Shown here: positions 1-64,000 of the stretch, piece after piece
How the letters are laid out: the number at the start of each line of letters is the position of its first letter
How positions within the stretch are numbered: position 1 is the stretch's first letter
Source: Apoderus coryli
Lineage: Eukaryota > Arthropoda > Insecta > Coleoptera > Attelabidae
Length of the DNA stretch: 64,000 nucleotides
Assembly: GCA_911728435.2 (NCBI GenBank)
Contig: OU452213.1
Location: 3,327,834 to 3,391,833 of the forward strand
Reading direction: 5' to 3'
Translations under genes and position numbers: made by a program
Notes under the pieces: model-generated
What the model saw: only the letters and a program-made list of their open reading frames with translations
Databases searched by the model: none
What the model was told of the DNA's origin: nothing

Positions 1-30
1 ATATTCTTTAAAAACTTGCCTATATTCCAA
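1..30. repeat. Edge of tandem array monomer
   Basis: The first 30 bases match the roughly 30-bp monomer (ACTTGCCTATATTCCAAT-like) of the array at 770-2330. The array family therefore also touches the left edge of the window. Confidence 0.5.
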
Positions 31-89
31 TAGTCTCCTACCTTAAATCATTTAAGTCTCATAGTCTCTTTGCTTCCTTGCAAGACTTA

Positions 90-300
90 TTGGACACTGT
101 CTGACTGTCCAACTTGGAGAGTTATTTAGATAGTTTATTCCATCTGAAGAAAAATTCATGATTTTCCAGGTGTGCCCCAAGGATCATATTTGATACCACT
201 TTTATTTAATATGTTTATAAATCGCGATGTCTTAGTCAATGGGATTTTAAATTATTATAAACTGTGGAGTGGACGAGTAGATTCACTGAGAAGCATGTTT
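90..300 (+). pseudogene. Degenerate LINE reverse transcriptase remnant
   Basis: Translation around 165-240 gives a GVPQGSYLIPLLFNMFIN-like string. This is the palm-domain motif that sits before the catalytic YADD box in non-LTR retrotransposon reverse transcriptases (usually [19 protein letters not shown]). The flanks show no long open frame, so this is a decayed fragment. From 300 to 770 I see no coding signal. Confidence 0.55.
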
Positions 301-769
301 CGGGAGATCTAATCTTCCATCATCAGCCACAAAAAGTATAAATGTTGATCAGGGACTATTGTTTAGGAATAATTTGTATATGGAAATGTTAATGAATTTC
401 CGCACTTCGTATTTCTTTCGATAAAACCTACTCGATGTCAATAAGTTATAATAGGAGAACATATTTATGATCCCGACAATAAAATTAATAAAAATGATTG
501 AAAACAGTTGGCCGACAGATTATAATATGTACACATAGCTCCACTTATCGTCATGTTTATTTTAAAAATGACGCGTTGGTAGAATTGTTGGCGGTTTGTA
601 TTTCTTTACGGTAAACAATTTGTCTACTATATTCAATTGTAGAATTGCAAAATGTTCATTCAAAGTGAATTGTTATTGTTTTTGTGTGGGTAATCATAAA
701 CCTGTGCCGATTCTAAAAGGTGATTATCCATTTTCTTCTCTGAATTATATGTAAATATAATAAGGTTAC

Positions 770-2330
770 ATTCCTTACAAATTTGCCTATATCTCTACAA
801 TATTCTGTACAAACTTGCCTATAAATGCTGTAATATTTTTACAAACTTCCTATAATGCATTATTCTTTTGAATTTGCCTATATCTACTCCAATAATCTGT
901 TTAAAAACTTCCTATATTGCATTATTCTTTAAAATTCCCTATGCCTACTCCAATATTCTTTAAAAGCTTGCCTATACTCTCACGTTCTCTACAAACTTAC
1001 CTCACTCCAACATTCTTTACAAACATGCCTATATCTACTCCAATATTCCTTACAAAATTGCGTATACATGCTGTAATATTTTTACAAACTTCCTATAATG
1101 CATTATTCTTTTGAATTTGCCTATATCTACTTCAATATTCTGTTTAAAAACTTCCTATATTGCATTATTCTTTAAAATTCCCTATGATATTCCAATATTC
1201 TTTAAAAGCTTGCCTATACTCTCACGTTCTCTACAAACTTACCTCACTCCAACATTCTTTGCAAACTTGCCTATATCTACTCCAATATTCCTTACAAAAT
1301 TGCCTATACATGCTGTAATATTTTTACAAACTTCCTATAAGGCATTATTCTTTTGAATTTGCCTATATCTACTCCAATATTCTGTTTAAAAACTTCCTAT
1401 ATTGCATTATTCTTTAAAATTCCCTATGCCTACTCCAATATTCTTTAAAAGCTTGCCTATACGCTCACGTTCTCTACAAACTTACCTCACTCCAACATTC
1501 TTTACAAACATGCCTATATCTACTCCAATATTCCTTACAAAATTGCGTATACATGCTGTAATATTTTTACAAACTTCCTATAATGCATTATTTTTTTGAA
1601 TTCGCTATATCTACTCTAATATTCTGTTTAAAAACTTCCTATATTGCATTATTCTTTAAAATTCCCTATGCCTACTCCAATATTCTTTAAAAGCTTGCCT
1701 ATATTCTCACCTTCTCTACAAACTTACCTCACTCCAACATTCTTTGCAAACTTGCCTATATCTACTCCAATATTCTGTACAAAATTGCCTATACATGCTG
1801 TAATATTTTTACAAACTTCCCATAATGCATTATTCATTTGAATTTGCCTATATCTACTCCAATATTCTGTTTAAAAACTTCCTATACCGCATTATTCTTT
1901 AAAATTCCCTATGCCTACTCCAATATTCTTTAAAAGCTTGCCTATACTCTCACGTTCTCTACAAACTTACCTCACTACAACATTCTCTACAAACTTGCCT
2001 ATATCTACTCCAATATTCTTTACGAAATTGCGTATACATGCTGTAATATTTTTACAAACTTCCTATAATGCATTATTCTTTTGTATTTGCCTATATCTAC
2101 CCCAATATTCTGTTTAAAAACTTCCTATATTGCATTATTCTTTAAAATTCCCTATGCCCACTCCAATATTCTTTAAAAGCTTGCCTATACTCTCACGTTC
2201 TCTACAAACTTACCTCACTCCAACATTCTTTACAAACATGCCTATATCTACTCCAATATTCCTTACAAAATTGCGTATGCATCATTATTTTAATTTGCTT
2301 ATATCTACTCAGACTCAGATATAGGTAAGT
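770..2330. repeat. Tandem array, 242-bp higher-order unit built of ~30-bp monomers
   Basis: Units of about 30 bp resembling ACAAACTTGCCTATATCTAC / TCCAATATTCTTT repeat throughout. Groups of eight form a higher-order unit: the same peptide-like frame recurs at 917, 1160, 1402, 1644, 1886 and 2130, spacing about 242 bp. The short open frames here are products of the repeat and not genes. The array lies in the slingshot region, 3' of the last visible exon. Confidence 0.9.
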
Positions 2331-2850
2331 TTTTAGATTTAGAGATTTAAATATAGGCAAGTTTTTAAAGAATGTTCGAGTGGGATAATTTTTTAGAGAA
2401 TGTGAGAGTATAGGCAAATTTTTAAAGAATTTTTGAGTAGGCATAGACAATTTTAAAGAATAATGCAATATAGGAAGTTTGCAAACAAAATATTAAAGCA
2501 TAGGAGCATTTGTAAAGCATATTATTTTTTAAAATTGTCTATGCCTACGTGAAAATTCTTTCAAAATTATCCCACTCTAACATTCTTTAAAAAGTTGCCT
2601 ATATCTAGGCAGATATAGGCAAGTTTTTAGATTTAGAGAGTTAAATATAGGCAAGTCTTTAAAAAATGTTGTAGTGGGATAATTTTTTATAGAATGTGAG
2701 AGTATAGGCAAATTTTTAAAGAATTTTCGAGTAGACATAGACAATTTTAAACAATAATGCAATATAGGAAGTTTGTAAACAGAATATCAAAGCTTAGGAG
2801 CATCTGTAAAGAATATTGGAATAGATATAGGCAAATTATGTCATGTACAT
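2300..2850. repeat. Same tandem family in inverted orientation
   Basis: From about 2300 the monomer appears as its reverse complement (TATAGGCAAGTTTTTA, TATAGGCAAATTTTTAAAGA). The array therefore flips orientation and a large inverted repeat is formed with 770-2300. A shorter forward block lies at about 2530-2620 between two inverted blocks. Confidence 0.8.
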
Positions 2851-3032
2851 GCCTACACTCGGATTGCTATACGAAAGAATGCAGAATCATTGGATTTGTG
2901 TTAAGAATTTTGGATCTGTCTAAAAATGGTGCAAAAACCTTCGAATTCTTTGCATCTCAGTCTCCCTTGGGGAAGTCAAAGGTCGCAACCTTCCAAAGGT
3001 GGTAATAAAGTTTTGTATGCAAAGAATCTTAC

Positions 3033-3274
3033 CCATTTTTCTGCAACTCCTCATAATTGCTAGCATTCCATTCCGATCCCAAATAAACATGTTCAAAGAC
3101 CTCCGTAGGTGCATCCATCTGACCCAAAATGACCAGCATCTCCTGATCGATGAAACTCTTATATTCCCCCAAATCCATATCCAACTCCTCCTCCAGCCTG
3201 GACCGTATCACTTTCGACGTAACTTCATCCAGATCCACGGACATCATGATTTCCTTCAAGGTGGTTCGTATAAC
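3033..3274 (-). CDS. ssh: slingshot exon 7: DEK_C-like domain and start of phosphatase domain
   Basis: Encodes [20 protein letters not shown], then the [20 protein letters not shown] segment of the DEK_C-like domain, then [14 protein letters not shown], which opens the dual-specificity phosphatase domain. The acceptor (TTATCCCAG) is at 3275-3283 and the donor GTAAGA is at 3027-3032. The exon ends in phase 2, so at least one further exon with the HCX5R catalytic loop must lie to the left of the window. Confidence 0.93.
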
Positions 3275-6200
3275 CTGGGATAATAAATCAAGATTCACGA
3301 AGAGAGCGATTTTTCAAAACTTTGTTACATACCTTTTCAGTTTCATTTCGCTCTGTCGGTTTGTTTCGTATTGAATCAGGTGAAGGCGGTCGCCTGGATT
3401 CAATGTTATCCATGGCGTGCCACTCGTTGAGACACGAACGATCCGATTCGATTCTTTTCTCATAATAGTCCACCCAATCGTGTGTGGTACCCCCCTGAAA
3501 GTAATTCTCTTTGGTCGACCTATCGCTGACTTTATACAATGTCTGCAACGCTGACCTGCAACGAATTTTAATGTTGCTCTTTTTTTGTTTGTTTTCTGGA
3601 GTATTGCAAGGTTCAAACTTTTCGGAGAATGTGCACTTTTTGTAAGTTCAAGCAGGAGAAGTATAAGACAACACGTTGCGTCTCTCCTAATTCCTGTCCT
3701 GTCGACCTTATAACCCCAAAGAAAAAAGTCCAAAGGCGTTAAATTTCGTACTCGAAATTGTAGTTTTGACACAAGCAGACGTTTTTATAAAGAATGACGT
3801 TTCTCTTGAGTTACGTGGGTCGATTAACAGATGGATTCGATCATATTTAACAAATAGACGAATAGCGGTTAGGGTTGAGTCGTTGAGTCGGTTGGGAACG
3901 CCTCAGGGCAGTGTACTTGGACCTTTGCTCTTTCTGCTTTTTATCAATGATCTTTCAGCTAATATCACACACGGTTTCCTTTATCTGTATGCAGATGACA
4001 CAACCATATTGTTGTCCGACAAGGATTTATAAGTTCCAGGTGTGGTGCAGGAAAAACAAACTGATCATAAACTATGGCAAGACCGTGGCACTGCCCTTCA
4101 ATAGATATAAATAATCAAATATCGAAATTAAATTCAATCACGTTCTTTTGCCATTATCAAGGTCGGCGAAACTGCTGGGGGTGCTTGTGGATGACAGACT
4201 GGACTGGGTAACGCATATCGACGCCGTTTGCAGTAAACTGAATAAGAATCTATACTTACTTCGATCTCTAAGAGGATTCATGGATACCCCATCTCTTATT
4301 TCTGTTGAAATTGACAGGGTCTTTGTGCTGCAGAAGCGAGCGGTGAGATAGATCTTTAATATCCCGTTTCTAGGAACATGTAGAGATACATTCAAAAACA
4401 GAAACATCACGCCTACTTGTGGCATTAATCATCAACATTTTACACGTGGACGAGATCGCCTGTATCTGCTCAGACCCAATCATGAGTTTTATAAGAAATC
4501 ACCGCATTACTCTGGGCGATATTTTTATAATCTTCTTCCGGAAGACATAAGAGTTTGTCGGACAGAGGGTAAATTTAAAACTAAACTAAAGGCTCTCCTT
4601 AATTCTAACACGATCTATAGCCTTCATGAATTTACAACTATTATGGAGACATCGTAGATTGTTTTTTTAGTGTTTTTGTTTGTATTTGTGTTTAATTTAT
4701 ATAACTGCCACTGTATAGGTGTGTTCAAATTTTAGATTGCGACGTGTTTGTTTATTGCCTTATGTGTTATAAGGAACGAGGATGAATGTAGCTATGGATC
4801 ATTTATTGTATTGTGTAGTAAAGCTATGACGTGTCTCTATATACAACATTTTGTATGACTTGTGACAGAATAAAGATATTATCCGTATGGACACATTGTA
4901 CTTTTATTGGTCAAGAAATATGTGGCAAGAAAAAACCAGTACACAATATCAAATAATAATAGAATCCGCCTCTTACTAATTTGTATACTAATTACAATAC
5001 AACAAATTGTTTTTATTTAAAAACTAACAAAACCAGTTTTCAAATATAGTAACAACAATACCCAAGTTCTTATTTGACTTATGTACGTACGTGGATATTC
5101 CACAGTACCTATAAATAAGCTTGTGTCATTATTATTATTATTATTATCATTGACACATAGATGGCGTTATTAGAATTTTTTCCATATGATTTTTATTTAG
5201 TACCAACTAAGAATTATGATTGATGAACTTTGGCGTTCTCATGGTCATACCATTCTTCGATTAAGGGTTGATTGAGGATCCTCAACAGATAGTCAATGCT
5301 TTTGCGAATTACTTCGAAAGTGTCTATATTGATTCATCTGTATTTTCTAATGATGGCGCGTTGCCAAACATCAGGGCGGATCCTTTGCTCGGTGATATTT
5401 CTGAACAGGATATCATTGACGCTTCACGAAAATTAAAAAATAAGTGCACGGCGGGACCAGATGGTGTTCCGTCGTTTCTGATTAAGGATTCTATTGGTGT
5501 ATTTGCAGCCCCTCTTTCAATTATTTTTAATCTTGTTTGTGGAACGCAGATGTTTCCTAATGAGTGGAAGTTTAGTTTAGTTTAGGCAGTGCATTGACTT
5601 TCCTTGAGCGGTACCACAATGAAGCTGAAGATTTTTTAGACCAAATTGTTACTGGTGGCCTACGTCACACCAGAATCGAAACAACAATCCATGGAATGGC
5701 GACATTCATCATCACCCAAAAGAATGAAGTTTAAGCAAACAATTTCTGCCCGGAAAATCATGTGCACAGTTTTTTGGGACAGAAAAGAAGTATTGCTAGT
5801 GGAATTTCTGCCTTGTAATGAGACAATCAATGCAGCGTCTTATTGTGAGACAGTGAACAATCTGCGTCGTGCAATCCAGAACAAAAGACGTGGCAAGTTG
5901 AGTAAGGGTATCGTTTTGCTACATGACAATGCCCGTCCACATGTCGCTAATCGGACCAAAGATCTCATCAAATCATTTAAATGGGAAACTCTAGATCATC
6001 CTCCATACAGCCCTGATCTGGCGCCCAGCGTCTACCATTTGTTCCTGCGCTTGAAGAAACACCTGGGTGGTCAGCGTCTTCAAGACGATAACGAAGTCAA
6101 AACATTTGTGATACAGTGGTTAACAAGTCAGGCGGCAGAATTTTATGAGGAGGGTATTCAAAAACTGGTGCCACGTTATGACAAGTGCCTCAATATTCAC

Positions 6201-9200
6201 GGAAATTATGTAGAAAAGTAGATTAAGGTACAGGCTTTCATGTAAAAATAAAATTATTGCGATATCTTTGCACGTCGTTTTTTAATTCCAAAACGGTACT
6301 TACTTAAAAACATGCCTCGTATTATACAACCTGGACTTGACAGTGATAATCCTTATTTTTGTAGTGACAAAAAAAATTAATTAACTGTATCATCTTAACA
6401 AAAATTATGTGACCCTTTGGCGTGTCAACTCGAACTAAAATACCTAGACAAATGTAACTTCAATTGAATCAAGTGTCCTACCTATCAGAATTCCATTTAG
6501 CACCTTCCTCAAAATACCAACTGTTCCTACTCACAACCATTATCACAAAATCACCACATCTATAAAACCGACAACCGCAAAAATTCACTCCAAATTTTAC
6601 TCTAATTTCCCTCAATCGCAAATCGGTACGATCAAACCGAGTAAAAATCACAAATCAAATCGTTGGTGCCTTCACGAACAACACTATAATTGTTTTGTGT
6701 GAAATTATTGGTACATGAACACCACCCAAGCCAACACAACGAGAGGTACTATCTAAATCTAAACATGGCCATTCTATGCGAATCTGGTCGACCTCCACAA
6801 TACACCAACACAATATAGATGTATTTAGATATTTCTTAATTACATAGCGGTCACATTACTCTTTCAAAGTATCAACTGCGATTTCAATGGTCATCCAAAG
6901 CATCTTCGGGATTGTTATTAAACTAAAGTTCAATAGCTTACCATCAAGGAAATTCACCCATATTTCCCATTCCAACTTGATTTTTTACGTTTAAACTAAA
7001 ATGAGGGGACTAAATCAATCAAAAAAATATGTATGGAAAATATTTATTGTAAGATAACATAAAATATTATGTTACCATAAAACCCTCTAATAGGTTTCAC
7101 ACCTTTCTTTCTATCAATATAAAAACTAACCCCTAATAAATGTTTAACCATTTTTTAATGACTCTGTAGATATAAGATATAAAAAGGCATAATCTTGTAA
7201 GACAGTTCAGTTGAGTCAGTTCAGTCAAGTAAGTAAGTTCAGTTAGTTCAAACCAGTCAGACCGTTCAGGTCATTTTTATTCTTCAAACAGAAACCTTGT
7301 GAAACAATATTAATAAAGAATTAGTAATTAAAAATTAAAGTGTTTGAATGATCTTTAAAGTATAGTACCAAATTAAATTATATAACTAAATATAATAGAA
7401 ACAAACTAAATTAAACTAAAACATAACTTTGGTGTTAGCAATAGCGCCAAAGTAAATTAAACATAACATTGGAAAGCAATACGTGTTTTTCAAACTAAAT
7501 CAAACATAACACATTTGTGGCTGTAGAAAATCAAAAGACCGTGAATTCAGCGTGGTACACAACGACCAACCCTCGTAATTTAAAATAGAATAAACGTACA
7601 CTATGAAAAGACGATCAGAGATACGGATTTCTTGAAAGTAACAATACCAAGAACAATAAATAAAAGTGTTAAACGTTTTAAGTCAGCATATAAATGTGTA
7701 CGACGGGTACTTACGTTAAAGAGATAATGAAAAAGCCTAAACGAACTCAACAAAAATAAATAGGAATCAACAACGCAATCTGTTCCATATTAGGTGATAA
7801 GTCACTTGTTCTGTATGTACCGATATGGGCGGTGTTCTTTCCATCAATGGCCATCTCTAACTATTATTATTTACTTGTGTCTACCGTGTGAATCATAAGC
7901 ATAAACAATATCGGTAATAAAAATGAGGTCGACAATTTCTGAAATATTCAATAGCGAAAATATTTTGGAATTATTGTTGTGTGTTGTGAATTTTCTTCAA
8001 AAAGTTCATACTTAGTACTGCATATCGGGATAGACATGGACAATTTAACCTCGATTAGAGTTGCAACAACTTTGCAATGGCGAATTTGTGGTGTCTGCAA
8101 CTCCTTATGTAAAAAATTCGCTATAAATAAGCTCCAACATCCACCATGTCAAAATATAGTGAAAAAAAATCACAATCTGAGTCTACATGCACAATTTAAA
8201 CTCGATTAGAGTTGCCGCAACTTTGCAATAGCGAATTTGTGGTTTCCGCAACTCCTTATGTCGAGAATTCACTATAATAAAGCTCCAACAACCACCATGT
8301 CAAAATATAGTGATAAAAAATTAAAATCTGAGTCTACATGCACAATTTAACCTCGATTAGAGTTGCAACAACTTTGCAATGGCAAATTAGTGGTTTCTGC
8401 AACTCCTTATGTAAAAAATTCACTATAATAAAGCTCCAACAACCACCATGTCAAAATATAGTGAAATCTGAGTATACATGCACAATTTAACCTCGATTAG
8501 AGTTGCAACAACTTTGCCATGGCGAATTTGTGGTTTCTGCAACTCCTTATGTAAAAAATTTATTATAGTAAAGCTCTAGCAACCCCCATGTCAAAATATA
8601 TTGAAATCTGAGTCTACATGCACAATTTAACCTCGATTAGAGTTGCAACAACTTTGCAAGGGCGAATTTGTGGTTTCTCCAACTCCTTATGTAAAAAATT
8701 CACTACAGTAAAGCTCCAAAAACCACCATGTCAAAATATAGTGATAAAAAATTAAAATCTGAGTCCACATGCACAATTTAACCTCGATTAGAGTTGCCGC
8801 AACTTTGCAATGGCGAATTTGTGGTTTCTGCAACTCCTTATGTCGAGAATTCACTATAATAAAGCTCCAACAACCACCATGTCAAAATATAGTGATAAAA
8901 AATTAAAATCTGAGTCCACATGCACAATTTAACCTCAATTAGAGTTGAAACAACTTTGCAATGGCGAATTTGTGGTTTCTCCAACTCCTTATGTAAAAAA
9001 TTCACTACAGTAAAGCTCCAACAACCACCATGTCAAAATATAGTGATAAAAAATTAAAATCTGAGTCTACATGCACTATTTAACCTCGATTAGAGTTGCA
9101 ACAACTTTGCAATGGCGAATTTGTGGTTTCTGCAACTCCTTATGTAGAAATTTCAATATAATAAAGCTCCAAGAACCACCATGTCAAAATATAGTGATAA

Positions 9201-12200
9201 AAAATTAAAATCTGAGTCTACATGTACAATTTAACCTCAATTAGAGTTGCAACAACTTTGCAATGGCGAATTTGTGGTTTCTGCAACTCCTTATGTAGAA
9301 ATTTCAATATAATAAAGCTCCAACAACCACCATGTCAAAATATAGTGATAAAAAATTAAAATCTGAGTCTACATGCACAATTTAAGCTCAGTTAGAGTTG
9401 CAACAACTTTGCAATGGCGAATTTGTGGTTTCTGCAACTCCTTATGTAAAAATTTCACTATAATAAAGCTCCAACATCCACCATGTCAAAATATAGTGAT
9501 AGAAAATTAAGATCTGAGTCTACATGCACAATTTAACTTCGATTAGAGTTGCAACAACTTTGCAATGGCGAATTAGTGGTTTCTGCAACTTTATTTTTAG
9601 AAAATTGACTACAATAAAGCTCCAACAACCAAAATATAGTGTTAAAGCTCGATTTTAGAGTTGCAAAAACGTGGGAATGGCGAATTTTGAGGTGTCTGCA
9701 ATTTTAATTCACTGTAATCAAGTTCCAACAAGCAACTACAAGAACAGAAACACTCAAAATTAAAGGAAAAACATTCCTGCGAGCTAATATGCTGAATAAA
9801 CACAACACAACATATACAGGTATATTATCAGATATGTAAGTTGTAGTCTACACCTGATCCAAAGAAACGACGAAGGTTATAAACCTTATAAGGCAACTAT
9901 GCAGTCAACTATATATCTACACACATACACACCGGAAAAAAGCCTTTATTGGGTACCGTTAAGGGTATCGAATATTAGGCCAGAAATTAATGCGCATAAC
10001 ATTAACAATATACGAGGTATTTCCAAAGGAAAACATGATACGCTTTTTATACGTTTCTGAGAGGGTTGTACGCCCATATAGGTACTTACCGGACACAGTG
10101 TAGGTATATTTGAATTATCTGGATTGTAGCAACCACATAATATATGATTGCGTTCCTCATGTTTTCTGTTCTGTGGTTTTTGTAACCAAAGTTATAATAA
10201 TATTCTTACAAATCATTCAAGCATAATATACGATAACATTTCTGTTTTTTTTTTGCTCATTTTGTAACAGAGATTGATGTTAGGAAATTATATTCCAATA
10301 TTTTTGAAATATTCATTTTCTCTAAACTAACTACGTGTATAATTATTATTTTTTTATGTTTCTTTTCTTTGTTTTAACATTATCTGGAAATTTTCTCCTT
10401 TGCTAAATAGAATTACTGCTTATAACGTACTTTTTTTGATTGTATTATACAGTGTGTCCGAAAAGTAAACTGTCGAACGAAGCCAAAATATTCAGAGACT
10501 GTCTACGTATTAGATGGGGCGTTTTTTATTTCAACATATCAACAACTATGAAATAGGACATGCGATCAATAAATATTTGACATTTCTTTGCCCATACAAG
10601 TACCTAAGGCAGCACAGAATTTTCTTTTTTTGATAAAAATTTCGAAAAAACCTTTGGGGGCCTTATGTAGTTCTTTCTGACGTCGGGACATAAATTTTAT
10701 CAAAAAAAAACAACACTCGATACTATTTGACATTTTTTACAGGTTTGTATTGTGAGCCTTGGCAACATTTATTGTTGTTAGATGTCAGCTCTTGTTTTCA
10801 ACTATTTATTTAATTATTTACGGGCAAACGCCCATTTTATACAAAATTACAATAAATATAAATAGTTCCACAATAAAACACTTCAAAAGAATTAGACAAT
10901 CGAAAAATGTCAAATAAAAATCAATCACAAATCTACACGATCAATACTTCACTATTATAAAGCAATATGGTACAACACAACGTATCAATTATCAAAGAGG
11001 TGCCCTACTGAACCCAAAAAGGTATTTCTCGGGACATTAAAATCCAGTGTCTCTTCACTGTCATTGGCGAGACGCATTGAGCGCGCCAAAAATGAATTGC
11101 AACCATAATTTGTTCTGGAATGTGTCTAGTGGCGTTGCACGATATGGAACATGAATTCCAATCTTGCCCAAAAGATCAGGACAATTCAACCTTCCATTTA
11201 TAAGGTCATACAATAAAATCAAATCATGTCTCTGTCGTCGATCACCCAGCGTGTCAATGCCAAGGTAGGACTCTAAGTCGGCATATAATTCAAAACGATT
11301 CTCAAAAATAAAGTCTATATGCAATTTGTAGGCTAGGTATCTAAGAAATTTGTGCTGTACCTGCTCAATTTTTACTAGATGTACAGTATAATGTGGAGAC
11401 CAGACAGCCGACGCATACTCAAGGCACGGTCTGACCAAACTTGTGTAAAGAAGCCTCAGAGAATCGATGTGTGAGCAACGTTTAATGAAGCCAAGAACCT
11501 TCAGAGACCTTGAGACCATTGAAGTCATATGTGGAATAAAGGTCAAACCACTATCAAGCATGACTCCAAGATTCTTAACTGTAGTAACCAATTTAAGGGA
11601 AGTCTGGTTCAGTAAGTAATCGAAAAGAGTGGTCTGTCTTGATCTCGAAAAGGACATAAAACAGTTGACTATCGTAAATAGTTTGAGGTCATCAGCAAAC
11701 TGGAAACAATTAGACATTTTCTTATGTTTCTGTCGGACAATACGTAAACGTAGCATATAGCAAGTAAATTTCTGTTTATACCAATTTTTCTAAAAAAAAT
11801 GTTAATAAAGTAATAACTTTTATGGTATTTTTTGAACCGTTAGAATGTTGTTTTTTTTAATAGCGAGATAATATACAGGGTGTATATTGAAAAAATCAAG
11901 ATTTTTATGGGTTTGTAAAATGTCATCACCCTGTATAATGAGTAGCATTTGGAACCAATGTGTAATGGATTGTTTTACTACAGGATCTTGTACATCTTAT
12001 GAAATACCTACTATTTGTAAAACGCATTGGCGTAACTATAAAAAATGGCATGTTTTTTAATAATAATAATAATAGCCTTTATTTTTAAATGGATAATGTA
12101 ACACCCTGTATAAATGGCACATATTTTAGAATGTAGTCCTAATAGGTCTACAAAATTAGACGTTGAAAGACTTTTGAAAATCTCAATAGTTTTGCCACAG

Positions 12201-15200
12201 ATAGATATCCCGTAAAACCTACATGGTTAACTTTGCGGACATACTGTGCCTGTTACTGATTATTTATTATTATTAATAATCACTTCCTTTTTGCGGTACT
12301 TTCTTCAATATTAATTTAATGCGTATCAGGAAAATGTTAGAAATCAATCAAAACCATAGAGAAACTAATAATTAATCTTAATAGTCGTACAAAGGTCCTG
12401 CCTATGTTCTCTGGATCAAGATCTATAAGCGAGAGACAAAAAAATCCTCTACAAAACTTTTAGGCAATGAACAGATGTACAACTCAAAAATGTTTTTAAT
12501 TATACAGGGTAGTTCACAAACGCGCAGCAGACCAGAGTTGATATGCCTAAGTCTAGTAGTTTTTGAAAGACGAGGCATGTTTTTTAAGTAAGTACCGTTT
12601 TGGAATTAAAAAAAGACGTGCAAAGATATCGCAATAATTTTATTTTTACATGAAAGCCTGTACCTTAATCTACTTTTCTACATAATTTCCGTGAATATTC
12701 AGGCACCAGTTTTTGAATACCCTCCTCATAAAATTCTGCTGCCTGACTTGTTAACCACTGTATCACAAATGTTTTGACTTCGTCATCGTCTTGAAGACGC
12801 TGACCACCCAGGTGTTTCTTCAAGTGCAGGAACAAATGGTAGTCGCTGGGCGCCAGATCAGGGCTGTATGGAGGATGATCTAGAGTTTCCCATTTAAAAG
12901 ATTTGATGAGATCTTTGGTCCGATTAGCCACATGTGGACGGGCATTGTCATGCAGCAAAACGATACCCTTACTCAACTTGCCACGTCTTTTGTTCTGGAT
13001 TGCACGACGCAGATTGTTCAATGTCTCACAATAAGACGCTGCATTGATTGTCTCATTACGAGGCAGAAACTCCACTAGCAATACTCCTTTTCTGTCCCAA
13101 AAAACTGTGCACATGATTTTCCGGGCAGAAATTGTTTGCTTAAACTTCACTCTTTTGGGTGATGATGAATGCCGCCATTCCATGGATTGTTGTTTCGATT
13201 CTGGTGTGACGTAGGCCACCCATGTTTCGTCACCAGTAACAATTTGGTCTAAAAAATCTTCACCTTCATTGTGGTACCGCTCAAGTAAACTCAATGCACT
13301 GCCTAAACGTTGGGTTTTGTGCAAATCCGTCAACATTTTTGGAACCCAACGTGAACACAAATGATACAGTGGTTAACAAGTCAGGCGGCAGAATTTTATG
13401 AGGAGGGTATTCAAAAACTGGTGCCACGTTATGACAAGTGCCTCAATATTCACGGAAATTATGTAGAAAAGTAGATTAAGGTACAGGCTTCCATGTATTA
13501 CGATATCTTTGCACGTCTTGTTTTAATTCCAAAACGGTACTTACTTAAAAAACATCTTCGTTAAATTTGTAGGCAAGTACCAATTTTTCGTATAAAATCC
13601 ATTCGAATTCCCTTCTTTTCCCCCTTTCCAGGTAGACCTTTAATTGGCAATCAACGATGTTGGAGTGTTGATCATCAGCTGATAGATGTTTTGGTCAATT
13701 TATTTGAATCACACATGGTATAAAAAAAACTCAAACCAATGCAGCGTCGTCGTGTACGATCTCCCCTTAAATGGCGACGAGGCTTCAAACGTCATAGTCG
13801 CACACGACGCGCCACAGTTTTATTGTTTAAATGCGGCATGTTTTCTCTCACTCTATCGCTGATCTTTTTATAGAATTCATTTGGCCAGATGCCCTGTGTA
13901 CTTGCTTGTAGCATTTGTATACTATAAAACCGCACGTGGCCTTTTTAAGATTAAAATGTTAATGATGGACAATTGGGCTTCATTTTGCTATATAATAATA
14001 ATAATAGTTTGACCGTTACATCTATTTATGTCGTGTCCTATTTGAATTTATGCTTATAATTCGAAAAATATACTGTTTTGAAAAGTTTACTAAACTGATT
14101 ACCTACAAATTACGTTCGTGAAGCTTTTTTCTCAGCCAATCAATTACGCCGATAAAGCATCTTGAATTTTAATAGAATGGCCCTGGTTGATCATCCGATT
14201 AAACGCTGTAGGACTATTTTCTTTGGGTTTTCTTGGAGGAGAAATTGTGCACTTGTTCTATAGGCGAAATAAATTTACCTTGTACTGGAAGAGGCTCGAA
14301 ATGACTTTACATACAACTCTAATTGCAAAAAAAACTTACCACATGGCTTGCACTGAAACTGGTTTAAAAATGTGATGACGTTCACAGACGCTGACACTGA
14401 ACCCTCTGTAATTAAAAAAAAAAAGAAAATGTGTAAGATTTGTGATATTTATTATCGTTAAATTTTTTGTCAGGCTCAAAGGCTCAAAATTGTATTTTTT
14501 TTCATCGTTAAAAATTAAAAGAAAAATCTCATACCCATCGCCATCCAAAGTGATCTTGGTATTGGCCAATACCCTCAATACTAGCCCAACAGTGGTCCTC
14601 TCATTACAATCGATGCCCAACAGACAGGATTCTTCTGCCCGATTGCCCATTCTTGAAACAACAACCAAGTAACGCGTGCGGGAAGGATGGATGCTTTCCA
14701 ATTTTACGGCCTAGAACAAACAGAAATTCGATACAGTTATATGATTTCAGTGCAGCCTCATGGGCTTATTGTGAAAAATCCCCGTATATTATGCCACCCA
14801 ATCCAGCAGCCCTGTACCCTCCACTAACTTGTGAAGTTCAGTTATGTGTTGGGTGTCAATATCTGCTGGCGCAATCAGCGAATGCCCAAAAATAGCGTGT
14901 CTTCTTCGTTGTAGAACTACACACTCACATATTACATGGTAAGCTGTTTCAACTGCCCCATTACACAATCTGCATTGCAGGTCACCATTGTACAGCCCCA
15001 TCTTATTTAGGTGGTCTCTCAGAGCGCAATGCCCAGTAAGGAGTCCCATAGTTATTCGCATCTGACTCCTGCTTAATAATAGCAGTTTTTCAGTGCGTTT
15101 TGTTGCGGCACCAGGTATAAACCTCTTCCCATGCTCCTGCTTGGGAATATGTTCCCAATATCTCTGGTGCTCGCTTTTGGCCCAGCACGTGAGGAGTTCC

Positions 15201-18200
15201 CTCGCCGTTCTTTTAGACAAGCCCAGCGCAGGTTCCGTGCCAGTATATGTGGTTTCAGAGGCTTGTCTAGCCAGCCAATCCGCTCTCTCGTTGCCTTCTA
15301 TTCCCGAGTGCCCCGGGACCCACACTTGATTAACCCTGTTGTGGTCCGCCAGGGCCCTAAGTTCTGTTTGGCATTCCCATACCAGTTTGGTTGTAACCTT
15401 GGGGCTTCTCAGACCCCTTAAGGCCGTCTGGCTATCTGAACATATTGTCACGTTTCTCTTTTTAGTCAAATAGAACCGTGGACTAGGAACGTAAATACGG
15501 GACCAGGTCTGGATAGTTTAAAACACCCAATGTTCATCTACACTAAACATTTATTAAGAACTAATGGTATATGACAATTATGGCTTTTCAGCCTAATAAT
15601 TATGATGGAGAATAACAAGTTACTAAAGCTAACACTGATAAAAGTTTGGATAAATGTTAATACAATATAAATAAGTATAAAATAATAAAGTACTTACAAA
15701 TGAGTCACCACTAGGCGTTCAGGTCTGGTCACCAACATTCTTAATTAACTATTAATATTAGCTTGATTAATTATTGACACAACTGGAAAGTTGGTCCTCT
15801 GGATATTATTATTTATAGGAAAAGGGTTGTCCCTTCTCAGTTCCTTGGAAAGAAACTTCCGTCTAAATCCTCCCTGTCTTGACCAATGATAATGAGGGAG
15901 GCTGGATTTAATCAAAGATGGTTTCCAGACTTCTCTATGCTAATTGGTTATAAACATAATAATTATATTGCGCCACCACCCCTACGTCGCGTTTATTTAG
16001 ATGTGGTGGTCAGAATAGTTGATGCTGCATTTTTCAATATGACTACCCTTGAAAGCGGAGGGTAAGAGGCAGGGCTCCTGATTATCGAGAAACGGTGACT
16101 CATCTAGATAAACTAGAATAAACTGGAAAATAATATTTTTGTATTTTTCCATCGAACATCTGGGGTTGTTATTTTGTTATTATTTATATTTATTTATTAA
16201 TAATTATTTTGGAATCTGTACTCGTGACAATATATTGATTCGCTTGTTTGTATAAGCCCTCAATCTGTTTAGTTTTGCACATTGCAGAATTGCAAACACT
16301 TCCGCTTGAAATACGGATGTGTTTTTCCCCAGTGAGAATCTTAGATTCGTGTTCCTTGTCTCACTGTATATTCCTGCACCACTTCCATTTTTGGTTTTTG
16401 ACTCGTCCGTAAACAAGGTTATCCCTCTCAGTGTCTTTATGCAGTCTTGATCAAGAACTTCGCGGTCCACAATATGCACTTCGAAGTTTATGTCAAATTC
16501 AAATTTTGGTATGATGTGGTCCATGGGCATGTCTATGATGCCATCCCCAATACATACTCCAATTTTGGTATGTCCCCGATAAGTGGGTACAGTTCCTACC
16601 AACCCTCGCACTCTGATGAATGCCGCCCCCGCCTCCATCCTTACCATGATGTGCAAGGGTGGGAGGTTCAGCAATACTTCCATTGCGGCTGTCGGAGTAG
16701 TTCTAAAAGCACCCGTCATTGCTAAGCAGGCAAGCCTCCGTACCTTGCCCAACTCAGCAATGGCGGTATGCTGTTCCGTTTTCGTCCACCAAATCAGCGA
16801 CGAGTATGTTATCATAGGTCTAAATACCGCAGTGTACAACCAGTGCATCATCTTTGGATTTAGTCCCCATGTTTTCCCATGAGAGCGTCTGAGTAGCATA
16901 AGCGTTCTCTCCGCTCTTGCTCTGGTTCTTTTAAGGTGTGCGGTCCAGGTAAGCTTTGAGTCTAGAGTGACCCCTAAATACTTTACCTCCCCGGACATTT
17001 TTACGATTTCACCTTGAAGGTACAGTGGCCCTAGTCCCTCTGTTTTCTTCCTCTTGGTGAAAGCGATCATTGCTGCCTTTGACGGGCTCATTCTTAGTCC
17101 CTGTTCTTCAGGTCTACTAGCCTGCAACCCAAAGAGGATTGAGTACGCTGTCAAAAGGAGTCAAATGGATTTATTTTTTGGCCTACTATTGGAATTGTTG
17201 TTTATTCTACTGATCAAGAGCCTGACGAGTACCTTCATATTATGAGAAAACTTTCTATATACCTACACTTAAAAATAAATAAAAATTGTACATGGCACTT
17301 CACTATTTATTAGGCCATTTAAAAAGCCCGAAAGTAAACAGCAGTCGACTGTATGGGTGTTTCAAGATGAGCCAAATCCAACAAAAGTTGTTCGCGCAAG
17401 AAGCACTTCAAATGGTCGCCTGTTTTTCCGGAAAAACTGTACATGTCGCAACCGTACGACTAGAACAACGCAGAACAGTCAAATCTGAGTGGTAGACAAC
17501 CATTTGTTTGCCAGTTGTCTTCCAAGAAATCAGGAAAACCAACCGCCGAAGACGGATCACTCTTCACCACGACAATGCGAGCTCTCACACATCGGCTCAA
17601 ACAACTGCATTCTTGGGCACCCAAAACATACATCGATTTGATGAGTCCTGACTTAGCACCGAATGACTTCTTTTTATTCCCGTACGTAAAAAACAAACTG
17701 ACACCGACACCTGAAGAAGCGGTTGCTGCATTCAGAATGCATGTTTTGGAGATACCTCAATCAGAGTGGCAAAAGTGCTTCGACAAGTGGTTCAAACGCA
17801 TGCAAGAGTGTATAGATCTTCATGGGGAATATTTTGAAAAACAATAAAGTGATTTTCGATGATTAATATTTGTTTTTGTTCTCTAATCACGAAATATAAA
17901 ACGCAAACCTCGTATTACTCGACCATCTCGATCGATTGAAGGCTGAAAACTATGGCAAAATTGAATGAATTGGGCCTCGAATTGCCTTACCTCGTATATT
18001 TTGAAACTTGAAAAGAAAAGTCAAAACGAGCATTATCTATACATAAATAGTTCTACTAATGTTACCATTTGCAATATCTTATGAATTATTTATTAATAAA
18101 TCGGGCCGATCCCGTTTCTGCATGTCAAGATTTCATTTCGTTTCTATTTTTTTTTTTCCTTCTTTGTATATAGTCAGTTGTTGTTTCACAATTAGTAGTT

Positions 18201-21200
18201 ATCCAGTTATACAGTGCTTTCATTTTAAAACATGCCGCTCAGAATAACCCGTCATTTGAAGTAGACAACACAATAATATACGAGAGTCTCTTTTGGCACG
18301 ACGTCCATTAAGAATTTAGGGTTCGTAAATGAGTTTGGGGGTCTAAATCGTTAACCGTTTCCATATCTTGGGTTTTCTTAATTTATATTTTTAACTAAAC
18401 CAATTTAGAGATATTAAGCATCAGATTGATCCACAGTAGCACGGTTTTTTCCCAGGCCGCTCTACAGTAACCAACCTAACCTGTTTTCTAGAGGATGTAT
18501 TTCGTACCCTCGGGGAGGGTCTGCGGATCGATTGGATTTATACAGATTTTTCGAAGACTTTCGATAAGCTGGATCATTCGCTTGTCCTACGGAAAATGTC
18601 GAGGTTGGGTTTTCATGAGGATCTTTTAACGTTTTTTGCCTCCTACTTATCTGATCGACAACACTATGTCGAATACAATGGTCATAAATCGGAAACTTTC
18701 ACACCCACCAGCGGAGCGCCTCAGGGCAGCTGTTTGGCGCCATTAATATTTTCAATTTTCATTAATGACATATCCCAGGAACTTACAAGCAACCATTTGA
18801 TGTTTGCAGACGATCTGAAGTTGTATCGTGTTATTCGAGACACTTCGGATGGCGTTTTGTTGCAGCGCGACTTATCTAAGCTTGAAGATTGGTGTAACTA
18901 TAATAAATTGCCTTTAAATATTAATAAATGTAAGTTTGTCATATTTTCGAAATCGGTATCAGCTGAGTGACACTGCGCTTGAGTCTTGTGATGTTGTCAG
19001 GGATCGATACACCCCACATACCCTGGTCGATTCGGAATAGATCTTCGATGAACATATCCAAAGCTCAGGAATAAGGGTGGATCACCAATTTTTTTATAAT
19101 TTTTCAAAGGTGATCTATATTTGGTGGGATGTAGGCTTTTACTTGATGACCTACCCTGGGCTTAGTCGACTCGATCGACACACCCCACATACTCTGGTCG
19201 ATTCGGAATAGATGTCCGATGAACATATCCAAAGCTCAGGAATGAAGGTGGATCACCAATTTTCTTATGCTTTTCCAAAGTGAGATTTTAGTAGAAATTT
19301 ATGGTTTTGCCTATGTTTGAGGGTCCGTATTGCTCAAGGTTTTCATGCTACCCGCCACATTATATATATATTTGGAATCAGCGCATCAAACTCTATGATT
19401 GTACCAAGTTTGAGGAAAATCTATTTTTCAACCAAAAACGAAAATTTTCCATACACTTACATTGATTTTTTCTAAGATTTGGACAAAAAATTTTTTTTTC
19501 TCAATTTTCACCAAACTCACCATGTTTGTTCCTATGCCCATACTGGTGGAGAAAAAGTGTTTTCTTGTGGAGAAAATGTTGTTAGGGGAGCAGGACTTTG
19601 CTCACAAAAGTCTTCCCACAGGGCTATATGCAGACCCTTACTTGATGACCTACTCTGGGCTTAGTAGACTCGATCGATACACCCCACATACCCTGGTCGT
19701 TTCGGAATAGATCTTCGATGAACATATCCAAAGCTCAGGAATAAGGGTGGATCACCAATTTTTTTATAATTTTTCAAAGGTGATCTATATTTGGTGGGAT
19801 GTAGGCTTTTACTTGATGACCTACCCTGGGCTTAGTCGACTCGATCGACACACCCCACATACTCTGGTCGATTCGGAATAGATGTCCGATGAACATATCC
19901 AAAGCTCAGGAATGAAGGTGGATCACCAATTTTCTTATGATTTTCCAAAGTGAGATTTTAGTAGAAATTTATGGTTTTGCCTATGTTTGAGGGTCCGTAT
20001 TGCTCAAGGTTTTCATGCTACCCGCCACATTATATATATATTTGGAATCAGCGCATCAAACTCTATAATTGTACCAAGTTTGAGGAAAATCTATTTTTAA
20101 ACCAAAAATGAAAATTTTCCATACACTTACATTGATTTTTTGTAAGATTTGGAGTAAAATTTTTTTTTCTCAATTTTCACCAAACTCACCATGTTTGTTC
20201 CTATGCCCATACTGGTGGAGAAAAAGTGTTTTCTTGTGGAGAAAATGTTGTTAGGGGAGCAGGACTTTGCTCACAAAAGTCTTCCCACAGGGCTATATGC
20301 AGACCCTTACTTGATGACCTACCCTGGGCTTAGTCGACTCGATCGAGACACCCCACATACCCTGGTCGATTCGGAATAGATGTCCGATGGACATATCCAA
20401 AGCTCAGGAATGAAGGTGGATCACCAATTTTCTTATGATTTTCCAATTAATAAAACCAAATAATCGCCCAACCTATATATGTATCTATACAGAGTGTCCA
20501 ATTAATTAACGATTCCCATTTGCGTATACAGTAACGTTACTTGTATAGTTTTCAGTTAAACAATTTTAATCGATCATTTGACCTCGTGGATTTCCTTCGC
20601 TTTATTGTTATTTCACAAGAAATGATTGTGATCAACGTTCTCTTCTTCTAACATTTTCAAAATATAATAATATAAAGAACACAACCATAAATTCAATTAT
20701 AAAAGGAGCGGGTAAAATAACTGTTTTATTGGCAAAAAGCAGTGGAGTAGCAAGTTTTTATCTTCAAATCTTCTAATGGCTCCGAGCTCAAAGTTTTCGG
20801 ACCAATGAAGCTAAGGTATTTGAGTATTAGCAGAATTTAAATAGTCCCCCCTGTCTGCAAGACAAGAAAATAGACGTCAAACACAAGTGAATAACCTACG
20901 AATTATTCTTATTATTATTTATTACAATAAAACGAAGACGCACTTTGCACAATTATCCCATCATCTTACTTTATAGGATAATTTACATGCACATACAAGT
21001 CTAAGTAGGTATAATAAACGAAAATACGTAGGAGTACCTAAACAACTAAATTATTATTTATTATTTTATTTATCGTACCACTTGTAGTATTTTTATTCAT
21101 TCAATTTTGCCATAGTTTTCATAGATTTGTGCATTGTCTTGATGAAAGAACACTTTTTTCTTTTGCAAATGTGGTCGTTTCTTTGCTATTGTGTGAACTT

Positions 21201-24200
21201 TGAGATTGGCTTTTCGGATCACCTTGCGCAGCTGTCTCACTTAGAGTACGTTCGGAAGCCTGGCCAGGACAGAAGGATCGGTCAGACAAAATGCAGGCCA
21301 TTTACTAGGTCAGGTATTAGCGAATTCAGCTTCTTGTTGAGCTCATTGAATGTCAACGAATTGAGGCATATGCAGTTTTCGGACGTTTTTTCTGTTTTTT
21401 GGCGTACATTCTTGTGGAGTTTTGAGGCCGCTTTTCCCATTGGGGCCGTACGAGCTGGGCAACTTTTAAAATATATTTCTCCGATGAGCTTGCCGTGCAA
21501 TACAGAGAACTGCAGAGTCTGAACTGGCTGCGGCATCACGTTGAAGATGCAGACTTGCAGATTAGGTACAGGGAGCTTCGGAAAGATGTTAATAAAAAAA
21601 AATCCGCGGAGAAGTCAGCATTGTTTACTGATGCATTTACTCGGTCGAATAATAAATCTAAACATATCTGGGGTGTACTGTGGGATCCAACGCGAACAAA
21701 TTTTTTTGACAGTCAAATGTTTATGCAATATTGAATGTATGCTGGTCCCACTAATGCCTAAGGTTGTCTCAATCTCTTGATAGGTCACATGACGGTCTTG
21801 CAATATCAGTTCGCCCACAGCATTAATGGTTTTCGGAACAACAACTGATTTTGGACAACCTTCACGAAATTCGTCATGGAGTGAACTACGACCACGATTG
21901 AATTCACCATACCATCAATAAACCCTGGTCCTTGATGGAGCTTCATGGGTCAAAAACAGTGCAAACAAAATGCCCAAATGAAATGCCTAAACGCTGTCAA
22001 GCAATATCTTTTTAATCGTAGATCTGAACACATGCAAACTCTGAGAGAAATCCTTAATCAGAAACCGGTTAACTAGCGTGGCGACATTATAAGAGAACGA
22101 TCTTTTAAATATTTCCTTTTTATGAACAGGGACTGTTATTAGACTTTTACGTCTGATGTTTAGATTATGCACATCAGTTCTATACACAATTATATTAACC
22201 AGATAAGGAGGGGTTTTATATTTTATTATTTTGTAAAAGAAGCATGTTGAATGGTGGATGCGTCTGTTATACATATTCAGCCAACCTGCCTCCTTAAGTT
22301 TGTGAGATATGCGATGTTTTCTCCCTCTGTCCACACTATCAAGACAAGGACCGTAGATGCTGTCACAGTGAATCTTTTAAGTTACTGTAAACAACACAAA
22401 TAGCGCCCGAATGTCAAAACGTTCTGAATACGTATAACCTCAAAAATATCCAACTTTACAATAGAACTGTCAGTTGCCAGATTGCAACACCAGGGTTGCC
22501 AAATCCTATGGCCTTTTTGAATAGACTTATTGAAAATATCCATAAATTAAAGTAACAGTTCTCAAGTGATGGCAGAGCTATTAAACGAGAAAGAAATATT
22601 TTATAATAAATAATATATGCAACGGCAAAAACGATAATAATATATTAAAATTAATATGTATGTGCATGCGGTTGTAAAATGTAAATTACATATAATTTAG
22701 CTACTTATTATATCAAATTAGAATGCAACTATTTTTCTTTGTCTTATTCTGTTTATTTGCTTGTTTTGTTTAAACAAAATGAAAGAAATAAACACACATA
22801 GGAACTCCATTAGAAAACAGTTCATCGAACTGGAATTACTAACTCGCATACAGGGTGATCCAAATTGGACACACCGATTTCTAGTGGAATTAGAAGAAAA
22901 CGAACCACCTCGATTTCCAGTTTGGAAGGGGAAAAACTTTGTTATTTGGCGATTTAGAAGAAAAAGTCATTCTTTATAAAAACGTCTGCTAGTGTCAAAA
23001 CTACAAATTCAAATACCAAATTTACGATTACTATACAGGGTATATCAAAAATAATAATAATAATAATAATGTCTTTATTGCAAATTAAAAAATTTACAAC
23101 AGGCGAAGTTGAGGCATTTGAGAAAAAAGTTTATTAGTGTTTTTTTTTGCACAATTGGTGTAATAAATCACGGTTTTGAAAATATGTTCATAAAATTTAA
23201 AAAAAAAATCAAAATCATTAAAAATGTTATTTTTGATATACCCTGTATAGTAATCGTAAATTTCGTAATCGAAATTGTAGTTTCGACACAAGCAGACGTT
23301 TTTATAAAGAATGATTTTTTCTTCTAAATCGACAAATAAAAAAGTTTTTCATCTTCCAACCCCTATCCGTGTGGACACATTGTATACCTAAATCGAATTA
23401 CTCACTCACCATTTTAAGCGTCTCCTCCGGCCGTAAAAGATAAAACATCGACTGGAGATGTCTCTCGATTGCGTTGTTGCCTTGCTGATTCTGACTCCAT
23501 CCACCATACCCCCCATCCTCCGCCGCAGTAGCCGTCTGTTGTGGATATGTCCCACCCCCTCCCGACAACAACGCACCGATCTCCCCCAAACCACCACTTT
23601 GGCCCCCATCGTCCTTGTTCCCACTCTCGTCGCTATGGTAGTTGGAGGTCGTTTTTTTGGCGTCAGCGTCTGGCAGCACAAGGGCAGTGCCCTTACCAGC
23701 GAAGTAACACTCGCTGAGGCTGGAACAATAAGAAGAAAAACATAATTCCAAAGCTCGAAAATAATTCATTTAGGATTGAAATATGGGAAGTACGAGGTTT
23801 GTTAAAAAAAAAGTTTCTCGAAAATACAAGGGTTGCCTTTTAATACGCATAAAAGGCAACCCTTGTATTTTCGAGAAACTTTTTTTTTTAACAAACCTCG
23901 TACTTCCCCATGAAGATCTATACAATTTTGAATGCGTTTGAATCAATTGTCGAATCACTTTTGCCATTCTGATTGAGGTATCTCCAAAACATGCACTTTG
24001 AATGCAGCAGCCGCTTCTTCAGAGGTCGAAACACGTTGACCTCTCAGTTGGTTTTTTACGTACGGGAATAAAAAGAAGTCATTCGGTGCCAAGTCAGGAC
24101 TATACGGCGGATGACTCATCAAATTGCTGTTTTGGGCACGAAAATTCCCATTTTTGGGCCGAGATGAATCTTTTAAGTTGAATAGTGGATGCGTCTGTTA

Positions 24201-27200
24201 TACATATTCAGCCAACCTGCCTCCTTAAGTTTGTGAGATATGCGTATTTATCGTATTTATTTATTCATCATTATCTATTTTATGCCCTTCATCCCCTATT
24301 CCGTGGCATAACAAACCCCTTGCGTAGCTCTTTCACAAATAGTCTGTAGGATAATTTTGACAAAACAGCCTCGTTTGTGCTGGTACTCACGAATCGTTCG
24401 TACTAAATAAAAATCTAGTAACGCCTTCTATGGCCTTTTTGAATGTTTAAAGTCTTACCTGGCCACATTGACAGCGTATTCCGAACACAATCTAAAGTAA
24501 TTAGGAATTGTGACGATCTTCAAACAAATAAATAAAATCGAAAACTAAAACACTTTCACCTTAATCCAATATATATTTGTTTTGATATACAAAACATAAT
24601 CTTTTAAAAGAAAACACAACAAACTATGATAACAGAACATTAGAAAGCACAATCTTTAACTAAACTTCAAATGAAATAAATAAAAATCAAAACGAATAGA
24701 ATTTTAGTGTTAACGCACCTCCGTGTTCGTCCAAACTAAACTTAAACAACAGAGATTGTGTAAAATCATGAAAAATTAATACAAGCATTTCTATATACGT
24801 ATACGACTGCGTGTCTCTCGTTCTATGTGTATTCAATGCATAATAATAATTATTATTATTATTAAACAAAATACACACACGTCGGTCAAAGCTTTTCGCA
24901 CGAAACAGCATAAAACAGTCAATTTATCCTTGGCTCTAAGCCAAACTGTTTCCTAGAATCCAGACAATCAATCACAAAGTTTTCATCAAAAATTTTAAAA
25001 TCTATAAAAGACATGGTTCGCTCTTATCGTAACTCGTATAGATCTCATATTAAAATGGCAAAAAAAAAATGCGAACGATACGTATATTGCAGATGGTTCT
25101 AATATTGCCAGGGCTACATGGGATATTATCAACAATAAAAGCAATAGTTCTGCTCCCCAACAATCATTAACAAATCTTACTGCTGATGATTTCAATACAT
25201 ATTTTACCAGTATTGCGGAAACTTTAACCCATGACTTATCCTCAAATATCAGTCCACTGGATTTGTTGTCTATTGACATTCCGGGCAATTTTGAGTTTAA
25301 TGAAATATCTTTTATTGATTATTGAAACAATTTGGATTTAGACCGAAACTTAACACCGTTTCAGCTATAGAAAACTTTATAAATAGCGTTATAACCACTT
25401 TTGAGAGTAGAAGGCTTGTGGGGGCTTCTTTTCTTGATTTAACAAAGGCGTTTGATTGCGTCTCACACGATATCTTGTTGGGTAAACTGGAGCGATACGG
25501 TATGAGTGCGAATTCGATTCGTTTGCTGAGTTCCTATCTCACTGGTAGGAATGTTGTAACGATGTTTGAGTCAAAGTCTTCTTAGCCCTTGTTGAGCTCT
25601 TGTGAAGTCCCACAGGGCTCGGTGCTCGGACCTCTATTGTTTTTGATTTTCATTAATGATTTACCGCTACGTCTGCCATGCTCTGACCTGACATTATTTG
25701 CAGACGATTCAACTATTGTCGATGTTGAACTGTCGAGTGATGTTCTGGCCTCAAGTATGATTAATTCACAGTCGAGGGCTGTTGCCTGGTTTGCAGCTAA
25801 CAAACTCTGTATGAATGCCAATACAGCTACTAAAATATTTACATTACGTGCGACGGATGTTGCTGTTTCTGATGGTCTGGTAAAGTTTTTGGGTGTCACT
25901 TTGGACCAAAAGCTAACCTGGGCGGGTCATGTCGAGGTTACCATTGCCAAGTTGTCTAAGGTTGTGTTCATTTTGCGAAGCTTGAAGGGTGAAGTCTCTT
26001 TTAATATTTTGAAATCAGCATATTATGGCCTTTTTCACAGTGTGGCTTCATATGCTTTGTCAATTTGGGGACACTCTTGTCATGGTAGTCGGGTATTCCC
26101 AATCCAAAGACGAGTGGTTCGAATAATGGCAGATTTAAAGTTTAGAGAAGATGTCAGACCTAAATTTAAAGAATGTAAAATATCTACAATTCAATTATGT
26201 ATGTGAAAAATAATTACAATCTGTACATAAGGCATGATGAAGTTCACAACCACAATACCAGAAACAAAAATGACATTCTTCCTGAATATATGAGGTTGGG
26301 TAGAAGCAGAAATTCTGTGAATTATTATGGTCCCACATGCTATAATCATTTGCCAGATAGTTTGAAAACACTGAGCCTTGCAATGTTCAAAAATAGATTA
26401 AAAAACTACTTAATTGACCAGGCTTTTTACTCCATTGATGAATTCCTCAGCACTGACTTTCTGTTTTGAACATTTCTATGTTTTTATGTTGTGTTATGTA
26501 ATATTTTAGTATTTAATATGACTTGTGTAAACCTTTTTTGGTAATGACATGTAATGACAATAAATAAATAAATTAGAAATAAAAAACATAGGTACAAGAG
26601 CAGAGATCGAACTCAGGTCGATAGTAAAAAAATTAAACCAAATTGCATTAAAGACGTCGTTTTGTCATTTTTAGCATCCTGTAACCTCCCTGTTAGTCGA
26701 AGAATGTCACATTATATGTCAGTTAATTATCTTATATTATTATTGTCTGCTTTATAAAAGTTATTAACCTCTCGTGTCAACATAATATTGTAGAAAAACT
26801 CATTATACACAACATTATTAGTAATTATAGAAAAAATGAAAACAATACAGATTTCTAATCATGTAATATCTATTAATAATAAGTTAACATCTTTCTTTAA
26901 AGATAATATAATAGGTACAAAAAGTTATCATATAAATTATTCACATTACGAAATTAACCTTTTTAGCTAACTAGTATATTCATCATTTTTTATTTTATTT
27001 AGCTTGAACTATTGCTTGAACTTTTCTTCCAAAAAACCTTGACCGCTGTTGTTGTTCTCACGGTTATCAGAAAACAAAAAAGTGTGTTCTGTTGACAATT
27101 TAAAATTAATAAACTATTGCTCTCCATATTTAAGTAATACGACCCTGGTGGTGCAATCTGGCAACTGACAGCTCTATCGTAAAGTTGGACATTTTTGAGG

Positions 27201-30200
27201 TCTTGTTCTGCTTATTTCGGCAAAATGATACAGGACGTTTCTATGCCTTGTTATGATTATGCATATGAGTTGCAGTACTTTACCATACCAGTTTTCCTAT
27301 CCCAATTATCCAAAGATGAGACCTCTGCTGTAGAATTTAGAAGATATGTGGCAGAACATTGGGAAAACCACGTAGAAATTTTTACTGACGGGTCTAAAAA
27401 AGAACGCAACCAAGTGGGGATAGGGATTTTTTGCCCACAGAGAAATATCTCCATAGCAGAAAGAGTTCCGGATTATTTTTCAATATGTACAGCTGAAATT
27501 ATTGCTATTAAAAGAGCAGTAGAAATGTGTTGGTTCAGAACCTGGAAAATATATTATATTCTCCGACTCGAGAGCTGCTCTTATGAAACTGAAAAAAAAT
27601 AGGATTACATGGGAAAATGGACAGGATAACTTTGGAAACTAAAAAATTAATTGCTGAGAAAAGAGAAAACAGAATAACAATAACATTATCATGTGGAATT
27701 AAAGGCAATGAGATTGCTGATCAATTGGCGAATAGAGGATGAGAAAAGCAAGAATTAACTGAGTATTTGATACCGTATATGGACCTCCTGGGAGTACTAA
27801 AGGACAGCGTTTGGGTTGGGTGGAGCGAAGAATGGAGGTCAGCTGGACGAACTATGTTGCTATGGTGGAGAAACCATATAGAAGGGTATGGTTTAGAAGC
27901 TATAATAATAACAGAAAAGATTCAGTTACACTGTGCCGTATGAGGAGTAATCATTGTTTATCGGGACAACATTTGAATAAGATTCATGTGAGGGACAGTG
28001 CGCTTTGTGAATGTGGTGAAGAAGAAACTTTACAACATATTTTTTTCGAATGTCCACAGTATGTTGCTCAAAGTAAAGAGTTGTATCAAGAACTTTCGGT
28101 TAGTGCTTTGGTGGCGCCGCTTTGGTTGGGTTCTGTAGTGCATGAATTGCTTTCGCCTAGAGTAGTTGAATTCGTAGGTCGTTTTTTGGTAGCATATAAT
28201 TTGAGACTTTAGTGTGAGTTTGTGCTTCTGGTGTGGGAAAGATGAATAAGTGAAGGCTGAATTGGATCTTCTTATCTTTCAAGGTTTTGTGGCGGTTTGG
28301 GACTCACCCCTTGTGTTATCCGAACGAGTATAAAGGTGTTCAATCACCACTGGCCAAATAGCCCGGGTAGCTGATTTTCGATGATTAATATTAAGGATAC
28401 TTTCTTAGGTTTTGAATGACCGTGTTGCGAAGGTCCTAACATTGTAATTTAATCACATTTTAGGAAAGCATTGTTCTCAAGATTAACCTTTTCACAAAAA
28501 ATGGCAGAAACACAATGAGTCAAATTACTATTATAACAACTACTTTGTTGTAATAATAATAATTATTATCTAATTAAAATGAATTGTTAAAATAAATCTT
28601 GAAAAGTGAACGGACGTTCTGTGGGCTTTGTTAATAATTTTTTTCTTTTAATTTCATTTGGTTTATTATAGGTATTACCTACCTGTAAATTCCAAAATAA
28701 CCTTGAACGTCACTGCACAGCATGAGGTCTGACTTTTGATAGAAAACAATGTAATTATCGTTTATGGTATATAAATATTATTTAATGTTTATTTAATATT
28801 TTCAAAAAGATCGTGACATAAGTGTTTGAAGATTATTCTTTCCTTAGGTTAGTTAACCTTGGAATAGCTTTACCAATAAACATTTTATTTATCGATGAAG
28901 CTATTTTTTTACGAGAAAAACAAATATTCATAACACACAGGTATGCTGGGCAGAAAAAGAATTGTTGAGGCTGAAATTTTCTGTTGATAATTTTTTACTA
29001 AATATTGTAATCAATAAAATTTCATCCAATTACCTCTGGATTACAGCGATAATACCCTACATGTACCAGAGAATACGAACTGAATGCTGAAACGTGTTTG
29101 CATAATTTGGCTAATATATTGAAAGATTATGCGGTAAATATGAGAAAAGCTGACGGAACTGAATAATATAAAGAAGCAACTGTAAAAACAATTTGGAATA
29201 CTACGAGTAGGCTACTCCAGGAAAAATACTTCAATGACTTCAAAATTGTATTCGACCCGTTTACCAGTGTGATATTCAAAAATGCGCGAGAGGCAAGAAA
29301 TGGAAAACGTAAAAGATTACAGCAGGATCAAAACAAACGAAAATGCAGTTCATCAAATTTGAGTTCAAGTGATTTGGCTAGAATCATTGGGTTATGGGAT
29401 GAATGTACACCAGAAGGTTTACAAAAATTTTTTTACCATATTGTAGCTGTTGATTTAGCTTGGCGAGGTGGTGAACCAGCTGATTGCCTTATAGATTATT
29501 TCACGATTGAGAAAAATAATGATGGGACGCCAACCAACAGAATTGAATACAATCATGCCAAAGAGGATCGAAAAGTTGTACAAATAGTAAGTGGCTTGTT
29601 CCAAATATTGCAAACGAAAGTGCATGCCCTGTTCGGTTATTCCATAGTTTTTGATTCATAAGATGATTGCTTACCTTTGTCATTGAATGTATTTCATCCG
29701 ATGCAGTTTCAAGAAATTTTCAATATCCCGTTGGCCGAAAATGTTTGACTTTTCTGCAATGTGGCCAGCAGATTTCTTCTTTAAAAAGGCAGTCAATTTT
29801 GTGAAATTTCTAATTTTTACGTTATTTTTAACTAATAGCGTAGATTTTAACATGGCATGAATTGACCACAGTGTTGAAGATTGGTATTTTTGTGAAAGAT
29901 CCGATAAATACGTCAAAATCACGTTTTCACTATACTTTTTAACGTTTTTAGCACTACACCAATCCATAAACAGTTTATACTGAAGTTCATATTTGGTTCT
30001 TGATTTTTCCGGCAGCAAATTCATCGAAACTTCGTTCGCTTTCTCGAGGATTTTAGGCGGGGTACAATACTCAATTTCCTCGTCACAACAATAAATCAGA
30101 TGTTCCATGATTATTATATAAATGATGAATCGAATTCAAATTGAATATTTTACGACGCGCTCGATTTTTGACAACCACTGTCACATTAATCTGTCATCAT

Positions 30201-33200
30201 TGTTAATAGCTTTTATTATTGTGCCGCCATCTATTACAAATAGTTAAAAATAATTTTCTTGCCTAGCCATTGTTGAGTGTTTTGTAGCGCTAGCCTTAGA
30301 AATGCATACTTTCTCGTCCCTATGGAAGCAGTAAAATTCAATTTTCTCATAGTGTCGGCAGAAAAAATATTTGTTTGATTAAAACTAATACATTTTGTAT
30401 TGAAAATTATTAAACGTCAGATTGACAATCAAATTTTTGATATCTACAAAGTAAAAAATTATCTTATCGAAGAATACTCCTCGGGCCTTGATAATACTCA
30501 AAATTTTGTCATGATAATATCGAGTTCAAAACTTTCTCCTCATAACCTGGATGTTGTTTAGGTAGGATATCCTACATAAAATAATAAAAAAAGCCAACCC
30601 ACTTAATTTTGCCGTAGACAATGGTGAAGTCTTGTATATATGCGTGTGTACCTATATTATAGTACCTATACTGAGTCATCGTTAAGTACAATATATTTAC
30701 ACATTAAGTATATTGGGATTACGGTAATAAAGCTTTTTAAAGAGACATGTTGGCCGCTTGGGCTTTTTCCGTTTTCGTATATGATATGAACACACATCTT
30801 TAACCATAGACGTACTAGACATAACTACCTGTAGGTATATTCATAATTACTTAGTCTTTTGTGGAGCTGGCGATTTTTTATTCATTTTGTGTCAATAATG
30901 TGATAAAATAAAGTTTTCTACATAAACAAGGCATACCTACTTCTTAAAGGTTTTCGAGAAATTTGAGTTTGAAAGCTGGAATCTCAAAGAAACGACCAAA
31001 TTTGCAAAAGAAAACACTGTTGTTTCTGACTTTTCCTACAAACTTAATTTAGATGAAAAAGATAAATTCTACTGCAAATTGCGACCCTTTGAGTAACGCC
31101 ACTGTGTGTATATGCGGTAGGTGGTCGTTTTGTAACAGCAAAAAATAAAATAAAAAGAAAAAAAGAGGACATAAACGTATGAATATGTTTATTTATTTAT
31201 TTTGGCACATCTGGGAGAGAAAGACATGTGTAATATCAGGCTTTCTTTTGTGCAAATATAAATAAATACATTATTACTGTACATCTACTATAAGAACGAC
31301 ATTATATGAATAGATTTATAATGGACAATAACTCCAAGGTATATTCAAATTGGATATTTTCAGTAGCCACATACATATAACAACAAAATATAATCTTTTA
31401 TAATCTCTTTTCATGGTTTATTAACTATTCTTTATATGATGATGGGATCTGTATAGACTACCAGCTTCAATCAATTATAATCGATGTTCAAAACAGATTC
31501 GTTAAGACGTTTTCAAGACTGATAGGTATTGTATTGAAGTTATAAAGAATAGGTATAGTGTGGACTCGGAAGTGGAGACGACTGCGCCAAAATTCGAAGA
31601 TTTCGACAAACACTTAAAGCGTTATAATATACAGGGTGTCCTTTCTCAATTGGAAAAAAACTTCTGGGGCATATTGACGAACCATAGACAAGCAGTTTGA
31701 GATAAGAGACTGATGTCCGGAAGTGCATGGTTTTCAAAATACAGGGTGTCAAAGTTTTTTTAAAAAAAACCTTTTTTTATCAATATCTCAAAGACACGTC
31801 AACCGATTTTCTTGAAATTCGCTGGTGATGTAAGCTTAATAAGACACTCAGGCGCCCCGGGGGACAGTGTCACGAATAAAAATGACAAAAAAATGTACGC
31901 TACTGACTTTTTTCAAAATTTTATATATTTTTTAGAAAGCTCAGTTAAAAATACAACTTTTTTGTCACTTGATATTTTTTCGTATCTCTCTCCGTTTTCG
32001 AGAAAAAAAACTTTATTAAAAGGTTCATTATTATTAGAAAGAAAAACAAGGAGGCTTTTTTACAAATAATTTATTATTAATAGTGGAGCAAATGCATTTC
32101 GATGCATTTTCTGCACCTGTCGAGCCAGAATTCGCGCACCCGAGCAAACACGCCTGGATCGTTCGCGATAAATTCCGCTGCCACCACAACTCTAGGAACT
32201 AAGTCCTCCATTGACACAAGAGTTGAATAGATCAACCGTTCCATTTCGCCCCAAAGAAAAAAGTCCAGGGGGGGCAAGTCCAGCGACCTTGCTGGCCAAG
32301 GGACGGGACCACCTCTACCAATCCACCTGTTGTTGTAGGTTTGGTCGAGGTAACATCTCACGGTGCGCGCAAAATGCGTGTTGGAACCAGGCCTCTCTAC
32401 GCAACTGGAGGGGTACATCTTCCAGCAGCTCGGGCAGAATATCTCGCAAAAAAACTAGATAGCTATTCCCGTTGAGGTGATCAGGTAGAACGTACGGCCC
32501 AATAAAATGGTCGCCCAGAAAACCTGCCCAAACTTCTGCTGATATCCTCTGATGTGCGTAACCTGGGGATTTTGTTCGCTCCACTCGTGGTTATGACGAG
32601 GATTGAATGTGGCCTCGCCCGAAAATCCTTTTTCATCGCCCGTGAAGATTATACTTAAAAAATCAGCGTTTTCATCCGCTTGATCGAGCAACCACTAGCA
32701 GAACTCGAGTCGCCGAGGAGCGTCGCCAGGCAGTAGATGCTGCACCTTTTGAAGTTTCAATGGATGCAGATCGTGGATTTTCAATACTCGATGGACAGTA
32801 TTATATAAAATTTCAAAAAAAGTCAGTAGCGTACATTTTTTTGTCATTTTTATTCGTGACAATTAACTTAGTTGGTATAATTTGTTAATAGGAACACGAC
32901 ATCGAAATGATTATTTTTTATCTTCCTCAACAATGGAATTATAATCATTAATATTATTGTTGTTGTTCTATAGAATAAAAAAAAAAACAATGAGCAATCG
33001 TGAAATTGTTCTATTGCTTTTCGCATAAAAATTTATTTAAAATGCAACCGGTAAACCCAGCGGCGACTCGTGGGATTCAAGTACGAGGCAAAAATCGTTT
33101 CAGAGTTACATTCTCGCAGGGGTTGTTACTGATGGGTCCTTAAAAGGCGGAAGGGGTTTAGGATTTAGTAGTAATTTGCCCTCTTCAATCCAGCACATTT

Positions 33201-36200
33201 ATGAATTTAAAATTTTAAATGGCATCTAGTGGGCAGAAATAGTCCGCGGAAGAAATCAGAAGAAGTAATTGAAGAATTCAGGAACAAAGACTTTCACCCG
33301 ATTCTACTTTCGCCTTTTGCTTGCGACACAACATATCATTATTATTATTAATAAATTTATTTATTGGTAAATTTGTATAATGTGGTGCGTGGTCTGCCAT
33401 TTAAATATGCTGATAATAGGTACATTTCTTTCTTCATTTCACTGTAGACAGCAGAATTAGCATAAATTACAATATGAAAATATTATGAGTGTGATGAAGA
33501 TAACTCAAAAGAAGCATAGTCTAAGAGCTGGCTAACAGAGATGACGAGTGACAAGAGCTTCGCTCGCCGAGGGCTGTCTACATGCCAAACGACATGCATA
33601 CCTTGAACGAAATATTCATTTAGCGCAAATTCTATATAAGGTAATAAAAATTACAAATTATATATTTAAAACACCGGCACCGGATGTAATAAATAAAATA
33701 ATGTAATAACCCATTAATTTTCCAAATAATTAAAACATTACACCGTTGTTAAGTGTTACAAAATTGATTTTACATAACTGGGGCAACAATATTTGAAATG
33801 ATTACGAAAATATTTGAATAAGTGCCTTGAGACAAAGATTGGGCAAGAAAGGAAATATTCTGAAACACTAGGTATATACAAAGTTATAATGATTTGATAA
33901 TAGTAAAGGCCTTTAAAGAAAATGTTGTAATATAGAAAGAAATAAATACAAATTAAATGAATAAAAGATATGCGACATGGTAAGTGTATCAAATTTCAAT
34001 AATGTAACTGAACTTTTCTGTGTTATATTATGGACACCCTATATATATTTATTGGATTTGTGTGTTCGTATTTTTTCTTTCCTAAACGCCCCATATATTA
34101 TGTCACTGATTATAATAAATACCGTTTTGTTATTTGCATATTATATAGTATTACATATTATTTCATACATTATTATATTAAACAAGAAATCCCTTGCGGG
34201 ATTTCCCAGTCGGTTTGTGGTAGTTTTATCTATGAAAAAAGTCATTGAGGGTTATAAAAAAAAATACCAAAAAAAAATCAAGATTTTTCTTATCTTCTAT
34301 ATTTATAGTATTTTAATTTTGAATTTTTTTTTAATTTTTTTTTTCTTGAAATTTAAAAAAAAAATTTCAAAAAAAAAAATTAAAAAAAAAATTTCAAAAA
34401 AAAAATTTAAAAAAAAATTTCAAAAAAAAAAAAATAAAAAAAAAATTTAAAAATTAAAATACTATAAATATATTAGATAGGTATTTTAAATCTGCTAGTC
34501 GGAAAATGGCTGCCTATAATATGATTATCATCATAGGTGACATTTTTTAGAACTACCACATATCTGTATTTGAAAATCATTGGTGTTAAATTAATCTTAA
34601 CGTTAATAGCGGCGGACGTTATTTTTTAGGACTACCAAATCTCTCTATTACGGTTCGTTGGTTTGTCATAATTTGGTAGTATTTTTTTCAATCCAACAAC
34701 AAGTGCATATTCTAAGTAATAGTTTAAATAATATTAAAGAAGTTATCTATCAATTAAATGTGTGCAGATCTCGGAAGTTCTTTTAGCAAGGATTCCAACT
34801 CCATAGGAAGAAATTTACGTAAAAAGTGACGTGGTGCGAACTATCTGGGACACTCTGTACAAGTTAAATAGTCGATATTTTGTTTAAAATATAAGTAGGT
34901 TAATGATCGCAAATCATATTTAAAACGTTTTAAAACGTCTGCTTGTGTCAAAACTACAATTTCAAATACCAAATTTACGATTACTATACAGGGTATATCA
35001 AAAATAACATTTTTAATGATTTTGATTTCCTTGTTTTGTTTTGTATCTTTAAAAATATCGGAGATACCCTACCAAAGTACACAAAATAGGACATCCGGTA
35101 CATATAGTTAACGTGGTGACAAGTTTGGGAGCGTGTTTTCATTCATTTCATACATTGTTATATTAAACAAGAAATTCCTTGCGGGATTTCCCAGTCGGTT
35201 TGTGGTAGTTTTATCTATGAAAAAAGTCATTGAGAGTTATAAAAAAAAAATAAAAAAAAAATCAAGAAAAAAAAATTAAAAAAAAAAAATTTCAAAAAAA
35301 AAAATTTCAAAAAAAATTTAAAAATTAAAATACTATAAATACTTATATTAGATAGGTATTTTAAATCTGCTAGTCGTAAAATGGCTGCCTATAAAATGAT
35401 TATCATCATAGGTGACGTTATTTTTTAGAACTACCACATCTCTGTATTTGAAAATCGTTGGTGTTAAATTAATCTTAACGTTAATAGCGGCGGACGTTAT
35501 TTTTTTAGGACTACCATATCTCTCTATTACGGTTCGTTGGTTTGTCATAATTTGGTAGTATTTTTTTCAATCCAACAAGTCCATATGCTAAGTAATAGTT
35601 TAAATAATATAAAAAAAAATATAAAAAAAAATAAAAAAAAAATCAAGAAAAAAAATTTCAAGAAAAAAAAATTAAAAAAAAAAATCCAAAAAAAAATTAA
35701 AACATTTTTTTTAAAAATTAAAATATATTAGATAGATATTTTAAATCTGCTAGTCGAAAAATGGCTGCCTATAATATGATTATCATCATAGGTGACGTTA
35801 TTTTTTAGAACTACCACATCTCTGTATTTGAAAAAATCGTTAATAGCGGCGGACGTTATTTTTTAGGACTACCATATCTCTCTATTACGGTTCGTTGGTT
35901 TGTCATAATTTGTTAGTATTTTTTTCAACAAGTCCATATTCTAATTAATAGTTTAAATAATATTAAATAAGTTATCTATCAATTAAATGTGTGCAGATCT
36001 CGGAAGTTCTTTTAGCAAGGATTCCAACTCCATAGGAAGAAATTTACGAACAAATAAAAAGTGACGTGGTGCGAACTATCTGGGACACTCTGTACAAGTT
36101 AAATAGTCGATATTTTGTTTAAAATATAAATAGGTTAATGATCGCAAATCATATTTATCATCTAACTCTCTCACTTTTGGGTTCAGTAATCTAACATTAT

Positions 36201-39200
36201 TCTTTATAAAAACGTCTGCTTGTGTCAAAACTACAATTTCGAGTACCAAATTTACGATTACTATACAGGGTATATCAAAAATAACATTTTTAATGATTTT
36301 AATTTTTTCGTTTTTTAATTTTATTATTTTAATAGTACTTAGCTATGTTGTAAACGCGTGTATACCGGAAACATTTTACCCGCCCTCGTAAAAGGTTATA
36401 GAACCCGTATAAGAATAATACGTGACTTATACTTTGATGTTAAAATTATCCATACAAAAAACAATAGATTAAAAATATAGAACGACAGTGTAAGTTGTTA
36501 GGGTTGATAAGCCATGCTAGGGGTGAATGTCCGCTCTAGATGGCTACCTATGTTAATATACAGGGTGTTGCAAAAAGACGCAGCCATATTTAAGGAAAAG
36601 GAATCGCAGAATTTTGTCAACGAACCTAAAATATTATTCGACCTACACTCTGTATATATCTAACTATATTTTCCAATAATCCAATTATTGAGTTGACTAT
36701 GGAGACATCGCTATTGAAGGTTTCTTAGTCATAAAAGTGGTTGTTTTTTTTTGGTTATTGAAATTGTGACTTGTCGTTGGAATACAATATAAAATTCACA
36801 GACCAGACGGCGCTAGGCGCCAACTTCTATTATCGAATATGAATTGTAATATACCTAGGTTTATATACCTTTTATTACCATTTCATGGAAGCAAAAATAA
36901 TTATGTTTTAATTTCTAGCTTATATACATAATATAAAAAGCCTTTTAAAAAGTTGGATCTATGCCAAAGCATACTTTGCATTAGATTGAAAACACCTCCT
37001 AGCTCTAGGACTAATGACTATATTGTATTAAGTATAGTAATTTGTGTCAAACAATCCCAAATAGCAATGAACTCAAAACTCTCAATAATAATACACAATA
37101 CTATCGGAAATGCTCCAAACAATTTAAATAATTATAAAATATTATTCCATACGCACTGACATAGAAAAACTTTTCTAAAACAAAAGGTGAAAGTGACAGA
37201 TTAGTACTACACTAACTGTGATTACCAGTAGTACTGTTGTTGTTACATATAGCATAATTCAATTGTTTCGTTCAGGTTTATTATTTTTTGTTGTTATTCA
37301 TTTGAATTTTGTTGCTGGTCGATTTGCAACAAACACGCTCCCAAACTTGTCACCACGTTAAGTATATGTACCGGATGTCCTATTTTGGGTACTTTGGCAG
37401 GGTATCTCCGATATTTTTAAAGATTCAAAACAAAACAAGGAAATCAAAATCACTAAAAATGTTATTTTTGATATACCCTGTATAGTAATCGTAAATTTCG
37501 TACTCGAAATTGTAGTTTTGACACAAGCAGACGTTTTTATAAAGAATGACTTTTTCTTCTAAATCTACAAATAAAAAAGTTTTTCCTCTTAAAAGTTGAG
37601 GTGATTTTCAAATTTTAAATGAGTCAAATCTGCTACTGATATTATACTAATTATTATTAAATAAAGTGACCAAACGTGAAGCATTTTTCACAGTGTGTAA
37701 AGGTACGTGAACACAATAATATACAATCGGCCTTGCCCAGAATAGCCAGCAGCTGTCCAATAAATGGTGGCAGCCTTTTGTGTATATTTATACCTCTCTC
37801 TATATCATATAGAATTTTTGTTGAAAATCATGTTTTGCTATTTATTAAATACTCTAATAAACTATAAAATAACTGTAAACTAAGTACATAAACAATTTAC
37901 CTTTATCATTATTATAGATACCGGTTTGTTCTTAAACTTTCGGTTTTAGTTACGGTTAAGCGGGTTCGTTTGTGCTTCTTTTCCGGCCTAGTCCGTAAAA
38001 GTCGTCTTGGCAACCTTTAAGGACTATTCCAAACGCAGGATAAGTAAGATATCTCGGGAAAGCCCAAATGATTGATTGTCAAATTTATAGGTAACCTTTA
38101 ATGAAGTACGTGAAAAACTATCATGTATGAAAAACACAAAAAGCTCGGATTGTTATGAGCTTAATGTTAGGATTATTGGGACTTTAAAGCATCTGCTAGT
38201 GGTGCCGCTTACTAAGTTGATAAACCATTGCATTGGTGACGCTGTATTTCCGGCGGTCTTGAAGGAGGTAAGGGTTATTCCAATCTACAAAAATAAAGGA
38301 TCGGTTGATGATCCCAGTAACTATCGACCAATATCGATCTTGCCAATTTTTTCGAAAATCTTTGAGTCTATTATTAAAAATCAAATAACTGAATATTTGG
38401 AAACAAATAATCTCTTTATGCAAGGTCAATATGGCTTTCGTAATAAGAGATCTACTACTCTTGCAATTAATAACCTTTTGGAATATGTTTCGGATGGCAT
38501 GGAGCGGGGCTGTGACACCTTTGCTTCCTTTTATGACCTCACTAAGGCTTTTGAATGTGTCTCACACAAGATACTTCTTCAGAAACTCTCTTACTATAAC
38601 TTTGATGTTGACAGTGTTGCCTTGGTTGGCTCTTATCTCAGCGATCGTTTTCAGCACGTTTTGTATGGGGGACGATACTCGGAGAGACGAAGGGTTGGAC
38701 GGGGTGTGCCCCAGGGGTCGGTTTTGGGACCTTTATTGTTTTTAATATACGTAGATGATTTATACAAATTTCAAGAAGAGTCAAATATAATCCTCTTTGC
38801 TGACGACACAACTAGTCTGATTAGATATCGACCAAACGACCCTTTAGGGGAGTTGGTTAATGCTGTTGAGACTGACATAGGCAATTGGTTTCTGGCAAAT
38901 GAACTGAGCTTGAATCAGGCTAAAACTCAGAGCATGAACTTTACATTGCGTTCTGCGCCTATCGATCTTCAGAGCGATGTGAAGTTCCTTGGGGTTCATC
39001 TTGATCCTAAATTAACCTGGGAGAGTCATGTTCGAGAATTTGGGTGCTCGCTGTCCAGGGTCATATATCTGTTGACGGTATATCATGGTTATTTTGTTTC
39101 CCGTATGTCGTATGGTATTTTGAACTGGGGACATAGTTCCCATGCAATGAAAATCTTCAAGCTACAGAGGAGATGTTTACGTACAATGTTGGGGCTCGGT

Positions 39201-42200
39201 TGGCGTGACTGCTGTAAAAAGTATTTTGTTGAACATGGACTACTTACTTTGCTTTCCTTGTACATCTTAAACTGTCTTGGCTACATTCGAACCAATGCCT
39301 CGCATTTCACTCTACACTCTGATATGCATAATTATGGTACGCGAAATCGCAATGACATATTGCCTGAATTTCACCGCCTATTGAGGACTAGGAAAGGTTC
39401 TGACTATTATTGTGTCAAATTTTATAATAAGCTGCCGTCTCACATAAAGAACCTTGGTGAAGTCCAATTTACCAAATGTATTAAATCATTTTTGATATCT
39501 CAAGCTTTTTATACCTTTGAGGACTATTTCAGAAGCGATATTGTAAGATTTTTTTAGATTTTAGTTTGTTTTATGTTGTTGCTATTTTAATTTGTTTGTA
39601 AGCCTTTCTTTGTTGCTGTAACTTGGATTGTTTAATTTTTGTTCTTTTATGACGTACTATACATGTTATGTAACATAAGATGGTGAAGAAATATATCTAT
39701 CTATAGCCAAATTCTACTTATAAAATTTTAAATAAGCCGACTTATTAACTTTGAGGGAACCTAAATCAGGAACTTGGACCTTAGCAATTTCCCATGTCAT
39801 TTGAGACAGAACCATGACTACTTTTGTGGCAATAATAAAGCAAATACGACTTCAAACTGCAAAAGTAGTAGAGAGTAATAGATTTGATTGATTTTTTTTT
39901 TAAACGCAATAACAAGAAGCACCTAATTTTCAATTTGCCAACATTCAACTGATGACAAAAATAACAGCACAATAATTGTTACATAAAATTAATTAGCGAG
40001 AGATCTATCTAAACATAGATTGACGGAAGCTAGTGGCATATATTGTGATATTACACACGGAAAAACTAACACACAAAATGCCAATCAGAAATGTTACAAA
40101 TGCAATTCTCAATCCATAGTTAACATCTGTACTATGTTATTATAGTATTACTTAATATTATTATGTATTTATTACAGAATCATATAGTAGTGGTTCTGAA
40201 CCAACGTCTGTTACGCAAGAATTAAAATTAAAACTAATTACGATCTTATATCAACGAAATAAAATATTCTCTTACCTTTTAGGGTTTCTATTTGCGTCCA
40301 TTTCATCTTGAAGACCAGACAAGTCGTCCTGGAACAACAATGATTATAATAATATTAATATTCTTTATTGTCTAACAGGTTACAGACACAATTACAAGAC
40401 AATATAACTAAATAAATAAGCTACTATCAGATGGCCAGATTTTGCAGGAACCGAGACAATTGAGCGCAGAAAGATCTTACAGGCTCATTGAAATAGTTAA
40501 TTTCTTGACTAAATCCTTCTATGTTACATGTTTGGCATGCTAAAAGTAGTGGTGCTTTGGATTCATAATTAGTACGAAAAACAGGGACGTGAAATAGTCT
40601 GCTACTCCTCGCAGAGGGGTAGGTTTGAACAGTCCACCAAGCTATTTATAATCTTAAACAGAAAGAGTTGTCCGGCATACACTCTGCGAGCAGCCAGCGA
40701 AGCCATTTGAAAGCGATCGAGCAGTGCTCTATGATCGAATCCTCTACATGGGAATCTACCGTCAATTTTAAACGCTAAATATTTAAGGAATTTGCGCTGT
40801 ATGTATTCAATGTGCTGTCCTGCATGAGATTGGTAAATGGGAGACCATATTATAGATGCATACTCAAGCTTAGATCTTACCAGAGCACAATACAAATTGG
40901 TTACACATTCAATATCACTAAAATCTTTGGTAACACGAAACAAAAAGCCAAGCATGCGTAGTGCATCTCGGGTAATACTTTGAATATGATAATTAAATGA
41001 CAATTCAGTGTCGACGTAAACTCCAAAATCCTCATGAAAACCCAACCTCGACATTTTCCGTAGGACAAGCGAATGATCCAGCTTATCGAAAGCCTTCGAA
41101 AAAATCTGTATAAATCGCATCGATCCGCAGACTCTCCCCGAGGGTACGAAGTACATCCTCTAGGTTACTGTAGAGCGGCCTGGGAAAAAACCGTGCTGCT
41201 GTGGATCAATCTGATGCTTAATTTAAGTAAATATTTTATGCCGCTTCAAAAACCTTTGAGAAGTTGGGCAGGAGCGAAACGGGTCTATAATTTTCAACAT
41301 CATCATTCTCAGCAGATTTATGGATTGGGCAAATGCAGGAAATTTTCCAAGTTTTTGGGACTATATTGGATCTCTAATTAATACTTCAATTAAAGAAAAT
41401 TTCGAGCTCGATATTTTTAGAACCAGACAAACAAATATCGATCTCCGATTTTCATGGGATGACAAATTGCCCTTTTGTGAAAGACAATGCAATTTTACAA
41501 TTTTCCCAACTATCAAACCCTTTTTTATACAGGGCGTTAATAAAGTCCTTGATTTTATTCCAATAATTTTGAATGTGTTTAACTTTCCGCGATGTTTTTT
41601 AAATTTTTTTCTATACAGCTTTAATTTTTAAGTCTTTCTGAGTATCTCGTACAATTATTAAGGTAATCTGCTGCAACAAAAATGAACACAATCGTTTAAC
41701 CAGGTATAAAATAAACAAGGTGTAAGGAAAATAAACATAGTTTTCCACCTATTATGTTAACTAGGTCTCTCTCTCCCCCAGGTCTACTTGGTTTAGTTTT
41801 GTTTTTGTTATTACACAAACATAAAATATCTCCCGCTTGGGTTGATGTTAATTGATCTATACTGCTTTCACGCACAACATACCTACTTTATTCTGAGCCT
41901 GATACTACTAAACATTGCCATTTATGGTAAAAATTAAAATTGAAAAAAGATCACACACTTAAGTATTATACAGGTGCGTTGCACAGTGGCGGGGGGCTAG
42001 CAGGAAACCAAATAAAACAATAAACACTTACATCGGCTCTAACATTATGCACCACCTGTAGATTTCTTAATCGTATACGTGGCGGACGTGACCTATTACC
42101 GTTATCACCATCACTACTATCACTACCGTTAGTATTATCACTAGTATTATTACTATCACAAAAAGAACTGCTCCATTGAGTCCGAATGAGCGGGGGCAGA

Positions 42201-42211
42201 ATGTATAACAT
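3033..42211 (-). CDS. ssh: Slingshot protein phosphatase, N-terminal part (seven exons; 3' exons off the left edge)
   Basis: Slingshot phosphatases dephosphorylate and activate cofilin, so controlling actin turnover in the cytoplasm. Seven minus-strand exons are recognised: 42211-42032, 40328-40276, 23719-23410, 14710-14535, 14405-14340, 3555-3333 and 3274-3033. All have GT-AG sites, and their phases (0,2,0,2,2,0,2) join into one 416-codon frame. Conserved blocks in order are [91 protein letters not shown], the DEK_C-like domain, and the start of the phosphatase domain ([19 protein letters not shown]). The catalytic cysteine exons are beyond base 1. The first two exons were placed by phase and position; exon 1 is the weakest. 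Its ATG at 42211 is my choice because an in-frame stop lies just upstream. Confidence 0.9.
3333..3555 (-). CDS. ssh: slingshot exon 6: end of SSH-N domain
   Basis: Encodes [19 protein letters not shown], then [18 protein letters not shown] and [16 protein letters not shown], a highly conserved SSH-N block. Acceptor TTGCAG at 3556-3561; donor GTATGT at 3327-3332. The intron to exon 7 is only 58 bp. Confidence 0.93.
3690..3745 (-). pseudogene. Transposase scrap ([11 protein letters not shown] motif)
   Basis: On the minus strand the codons for [15 protein letters not shown] match the third catalytic motif of the transposase type also found at 32085-32860. Only this short piece is present. It abuts the MITE end at 3745. 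Confidence 0.5.
3745..3800. repeat. MITE-like terminal repeat
   Basis: The stretch AAATTTCGTACTCGAAATTG through TTTTTATAAAGAATGAC recurs at 23255-23320 and 37495-37552, and inverted at 22966-23030, 34937-34990 and 36195-36250. It is a dispersed repeat arm of a non-autonomous element. Confidence 0.7.
3800..4700 (+). pseudogene. LINE reverse transcriptase fragment (CR1/Jockey-like)
   Basis: The translation contains [20 protein letters not shown] and [11 protein letters not shown] (catalytic YADD), then after a frame change [18 protein letters not shown], and then a C-terminal stretch with [18 protein letters not shown]. Frame changes and a stop at about 4030 show it is dead. The 5' part is missing, as expected of LINE truncation. 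Confidence 0.85.
4700..5261. other. No gene seen
   Basis: AT-rich intronic sequence with no supported coding content. A short (ATT)n run at 5128-5150 is the only notable repeat. Confidence 0.5.
5265..5582 (+). pseudogene. LINE fragment, N-terminal edge of reverse transcriptase
   Basis: Encodes [17 protein letters not shown], then [20 protein letters not shown] (the K.S.GPDG.P motif that opens LINE reverse transcriptases) and MFPNEWKFS. It is cut off at about 5580 by the mariner fragment that follows directly. Confidence 0.8.
5582..6320 (+). pseudogene. Mariner copy A: 5'-deleted, catalytically dead transposase
   Basis: The open frame at 5646-6221 matches mariner transposase. It is a near twin of copy B at 12570-13360. 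The second catalytic motif (LLHDNARPH) is intact. The third reads [12 protein letters not shown] where copy B has [12 protein letters not shown], so the last aspartate is valine. Around 5656, a 14-bp deletion between two GGTG repeats removes GDETW, the first aspartate, and shifts the frame. The 3' terminal repeat (GGTACTTACTTAAAAACATG, ending CCTCGT) lies at 6288-6320. The 5' half is missing. Confidence 0.92.
6321..7139. other. No gene seen
   Basis: AT-rich slingshot intron sequence. I find no long open frame, motif or repeat that I can name. Confidence 0.5.
7140..7330 (+). promoter_or_regulatory. LTR-like promoter and polyadenylation block
   Basis: A TATAAAAAGGC box at about 7178 is followed 20-40 bp later by repeated CAGTTCAGTT/TCAGTC initiator-like motifs. 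An AATAAAG signal follows at 7311. This TATA, initiator, AATAAA order over 130 bp is typical of insect retrotransposon LTRs. I could not define element ends or a target duplication, so the assignment is tentative. Confidence 0.35.
7331..8030. other. No gene seen (possible LTR-element leader)
   Basis: Contains AT-rich sequence with the palindrome-like stretch TTTGGTGTTAGCAATAGCGC at about 7430. No coding frame is supported. The satellite array starts at its right edge. Confidence 0.4.
8036..9720. repeat. Tandem satellite, ~149-bp unit, about 11 copies
   Basis: Units start near 8048, 8200, 8352, 8492, 8632, 8784, 8934, 9082, 9233, 9384 and 9536 at the string CTCGATTAGAGTTGCAACAA. Most are 148-152 bp. 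Two are about 140 bp because GATAAAAAATTAA is missing. The last unit (9640-9720) is degenerate. The array lies in a slingshot intron. Confidence 0.93.
9721..10800. other. No gene seen; transposon-end-like motifs
   Basis: No coding frame is supported. A TATACAGTGTGTCCGAAAAG string at 10447 resembles the TACAGGGTGT ends found elsewhere in this window. Near 10628 and 10690, TTTTTTGATAAAAATTT and AAATTTTATCAAAAAA form a short inverted repeat. Confidence 0.45.
10801..11760 (-). pseudogene. 5'-truncated LINE, reverse transcriptase C-terminus
   Basis: The minus-strand frame 11756-11061 encodes [11 protein letters not shown] (catalytic FADD box), then [40 protein letters not shown] and the C-terminal thumb region. 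This is the order of CR1/Jockey-type LINE reverse transcriptases. The N-terminal two thirds is missing. The related copy at 40380-41215 also lies on the minus strand. Confidence 0.87.
11761..12569. other. Repeat debris without a gene
   Basis: Contains ACAGGGTGTATATTG (11876) and CACCCTGTATA (11929, 12107) transposon-end-like motifs and an AATAATAATAATAGCC LINE-tail-like run at 12060. A TACAGGGTAGTTCAC end at 12505 lies beside the mariner insertion. No coding region is supported. Confidence 0.5.
12570..13560 (-). mobile_element. Mariner copy B with its 3' end present at both sides
   Basis: The transposase frame at 13360-12665 (minus) starts inside the linker ([14 protein letters not shown]) and retains all three catalytic motifs ([27 protein letters not shown]). 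It lacks the N-terminal helix-turn-helix region. The terminal repeat ACGAGGCATGTTTTTTAAGT is at 12570. From 13362 to 13560 the 3' end of the same element appears again on the plus strand (GATACAGTGGTTAACAAGTC onwards to its terminal repeat). The copy is thus a fold-back with two 3' ends and no 5' end. Confidence 0.9.
13561..14339. other. Intronic sequence; one short arginine-rich open frame
   Basis: The only notable coding-like item is a 44-codon frame at 13739-13873 (+) that begins [20 protein letters not shown] and follows a TATAAAA at 13719. It has no recognisable relative that I can name and may be chance. (TAA)n run at 13992. Confidence 0.3.
14340..14405 (-). CDS. ssh: slingshot exon 5
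   Basis: A 66-nt exon encoding [20 protein letters not shown] plus MW. Acceptor AATTACAG at 14406-14413, donor GTAAGT at 14334-14339. The split glycine codon (GG + A) joins it to exon 4 to give the conserved LDGDGGFSV string. The final TG pairs with G of exon 6 to make the tryptophan codon. Confidence 0.93.
14535..14710 (-). CDS. ssh: slingshot exon 4: SSH-N domain core
   Basis: Encodes [20 protein letters not shown], then [20 protein letters not shown] and ITLDGDG. Acceptor TTCTAG at 14711-14716, donor GTATGA at 14529-14534. The 129-bp intron to exon 5 is free of transposons, unlike the neighbouring introns. Confidence 0.93.
14789..17154 (-). pseudogene. LINE with RNase H (I/R1-like), split by a solo LTR
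   Basis: The two minus-strand frames, 17154-16204 and 15469-14789, are one coding region. It holds the reverse-transcriptase thumb ([20 protein letters not shown]) and then RNase H with [20 protein letters not shown] and GNERADWLA, so all four acidic residues are visible. It ends with a [18 protein letters not shown] zinc-knuckle-like segment. The LTR at 15446-16229 interrupts it. Taking out the LTR and one ATAT duplication restores [15 protein letters not shown] in frame. The 5' part of the element is missing. Confidence 0.9.
15446..16229 (-). mobile_element. Solo LTR (784 bp) with ATAT target duplication
   Basis: The block begins TGTCACG and ends CGTGACA and is flanked by ATAT at 15442-15445 and 16230-16233. 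Read on the minus strand it has a CCTATAAATAATAA TATA-like box at about 15825, then a CAGTTGTGTC initiator-like site, then a TTAATAAATG polyadenylation signal at about 15555. This order identifies a U3-R-U5 LTR in minus orientation. No internal retroelement sequence remains. A 4-bp ATAT duplication fits Gypsy-type elements, but the family is inferred. Confidence 0.85.
17320..17935 (+). pseudogene. Mariner copy C: central and C-terminal transposase remnant
   Basis: Broken plus-strand frames give [19 protein letters not shown] sequence, then [33 protein letters not shown] (second catalytic motif), [17 protein letters not shown] (third motif) and EYFEKQ before a stop at 17847. A small deletion before SPDLA, frameshifts and a stop at 17493 kill it. 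A CAAACCTCGTA terminal repeat follows at about 17906. It belongs to the same subfamily as 23888-24170. Confidence 0.85.
17938..18000 (+). pseudogene. Small mariner scrap (second subfamily)
   Basis: Encodes [17 protein letters not shown], which matches the segment after the second catalytic aspartate of the mariner type at 21105-21300. No more of it is present here. Confidence 0.5.
18001..18440. other. No gene seen
   Basis: AT-rich intronic DNA between mariner and LINE remnants. No coding region is supported. Confidence 0.45.
18440..18970 (+). pseudogene. LINE reverse transcriptase fragment
   Basis: Plus-strand frames give [24 protein letters not shown] sequence, [40 protein letters not shown] and the FADDLKLYR catalytic box. 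Frameshift before 18596. The sequence at 18425-18600 is nearly identical to the reverse complement of 41040-41215, so this is the same family as the deleted copy there. Confidence 0.87.
18990..20455. repeat. Tandem repeat, 671-bp higher-order unit
   Basis: The GATCGATACACCCCACATAC box occurs at about 19003, 19172, 19674, 19843 and 20344. The spacing alternates about 169 and 502 bp, so two full 671-bp units and a partial third are present. Each unit holds two related 169-bp sub-blocks plus a 330-bp spacer with runs of T. Open frames such as [20 protein letters not shown] repeat with the unit and are not genes. Confidence 0.92.
20456..21100. other. No gene seen
   Basis: An ACAGAGTGTCC transposon-end-like motif is at 20491. 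Otherwise AT-rich sequence without a supported gene. Confidence 0.45.
21100..21930 (-). pseudogene. Mariner copy D, split by a LINE scrap
   Basis: On the minus strand, 21930-21660 encodes an N-terminal region ([18 protein letters not shown], then [17 protein letters not shown], the helix-turn-helix). 21300-21105 encodes [17 protein letters not shown] with the second catalytic motif. Between them, about 21480-21660 on the plus strand encodes [19 protein letters not shown] sequence that resembles the region between LINE endonuclease and reverse transcriptase. Stops and frame changes show the mariner is dead. Confidence 0.7.
21987..22334 (-). pseudogene. LINE reverse transcriptase C-terminal fragment
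   Basis: The minus-strand frame encodes [39 protein letters not shown] and [16 protein letters not shown], the pattern of the C-terminal tail of CR1/Jockey-like LINEs. Bases 22249-22316 recur almost unchanged at 24180-24247. Confidence 0.7.
22437..22492. repeat. Dispersed repeat, inverted partner at 27151-27205
   Basis: CCTCAAAAATATCCAACTTT and CTGTCAGTTGCCAGATTGCA are found here. Their reverse complements are at 27151-27205 with few mismatches. Confidence 0.7.
22966..23345. mobile_element. MITE-like element with ~100-bp inverted repeat arms
   Basis: The left arm at 22966-23062 (ATTCTTTATAAAAACGTCTG to TACAGGGTATATCAAAAATA) is mirrored by the right arm at 23213-23335 (TATTTTTGATATACCCTGTA to AGACGTTTTTATAAAGAATG). 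The interior holds an ATAATAATAATAATAATGTC LINE-tail-like run. No transposase is encoded. Confidence 0.75.
23410..23719 (-). CDS. ssh: slingshot exon 3
   Basis: Encodes [20 protein letters not shown], a variable Gly/Ser-rich linker ([20 protein letters not shown]) and [17 protein letters not shown]. Acceptor TTGTTCCAG just above 23719, donor GTGAGT at 23404-23409. The exon begins in phase 2 and completes the AGC serine codon that is started by exon 2. Confidence 0.93.
23785..23908. repeat. Near-perfect 57-bp palindrome of mariner termini
   Basis: The arm 23785-23841 (TACGAGGTTTGTTAAAAAAA through CAAGGGTTGCCTTTT) is mirrored at 23851-23908 with a 9-bp loop. The right arm is the 3' terminal repeat of the mariner fragment that follows. 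This is a head-to-head duplication of a mariner end. Confidence 0.93.
23888..24170 (-). pseudogene. Mariner copy E: 3' end with transposase C-terminus
   Basis: Read on the minus strand, it contains [20 protein letters not shown] (third catalytic motif), [20 protein letters not shown] and IPQSEWQ.CFD.WF, and then runs into the palindromic terminal repeat. Same subfamily as copy C. Only the last third of the element is present. Confidence 0.8.
24171..24979. other. LINE scrap then no gene
   Basis: 24180-24247 repeats the LINE scrap of 22249-22316 (TGGATGCGTCTGTTATACAT). The rest is AT-rich intronic sequence with an (ATT)n run at 24841-24863. Confidence 0.5.
24980..26570 (+). pseudogene. LINE, nearly complete reverse transcriptase with few breaks
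   Basis: Plus-strand pieces give [20 protein letters not shown], then [69 protein letters not shown] (catalytic) and [14 protein letters not shown], and C-terminal [20 protein letters not shown]. It is interrupted by a deletion at about 25320, a stop at 25584 and a break at 26205. It ends in AATAAATAAATAA at 26560, a typical LINE tail. It is related to the copy at 38095-39700. Confidence 0.9.
26571..27150. other. No gene seen
   Basis: AT-rich, with scattered AATAAT runs. No coding region is supported. Confidence 0.5.
27151..28230 (+). pseudogene. LINE RNase H and C-terminal zinc-knuckle remnant
   Basis: 27225-27600 encodes [20 protein letters not shown] and [15 protein letters not shown] (RNase H D and E motifs). 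27640-27740 gives a GNEIADQLA motif in another frame. 27880-28212 encodes [20 protein letters not shown] and [19 protein letters not shown]. This is an I-superfamily LINE 3' end with frameshifts. The mariner-like string GATTTTCGATGATTAATATT at 28374 matches 17852 in copy C. Confidence 0.8.
28231..29075. other. No gene seen
   Basis: AT-rich DNA after the LINE. Nothing coding is supported up to the Crypton-like fragment. Confidence 0.45.
29078..29661 (+). pseudogene. Crypton-like tyrosine recombinase fragment (DUF3504-like)
   Basis: Encodes [20 protein letters not shown], one in-frame stop (29164), then [20 protein letters not shown], then [40 protein letters not shown]. The plan of a core-binding domain, a linker, and then a block resembling the G.HTP..LLN...F...L..R.G.EH pattern is that of Crypton-derived recombinases such as the ZMYM/DUF3504 group. 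The catalytic C-terminal half is absent. Confidence 0.65.
29664..30108 (-). pseudogene. Tyrosine recombinase-like N-terminal exon, frameshifted
   Basis: The minus-strand frame starts [20 protein letters not shown] and continues with [40 protein letters not shown] and [20 protein letters not shown]. It is a phage-integrase-like core-binding domain of the kind found in insect Crypton-like genes. A one-base shift near 29710 moves the frame to [11 protein letters not shown], which runs to a GTAAGC donor at 29664. Upstream (30110-30240) is free of repeats and could be its promoter. It is convergent with the fragment at 29078-29661. Confidence 0.6.
30241..31620. other. No gene seen
   Basis: AT-rich slingshot intron DNA. 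No coding region or nameable repeat is found before the transposon ends that start near 31629. Confidence 0.5.
31741..32867 (-). mobile_element. Dead Tc1/mariner-type transposon with 59-bp inverted repeats
   Basis: The left arm (31868-31926, GTCACGAATAAAAATGACAA onwards) is mirrored by the right arm (32803-32861). Between them, on the minus strand, a broken transposase reads IFTGDEKGF (first aspartate), [40 protein letters not shown] and [13 protein letters not shown]. An in-frame stop lies at about 32695. A deletion at about 32375 removes the DGAPAHF motif with the second aspartate. A TACAGGGTGTC end stands outside the left arm at 31740. Confidence 0.85.
32868..33975. other. No gene seen
   Basis: AT-rich sequence with (ATT)n runs at about 32950 and 33340. 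Open frames here are short and lack motifs. Confidence 0.5.
33976..36310. repeat. Complex duplicated block with A-rich runs
   Basis: The module CTGCTAGTCG..AAATGGCTGCCTATAA to GGTTTGTCATAATTTGGTAG occurs at 34488-34690, 35368-35580 and 35745-35930. TTAAACAAGAAATCCCTTGC-type sequence occurs at 34165 and 35160. Between modules are long A-rich stretches (34250-34460, 35240-35330, 35610-35720). The lysine/phenylalanine-rich open frames (33977-34450, 35537-35731) are products of these runs. Confidence 0.85.
34937..35143. repeat. Left arm of a 205-bp inverted pair (partner 37328-37560)
   Basis: GTCTGCTTGTGTCAAAACTA to ACAAGTTTGGGAGCGTGTTT is repeated inverted at 37328-37535. It includes the MITE-like TACAGGGTATATC end. 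Confidence 0.85.
36311..37327. other. No gene seen
   Basis: A TACAGGGTGTTGCAAAAAGA transposon end is at 36558. Otherwise AT-rich with no supported coding region. Confidence 0.5.
37328..37570. repeat. Right arm of the inverted pair with 34937-35143
   Basis: Starts AACACGCTCCCAAACTTGTC and ends TTTTTATAAAGAATGACTTT. The reverse complement is at 34937-35143, and the outer part matches the MITE arms at 3745 and 23255. Confidence 0.85.
38095..39720 (+). mobile_element. 5'-truncated LINE with an open reverse transcriptase frame
   Basis: The coding frame runs from at least 38098 ([20 protein letters not shown]) to a stop at 39557 without a break; from the first ATG at 38127 it is 476 aa. It shows [82 protein letters not shown] (catalytic) and [13 protein letters not shown], and the C-terminal [15 protein letters not shown] motif. 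The endonuclease part is missing. Among the window's LINEs this frame is the least damaged, so it is probably the youngest. It ends near the ATATATCTATCTATA tail at 39690. Confidence 0.92.
40276..40328 (-). CDS. ssh: slingshot exon 2 (53 nt)
   Basis: Encodes [17 protein letters not shown] plus AG of a serine codon. Acceptor TTGTTCCAG at 40329-40337, donor GTAAGA at 40270-40275. It matches in position and acidic character the short exon before LSE.F in other slingshots. It joins exon 3 in phase to give NPKSLSECYF. The assignment rests on splice sites, phase and position, since the sequence itself is little conserved. Confidence 0.72.
40380..41215 (-). pseudogene. LINE copy with internal deletion
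   Basis: The minus-strand frame joins [20 protein letters not shown] and MSRLGFHED directly to [20 protein letters not shown]. The central reverse-transcriptase core (palm with FADD) has been lost in frame. The C-terminal part follows ([33 protein letters not shown]). The undeleted relative of the left part is at 18440-18970 (+). Confidence 0.85.
41216..42030. other. No gene seen
   Basis: Mostly AT-rich sequence. The first part (41216-41640) may be further LINE debris, but I find no motif. Confidence 0.4.
42032..42211 (-). CDS. ssh: Probable slingshot exon 1
   Basis: Encodes [20 protein letters not shown], an Asn/Ser/Asp/Gly-rich stretch, and [19 protein letters not shown] before a GTAAGT donor at 42026-42031. 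It ends in phase 0, as exon 2 requires. Known slingshots usually begin MALVTVQRSP, which is not found here. This may be an alternative first exon, or the start may be further upstream; an acceptor inside the exon is also possible. Confidence 0.5.
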
Positions 42212-43095
42212 TATCACACGTTAATTCAATTTTTTTATCCAATAAATCCCATAACAATAAACTTTACACCAAGCTAAATCAATATAGGAAATCAAACCTG
42301 AACGACTAAAGATTTATTTTCTAATTAATTAAATCCCTTCTATTTTAAATTCCCTCTTAACTTTTGTTCCTTTTGTTTAAATTAAAATTACAAAAATATC
42401 TGAGAAAAAAAAATGACCTACGGCACTGATATTTTGATTTTTACTTCTGAAGCTTATACGTTATATCAGACACACCCTGTATATTACCATAGCTTTTTGG
42501 CACATAATAATATGTCATATGTCAATTATGGTTTAAATTGACATTTAACTATTATTCTTTGAAGAAAAAAGTCATGAATAATTATTATTATTATAGTTTT
42601 CGATATTATCTTTTACCTTAGCTATGTGAATAACTATTACCCAAGTCGTTGGATTTTGATTTCCGATTTACAAGTAGGTACCTTTGGTATAATAATGATT
42701 ATACTTCTCAAATCACCACCTGTTAGGCATTTAAAAACAATATAATTATTATTAATAACCCCGAATCCGGACACAAGAAACAATAATTATTTACCAACAT
42801 TTAACAACATCATAAGTTTAGTATTATTAACTATTTATAATACATTCGCAACACGACATGCTAGTACGAAGGCGGGAGACCTAACCGAGACACTGCCTCT
42901 TCGGCAACATACACAAGTTTGGTGTTTCGATTCAAAACAAACGGGGTCTCTATCTGTCTATATCTATGTTTGGTTGTGGATGCGACGTTGCCACTGTGAC
43001 CGATATATCATTCTTCAAGATCTCTAAATCTCAGTTGGATTTACCTTGGGAGGGAAAGGACAAATTTAACTATCTTGTGTTGTTTTTGAGATAAT
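42212..43095. other. No gene seen
   Basis: ACACCCTGTATATTACC at 42471 is a transposon-end-like motif. A frame at about 42960-43090 gives FKISKSQLDLPWEGKDKF, which I cannot assign. Confidence 0.4.
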
Positions 43096-43284
43096 TATGA
43101 GTATGAAACTTGGGCGAAATTATGGAACGAAAGAATGCAGATCGAATGCCAATCCAAATCTGTATCTGATTTTCTGTATCCCAGTAATGATCGTTATATT
43201 TCTTCAATATTGACAGAAGTGCCCTACCCCAATCCGGTTGAGAGCTTGAAGTTGCAAATTAAATCTGAAACGTTGCTTGGATAG
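43096..43284 (+). other. Unassigned open frame
   Basis: An open frame reads YETWAKLWNERMQIECQSKS, then VSDFLYPSNDRYISSILTEV and PYPNPVESLKLQIKSETLLG before TAG at 43282. Amino-acid composition looks protein-like, but I do not recognise the family. No clean splice sites define it. It could be a fragment of a host gene or of a transposon protein. Confidence 0.3.
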
Positions 43285-44870
43285 AGAACTATCATCATTA
43301 CTTGGACGTTTATAAATCAGAAAAACTAGCCTCGACTTAATGGTTGCAGAAGTGGCAACCCCGAAGAACGAAATCAGTCACGACTCAACAAACCTAAATT
43401 CAATATGAATAAAATACAACCTAAAACTGCTGGAGTACCGTTAGTTATTATTTATTTATTTTTTTATACTAGGTAACATGTTATTTAGCTCATTTCCCAA
43501 ATATGGCATATATTTTTAATCAATATTTAAAAATAAATAACACATATAAGTAGGTAGGTACCTAATAGAAATATTGACACAAATTATCAACAACATTGGA
43601 TAACACTATACCATTATTAGCTGTAAATATTGATAACACACTAAACTAATCCTTTGGAATTAGGTTTAATTTGATTAAAAAAAACCTACAATATCATTAT
43701 TTTTTTATTATTTTATCTGTAGTGGATACTTAGGTATTTTCTTGAACTATAGGTATTGTTTAATTATTTAGGTTTTGACTTTTGCAAATTATGTCCTCAA
43801 AGCTAATACTTACATTTTCATTTATACCTCATTCCATCATAATTCATAAAAAGCTAGGTTTGAGGAGGACGAATCCCTAATTACAGCTCTTTCTACAGTC
43901 AAAGCTTCAAAAGAAAGCCAAACAACCTAGCTATGCTAATAAGTAGTACCTACTTACATGACATAGTGAATTACTCGAACTAGGACTCCTCTGGATAGTC
44001 ACTAGGGCCATCAGTTGGATGCACAACACACATACAAACAAACACAATAAATTATTACACAGTCACGATATTAGTATTTTAATTATCCAGCTTTTGTGTG
44101 TATTTGTATTATTATATTATAATAATATCCACGCATACCCGATTCCGTTTCAACTAAAATCCATATTATGACATTATTGTGGTTGTGACAAAATTTTAAT
44201 TAAAAATATTGTGATAAAATTAAATTTATTTATTTATTATTGAGATGGATAATAATGTCAAATTGTCACACGAACACAAAAACAAAAAGCTTGTAAGGCT
44301 AAAATCTGATCGGTCACAAATTTAGAGTGTGTTGTCAAATTGTGTACAATTTCATGAGATTTTAAATTTTAAATGTACTTTTTTAGATTTTAATTGATTG
44401 AATCACTTAAATAAAAGCACGTTAGTATTTTTATCAACATTGTACCTAAACAGTTTTTGAACATTTCTGCATGTAGAAATAAATATTGTTTCGATTTAAT
44501 TCAAAAATTAAGGTCTCTTTAATAAGCAACAGGTTCTTTGTTAGTTGGATATTATTTTACTGTTTACTGTATCAAAACAAAAATTTTCTTACTGGAAATT
44601 AATGGATATGGCAACGTCGATCGTGAAAACTATTTTGTGACTATGCTCCAGATCTACCGACATCTCCAGTCAATACGTAAATTCAGCCAATAAGAAGGCA
44701 CTATTATTTTAGTCGATTTTGTGTACCCAAAAATTATGCCATCTTTTGGTATGTAGTTGGACGAACGTACGAGTAGTAGTATACTGTAAAAATCCAACAA
44801 ACTGTTTTTACAATGATTTACTTAATTATAATAAACATTTTTAAGGGACGGTTTTCTTAACCGTTATATT
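43285..44870. other. No gene seen
   Basis: AT-rich intergenic DNA between slingshot and SBDS, with AATAAT runs. Nothing coding is supported. Confidence 0.5.
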
Positions 44871-44871
44871 G

Positions 44872-45095
44872 CATTCAGAACGACTGGAATTAACGAGGCA
44901 AGGACTACTGGATCAGCATAGCACTCCCTCGCTTCCTTGATATACCGTTCTTCCTAGTTCTAGTAGGCTGCGGCTCTATTATGACGTTTTATCAACTTAA
45001 CCTAAATATGGTGAAGGCCATTAAAGAAAGAAAAAAAGAAAGTTAACATAAATATTACTTTTAACATTATTTTTTGTTATTAAATATTATCCAAA
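44872..45095 (+). promoter_or_regulatory. SBDS promoter and 5'UTR (copied into TRMT44 intron 3)
   Basis: The 224 bp before the SBDS ATG include TTGCATTCAGAACGACTGGA and end TAAATATTATCCAAA just before ATG. A near copy is at 49735-49955, where the ATG is replaced by ATATTAG. This conservation with a dead copy shows a duplication. Confidence 0.6.
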
Positions 45096-45912
45096 ATGAG
45101 TAAAATATTCACACCTACTAATCAAATCCGCCTGACAAATGTTGCGGTAGTACGCATCAAAAAGGCTGGTAAACGTTTTGAAATCGCATGTTACAGAAAT
45201 AAAGTTGTCTCATGGCGTAATCAAGTGTAAATTTATTACTCTCAAAACACCATTCTCATAATAATTATACCTGTTATTTTACAGTGAAAAGGATATTGAT
45301 GAGGTTCTTCAAACACACACAGTCTTCGCGAATGTATCCAAAGGCCAAGTAGCAAAAAAAGAAGATTTAATAAAAGCTTTTGGTAAAGACAACCAAACAG
45401 AAATATGCAAGGAAATTCTCGCTAAAGGTGAATTACAAGTATCAGATAAGGAACGACAAAGCCAGAATGATCAAATGTTTAAAGATATCGCAACAACCGT
45501 AGCAAACAAATGCCTAAACCCGGAAGTAAAACGACCATATCCAGTAACAATAATTGAAAAAGCGATGAAAGATGCACATTATTCTGTTAAACCCAACCAA
45601 TCGACAAAACAACAAGCTTTAGCAGTTATGAAGCTGTTAAAAGACTCGATACCTATCGAACGAGCTAAACTACGATTGAAAGTTAATTTCAAAGGTAAAG
45701 AATCGAAAAAACTAAAAGAGAAAATCATTAAAATCGCTAGTGTTGAAGTCGAGGAAGAAGATCGTTTGGAAGATGAGATTACGCTGGTATTGTTAGTGGA
45801 ACCTGGTGTTTTTAGAGATATTGATGCGTTGGTTAAAGCAGAGTCTAAAGGTTGTGCTCTTTTAGAAGTTATGTCGTATAAAGAAATGGTTTTGGGTGAT
45901 GAGTTGTTATAA
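45096..45912 (+). CDS. SBDS: Ribosome maturation protein SBDS
   Basis: SBDS works with the GTPase EFL1 to release eIF6 from late cytoplasmic 60S subunits. Two exons: 45096-45226 and 45285-45912, separated by a 58-bp intron (donor GTAAAT, acceptor TTTTACAG). The product is 252 aa, the usual family length. Exon 1 gives [20 protein letters not shown] and [15 protein letters not shown]. Exon 2 gives [40 protein letters not shown] and [20 protein letters not shown]. All three SBDS domains are complete. AATAAA at 45958. It is convergent with MMAB, 510 bp between stops. No damage seen. Confidence 0.97.
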
Positions 45913-46422
45913 TTTCAGTTATTATGTTAAAATGTTAATGTTGTTAATCTTTTGTTAAATAAAATTTAAAGGGAAATAACTTAGTAAGTATAGGAAGTAA
46001 TAATAATTATAGTATAGTAAAACACAACCAAAATATATAATTATATTAATAATTGCAACAATTGTTTCGAATTGATAAATATTTCTATTCAAGTCTTAGC
46101 CTCTTCTATGTTTTAACACTCCTAAAAATAATAATTATCAAATAAGAAAAGCAACACAAACAATTCCATGAAGAACATGTTGAATCAGCGTGTCTTACAA
46201 CAAAAAGAAAACAAGAATGTGTTGTACAAATTGAACAATTTTAAATCGATAGATATTCCAGTGAAACTGCGTAAGTAGAGCCCTAGACGTCAGCCTATTA
46301 TCAGATATTTATAGGACAGACCTCGTGGAATATCACCAATCTATTTTCCTCAATTTGTATTACCCCAAACTTGTACCTGAATTACTACAAAATATAAAAA
46401 ATACAACTAAAATAAAAATATT

Positions 46423-47304
46423 TTACTGGGCCTGTAACTTTTCATCTGGCTTTGGAATGTAGATGCTCTCAGTTCGTTGTTCATGTTTAGCAGCGATCCG
46501 CGATACCGTAAATAGAAAGTCCGACAGTCTATTCAAGTATTTTTGGGCCTCTTCGTCAACTTTGCCTTGTTGCACTAATGGCGTCACAACACGTTCAGTT
46601 TTTCGGCAAATGGCACGTGCTACGTGTAAAGAGGCACTTGAGACACCTCCCCCCTAAAATTAATTATTATTATTTCACTACTACTCGTGCTAGGAAAATA
46701 AATTAGACTTACCGGTATAATATACTGTTCTGGGGGCGGTAACTGCTTGGAATACTCTTGTATCCAGTCTTCTAACTCTGTTGTGTAAAATGGTGCTATA
46801 GGCGCTTTATTGCTTTTCGATATCGCAGTACTAATATCTATTACTATAGTCTGGATTCTCTTCAACTTATCTGTGAACTCCTGTTCAGATTCATGAGCAA
46901 ATTCTTTAGCTAAACTAAATAATAATAAATAGATCAAATTGTCAGCTTTTTCTTTTACTACTACTATTACTACAGTATAATGCACGTTTTATTACATTTG
47001 TTTACCCTATATGAGATAAAAGTTCCTCTGTTGCTCCAATAGCATGGAAGATAACATGATCCTTTGGCAAAATTTCACCAGTGAGTGTTTTAGAATAGCC
47101 ACTATCACCTTCCCTACTGAAAACGTCTTCATGTTTAACTTCCGGTGCTTTTGTACTATTCGATTTACCACTTTTACTAAAATATTACATATTTTATACA
47201 AACAAAACCAACATAATCGTTATTATGTATTAGTACTTTGAATTGGTGCAAAATTGACTTATTCTTGTTAGCGAGCCACGGCCAATTAGTCGGTGAAACA
47301 CCAT
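46423..47304 (-). CDS. MMAB: Corrinoid adenosyltransferase MMAB, mitochondrial
   Basis: MMAB transfers adenosyl from ATP to cob(I)alamin in mitochondria to make adenosylcobalamin for methylmalonyl-CoA mutase. Four exons: 47304-47237, 47176-47006, 46914-46713 and 46653-46423. All GT-AG, phases consistent, 223 aa. The N-terminus MVFHRLIGRGSLTRISQFCT is basic and hydroxylated like a mitochondrial presequence. The ATP motif reads GDSGYSKTLTGE, where the family usually has GDKG.SSTFTGERR, so a lysine is replaced. HVARAICRKTERVVTPL and NRLSDFLFTVSRIAA are well kept. It lies head to head with the LYRM9-like gene. Good family assignment; activity is less certain because of the altered ATP loop. Confidence 0.92.
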
Positions 47305-47741
47305 GTTTATTTACAAATGTGTACAAATAATTTATATCACGTTTCAATCTATTTTAGATATAATTTTAATAATTAAAAATATTTTTTATTGGGAAAAATA
47401 ACCTAACCTTACTTCAAAATTGACAACTTCATTCTTCTGTCTGTTTGGGAGCAGATACATCTCAAATGAGACGTTATGTTTTGGCTTATATTATCATCTC
47501 GAAGACCGTATAAAATGAGGCTAGTATCTAATTATCTGTATTTTAAACAATGAGTCCATTACCATGTTTTTTTATTAGATTTCGGAAACATTTTTTAGCT
47601 GAACTGATCACCTGCTACTCACCTCACTTGCAAAATAGCCAACATTTAAACATAACCTCAAACCTTAATTGCGTTTAAGTTTTTGAAAAAATAAAAAGTA
47701 CAAAGAATATCAAGCATAATTAGTTAAACTAACTGATACGA
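47305..47741. promoter_or_regulatory. Divergent MMAB / LYRM9-like intergenic region
   Basis: Only 437 bp separate the two start codons on opposite strands. It holds both 5'UTRs and probably a shared promoter for two mitochondrial genes. No TATA box is evident on either side. GGTATTTTAG-like motifs are too common to interpret. Confidence 0.5.
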
Positions 47742-48053
47742 ATGTACCATTCGTATGTTTCAACAATTTCTAGGTATTTTAGTACTTCTCCATGTCTTAG
47801 AAATGATGCCAAATCCTTATACAAATATCTACTGAGACAATGTAAGAGATTACCAAAGGGTCCTTGTGAGCATTACACATTCATGATAAAGCAGGTACGT
47901 AGAGACGTATTATAGAAACGGAGAGGATTATGGTAAAGATCCCTATTCTTATAGAGTTATTTACAACATGCCAGTGAAAGCGATCCAGAAAGGATTAAAC
48001 AAATAATTGATAGATCTTACGAAGATTGTCAGTGGATACTTAAAAAGGTGTAA
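47742..48053 (+). CDS. LYRM9: LYR motif protein, LYRM9-like
   Basis: LYR proteins are small mitochondrial assembly or adaptor factors that bind acyl carrier protein. Two exons: 47742-47894 and 47955-48053 with a 60-bp intron (GTACGT...TTATAG), giving 83 aa. Exon 1 encodes MYHSYVSTISRYFSTSPCLR, then NDAKSLYKYLLRQCKRLPKG with the L-Y-K core. Exon 2 gives SYLQHASESDPERIKQIIDR and SYEDCQWILKKV. The DPERI.QII.R...D..W.L.K tail is characteristic of LYRM9. The frame was found by translating through the intron, and neither exon is long enough to appear as a stand-alone reading frame of note. TRMT44 starts 82 bp downstream. Confidence 0.88.
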
Positions 48054-48135
48054 TAAATATTGATTGAAGTTAAACACGTTTAAATGTGTATAAATGTTTC
48101 AGTACTTAGACACAGCAACAAAGTAATTAAACAAT

Positions 48136-50827
48136 ATGTTTAAAATACCTTTAGCAACAAGTTCAACCCAACTTCCCATTAATAATTTCTGGAAAATAGT
48201 TAGAATATACCATGATAGGCCTCACTTAATCAATAGAAAACTAACAGCAATATCACAAGCACTTTTATGCGAAGTAGTAGTACATGCCGAAGATACTAAA
48301 AATAACTTAATAGACCTTCTATCGAAGACTTCTATACTCTATGAAGTACGAAAGCTTCAAAGTGTCTCGAAACACGAAATAAGTTGTGCTTTTGTTAGAA
48401 GTTTTATAGAATGCTACGATAAACAATGTGAAGTTATAGAAGTTAATGAAAGTGATGTATTTGAACATAGACTTGATGGTGTTTTCATCTCAGTTCGGAT
48501 ATTGTTGCCAAGAATCAATAAATGTAAACCGGCTGTTGAACTAGTTTTAATTGAGAAAGGGAAGAATCGAGTTAGTTTTATTGCAGTGCAAGAGAAAGAT
48601 GAGGTATTGTTTACTGTTCCTTTTGTTTACGAGATTGAATTGACCACGAATTTAAATTTGGCGATTAATGTGGACTCGTTTGAGGTAAGTAGCCTATTTT
48701 TTAGTTCAAATTATATATATTACTGGACCTATTTTTGTCAGAACGCTGATACGCCCTATGCGGGTTGGCTTGGGGAGAAACTGTTCCCAAAACTGCTGAA
48801 CTGGAGCGAAAATACTGAACATGAAGACAGTTCTAATAGAATAGCAGTACACTCGCTGTCCCTGGTTGCAATAGATGATTATTGTATGACATACAAAAGA
48901 TTGAAGGAGAGTTATGGCGAGCATTTACTAAAGGTAAAGGTTTTATCAGTTCTTAGTACTTACATATTATGATTCTATAATATTTTTCGTTAGGAATGGC
49001 CGACAAAGACCAATACCGACCCTCAAAAGTATGTGTTCGAAGATATGGCGATCGCCAGTTATTTAATTTGTTTATGGAGTCGATATGATAATAAGGAAGC
49101 GATTAATTTTGTTGATTGTGGTTGCGGAAATGGTTTGTTAGTGTATTTATTGAACCAAGAGGGTTACCGGGGGTGTGGTATTGATATTAGAGCGAGAAAC
49201 GTGTGGAGTATCTATCCAGAAAGTACTCAGTTAGAGGTAAGGGACAATTCTGCATCATTATTCTTTCTAGCCAATGCTTGACATAGTCTACTGTAAAAGA
49301 GCAAAAAAATTATCTCTCAAACCTTTGCGGACTGTTTACTGTGCTTTACCTCGTATGTTTATAAATCACCAAATCAGCGATTTGAAGGAAGTCACCAACG
49401 CTTTGCATATTTTTAATATTACATGTAAGTTTCTTCCGAAGTTTCTAACGAATTTACTGATTCTTATAATAACCAAATTGCTTTAATAAGGTGAAGGCCG
49501 GTCTTGGCATTGTGTTTATAATTTTATAGACAACAATCATGGTCTTTTTGACAATTGACATTCCCTTACCTAACTGTCAATTATTTTTGTAAAAGGACCG
49601 TGAAGTGAGGGGAGGAAAGCATATTTTCTCAGCTGTGTGATAATGCGTTTTCATTCGCCGCAAATTAATTTTCAGATAACTGAGAATTTTAGCCTCAAAA
49701 TATTTCGTTGTCCATAAGATTATATGAGTTTTATTGCATTCAGAACGACTGGAATTAACGAGGCAAGGACTACTGGATCAGCATAGCACTACCTCGCTCC
49801 CTTGATACACCGTTCTTTCTATATTGACAATTGACGTTTTATCAACTTAACCTAAATATGGTGAAGGCCATTAAAGAAAGAAACAAAGAAAGTTAACCTA
49901 AATATTACTTTTAACATTATTTTTTGTTATTAAATATTATCAAAAATATTAGTAATAATAATAATCGACAATTCTGCATGATTATTCTTTGTAGCCAATG
50001 CTTGACATAGTCTACTGTAAAAGAGCAAATCTATTTTATTCCAGGTATCAACGATAACACCAACTTCCCTGTTCCCGAAAGCTACCTGGATAATCGGCAA
50101 TCATTCCGATGAACTAACACCGTGGATACCAGTAATGGCATTGAAAAGTAGCGAGAAAACCAACTTTTTCGTCCTACCATGTTGTCCATACGACTTTTCT
50201 GGACAAAAATACATCCGAACAAACACAGGTCAGAGCACATACAGTGACTACATAACCTATATTCAAGGTGTATGCGACAAATGTGGGTTTGACACGAAAA
50301 TCGATAAACTTCGCATACCATCAACTAAAAGAACCTGTTTAATTGGACTTAGAGATCCCAATAAGTTGATTAATAAAGAAAATATTGAAACATTTATCGA
50401 AGATCGTGTTAAGAACAACAAATTTTCACCGAGAAGTGCTGTAGAACTTGTCCGAAACTGTACACAATTAGACAGAGACCTTATAACACGTTTAATTCGC
50501 ACTTGCGTTGATAAAATCCTGGGAAATAATCGTACAAACATGATCGACAACTTTTGGAACAAAGGCGGAGCCCTAACTCTAGCGGAACTCGCGAAATTAT
50601 TGGAAAACGACGATTTGAAGCAGCTAAAAAGTGAATGTGGTGGATTGCAGACTCTGTTGCGTAATCATCGGTATATTTTCGAGATTTGCAACGGTAAAGT
50701 TGGACTGAGATTGCCCGTGAAGCTAGCTGAAACTGATAGGTATCGAGGTAAGGTTTGTTGGTTCCATATGAACCATCCAAATGGGTGTTTGTATCATAGG
50801 GATGTTTGTGGTTATAGTCATGAATAA
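48136..50827 (+). CDS. TRMT44: tRNA (uracil-O2-)-methyltransferase TRMT44
   Basis: TRMT44 (yeast Trm44) 2'-O-methylates U44 of serine tRNAs. Four exons: 48136-48684, 48742-48933, 48994-49236 and 50045-50827; all GT-AG, 588 aa. The S-adenosylmethionine site is in exon 3 (INFVDCGCGNGLLVYLLNQE, then GCGIDIRARNVWSIYPES). Exon 4 has NFFVLPCCPYDFSGQKYIRT and ends with a CCCH-type zinc finger (CWFHMNHPNGC...CGYSH). AATAAA at 50823-50828 overlaps the stop codon. Intron 1 (57 nt) is a multiple of three and has no stop, so retention would add 19 residues. Intron 3 (808 bp) carries the chimeric duplication described separately. The gene looks intact. Confidence 0.95.
49243..50029 (+). repeat. Chimeric insertion in TRMT44 intron 3
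   Basis: The intron sequence GACAATTCTGCATCATTATT to AAAAGAGCAAA (49243-49305) is repeated at 49967-50029. Between the copies, 49306-49731 matches odorant-receptor exon 1 and intron 1 (51299-51767), and 49735-49955 matches the SBDS promoter/5'UTR (44872-45091). All pieces lie in the plus orientation. The receptor copy has small deletions and is not a working exon. Confidence 0.88.
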
Positions 50828-51167
50828 AAGTGTTAATAAATAGGTAAATAGTTTATTATTTTGTTTAATATTACAATATAAAAAATATAACTTACACCTA
50901 CCTCTATATCGTGTTTCCCAGTGGATCGTAAACGTTATCAGGAACAAACTTTTAATAGCTAAAAACTTTCTCAATCCTCATTCAATATAAATTATTAAAT
51001 ACATCATGCTTAAAAGAAAATCTCGAAACAAAAAAGTTTTAATAGAAAAAACTGCACAATTAAATTAATTGCTTCTTGAAGTAAAACAAAGTTTCAAATA
51101 AAAGTTACGATACTTACCCATCTAACTGAATATTAAGTATATAAATAAGCGTGTGTATGTTCAAAAA
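50828..51167. other. Intergenic spacer TRMT44 / odorant receptor
   Basis: 340 bp with the second TRMT44 AATAAA (50835) and the presumed receptor promoter. Nothing else is seen. Confidence 0.5.
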
Positions 51168-52437
51168 ATGTATTTAGTTAATATTCAAACAATGAAGATT
51201 ATTAATAAACAATATTTCTTCAACATAAATTGCATTCTGATCATGTTTACCTTGACTGGTTTGCACCCAAAATTGCGAAACAATGTATTTCAAAAAGTTC
51301 TCTATTTCTCAAACCTTTGCGGATTGTTTACTGTGCTTTACCTCGTATGTTTATTGTTTATTTATCACCAAATCACCGATTTGAAGGAAGTTACCAACGC
51401 TTTGGAGACCATATTTTTAATATTGCATGTAAGTTTCTAACGAATTTACTGATTCTTATAATAACCAAATGGCTCTAATAAGGCGAAGGCCGGTCATTCA
51501 AACTAGAACCAAAGCCATATTCCACGGAAAATTGTGATAAGCAAATGAGTGGTCTTGGCATTGTGTTTATAATTTTATAAAGACAACGGTCTTGTTAACT
51601 TTGACAATTGACAATCCCGTACTGAACTGTCAATTATTTTTGTAAAAGGACCGTGAAGTGAGGAGGAGAAAAGCATATTTTCTCAGCGTTTTCATTCACC
51701 GCAAATTAATTTTCAGATAACTGAGAATTTTAGCCTCAAAATATTTCGTGGTCCATAAGATTGTTCACGTCTCTTTTACTACAAAAATGTAGCTGAGTTG
51801 TAGAAGAAAAATTGTGTAGTTCCTGATAAACACAGTGACCTCACGGGCGAGGTAGACTTAGATGTATTTTGTGTTGCATAACCATCTGTAATACTTTTTC
51901 TAGAAAATTTGTGATAACTAATTAAGGTGTTTTGTTTTATTATTTTAGGGTCAGCTCGTCCTCAACTTCCTATATTTCAACAAAAAACGCATCTCAGATC
52001 TTTTAGACCAACAGAAACAATTTTGGAAAACAGATGATCAGATAGAAATCGCGACTAATTCGTTGGAATACAAACAGCTCCTAAAAAACCTTAAACACCT
52101 TTTCATAATCTATCTCTTACATGGAATTGTACCTTTAATATTCTTTCTATTCCGTCCATTATTAACTAGAGATAAAGTGTTGACATTCAACTGTTACATT
52201 CCAGACAGAATTCCATTTAACTTGATGATTTTAATTGAGAACTACGTCTTTCTGGAGTATTTTCTATATGTGGTGGCTTTCGACGTTTTCGTCTGTACCA
52301 TGTTTATTCTTGTTCAAGTACAGTTCAAAATGTTAGGAGACTATTTTCAAAATATTAACTATGCAGTCTCCGCCACAGAAGAGGAAACTACGATGGTTTG
52401 GAAGCAGATTGAAAAAGGAGTTGAATATCATATCTTT
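51168..52437 (+). pseudogene. Odorant receptor (7tm_6), 5' half, cut by Helentron
   Basis: Insect odorant receptors are seven-helix ligand-gated channel subunits that work with Orco in sensory neurons. Exon 1 is 51168-51428 (FTLTGLHPKLRNNVFQKVLY, LVCLLFIYHQITDLKEVTNA). The donor GTAAGT is at 51429. Exon 2 starts at 51949 (GQLVLNFLYFNKKRISDLLD), includes the CYIPDRIPFNLMILIENYVF and VVAFDVFVCTMFILVQVQFK helices, and breaks off after GVEYHIF at 52437, where the Helentron begins and supplies a stop. All splice sites are intact. The remaining exons resume at 61964. Start at 51168 is the first in-frame ATG; 51192 is an alternative. Confidence 0.9.
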
Positions 52438-53034
52438 TAACATTGGAAATGTTTATGTTCGTATGTGGCAGTCAAGTTACGAGTTTTCGTTCAAGGTCAA
52501 AAGACAAGGTGTCGCACAGTAGACCAAATAAAGCAATCGCGTAAATCGTGATGTATTGGGCCAACATGCGACCGCAGAGAAACTAGAACCAGGCACTCGT
52601 AAATTCAGTGTTGCCAAACGTACCAAAATGTGGTAGATGAAAGGGCTTAAGTGAAACAGTCGTAAAATTCCAAAATTATTATTCTAGATATTAATATCTA
52701 GATTTTTCTTAATTTACGAATTTGGATTGTATTATTAATTTTAATGGAAATTATGGCCTGCTTCTGTAGTTTCAATTTTTTTTTAAATTGATATGTTGTT
52801 AGAAGTTAAAAACTCTTTGCGTTATGCGTGTAATGCGTATTTTGTAGAGGGTGGTTTTAAAATGCCCATTTTAAATTAAATTTTCTTAAAATCGCCTTAT
52901 TTCTTTTAAAGGATTTTTATAAGCCTAAGAAACCCAACTATTTATAAAGTGTACGGTGTTCGTTTCCGCTACATGTCATATAAATGTATGTGGCAACGCT
53001 GCGCTGTAGTCGAGACTCGAGTATTTTAGGCGTT

Positions 53035-53040
53035 TATAAA
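53035..53040 (+). promoter_or_regulatory. TATA box candidate of the Helentron Rep gene
   Basis: GTTTATAAATTGAGG lies 127 bp before the Rep start codon, in a slightly GC-richer stretch. Confidence 0.4.
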
Positions 53041-53166
53041 TTGAGGCGTTCGCGGCATACTGAAAGTATTTCCATCCTTTGATTGTTTGATTGTTAATAA
53101 AACGAATGTGTTTATATTGTTAAGAGTTGATTTAAAGTTTGGATTCAGCAGGCAACAACAATAATT

Positions 53167-56100
53167 ATGAATTCTAAAAGTTCAAAAAATAGTGAAAAGT
53201 GTAAGCGATATCGAGAGCGTAAACGTTTACGCGAGGTTGCGGATGGACATGGTTGTAATGGGTTAAGCGAGAGAACGCCGTTAACAAAGAGTGAACGAAA
53301 TAGGCGGTACCGTGAGCGTGTAAAGATTCGAAAACTTGAAAATTCTGGTATATTTCCAGAGAACAGTGACAGTGACATTATTTTTGAACGTGCACGTGAT
53401 AATAATGGCAGTGATGAGGTAATACAGGTAAATAATGACAATGAAATGGTAACAACAGAGGTCTCTTCCTCGTTCGATGTATGTATTGATTTTTGGTCCG
53501 GTCGTAAAGACATGGTGAGGCAACCAGGCAGACGATTTAATATTGAACAGAACTTTAAAGAGTATATGGATAACAAATTTTTTTCGGATAAATTGGACGA
53601 TTATTGTCGCGTGTGTGATCGGATTTGGTGGACAAGTAGATTATCTCACGTTCGAATTGACACTGATTTATATACTTTCGTTAATTCCCTAAATCATTAT
53701 GACATGCAAGAGCCGTTCATGGTGTGTTCTAATTGTTGTACATTTTTGCGGCGTAAGCATATTCCTTCATTGGCAACATTTAATGGGTACTGTTATCCCA
53801 AGATTCCTAAAGACTTGCCCGATTTATGTCCGTTATCTGAGCGTCTAATTTCGCCTCGCATACCTTTTATGCAAATTCGTCATATTAGATATTTTGCTGG
53901 TTCTCGACGTTTAATTGGTCAAATTGTAAATGTGCCCGTGGATGTTAATAACATGGTTATGGCTCTACCGCGGCGTTTAGACGATGATTTTACATTTAAT
54001 GTGTGCCTCAAACGAAAATTACTTCATAAAAGTTCTTATATGGCGGGTTGTATTTCGAAAACAAATATAAAACTATGGCTCAAAGAGTTAGTGAAAACGC
54101 CATTATATAGAAAACACAAAATTGTGATACATGATTCGTTTTTCCACACCAACTCTTCTGACGACGAAGAGGATGATGGTACTTTGCGTTACACCCACCT
54201 CCTTGCAAACAGCTATCAGAATATCGATATCAATATTCGCCACACCATTGAACAGGTTCCTAAATGTAACGAAAGACGAATGACCTCAGAAGAAATCTTA
54301 TCTAAGATGCAGGAAACTTTGTTTTGGGGAGAGGAGATGATACTAGATATGGCTCCAGGACAACATACTCAACCATTTGCCTTATCATTCGATGCGGATG
54401 CTGAAGAATTATCCTTTCCTATGATTTATTTCGGTCAACCACGAGAGTTCAAGGTGCGCGCTACTGCTTATTCGATGGCTACAAGTGAAATACGACGACG
54501 TGATCGACGCGGAGTCAGGTCGAATCATATTTTGTATATGGCCGCAAAGATAATGAGGTATCGAGTTATAGATAGTCTAAATGTTATGTTTCGAGCTAGT
54601 ACTTCTAACGTTCATAATATTACTAGAAGTGACATCGAAAGTCGACAGTTCATTAAAGAAACCTTGGAACGGAATGAATCTTTTTTGCGCCATATTCCTA
54701 ATTCTGTTCAGTATTGGCATACTCGTAAACAAGACTTATTTGCTATGATGAGACAATTAGGCAAACCGACGGTGTTTCTTACCTTAAGCGCATCGGAAAC
54801 TTATTGGTTTCCATTATTAAGATATATTTATAAATTTCAAAACAACTTACCTGCTGAACAAGATATTCCGGACGAGATATTTGATTGCATGAATGCAACA
54901 ACTAGAGCTGAGTTGGTTAATAGTGATCCAGTTATCTGTTGCTTGTATTTCGATAAGTTGGTTGATACAATAATGAATGCTTTAAAACGAACAACTGGGC
55001 CATTCGGAAAGTATCGTGTTATAGATTTTTTTAGACGCGTCGAATTTCAGCATCGAGGTAGCCCTCACTGCCACATGTTACTATGGTTAGAAAATGCACC
55101 ATCTGATACAGAGAGTCGATTGATTGAAGGTATAGATGTACCCGAGGTAGTTCAATTGTTGGATTTTTTAAGTACAGTTGATCAATCATTATTACTTGGT
55201 GACAGACAGTTACAGACTCATCGTCATACGCACACGTGTTATAAAAAGAATGCAACAAAATGCAGATTTGGTGCCCCATTTTGGCCGATGAATGAAACTA
55301 GAATTTTAATACCGGTACCTCCTGCAGATCGAAACGAATCGTTAGTTCAACGTTACAAAAGTTTGCACGAAAATTTAGAAAATAATCATTACACTGATGT
55401 TCGTCAGTTTCTGACAATGAACTTAATCGAGACATTGGATGAATATTTACTTATTATAAGACATGGCCTACACCGCCCAATGGTGTTTTTAAAGCGTGAT
55501 ATCGATGATATTTGGACTAGCCCATTTAATCCTGCAATATCTTCTGTATTACAATCTAACATGGATATTCAATTCATAATAGATGAGTATTCGTGCGCGG
55601 CTTATGTAGCAGATTACGTTAATAAATCTGAACGTGGATTTAGTTCATTGCATCGTGAATTGGTAAAGTTGAGAGATGAGTATCCTGATATGGATTACGA
55701 TGCATGTTTAAAACAATTGGGAAAACGCGTGTTAAGCAATGTCGAAATGTGTACACAAGAAGCTGCTTGGTTTTTACTACGTTTACCGATGTCGGAGGCC
55801 TCGAGACAAGTTGTGTTTTTACCAACTCAACATCCAGCAGAAAGATTTCTTGCCAAAAAACGGAAACTACAAATGGAAAAAGAAAATTTATCGGCGGATT
55901 CAACTGATATTTGGTATAGTAATATAATTCAACATTATGAGAAAAGACCTTCCGAATTAAACAACGTGTGTTTAGCAGATTTCGTTGCCTGGTATGATCG
56001 AAAGCGCACTTTGCAAAAAAAACAGGTGGTTAATGAACAACAGCAGCGCTTGGAAAATGAAAGTGAGAATGATAGTGATAATGTAGATCGTGATGATATT

Positions 56101-58842
56101 AAATGTTTACAATATAGGAAACGAACTAAAGCAAAGGTTTTACGATGGAAAACATATAAATTTAACGATGATCGCATGAATTATATACGAGAAGTAGTAA
56201 CTCTATTTTGGCCTTTTCGAAGCGAGGAATTAGACTTACTTGATCGAGATGAGTACTTGCGTGTTTATGAAATACATGCCGATACACTTCTGGCTAAAAG
56301 AAAAGAGTACGAAAGCGGATTGTCTATCGAGAATGTGGTGCGTATTATTAGCGAAACAGAACATGAAGAGGGTGAAAATAATAACAATAATCCACTTGGC
56401 CCTGCGCTACGGAATGTTGAAGTGCCGTATTTACAACAACCGCCGGATAAGCTGAATGGAAGTGAACACAAGGATTTTGATGCCATACAACGTACTAGCA
56501 CAGTTCGACCAGTGGAAAACATATTATCACATGCAGAGTTTTGTTCCCTATTGCGATCTTTAAATGCTGGACAACTAAAATTTGTATTAGAGTTAATTCA
56601 TCGTCTGACTAATGCTAACACCTCGCCATTGCAAGTGTTTTTTACTGGCCCTGCAGGATCGGGTAAAAGTTATGTGCTAAAAGTATTAATGGAAATTGCT
56701 AATAGATTTACCTGCCGCAATAATATGAGTAAATGTGCTTTTATCGCCTGTGCAACTACTGGTAAAGCAGCGGTAAATATTGATGGCACGACTGTTCACA
56801 CAGCATTTAATATCGGTATTAACACGAAACGACGATTACCGTTAAAAAGTGATGTCTTACAAACAATGAAATGTGACTTCCTTGGAGTTAAAACGGTTAT
56901 TGTAGATGAAGTGAGTATGATGAGTTCCGATATGCTAATTCTAGTTGGAGATCGGTTACGTTCGATTGGCGCCGATCCGACTCAGCACTTTGGAGGTATG
57001 AATATAATCTTTTGTGGCGATTTGCGTCAATTGCCGCCCGTTAATGCGAGAGCTGTTTACGTTCGACCTCCAAACATGTTGCAAGATAATATGTTGTGGC
57101 AAAATTTAAATTATTATCAATTGACGGAAGTAATGAGACAATCAGATATTCAGTTTTCCTCCATACTAACTAAAATCGGTAACGGTGACGTACTTAATGA
57201 TATTGAGCGCTCCTTGATTGAAGGGCGATTCTTTACCTCTGAGGAATTGAAACACATGGATGTACGGAGTGCTATACGATTATTTCATAGAAACGTAGAT
57301 GTAGATCAATACAATTATGATGTTATGAACGATGCTAATGTTCTTCTTTCATTAGCTAAAGACGAAGTGCGAGGTTATGTGAATGTGCAACAATTGAAAT
57401 CAACGCATGACAAACTAAGAAAAATGGATGTGGCTAGCACTGCCAATATGCCTTTGAAACTATTATTAGTTATAGAGAGTCCGTACATAGTAACGCAAAA
57501 TCTAGATAAAACAGACCGATTAATTAATGGATCATTTGGCTACTTAAAATACGTGGAGCTGGATGAAAATGGCGAAATCTTACGTTTGTGGATCCAATTT
57601 TCAGATCGTAATGCAGGTAAAACGTTGCGGTTAAAATATGCAGCACACGCGCATGCACTTGGCCTATCCTCAGAGTGGACCCCACTTTTGCGAAGGGAAG
57701 GAATTATTGACGTAAAATCAAAAATCATTAAAGTTCGACGAAAACAATTTCCCATTGTACCGGCCCATGCTATGAGTATTCACAAATCACAGGGAGGAAC
57801 ATATGATCAAGTAGTTTATGAATATTCCAAGTCCCATGATATTTCACTGGTGTATGTAGCGATGTCTCGTGCTAAAACAATCGAAGGCTTATTTTTAACA
57901 AATAACAAAAATGATCACAAATTCTATCATTGTAGCAAGAATAAAGACCGCGAGGTTCTACGAACTGAATTTAAACGATTGAAAAAAAATAGATTAGTAA
58001 CAATTGTCGACAAATTTACAGATTTTTTTTCTAATCCCACGTATCCAACAATTGCATATTTCAACGTGCAAAGTTTGAACGCGCATATGCTTGATGTTTT
58101 ACATGATCCAGTATTACCAAAAGCCACATTACTTAGCATGTCGGAAACTTGGATGCAAGATAATATACCCCCAATTGATGTTGCCGGTTATCGTTGTATA
58201 GCACGTAAAAATAATGGAAAGAATAAAGCTGGAGGAGTTGCTATTTATGAATCCTTGACTTCTGGATTGGAAACTACACATAAATTATCTTACGATACTA
58301 CAAATGTTTCTTATGGTGATGTCTGCTGTGCTCGAATAGAATATAGGTGCAGAAACCAGAAAATAAAACATTTTTACCTTATAACAATTTACGCTAAACC
58401 AGGTGTAACGAAAAATCAAGTAATGCAGCTCATGGACTTTGCTTTGATGCGATTCAGCAAGTATACATTGATGTTTGCTATTAATCATTTAAACAGTTTG
58501 TATAATAGTCCTTTACTTATATGCGGTGATTTTAATTATAATGTAAATTGTCCAGAGTTAACAACATATCTGCAGGATCGCTACTCTGTTAATTTGGCTA
58601 CTAAAAGTTTAATAACAAGTCGAAACGGCACGTCAATAGATGGAATATTTTATAGAAATGAACAATTTGAAATTATTCCATACGTATTGTATTTTAGTAC
58701 ACATGTACCGTTGATAGTGCGATTGGCAGATAACCCCACCCTTCAAACAGGCCAATCCATTGCAGAATTATCGACGCGTCGATCTGAACATGCAGTGCCT
58801 CAGTGTTCCCAATTCGGGTGTAATTACACCGTTTTGGGATAA
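53167..58842 (+). CDS. Helentron Rep-helicase with C-terminal endonuclease
   Basis: A single open frame of 1891 aa. The N-terminus is basic (RYRERKRLREV repeats) and is followed by a Cys-rich finger (CRVCDRIWW, CSNCCTFLRRKH). The Helitron-like N and Rep region has FLTLSASETYW, the HUH motif (H634-C635-H636 in HRGSPHCHMLLW) and two tyrosines Y813 and Y817 with K820 (AYVADYVNK). The PIF1-like helicase follows: Walker A GPAGSGKS at 1161-1168, DEVSM at 1247, and a C-terminal HAMSIHKSQGGTYD box near 1540. The last 260 residues are an endonuclease/exonuclease/phosphatase domain (FNVQSL 1632, SETW 1659, GDFN 1787). The usual final SDH motif reads STH at 1844-1846. Rep plus helicase plus this endonuclease defines a Helentron. 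The frame is uninterrupted, so the protein may be functional. Confidence 0.96.
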   Translation: MNSKSSKNSEKCKRYRERKRLREVADGHGCNGLSERTPLTKSERNRRYRERVKIRKLENSGIFPENSDSDIIFERARDNNGSDEVIQVNNDNEMVTTEVSSSFDVCIDFWSGRKDMVRQPGRRFNIEQNFKEYMDNKFFSDKLDDYCRVCDRIWWTSRLSHVRIDTDLYTFVNSLNHYDMQEPFMVCSNCCTFLRRKHIPSLATFNGYCYPKIPKDLPDLCPLSERLISPRIPFMQIRHIRYFAGSRRLIGQIVNVPVDVNNMVMALPRRLDDDFTFNVCLKRKLLHKSSYMAGCISKTNIKLWLKELVKTPLYRKHKIVIHDSFFHTNSSDDEEDDGTLRYTHLLANSYQNIDINIRHTIEQVPKCNERRMTSEEILSKMQETLFWGEEMILDMAPGQHTQPFALSFDADAEELSFPMIYFGQPREFKVRATAYSMATSEIRRRDRRGVRSNHILYMAAKIMRYRVIDSLNVMFRASTSNVHNITRSDIESRQFIKETLERNESFLRHIPNSVQYWHTRKQDLFAMMRQLGKPTVFLTLSASETYWFPLLRYIYKFQNNLPAEQDIPDEIFDCMNATTRAELVNSDPVICCLYFDKLVDTIMNALKRTTGPFGKYRVIDFFRRVEFQHRGSPHCHMLLWLENAPSDTESRLIEGIDVPEVVQLLDFLSTVDQSLLLGDRQLQTHRHTHTCYKKNATKCRFGAPFWPMNETRILIPVPPADRNESLVQRYKSLHENLENNHYTDVRQFLTMNLIETLDEYLLIIRHGLHRPMVFLKRDIDDIWTSPFNPAISSVLQSNMDIQFIIDEYSCAAYVADYVNKSERGFSSLHRELVKLRDEYPDMDYDACLKQLGKRVLSNVEMCTQEAAWFLLRLPMSEASRQVVFLPTQHPAERFLAKKRKLQMEKENLSADSTDIWYSNIIQHYEKRPSELNNVCLADFVAWYDRKRTLQKKQVVNEQQQRLENESENDSDNVDRDDIKCLQYRKRTKAKVLRWKTYKFNDDRMNYIREVVTLFWPFRSEELDLLDRDEYLRVYEIHADTLLAKRKEYESGLSIENVVRIISETEHEEGENNNNNPLGPALRNVEVPYLQQPPDKLNGSEHKDFDAIQRTSTVRPVENILSHAEFCSLLRSLNAGQLKFVLELIHRLTNANTSPLQVFFTGPAGSGKSYVLKVLMEIANRFTCRNNMSKCAFIACATTGKAAVNIDGTTVHTAFNIGINTKRRLPLKSDVLQTMKCDFLGVKTVIVDEVSMMSSDMLILVGDRLRSIGADPTQHFGGMNIIFCGDLRQLPPVNARAVYVRPPNMLQDNMLWQNLNYYQLTEVMRQSDIQFSSILTKIGNGDVLNDIERSLIEGRFFTSEELKHMDVRSAIRLFHRNVDVDQYNYDVMNDANVLLSLAKDEVRGYVNVQQLKSTHDKLRKMDVASTANMPLKLLLVIESPYIVTQNLDKTDRLINGSFGYLKYVELDENGEILRLWIQFSDRNAGKTLRLKYAAHAHALGLSSEWTPLLRREGIIDVKSKIIKVRRKQFPIVPAHAMSIHKSQGGTYDQVVYEYSKSHDISLVYVAMSRAKTIEGLFLTNNKNDHKFYHCSKNKDREVLRTEFKRLKKNRLVTIVDKFTDFFSNPTYPTIAYFNVQSLNAHMLDVLHDPVLPKATLLSMSETWMQDNIPPIDVAGYRCIARKNNGKNKAGGVAIYESLTSGLETTHKLSYDTTNVSYGDVCCARIEYRCRNQKIKHFYLITIYAKPGVTKNQVMQLMDFALMRFSKYTLMFAINHLNSLYNSPLLICGDFNYNVNCPELTTYLQDRYSVNLATKSLITSRNGTSIDGIFYRNEQFEIIPYVLYFSTHVPLIVRLADNPTLQTGQSIAELSTRRSEHAVPQCSQFGCNYTVLG

Positions 58843-59442
58843 TTTGAGGTCACTGTGTGTAATTTTCTAACAACCAATTATTTGGTATAATTTGGCACAT
58901 TAGTGATTTCAATTGAATTGTCAAATTGTCTTTTGCTTCTTTTTTTTGGGATATGGCATGACATGACCGCCAGTTTGCGTGCTGCCTGTAACCACTCTTC
59001 TTCTAGTATGGCTTCCTACCTGCTACTGGCTATACTATAGAACTATAGAGGCAAAATGCAAAAGCAAACAGCCACCTACCACCACCACCTATAACACAGG
59101 TGTATTAGCTGTGCCTATCACATAAACATCATTGCATTCAATTGTCAAAAGCATTACAGGGTTTTTTTTTTTTTGTTTTAGTTCCTTTTGCATAAATATT
59201 TTTAGGTAGGCATTGGCAACAATGTTGTGTGTAAAGTGGTGTATTTTGATACTCATTCAGGGATATTTTCGGTCTCAAGTGTTGGGAACACTGCAGTACC
59301 TGCACCACCCCGCACTCAGTTTCAGTTGTGCCTTCGACGGATGCGGAGCAGTCGAGCAGTGCTGTAGTGAGTCGGACACAGACGACGTCGATGTTAACTT
59401 GTCATGCGCAGGAATAAACCGTGATTTTAGTGCCGACTAAGA
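58843..59442. other. Helentron inter-gene region with upstream frame
   Basis: A 75-codon frame at 59213-59440 (MATMLCVKWCILILIQGYFR) ends two bases before the next gene's ATG. It may be an upstream open frame or chance. No other coding content is seen. Confidence 0.4.
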
Positions 59443-61549
59443 ATGTTTTCGGTTAAAGATAAAGACTCTGCTTTAAAGCGCAACTTTTCGCAAAATGAAC
59501 TGGAAAATTACAGCCAGCAGTCTACGTCCCAACGTAAAAAGCTAAAAACACGACAGACATATTCCATGCCGTCAGCAGAGGATGATTCTGAAATTCGTGA
59601 TAGTTCTATTGTGTTGTGTTCACCTGTACTTTCACCATCGCTAGTGCCGAATTACCAGGAGGCAGCATCGTCATCATCCGATGAGGCAGAACACGATGAC
59701 ATTGGCAAAAGTCCTTACATGATTAAGCCGTCATTAGGTAAGAAAAATACACTGCATATATACACCCTTTCATCTTATTTTTGCAGGCAGTAGGCCATAA
59801 CTTCATTATTGATAACAATTAAAGTATTGTTGTTAATAACGAAATCATGGGCTACTGGCCTGAAAAATAACATGACACGGTGTGTATATGTATAGGTATA
59901 TTGTAATTTATTTAAATTAAAGTTTATTTTTATAGATATTTTTATGTCACTTTATATAAACTGCCCTTTAATTAATGATGACATTGCTTTTTTATGTTTG
60001 AATTATGGAGGGTAGAGGGGAGGAGGAAAATCTCCGTACATTAAAAGTGGTCCATAAAAAGGTGAAAATAACGAGGGCGCTAGCGTCGCGAGAGGGTATA
60101 AATTTTAAATTTCGCGCCTCCTTTTATGTCCAATTTACTTCATTGGCCTCTTTTATACATAACCTGGCTTGTTTTTTATGTTTAAATTTTGATTATAAAA
60201 ACAATAACAGTTTTTTTTGAATTAATGCTAAAGCAAAAAGGTGAATTTTCTGTTATGAAAATATTTTAAAAGCACTGTGCTGCACTCTTATTAAAATGTT
60301 AAATAGTCGTTTCAATAATTTCAGGTTATGGTACACACATATACAGTTTATTTGTAGCTAGCGGCTAAGTTCATCTTATACCCTCTGGCTACACCAGCGC
60401 CGCCTATTTGATCCTTTTTGGCGATTATTTTTTAGCTTTAATCCCATAAATTACTTGCAAAAACATTGTCAACGAATTTTCTCAATATTGGGGTCTCTGA
60501 TGTGATGACGCTGGTGGTTACAATAGTTTTGGCCTGATTATCTAAAAATAAAGTCAATTTATTAATTTTAAAAGAATTACTAGTGGCAGATTAATTATTT
60601 ATATAATAATATAACTGTTTACCTACTTCTTCCTTCTTCTTTTGTTACAGGCACATTGTTCGATACATCTGAAATGGAGAAGTTTTTTGAACGTTACAAG
60701 AGGTCCTTACCAGATTGTCATCCAATTCGCACTGCTGCTGAACTTCAAGATATGAATTACAAGTTTCGGAAAAGTGCCATCAATAAGAACCATTTTTGTC
60801 AGTTTCAATATAAGAAGCCTCCGTTGTTATTCATTGTAACTAACACATTTGGTGTTTTTATATCTACATCCGAAGAATACTTTTCTAGATCGACCATTCA
60901 CGATATTAGAGCCTTACAGCCGCGACATCGCGTTTCATTATTAATTCCCACTATTCAGCATTGGTGGAATGAAGAAAGCAAGGCGATGATGTTAGCTTTC
61001 TTGGAGCGTTTTATCAATGATATGAAATGTTTGGCTGCAAGTCAACAGTTTCGTTCGGCTATAGATCGCTTTGGCATTGTAGATATCAAAGAATCGTTAA
61101 AAGCATTACGAACTAAACTGATCACAGCAACCAAAAATATAAATGGTCAAACCACTCCTGGTGTCTTTGGTCTACGTATAGAAAACACTCTAAATGTTCC
61201 CAGTCAGATACATGTCAGTTTAGCAGAGATTAATGGTAGAACGATCCAACCCTCAAAATGGAAAAAGTTATTAGTACCATCATACATGCACGCTGCTTTA
61301 ATGATTTCGGTAAAAGGGTTTAAAATCACCAAAAGTGGTTTTAGTTTAGACTTTAATGTAGAGTCGTTAGCATATATGAAGGTCTCCCAAATTGATGGAG
61401 CACCAAGACGGTCTTTCGGATTCGACCAATTACAAGAATTTAAAAAGAGTCCAGGAGTTAACTCATCTTCAAGTGATGATGACGATAATGTAAATGTAGG
61501 TGCATCTACTAGTAGTGGCTCTGCTAAGTTTGATACATCCATGTGGTAA
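59443..61549 (+). CDS. Second Helentron gene, function unknown
   Basis: Two exons, 59443-59737 and 60651-61549 (donor GTAAGA, acceptor CTTTTGTTACAG), join in phase to 397 aa. The N-terminal exon is Ser/Lys-rich and probably disordered, with a basic RKKLKTRQ cluster (nuclear signal-like) and an acidic SSSSDEAEHDD patch. The second exon has a structured core (FRKSAINKNHFCQFQYKKPP, LLIPTIQHWWNEESKAMMLA, LLVPSYMHAALMISVKGFKI). Its C-terminal tail is acidic (SSSSDDDDNVN) and ends FDTSMW. AATAAA at 61604. I do not recognise the family. A beta-rich core with an acidic tail and its place beside a Rep gene suggest a single-strand-DNA-binding or accessory replication protein, but that is inference. Confidence 0.75.
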
Positions 61550-61634
61550 TATTATTATGTTTTATTATATCTTAAGAACACTTAAAGTTATTTTTTGTTA
61601 CAAAATAAAGAATATTGCTACATTTATTTTTAAA

Positions 61635-61890
61635 TTAAGATATGTATTACTTACTCTTTTGAAATTTACTATACAAAGAAATAATATAATATGTTGCTTG
61701 TTTCTTGCAATTATTATTACTTATTATTATTATTGGAAATACTATTTTTGTTCATGGTAGGGATTAAGTTTTTATTTTTAAATTAAAATATGTATTACTT
61801 ACTCTTTTGATGTTTACTATATTATAATAAATAATATATGTTGATTGTTTCTTGCAAGTATTATTGCTTATTATTGGAAATACTATTTTA
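61635..61890. repeat. ~126-bp tandem duplication near Helentron 3' end
   Basis: AAATTAAGATATGTATTACT to TTGGAAATACTATTTTTGTT (61631-61755) is repeated with small changes at 61775-61895. It lies close to the 3' inverted repeat. Confidence 0.8.
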
Positions 61891-61963
61891 TTTTAAGTTT
61901 AACTGCAAATAAATGTTAATAATATTTTATATGTGGTGTTATCATTTCCAATGTCTCTGATGG

Positions 61964-63285
61964 TTGCAAGAATTGCGAAATCTGTAAGTTTTTGTTAAAG
62001 TTAGTCCTTGCTTATATTGGGAAACAATGTATAAACTTATAATACGACTGAAAACTCAATATTATTTAATTTTAGTTACACAAAAGAACTAAGTTCTTTG
62101 CTATCGCCGGCTTTGCTGCTTTATTTCATCATAATTGTGCTATCAATGTGTATTGAAATGTATATTATATCCTCAAGGTAAGCGAATAAAGTCTAGCACT
62201 TACAATAAATGTGAGATCTTACAGCAGCGGAGCCCTATCACTAATAATAATCAAGAGACAGCTTTATTTTAATTACATATAGTTACTTTATAGGGCTGAA
62301 TTGGGCGAAGTCATAAAATGTGTCAGTTATATTGTAGGTATGAGTTTTGAAATAGTGGGTTTTTATTGTTTTCCTGCACAGCTTTTAATAGATGAAGTAA
62401 GTGTATTTATCAGGTGTAATATTGCTAAAACCAGTTTGAATTAAATGAGGAACAACTTTTACATGTACCTACTTTGGAATTTGCAGGCAGACTATGTACG
62501 TATGAAGATGTTTTCGAGCAATTGGCATGAATCATCTAATCTGGCTTTAAGGAAATCAGTATTAATGATTATCCAAAAAAGTCAACGTCCAGTAATTATA
62601 TCGGCTGGCAAAATCTTTGACATCAATCTGGAGTTTTGCATGAATGTAAGACATCAATTATTATAAACCAGAAGTTTGAAGCTACATACCTAACCTAACA
62701 CTTTTAAATGAAGAACACTTTTATGCTTTCTCACGTAAATCACAAAACAAACATAGTGTGATTATCTCTGTTTGCCTCAAAAACAATTGTAACATTTTTC
62801 TATACCTCAGCAAAACTTGGACAAAAATACGTAAAATTGTCGTGGGCTATAATTCATTTGGTAAAAAAATGTGCGATTAAGTGAGGTGACTGAAAATGGC
62901 TGCTAGCGTTTTAGAAAACCGAGTGGGAGGTTATTATCTCATATCAATTAAGCTGAGCTGATTAGCAAAAAAAAATCTCTAATCTAATGAATGTCAGTAT
63001 TGTCAAAAGTCAAAATTAATTGTGGTTATGTTGTAGAAATTGTTAAAAATTATTTATTATAAACTTTTATCAATCTATGGCTTATTTATTAATCAGAAAG
63101 CTTAACAAATATTAGAAAATCTATAATTTGTAAGATTTTTCTCTTCGGTATAAATGTTTAAACTTGTTTTAAAGATATTCGTCAGACGAGAGCCTCAGAA
63201 GTTAAAATTGATTTGTTTTTTTTTTCAGACATTCAAAACGATATTCTCCTACTACATGAGTTTAAGAACGCTGGGGAAAAAATAG
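61964..63285 (+). pseudogene. Odorant receptor, 3' half after the Helentron
   Basis: Rest of exon 2 is 61964-61983 (LQELRN, donor GTAAGT). Exon 3 is 62076-62177 (YTKELSSLLSPALLLYFIII). Exon 4 is 62294-62396 (AELGEVIKCVSYIVGMSFEI). Exon 5 is 62487-62645 (FSSNWHESSNLALRKSVLMI, RPVIISAGKIFDINLEF). Exon 6 is 63229-63285 (TFKTIFSYYMSLRTLGKK, stop). Phases agree with the 5' half. Without the Helentron the joined frame is 396 aa, normal for the family, with no stop or damaged splice site. AATAAA at 63335. The gene was therefore intact when the element arrived. Confidence 0.9.
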
Positions 63286-63564
63286 AAATGACTCCTACAT
63301 TAAAATATAGTAACCGTTACAAATTTGTATATCGAATAAAATCTTGGTAAACCGAACTAGTTGAAATTCCTTCGCAAAAATGATCCAGTACCTTTCCCAT
63401 GTCAATCGAATTTTGCGATGATAGTGAGATACAAGTTCTGATGAATAAATATGCAGGATTCTAGCAAGATATTAAATGAAAACAAAGGTAAATCTGTTTA
63501 TCACTGTCCGAGTTTTATTCATTTAAAACGTACAATATACAAAAAAAACTCTTAAACTTATAAC

Positions 63565-63954
63565 TTATATGATTCCAATTTTATTAGCCACATCTAACGC
63601 ATCGTAGTCCCGCGCTAATCTTACGTAAGCCTTCTTCTTCCCATCAGGCCGGATTAGCGTATTAACTTTTGATGCATTGATATCGTACAACTTTTTAACT
63701 GCAGCTTTAATATGATGCTTATTGGATCTGGTATGAACTAAAAACACTAAAGTATTATTATCTTCAATTTTCTTCATTGCTGCTTCAGTCGTTAAAGGGA
63801 ATTTGATGATATTATACGCATCCATACGGGACCTGGTTGGGACACTCTTCCTGGGATATTTAGGGTTACGTGGGGGCCGTAATGTTTTCGGCCGGTGGAA
63901 GTGCACCGAAGTACGGATTTTACGCACGTGTGTACCGTGTGGACCTTTAATAAC
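63565..63954 (-). CDS. RpL23A: 60S ribosomal protein L23a (uL23), last exon
   Basis: Binds 23S-like domain III at the 60S exit tunnel. The exon starts after a TTTTTTCCAG acceptor at 63955-63964 and reads [40 protein letters not shown] and [20 protein letters not shown], and ends [27 protein letters not shown], the family's conserved C-terminus. Polyadenylation AATAAA (minus strand) is at 63514-63519. The N-terminal exon(s) lie beyond the right edge. Its 3' end is convergent with the receptor, 279 bp from that stop. Confidence 0.96.
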
Positions 63955-64000
63955 CTGGAAAAAACAATTTCTTAAGTATATTTTGTTAAACATATTTAAC

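Follow-up and report, generated by a model that had tools for sequence, protein, structure and literature searches.

Disruption of genes by transposons is well known. In one described case, the Evelknievel retroelement lies inside exon 13 of Arabidopsis CMT1 and disrupts the gene in certain ecotypes (PMC6238269). Among rolling-circle elements of the endonuclease-encoding Helentron class, the mite Helentron is described as combining a Rep-PIF1 helicase with the endonuclease in a single frame of 1881 aa that lacks introns, as having an RPA-like second gene, and as carrying palindromic subterminal repeats, the 3' one lying 38-60 bp from the end (PMC4067079). The same source describes an extra palindrome between the 3' subterminal repeat (subTIR) and the end, flanking Ts, a serine in Rep motif 2 that is diagnostic of Helentrons, and insertion in T tracts that leaves the target unmodified except for a variable number of Ts. 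For the ancestral insect odorant receptor (OR), intron phases of 2-0-0-0 are given, with a phase-2 intron before short C-terminal exons (PMC6080948).

Here, the window (the whole stretch of DNA that was analysed, 64,000 nt) contained an OR gene split by a Helentron. As in CMT1, a transposon sits inside a coding exon, although the element class and the host differ. A limited search of titles and abstract openings returned no report of a Helentron-split OR, and no word beginning with 'transpos' occurred in passages of two beetle papers, one of them PMC6720082, from whose scheme the exon letters A to E were taken. The best overall explanation, and a very probable one, is that a Helentron in sense orientation entered a run of five Ts in exon A2, that its 3' end lies at the right-hand T tract, and that the stretch translated as LQELRN, which the initial annotation had assigned to the receptor, is the tail of the element. 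The features of the locus are as follows.

49311..49721, plus strand: decayed partial copy of the receptor (3' part of exon A1 and start of intron 1), with identity at 362 of 386 ungapped positions
51168..51428, plus strand: receptor exon A1, with ATG, 261 nt, phase 0 at its end, donor GTAAGT; Pfam 7tm_6 match on the joined protein
51949..52437, plus strand: receptor exon A2, left part, last residues ...GVEYHIF
52438..52440, plus strand: in-frame TAA at the left junction, which truncates the product to 250 aa
52439..61988, plus strand: Helentron core, 9550 bp, from left TTTT (52435-52438) to right TTTTT (61989-61993); the element's share of the Ts is ambiguous
52439..52453, plus strand: 5' subterminal palindrome AACATT-GGA-AATGTT, of which 12 bp (52440-52451) recur inverted at 61943-61954
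53167..58842, plus strand: Helentron ORF1, 1891 aa, with Rep, PIF1 helicase and likely AP endonuclease; motifs VEFQHRGSPHCH, YVADYVNK, GPAGSGKS and GDFN
59443..59737, plus strand: Helentron ORF2 exon 1, of a 397-aa gene with a single intron whose splice sites are sequence-based predictions
60651..61549, plus strand: Helentron ORF2 exon 2, with four database relatives and no known domain
61943..61954, plus strand: 3' subterminal repeat CATTTCCAATGT
61964..61983, plus strand: 'LQELRN' tail, reassigned to the Helentron 3' end; hairpin GCAA-GAA-TTGC (61966-61976), donor-like GTAAGT at 61984
61989..61993, plus strand: right T tract, probable target-site remnant, in common with the left Ts
61994..61999, plus strand: remaining right-hand part of receptor exon A2 (GTTAAA), followed by donor GTTAGT at 62000
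62076..62177, plus strand: receptor exon B
62294..62396, plus strand: receptor exon C
62487..62645, plus strand: receptor exon D
63229..63285, plus strand: receptor exon E, stop TAG

The receptor gene spans 51168-63285 in six exons and belongs to Pfam family 7tm_6. When 52437 was joined to 61964, as the initial annotation had proposed, a stop-free protein of 396 aa with GT/AG borders was obtained that matched 7tm_6 at E = 2.5e-29, which bears out the recognition of a six-exon receptor. Rejoined at the T tract, the protein scored 113.2 bits over profile positions 4-312 of 313, a match across the length of the family. With this near-full-length match and five introns it resembles other PF02949 receptors, from which it differs in being interrupted here. 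Its intron phases are 0-2-2-0-0. As in the insect OR pattern set out in PMC6080948, a phase-2 intron stands ahead of the short C-terminal exons; however, the next intron is in phase 2, whereas the ancestral one is in phase 0.

Apart from the insertion, no lesion was found in the receptor exons, as the initial annotation had stated, and its claim that the receptor is disrupted also held: a TAA follows directly after VEYHIF, so that 250 of about 392 residues are kept and the last 142 are lost. Splicing directly from exon A1 to exon B would break the reading frame. Given the early TAA and this out-of-frame skip, the interrupted allele is probably a null. The gene would have been intact before the insertion, and the first bases of the Helentron would themselves complete the TAA that cuts the receptor to 250 aa.

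The element likewise looks like an intact Helentron, as first described. ORF1 is open over all its 1891 aa and matched the PIF1 helicase (1.8e-28) and Helitron_like_N (1.1e-24) families, both above the Pfam cut-off, giving a Rep/PIF1 helicase protein. Its Rep motif 2 reads VEFQHRGSPHCH at residue 625, with an S between G and P. The C-terminal part, searched alone, matched Exo_endo_phos over 2-208 of 225 profile positions at E 8.7e-05, with 22.8 bits against a Pfam cut-off of 24.5, so the endonuclease match is sub-threshold; no endonuclease was among the three PDB matches of this part up to E 10. ORF1 also contains SETW, GDFN and STH, which we take to be endonuclease motifs. The likeness to the mite Helentron, as described in PMC4067079, extends from the combination of Rep-PIF1 helicase and candidate endonuclease in one intronless frame of similar length to the presence of a second gene, palindromic inverted subTIRs, a probable T-tract target and the diagnostic serine. 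No relatives of the Helentron were found in the viral contigs or genome contigs searched.

At the left end, the palindrome AACATTGGAAATGTT lies directly 3' of four Ts; 11 of 200 shuffles of this stretch folded equally well. The inverted subTIRs of the element, palindromic in the left arm, share 12 bp, where Helentrons have 11 bp or more, and so long a match occurred in 16 of 19936 pairs of windows (40 and 60 bases) drawn at random. Ts flank the Helentron on both sides. Shortly 5' of its 3' end, two neighbouring copies of ~120-125 bp, 84% alike, occupy 61623-61889.

The insertion appears to be recent. In an alignment counted by eye, 7 gaps and 24 substitutions separate the receptor from the decayed fragment (49311-49721). 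Decay bounds were calculated on the assumption of an indel-to-substitution ratio of 0.1 to 0.29 and of four fifths of indels causing frameshifts. For the lesion-free receptor, they place neutral divergence at no more than 0.9-1.8% (95%, assumption-dependent), which would leave some room for the opposite reading, namely that the insertion is old and fixed and that chance or a low mutation rate at the locus accounts for the intact appearance of the receptor. Against this stands the fact that both element frames are open too, which lowers the bound to about 0.16-0.34% (approximate and assumption-dependent), and the adjoining fragment at 49311 shows stops besides its 7 gaps at a divergence of 6%. 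An old insertion is accordingly improbable. The intact frames and the decay bounds thus favour the young insertion that was originally proposed, to the extent that the model behind the bounds holds, and the bounds permit the insertion to be polymorphic, as the initial annotation had suggested it might be, the window itself representing a single haplotype. An intact second copy of the receptor nearby, named in the initial annotation as evidence that would count against its reading, was not found: tblastn and blastn of the 64,000-nt window gave only the 49311-49721 fragment, with its stops and frameshifts.

The position of the right boundary was examined by receptor spacing. Joins were listed from the left flank plus 0-9 Ts to each right-flank GT that precedes the next exon, keeping those open to the receptor stop. 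Ten joins were open besides that of the initial annotation. The claim that excision restores the frame is correct for the join proposed. An in-phase junction, with ten others open throughout, is weak evidence for it. Pfam scores were obtained for five of the 11 open versions. The highest, 113.2 bits, went to five Ts with the donor at 62000 (T5 join; HIF-LLN-YTKEL, 392 aa). Lower scores came from the joins with two Ts (108.7 bits), with eight Ts (105.7) and with five Ts but an earlier GT (103.8), and from the originally proposed join (102.8).

Protein searches returned no receptor homologue among 3163 candidates at E 0.001, nor any for residues 236-396 among 347 candidates at E 10. Spacing was therefore assessed with Pfam and PDB only. 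Eight PDB sequences matched the originally proposed receptor at E up to 1, with OR10 the best; they amount to two lineages in effect, OR10 and seven Orco-type chains. The T5 join scored higher in all eight, rising from 40.6 to 50.1 bits for OR10, from 32.9 to 39.3 for Apis Orco, and from 24.9-26.1 to 29.9-32.1 for six others, which were taken as Orcos, one of them being labelled only as an odorant receptor. A profile search also matched OR28, MhOR5, ApisOR5 and OR67d; the spacing comparison covered OR10 and the Orco-type chains. In three displayed alignments of the eight matches (OR10 and two Orcos), the 396-aa protein had four residues too many, either at the junction or at most some ten residues away. 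MAFFT also placed a four-residue gap within about ten residues of the junction, and the gap was gone from two displayed PDB alignments of the T5 join.

The boundaries first proposed (element 52438-61963, LQELRN within exon A2, a 396-aa receptor) have in their favour an open join that yields six exons and a donor, GTAAGT, resembling the other donors of the gene, whereas the T5 join uses GTTAGT, less close to the consensus than the GTAAG found at each of the other four donors. Nevertheless, that reading carries the surplus residues, scores about 10 bits lower in Pfam and fares worse in 8/8 PDB matches. It would also deprive the Helentron of a 3' palindrome, ending it just 9 bp beyond the 3' subTIR, while the distance from the subTIR to an element end at the start of the T tract is 34 bp, slightly less than the 38-60 bp given for the mite Helentron in PMC4067079. 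These boundaries are thus quite unlikely to be right. The stretch from 61964 on occupies the place where the 3'-terminal segment of a Helentron is expected, so neither the end at 61963 nor LQELRN as receptor sequence was retained, and the 396-aa product with its TTT+TTG empty site gave way to the T-tract join. The hairpin GCAA-GAA-TTGC in this segment was not significant by itself (29 of 200 shuffles folded equally well).

In the 64,000-nt window, no second copy of either Helentron end was found; the 14-base left end had 21 matches with at most three mismatches, against 17.6 expected by chance. Since neither a second element copy nor a receptor homologue was found, the placement of the 3' end draws on structure and family spacing, and the Helentron most likely ends at the T tract, about 25 bases beyond the boundary first drawn. 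An assembly artefact, in which an element from elsewhere or a join of haplotypes was placed in the exon, is scarcely credible, because one gene runs on across both flanks with its order, strand and frame preserved, and the insertion lies at a T tract, which is where elements of this class are expected.

Under the T-tract reading, an autonomous-looking Helentron would have entered the five-T run near the 3' end of exon A2. The empty site would most likely read CATATC-TTTTT-GTTAAA|GTTAGT, and the empty gene would encode 392 aa through ATC TTT TTG TTA AA|GTTAGT followed by exon B. The expected empty allele would be CATATC-TTTTT-GTTAAAGTTAGT, whereas the boundaries first proposed would predict one with TTGCAAGAATTGCGAAATCT. 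The 3' terminus of the element, consisting of the hairpin after the 3' subterminal repeat and then GTAAG, is by chance open in frame, and this open tail with its donor-like GTAAGT would explain how the original boundary arose. An in-phase rejoin does not fix the boundary of a transposon, because the element tail can be open in frame and, as here, its donor-like site can be nearer the consensus than the inferred donor of the receptor. If the empty allele segregates, the locus would provide a natural knockout of one OR, linking receptor to odour without genome editing.

Gene disruption itself is ordinary, and the more novel part of the locus is the second gene of the Helentron, which is not recognisably RPA. 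Of 6949 candidates in a protein search with ORF2, four (P0001-P0004) were relatives at E up to 1. Three come from sources with the code 'lgn', and the remaining one, from the longhorn beetle Rhamnusium bicolor, also contains anoctamin sequence. Identities of the four to ORF2 exon 2 were 91, 68, 36 and 40%. Neither RPA nor any other family was matched by ORF2 in Pfam or PHROGs, and its five PDB matches, at E 1.5-2, were at chance level. The second gene of the mite Helentron is described in PMC4067079 as RPA-like, whereas ORF2 lacks RPA similarity and has a predicted intron. An RPA-like second gene is an accessory trait of the mite element and does not define Helentrons; ORF2 does not share it. 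Structure predictions were poor, with a mean pLDDT of 36.8 for ORF2 exon 2 and 33.4 for the relative P0003. Tentatively, the element could represent an undescribed Helentron lineage, active and still making chemoreceptor null alleles, whose second gene encodes a conserved accessory protein with no sequence relationship to RPA, which might be a novel factor for single-strand binding or for targeting; this is possible, if doubtful. As an intact-looking Helentron whose second gene is predicted to be spliced, the element would also suit studies of how such elements move. Within the ORF2 intron, 59755-59890 forms an inverted repeat with 65-nt arms, a 6-nt spacer and 78% complementarity.

Elsewhere in the window, tRNA and Rfam scans returned nothing. 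A 63-bp direct repeat (49243-49305 and 49967-50029, 97%) brackets 661 bp, within which lie the decayed receptor fragment and a 220-bp piece resembling 44863-45097. The segment 49243-50029 resembles either repair filler or a composite insertion, and apparently lies inside an intron of what we take to be a TRMT44-like gene. Satellite-like arrays with units of ~243 and ~151 bp occur at 768-2282 and 8034-9701, respectively. Opposite-strand copies, 93% identical, were found at 5580-6323 and 12567-13308, with frames that are presumably mariner-like transposases. Just downstream of the receptor, on the minus strand at 63600-64000, lies a frame whose resemblance is, we assume, to ribosomal protein L23A.
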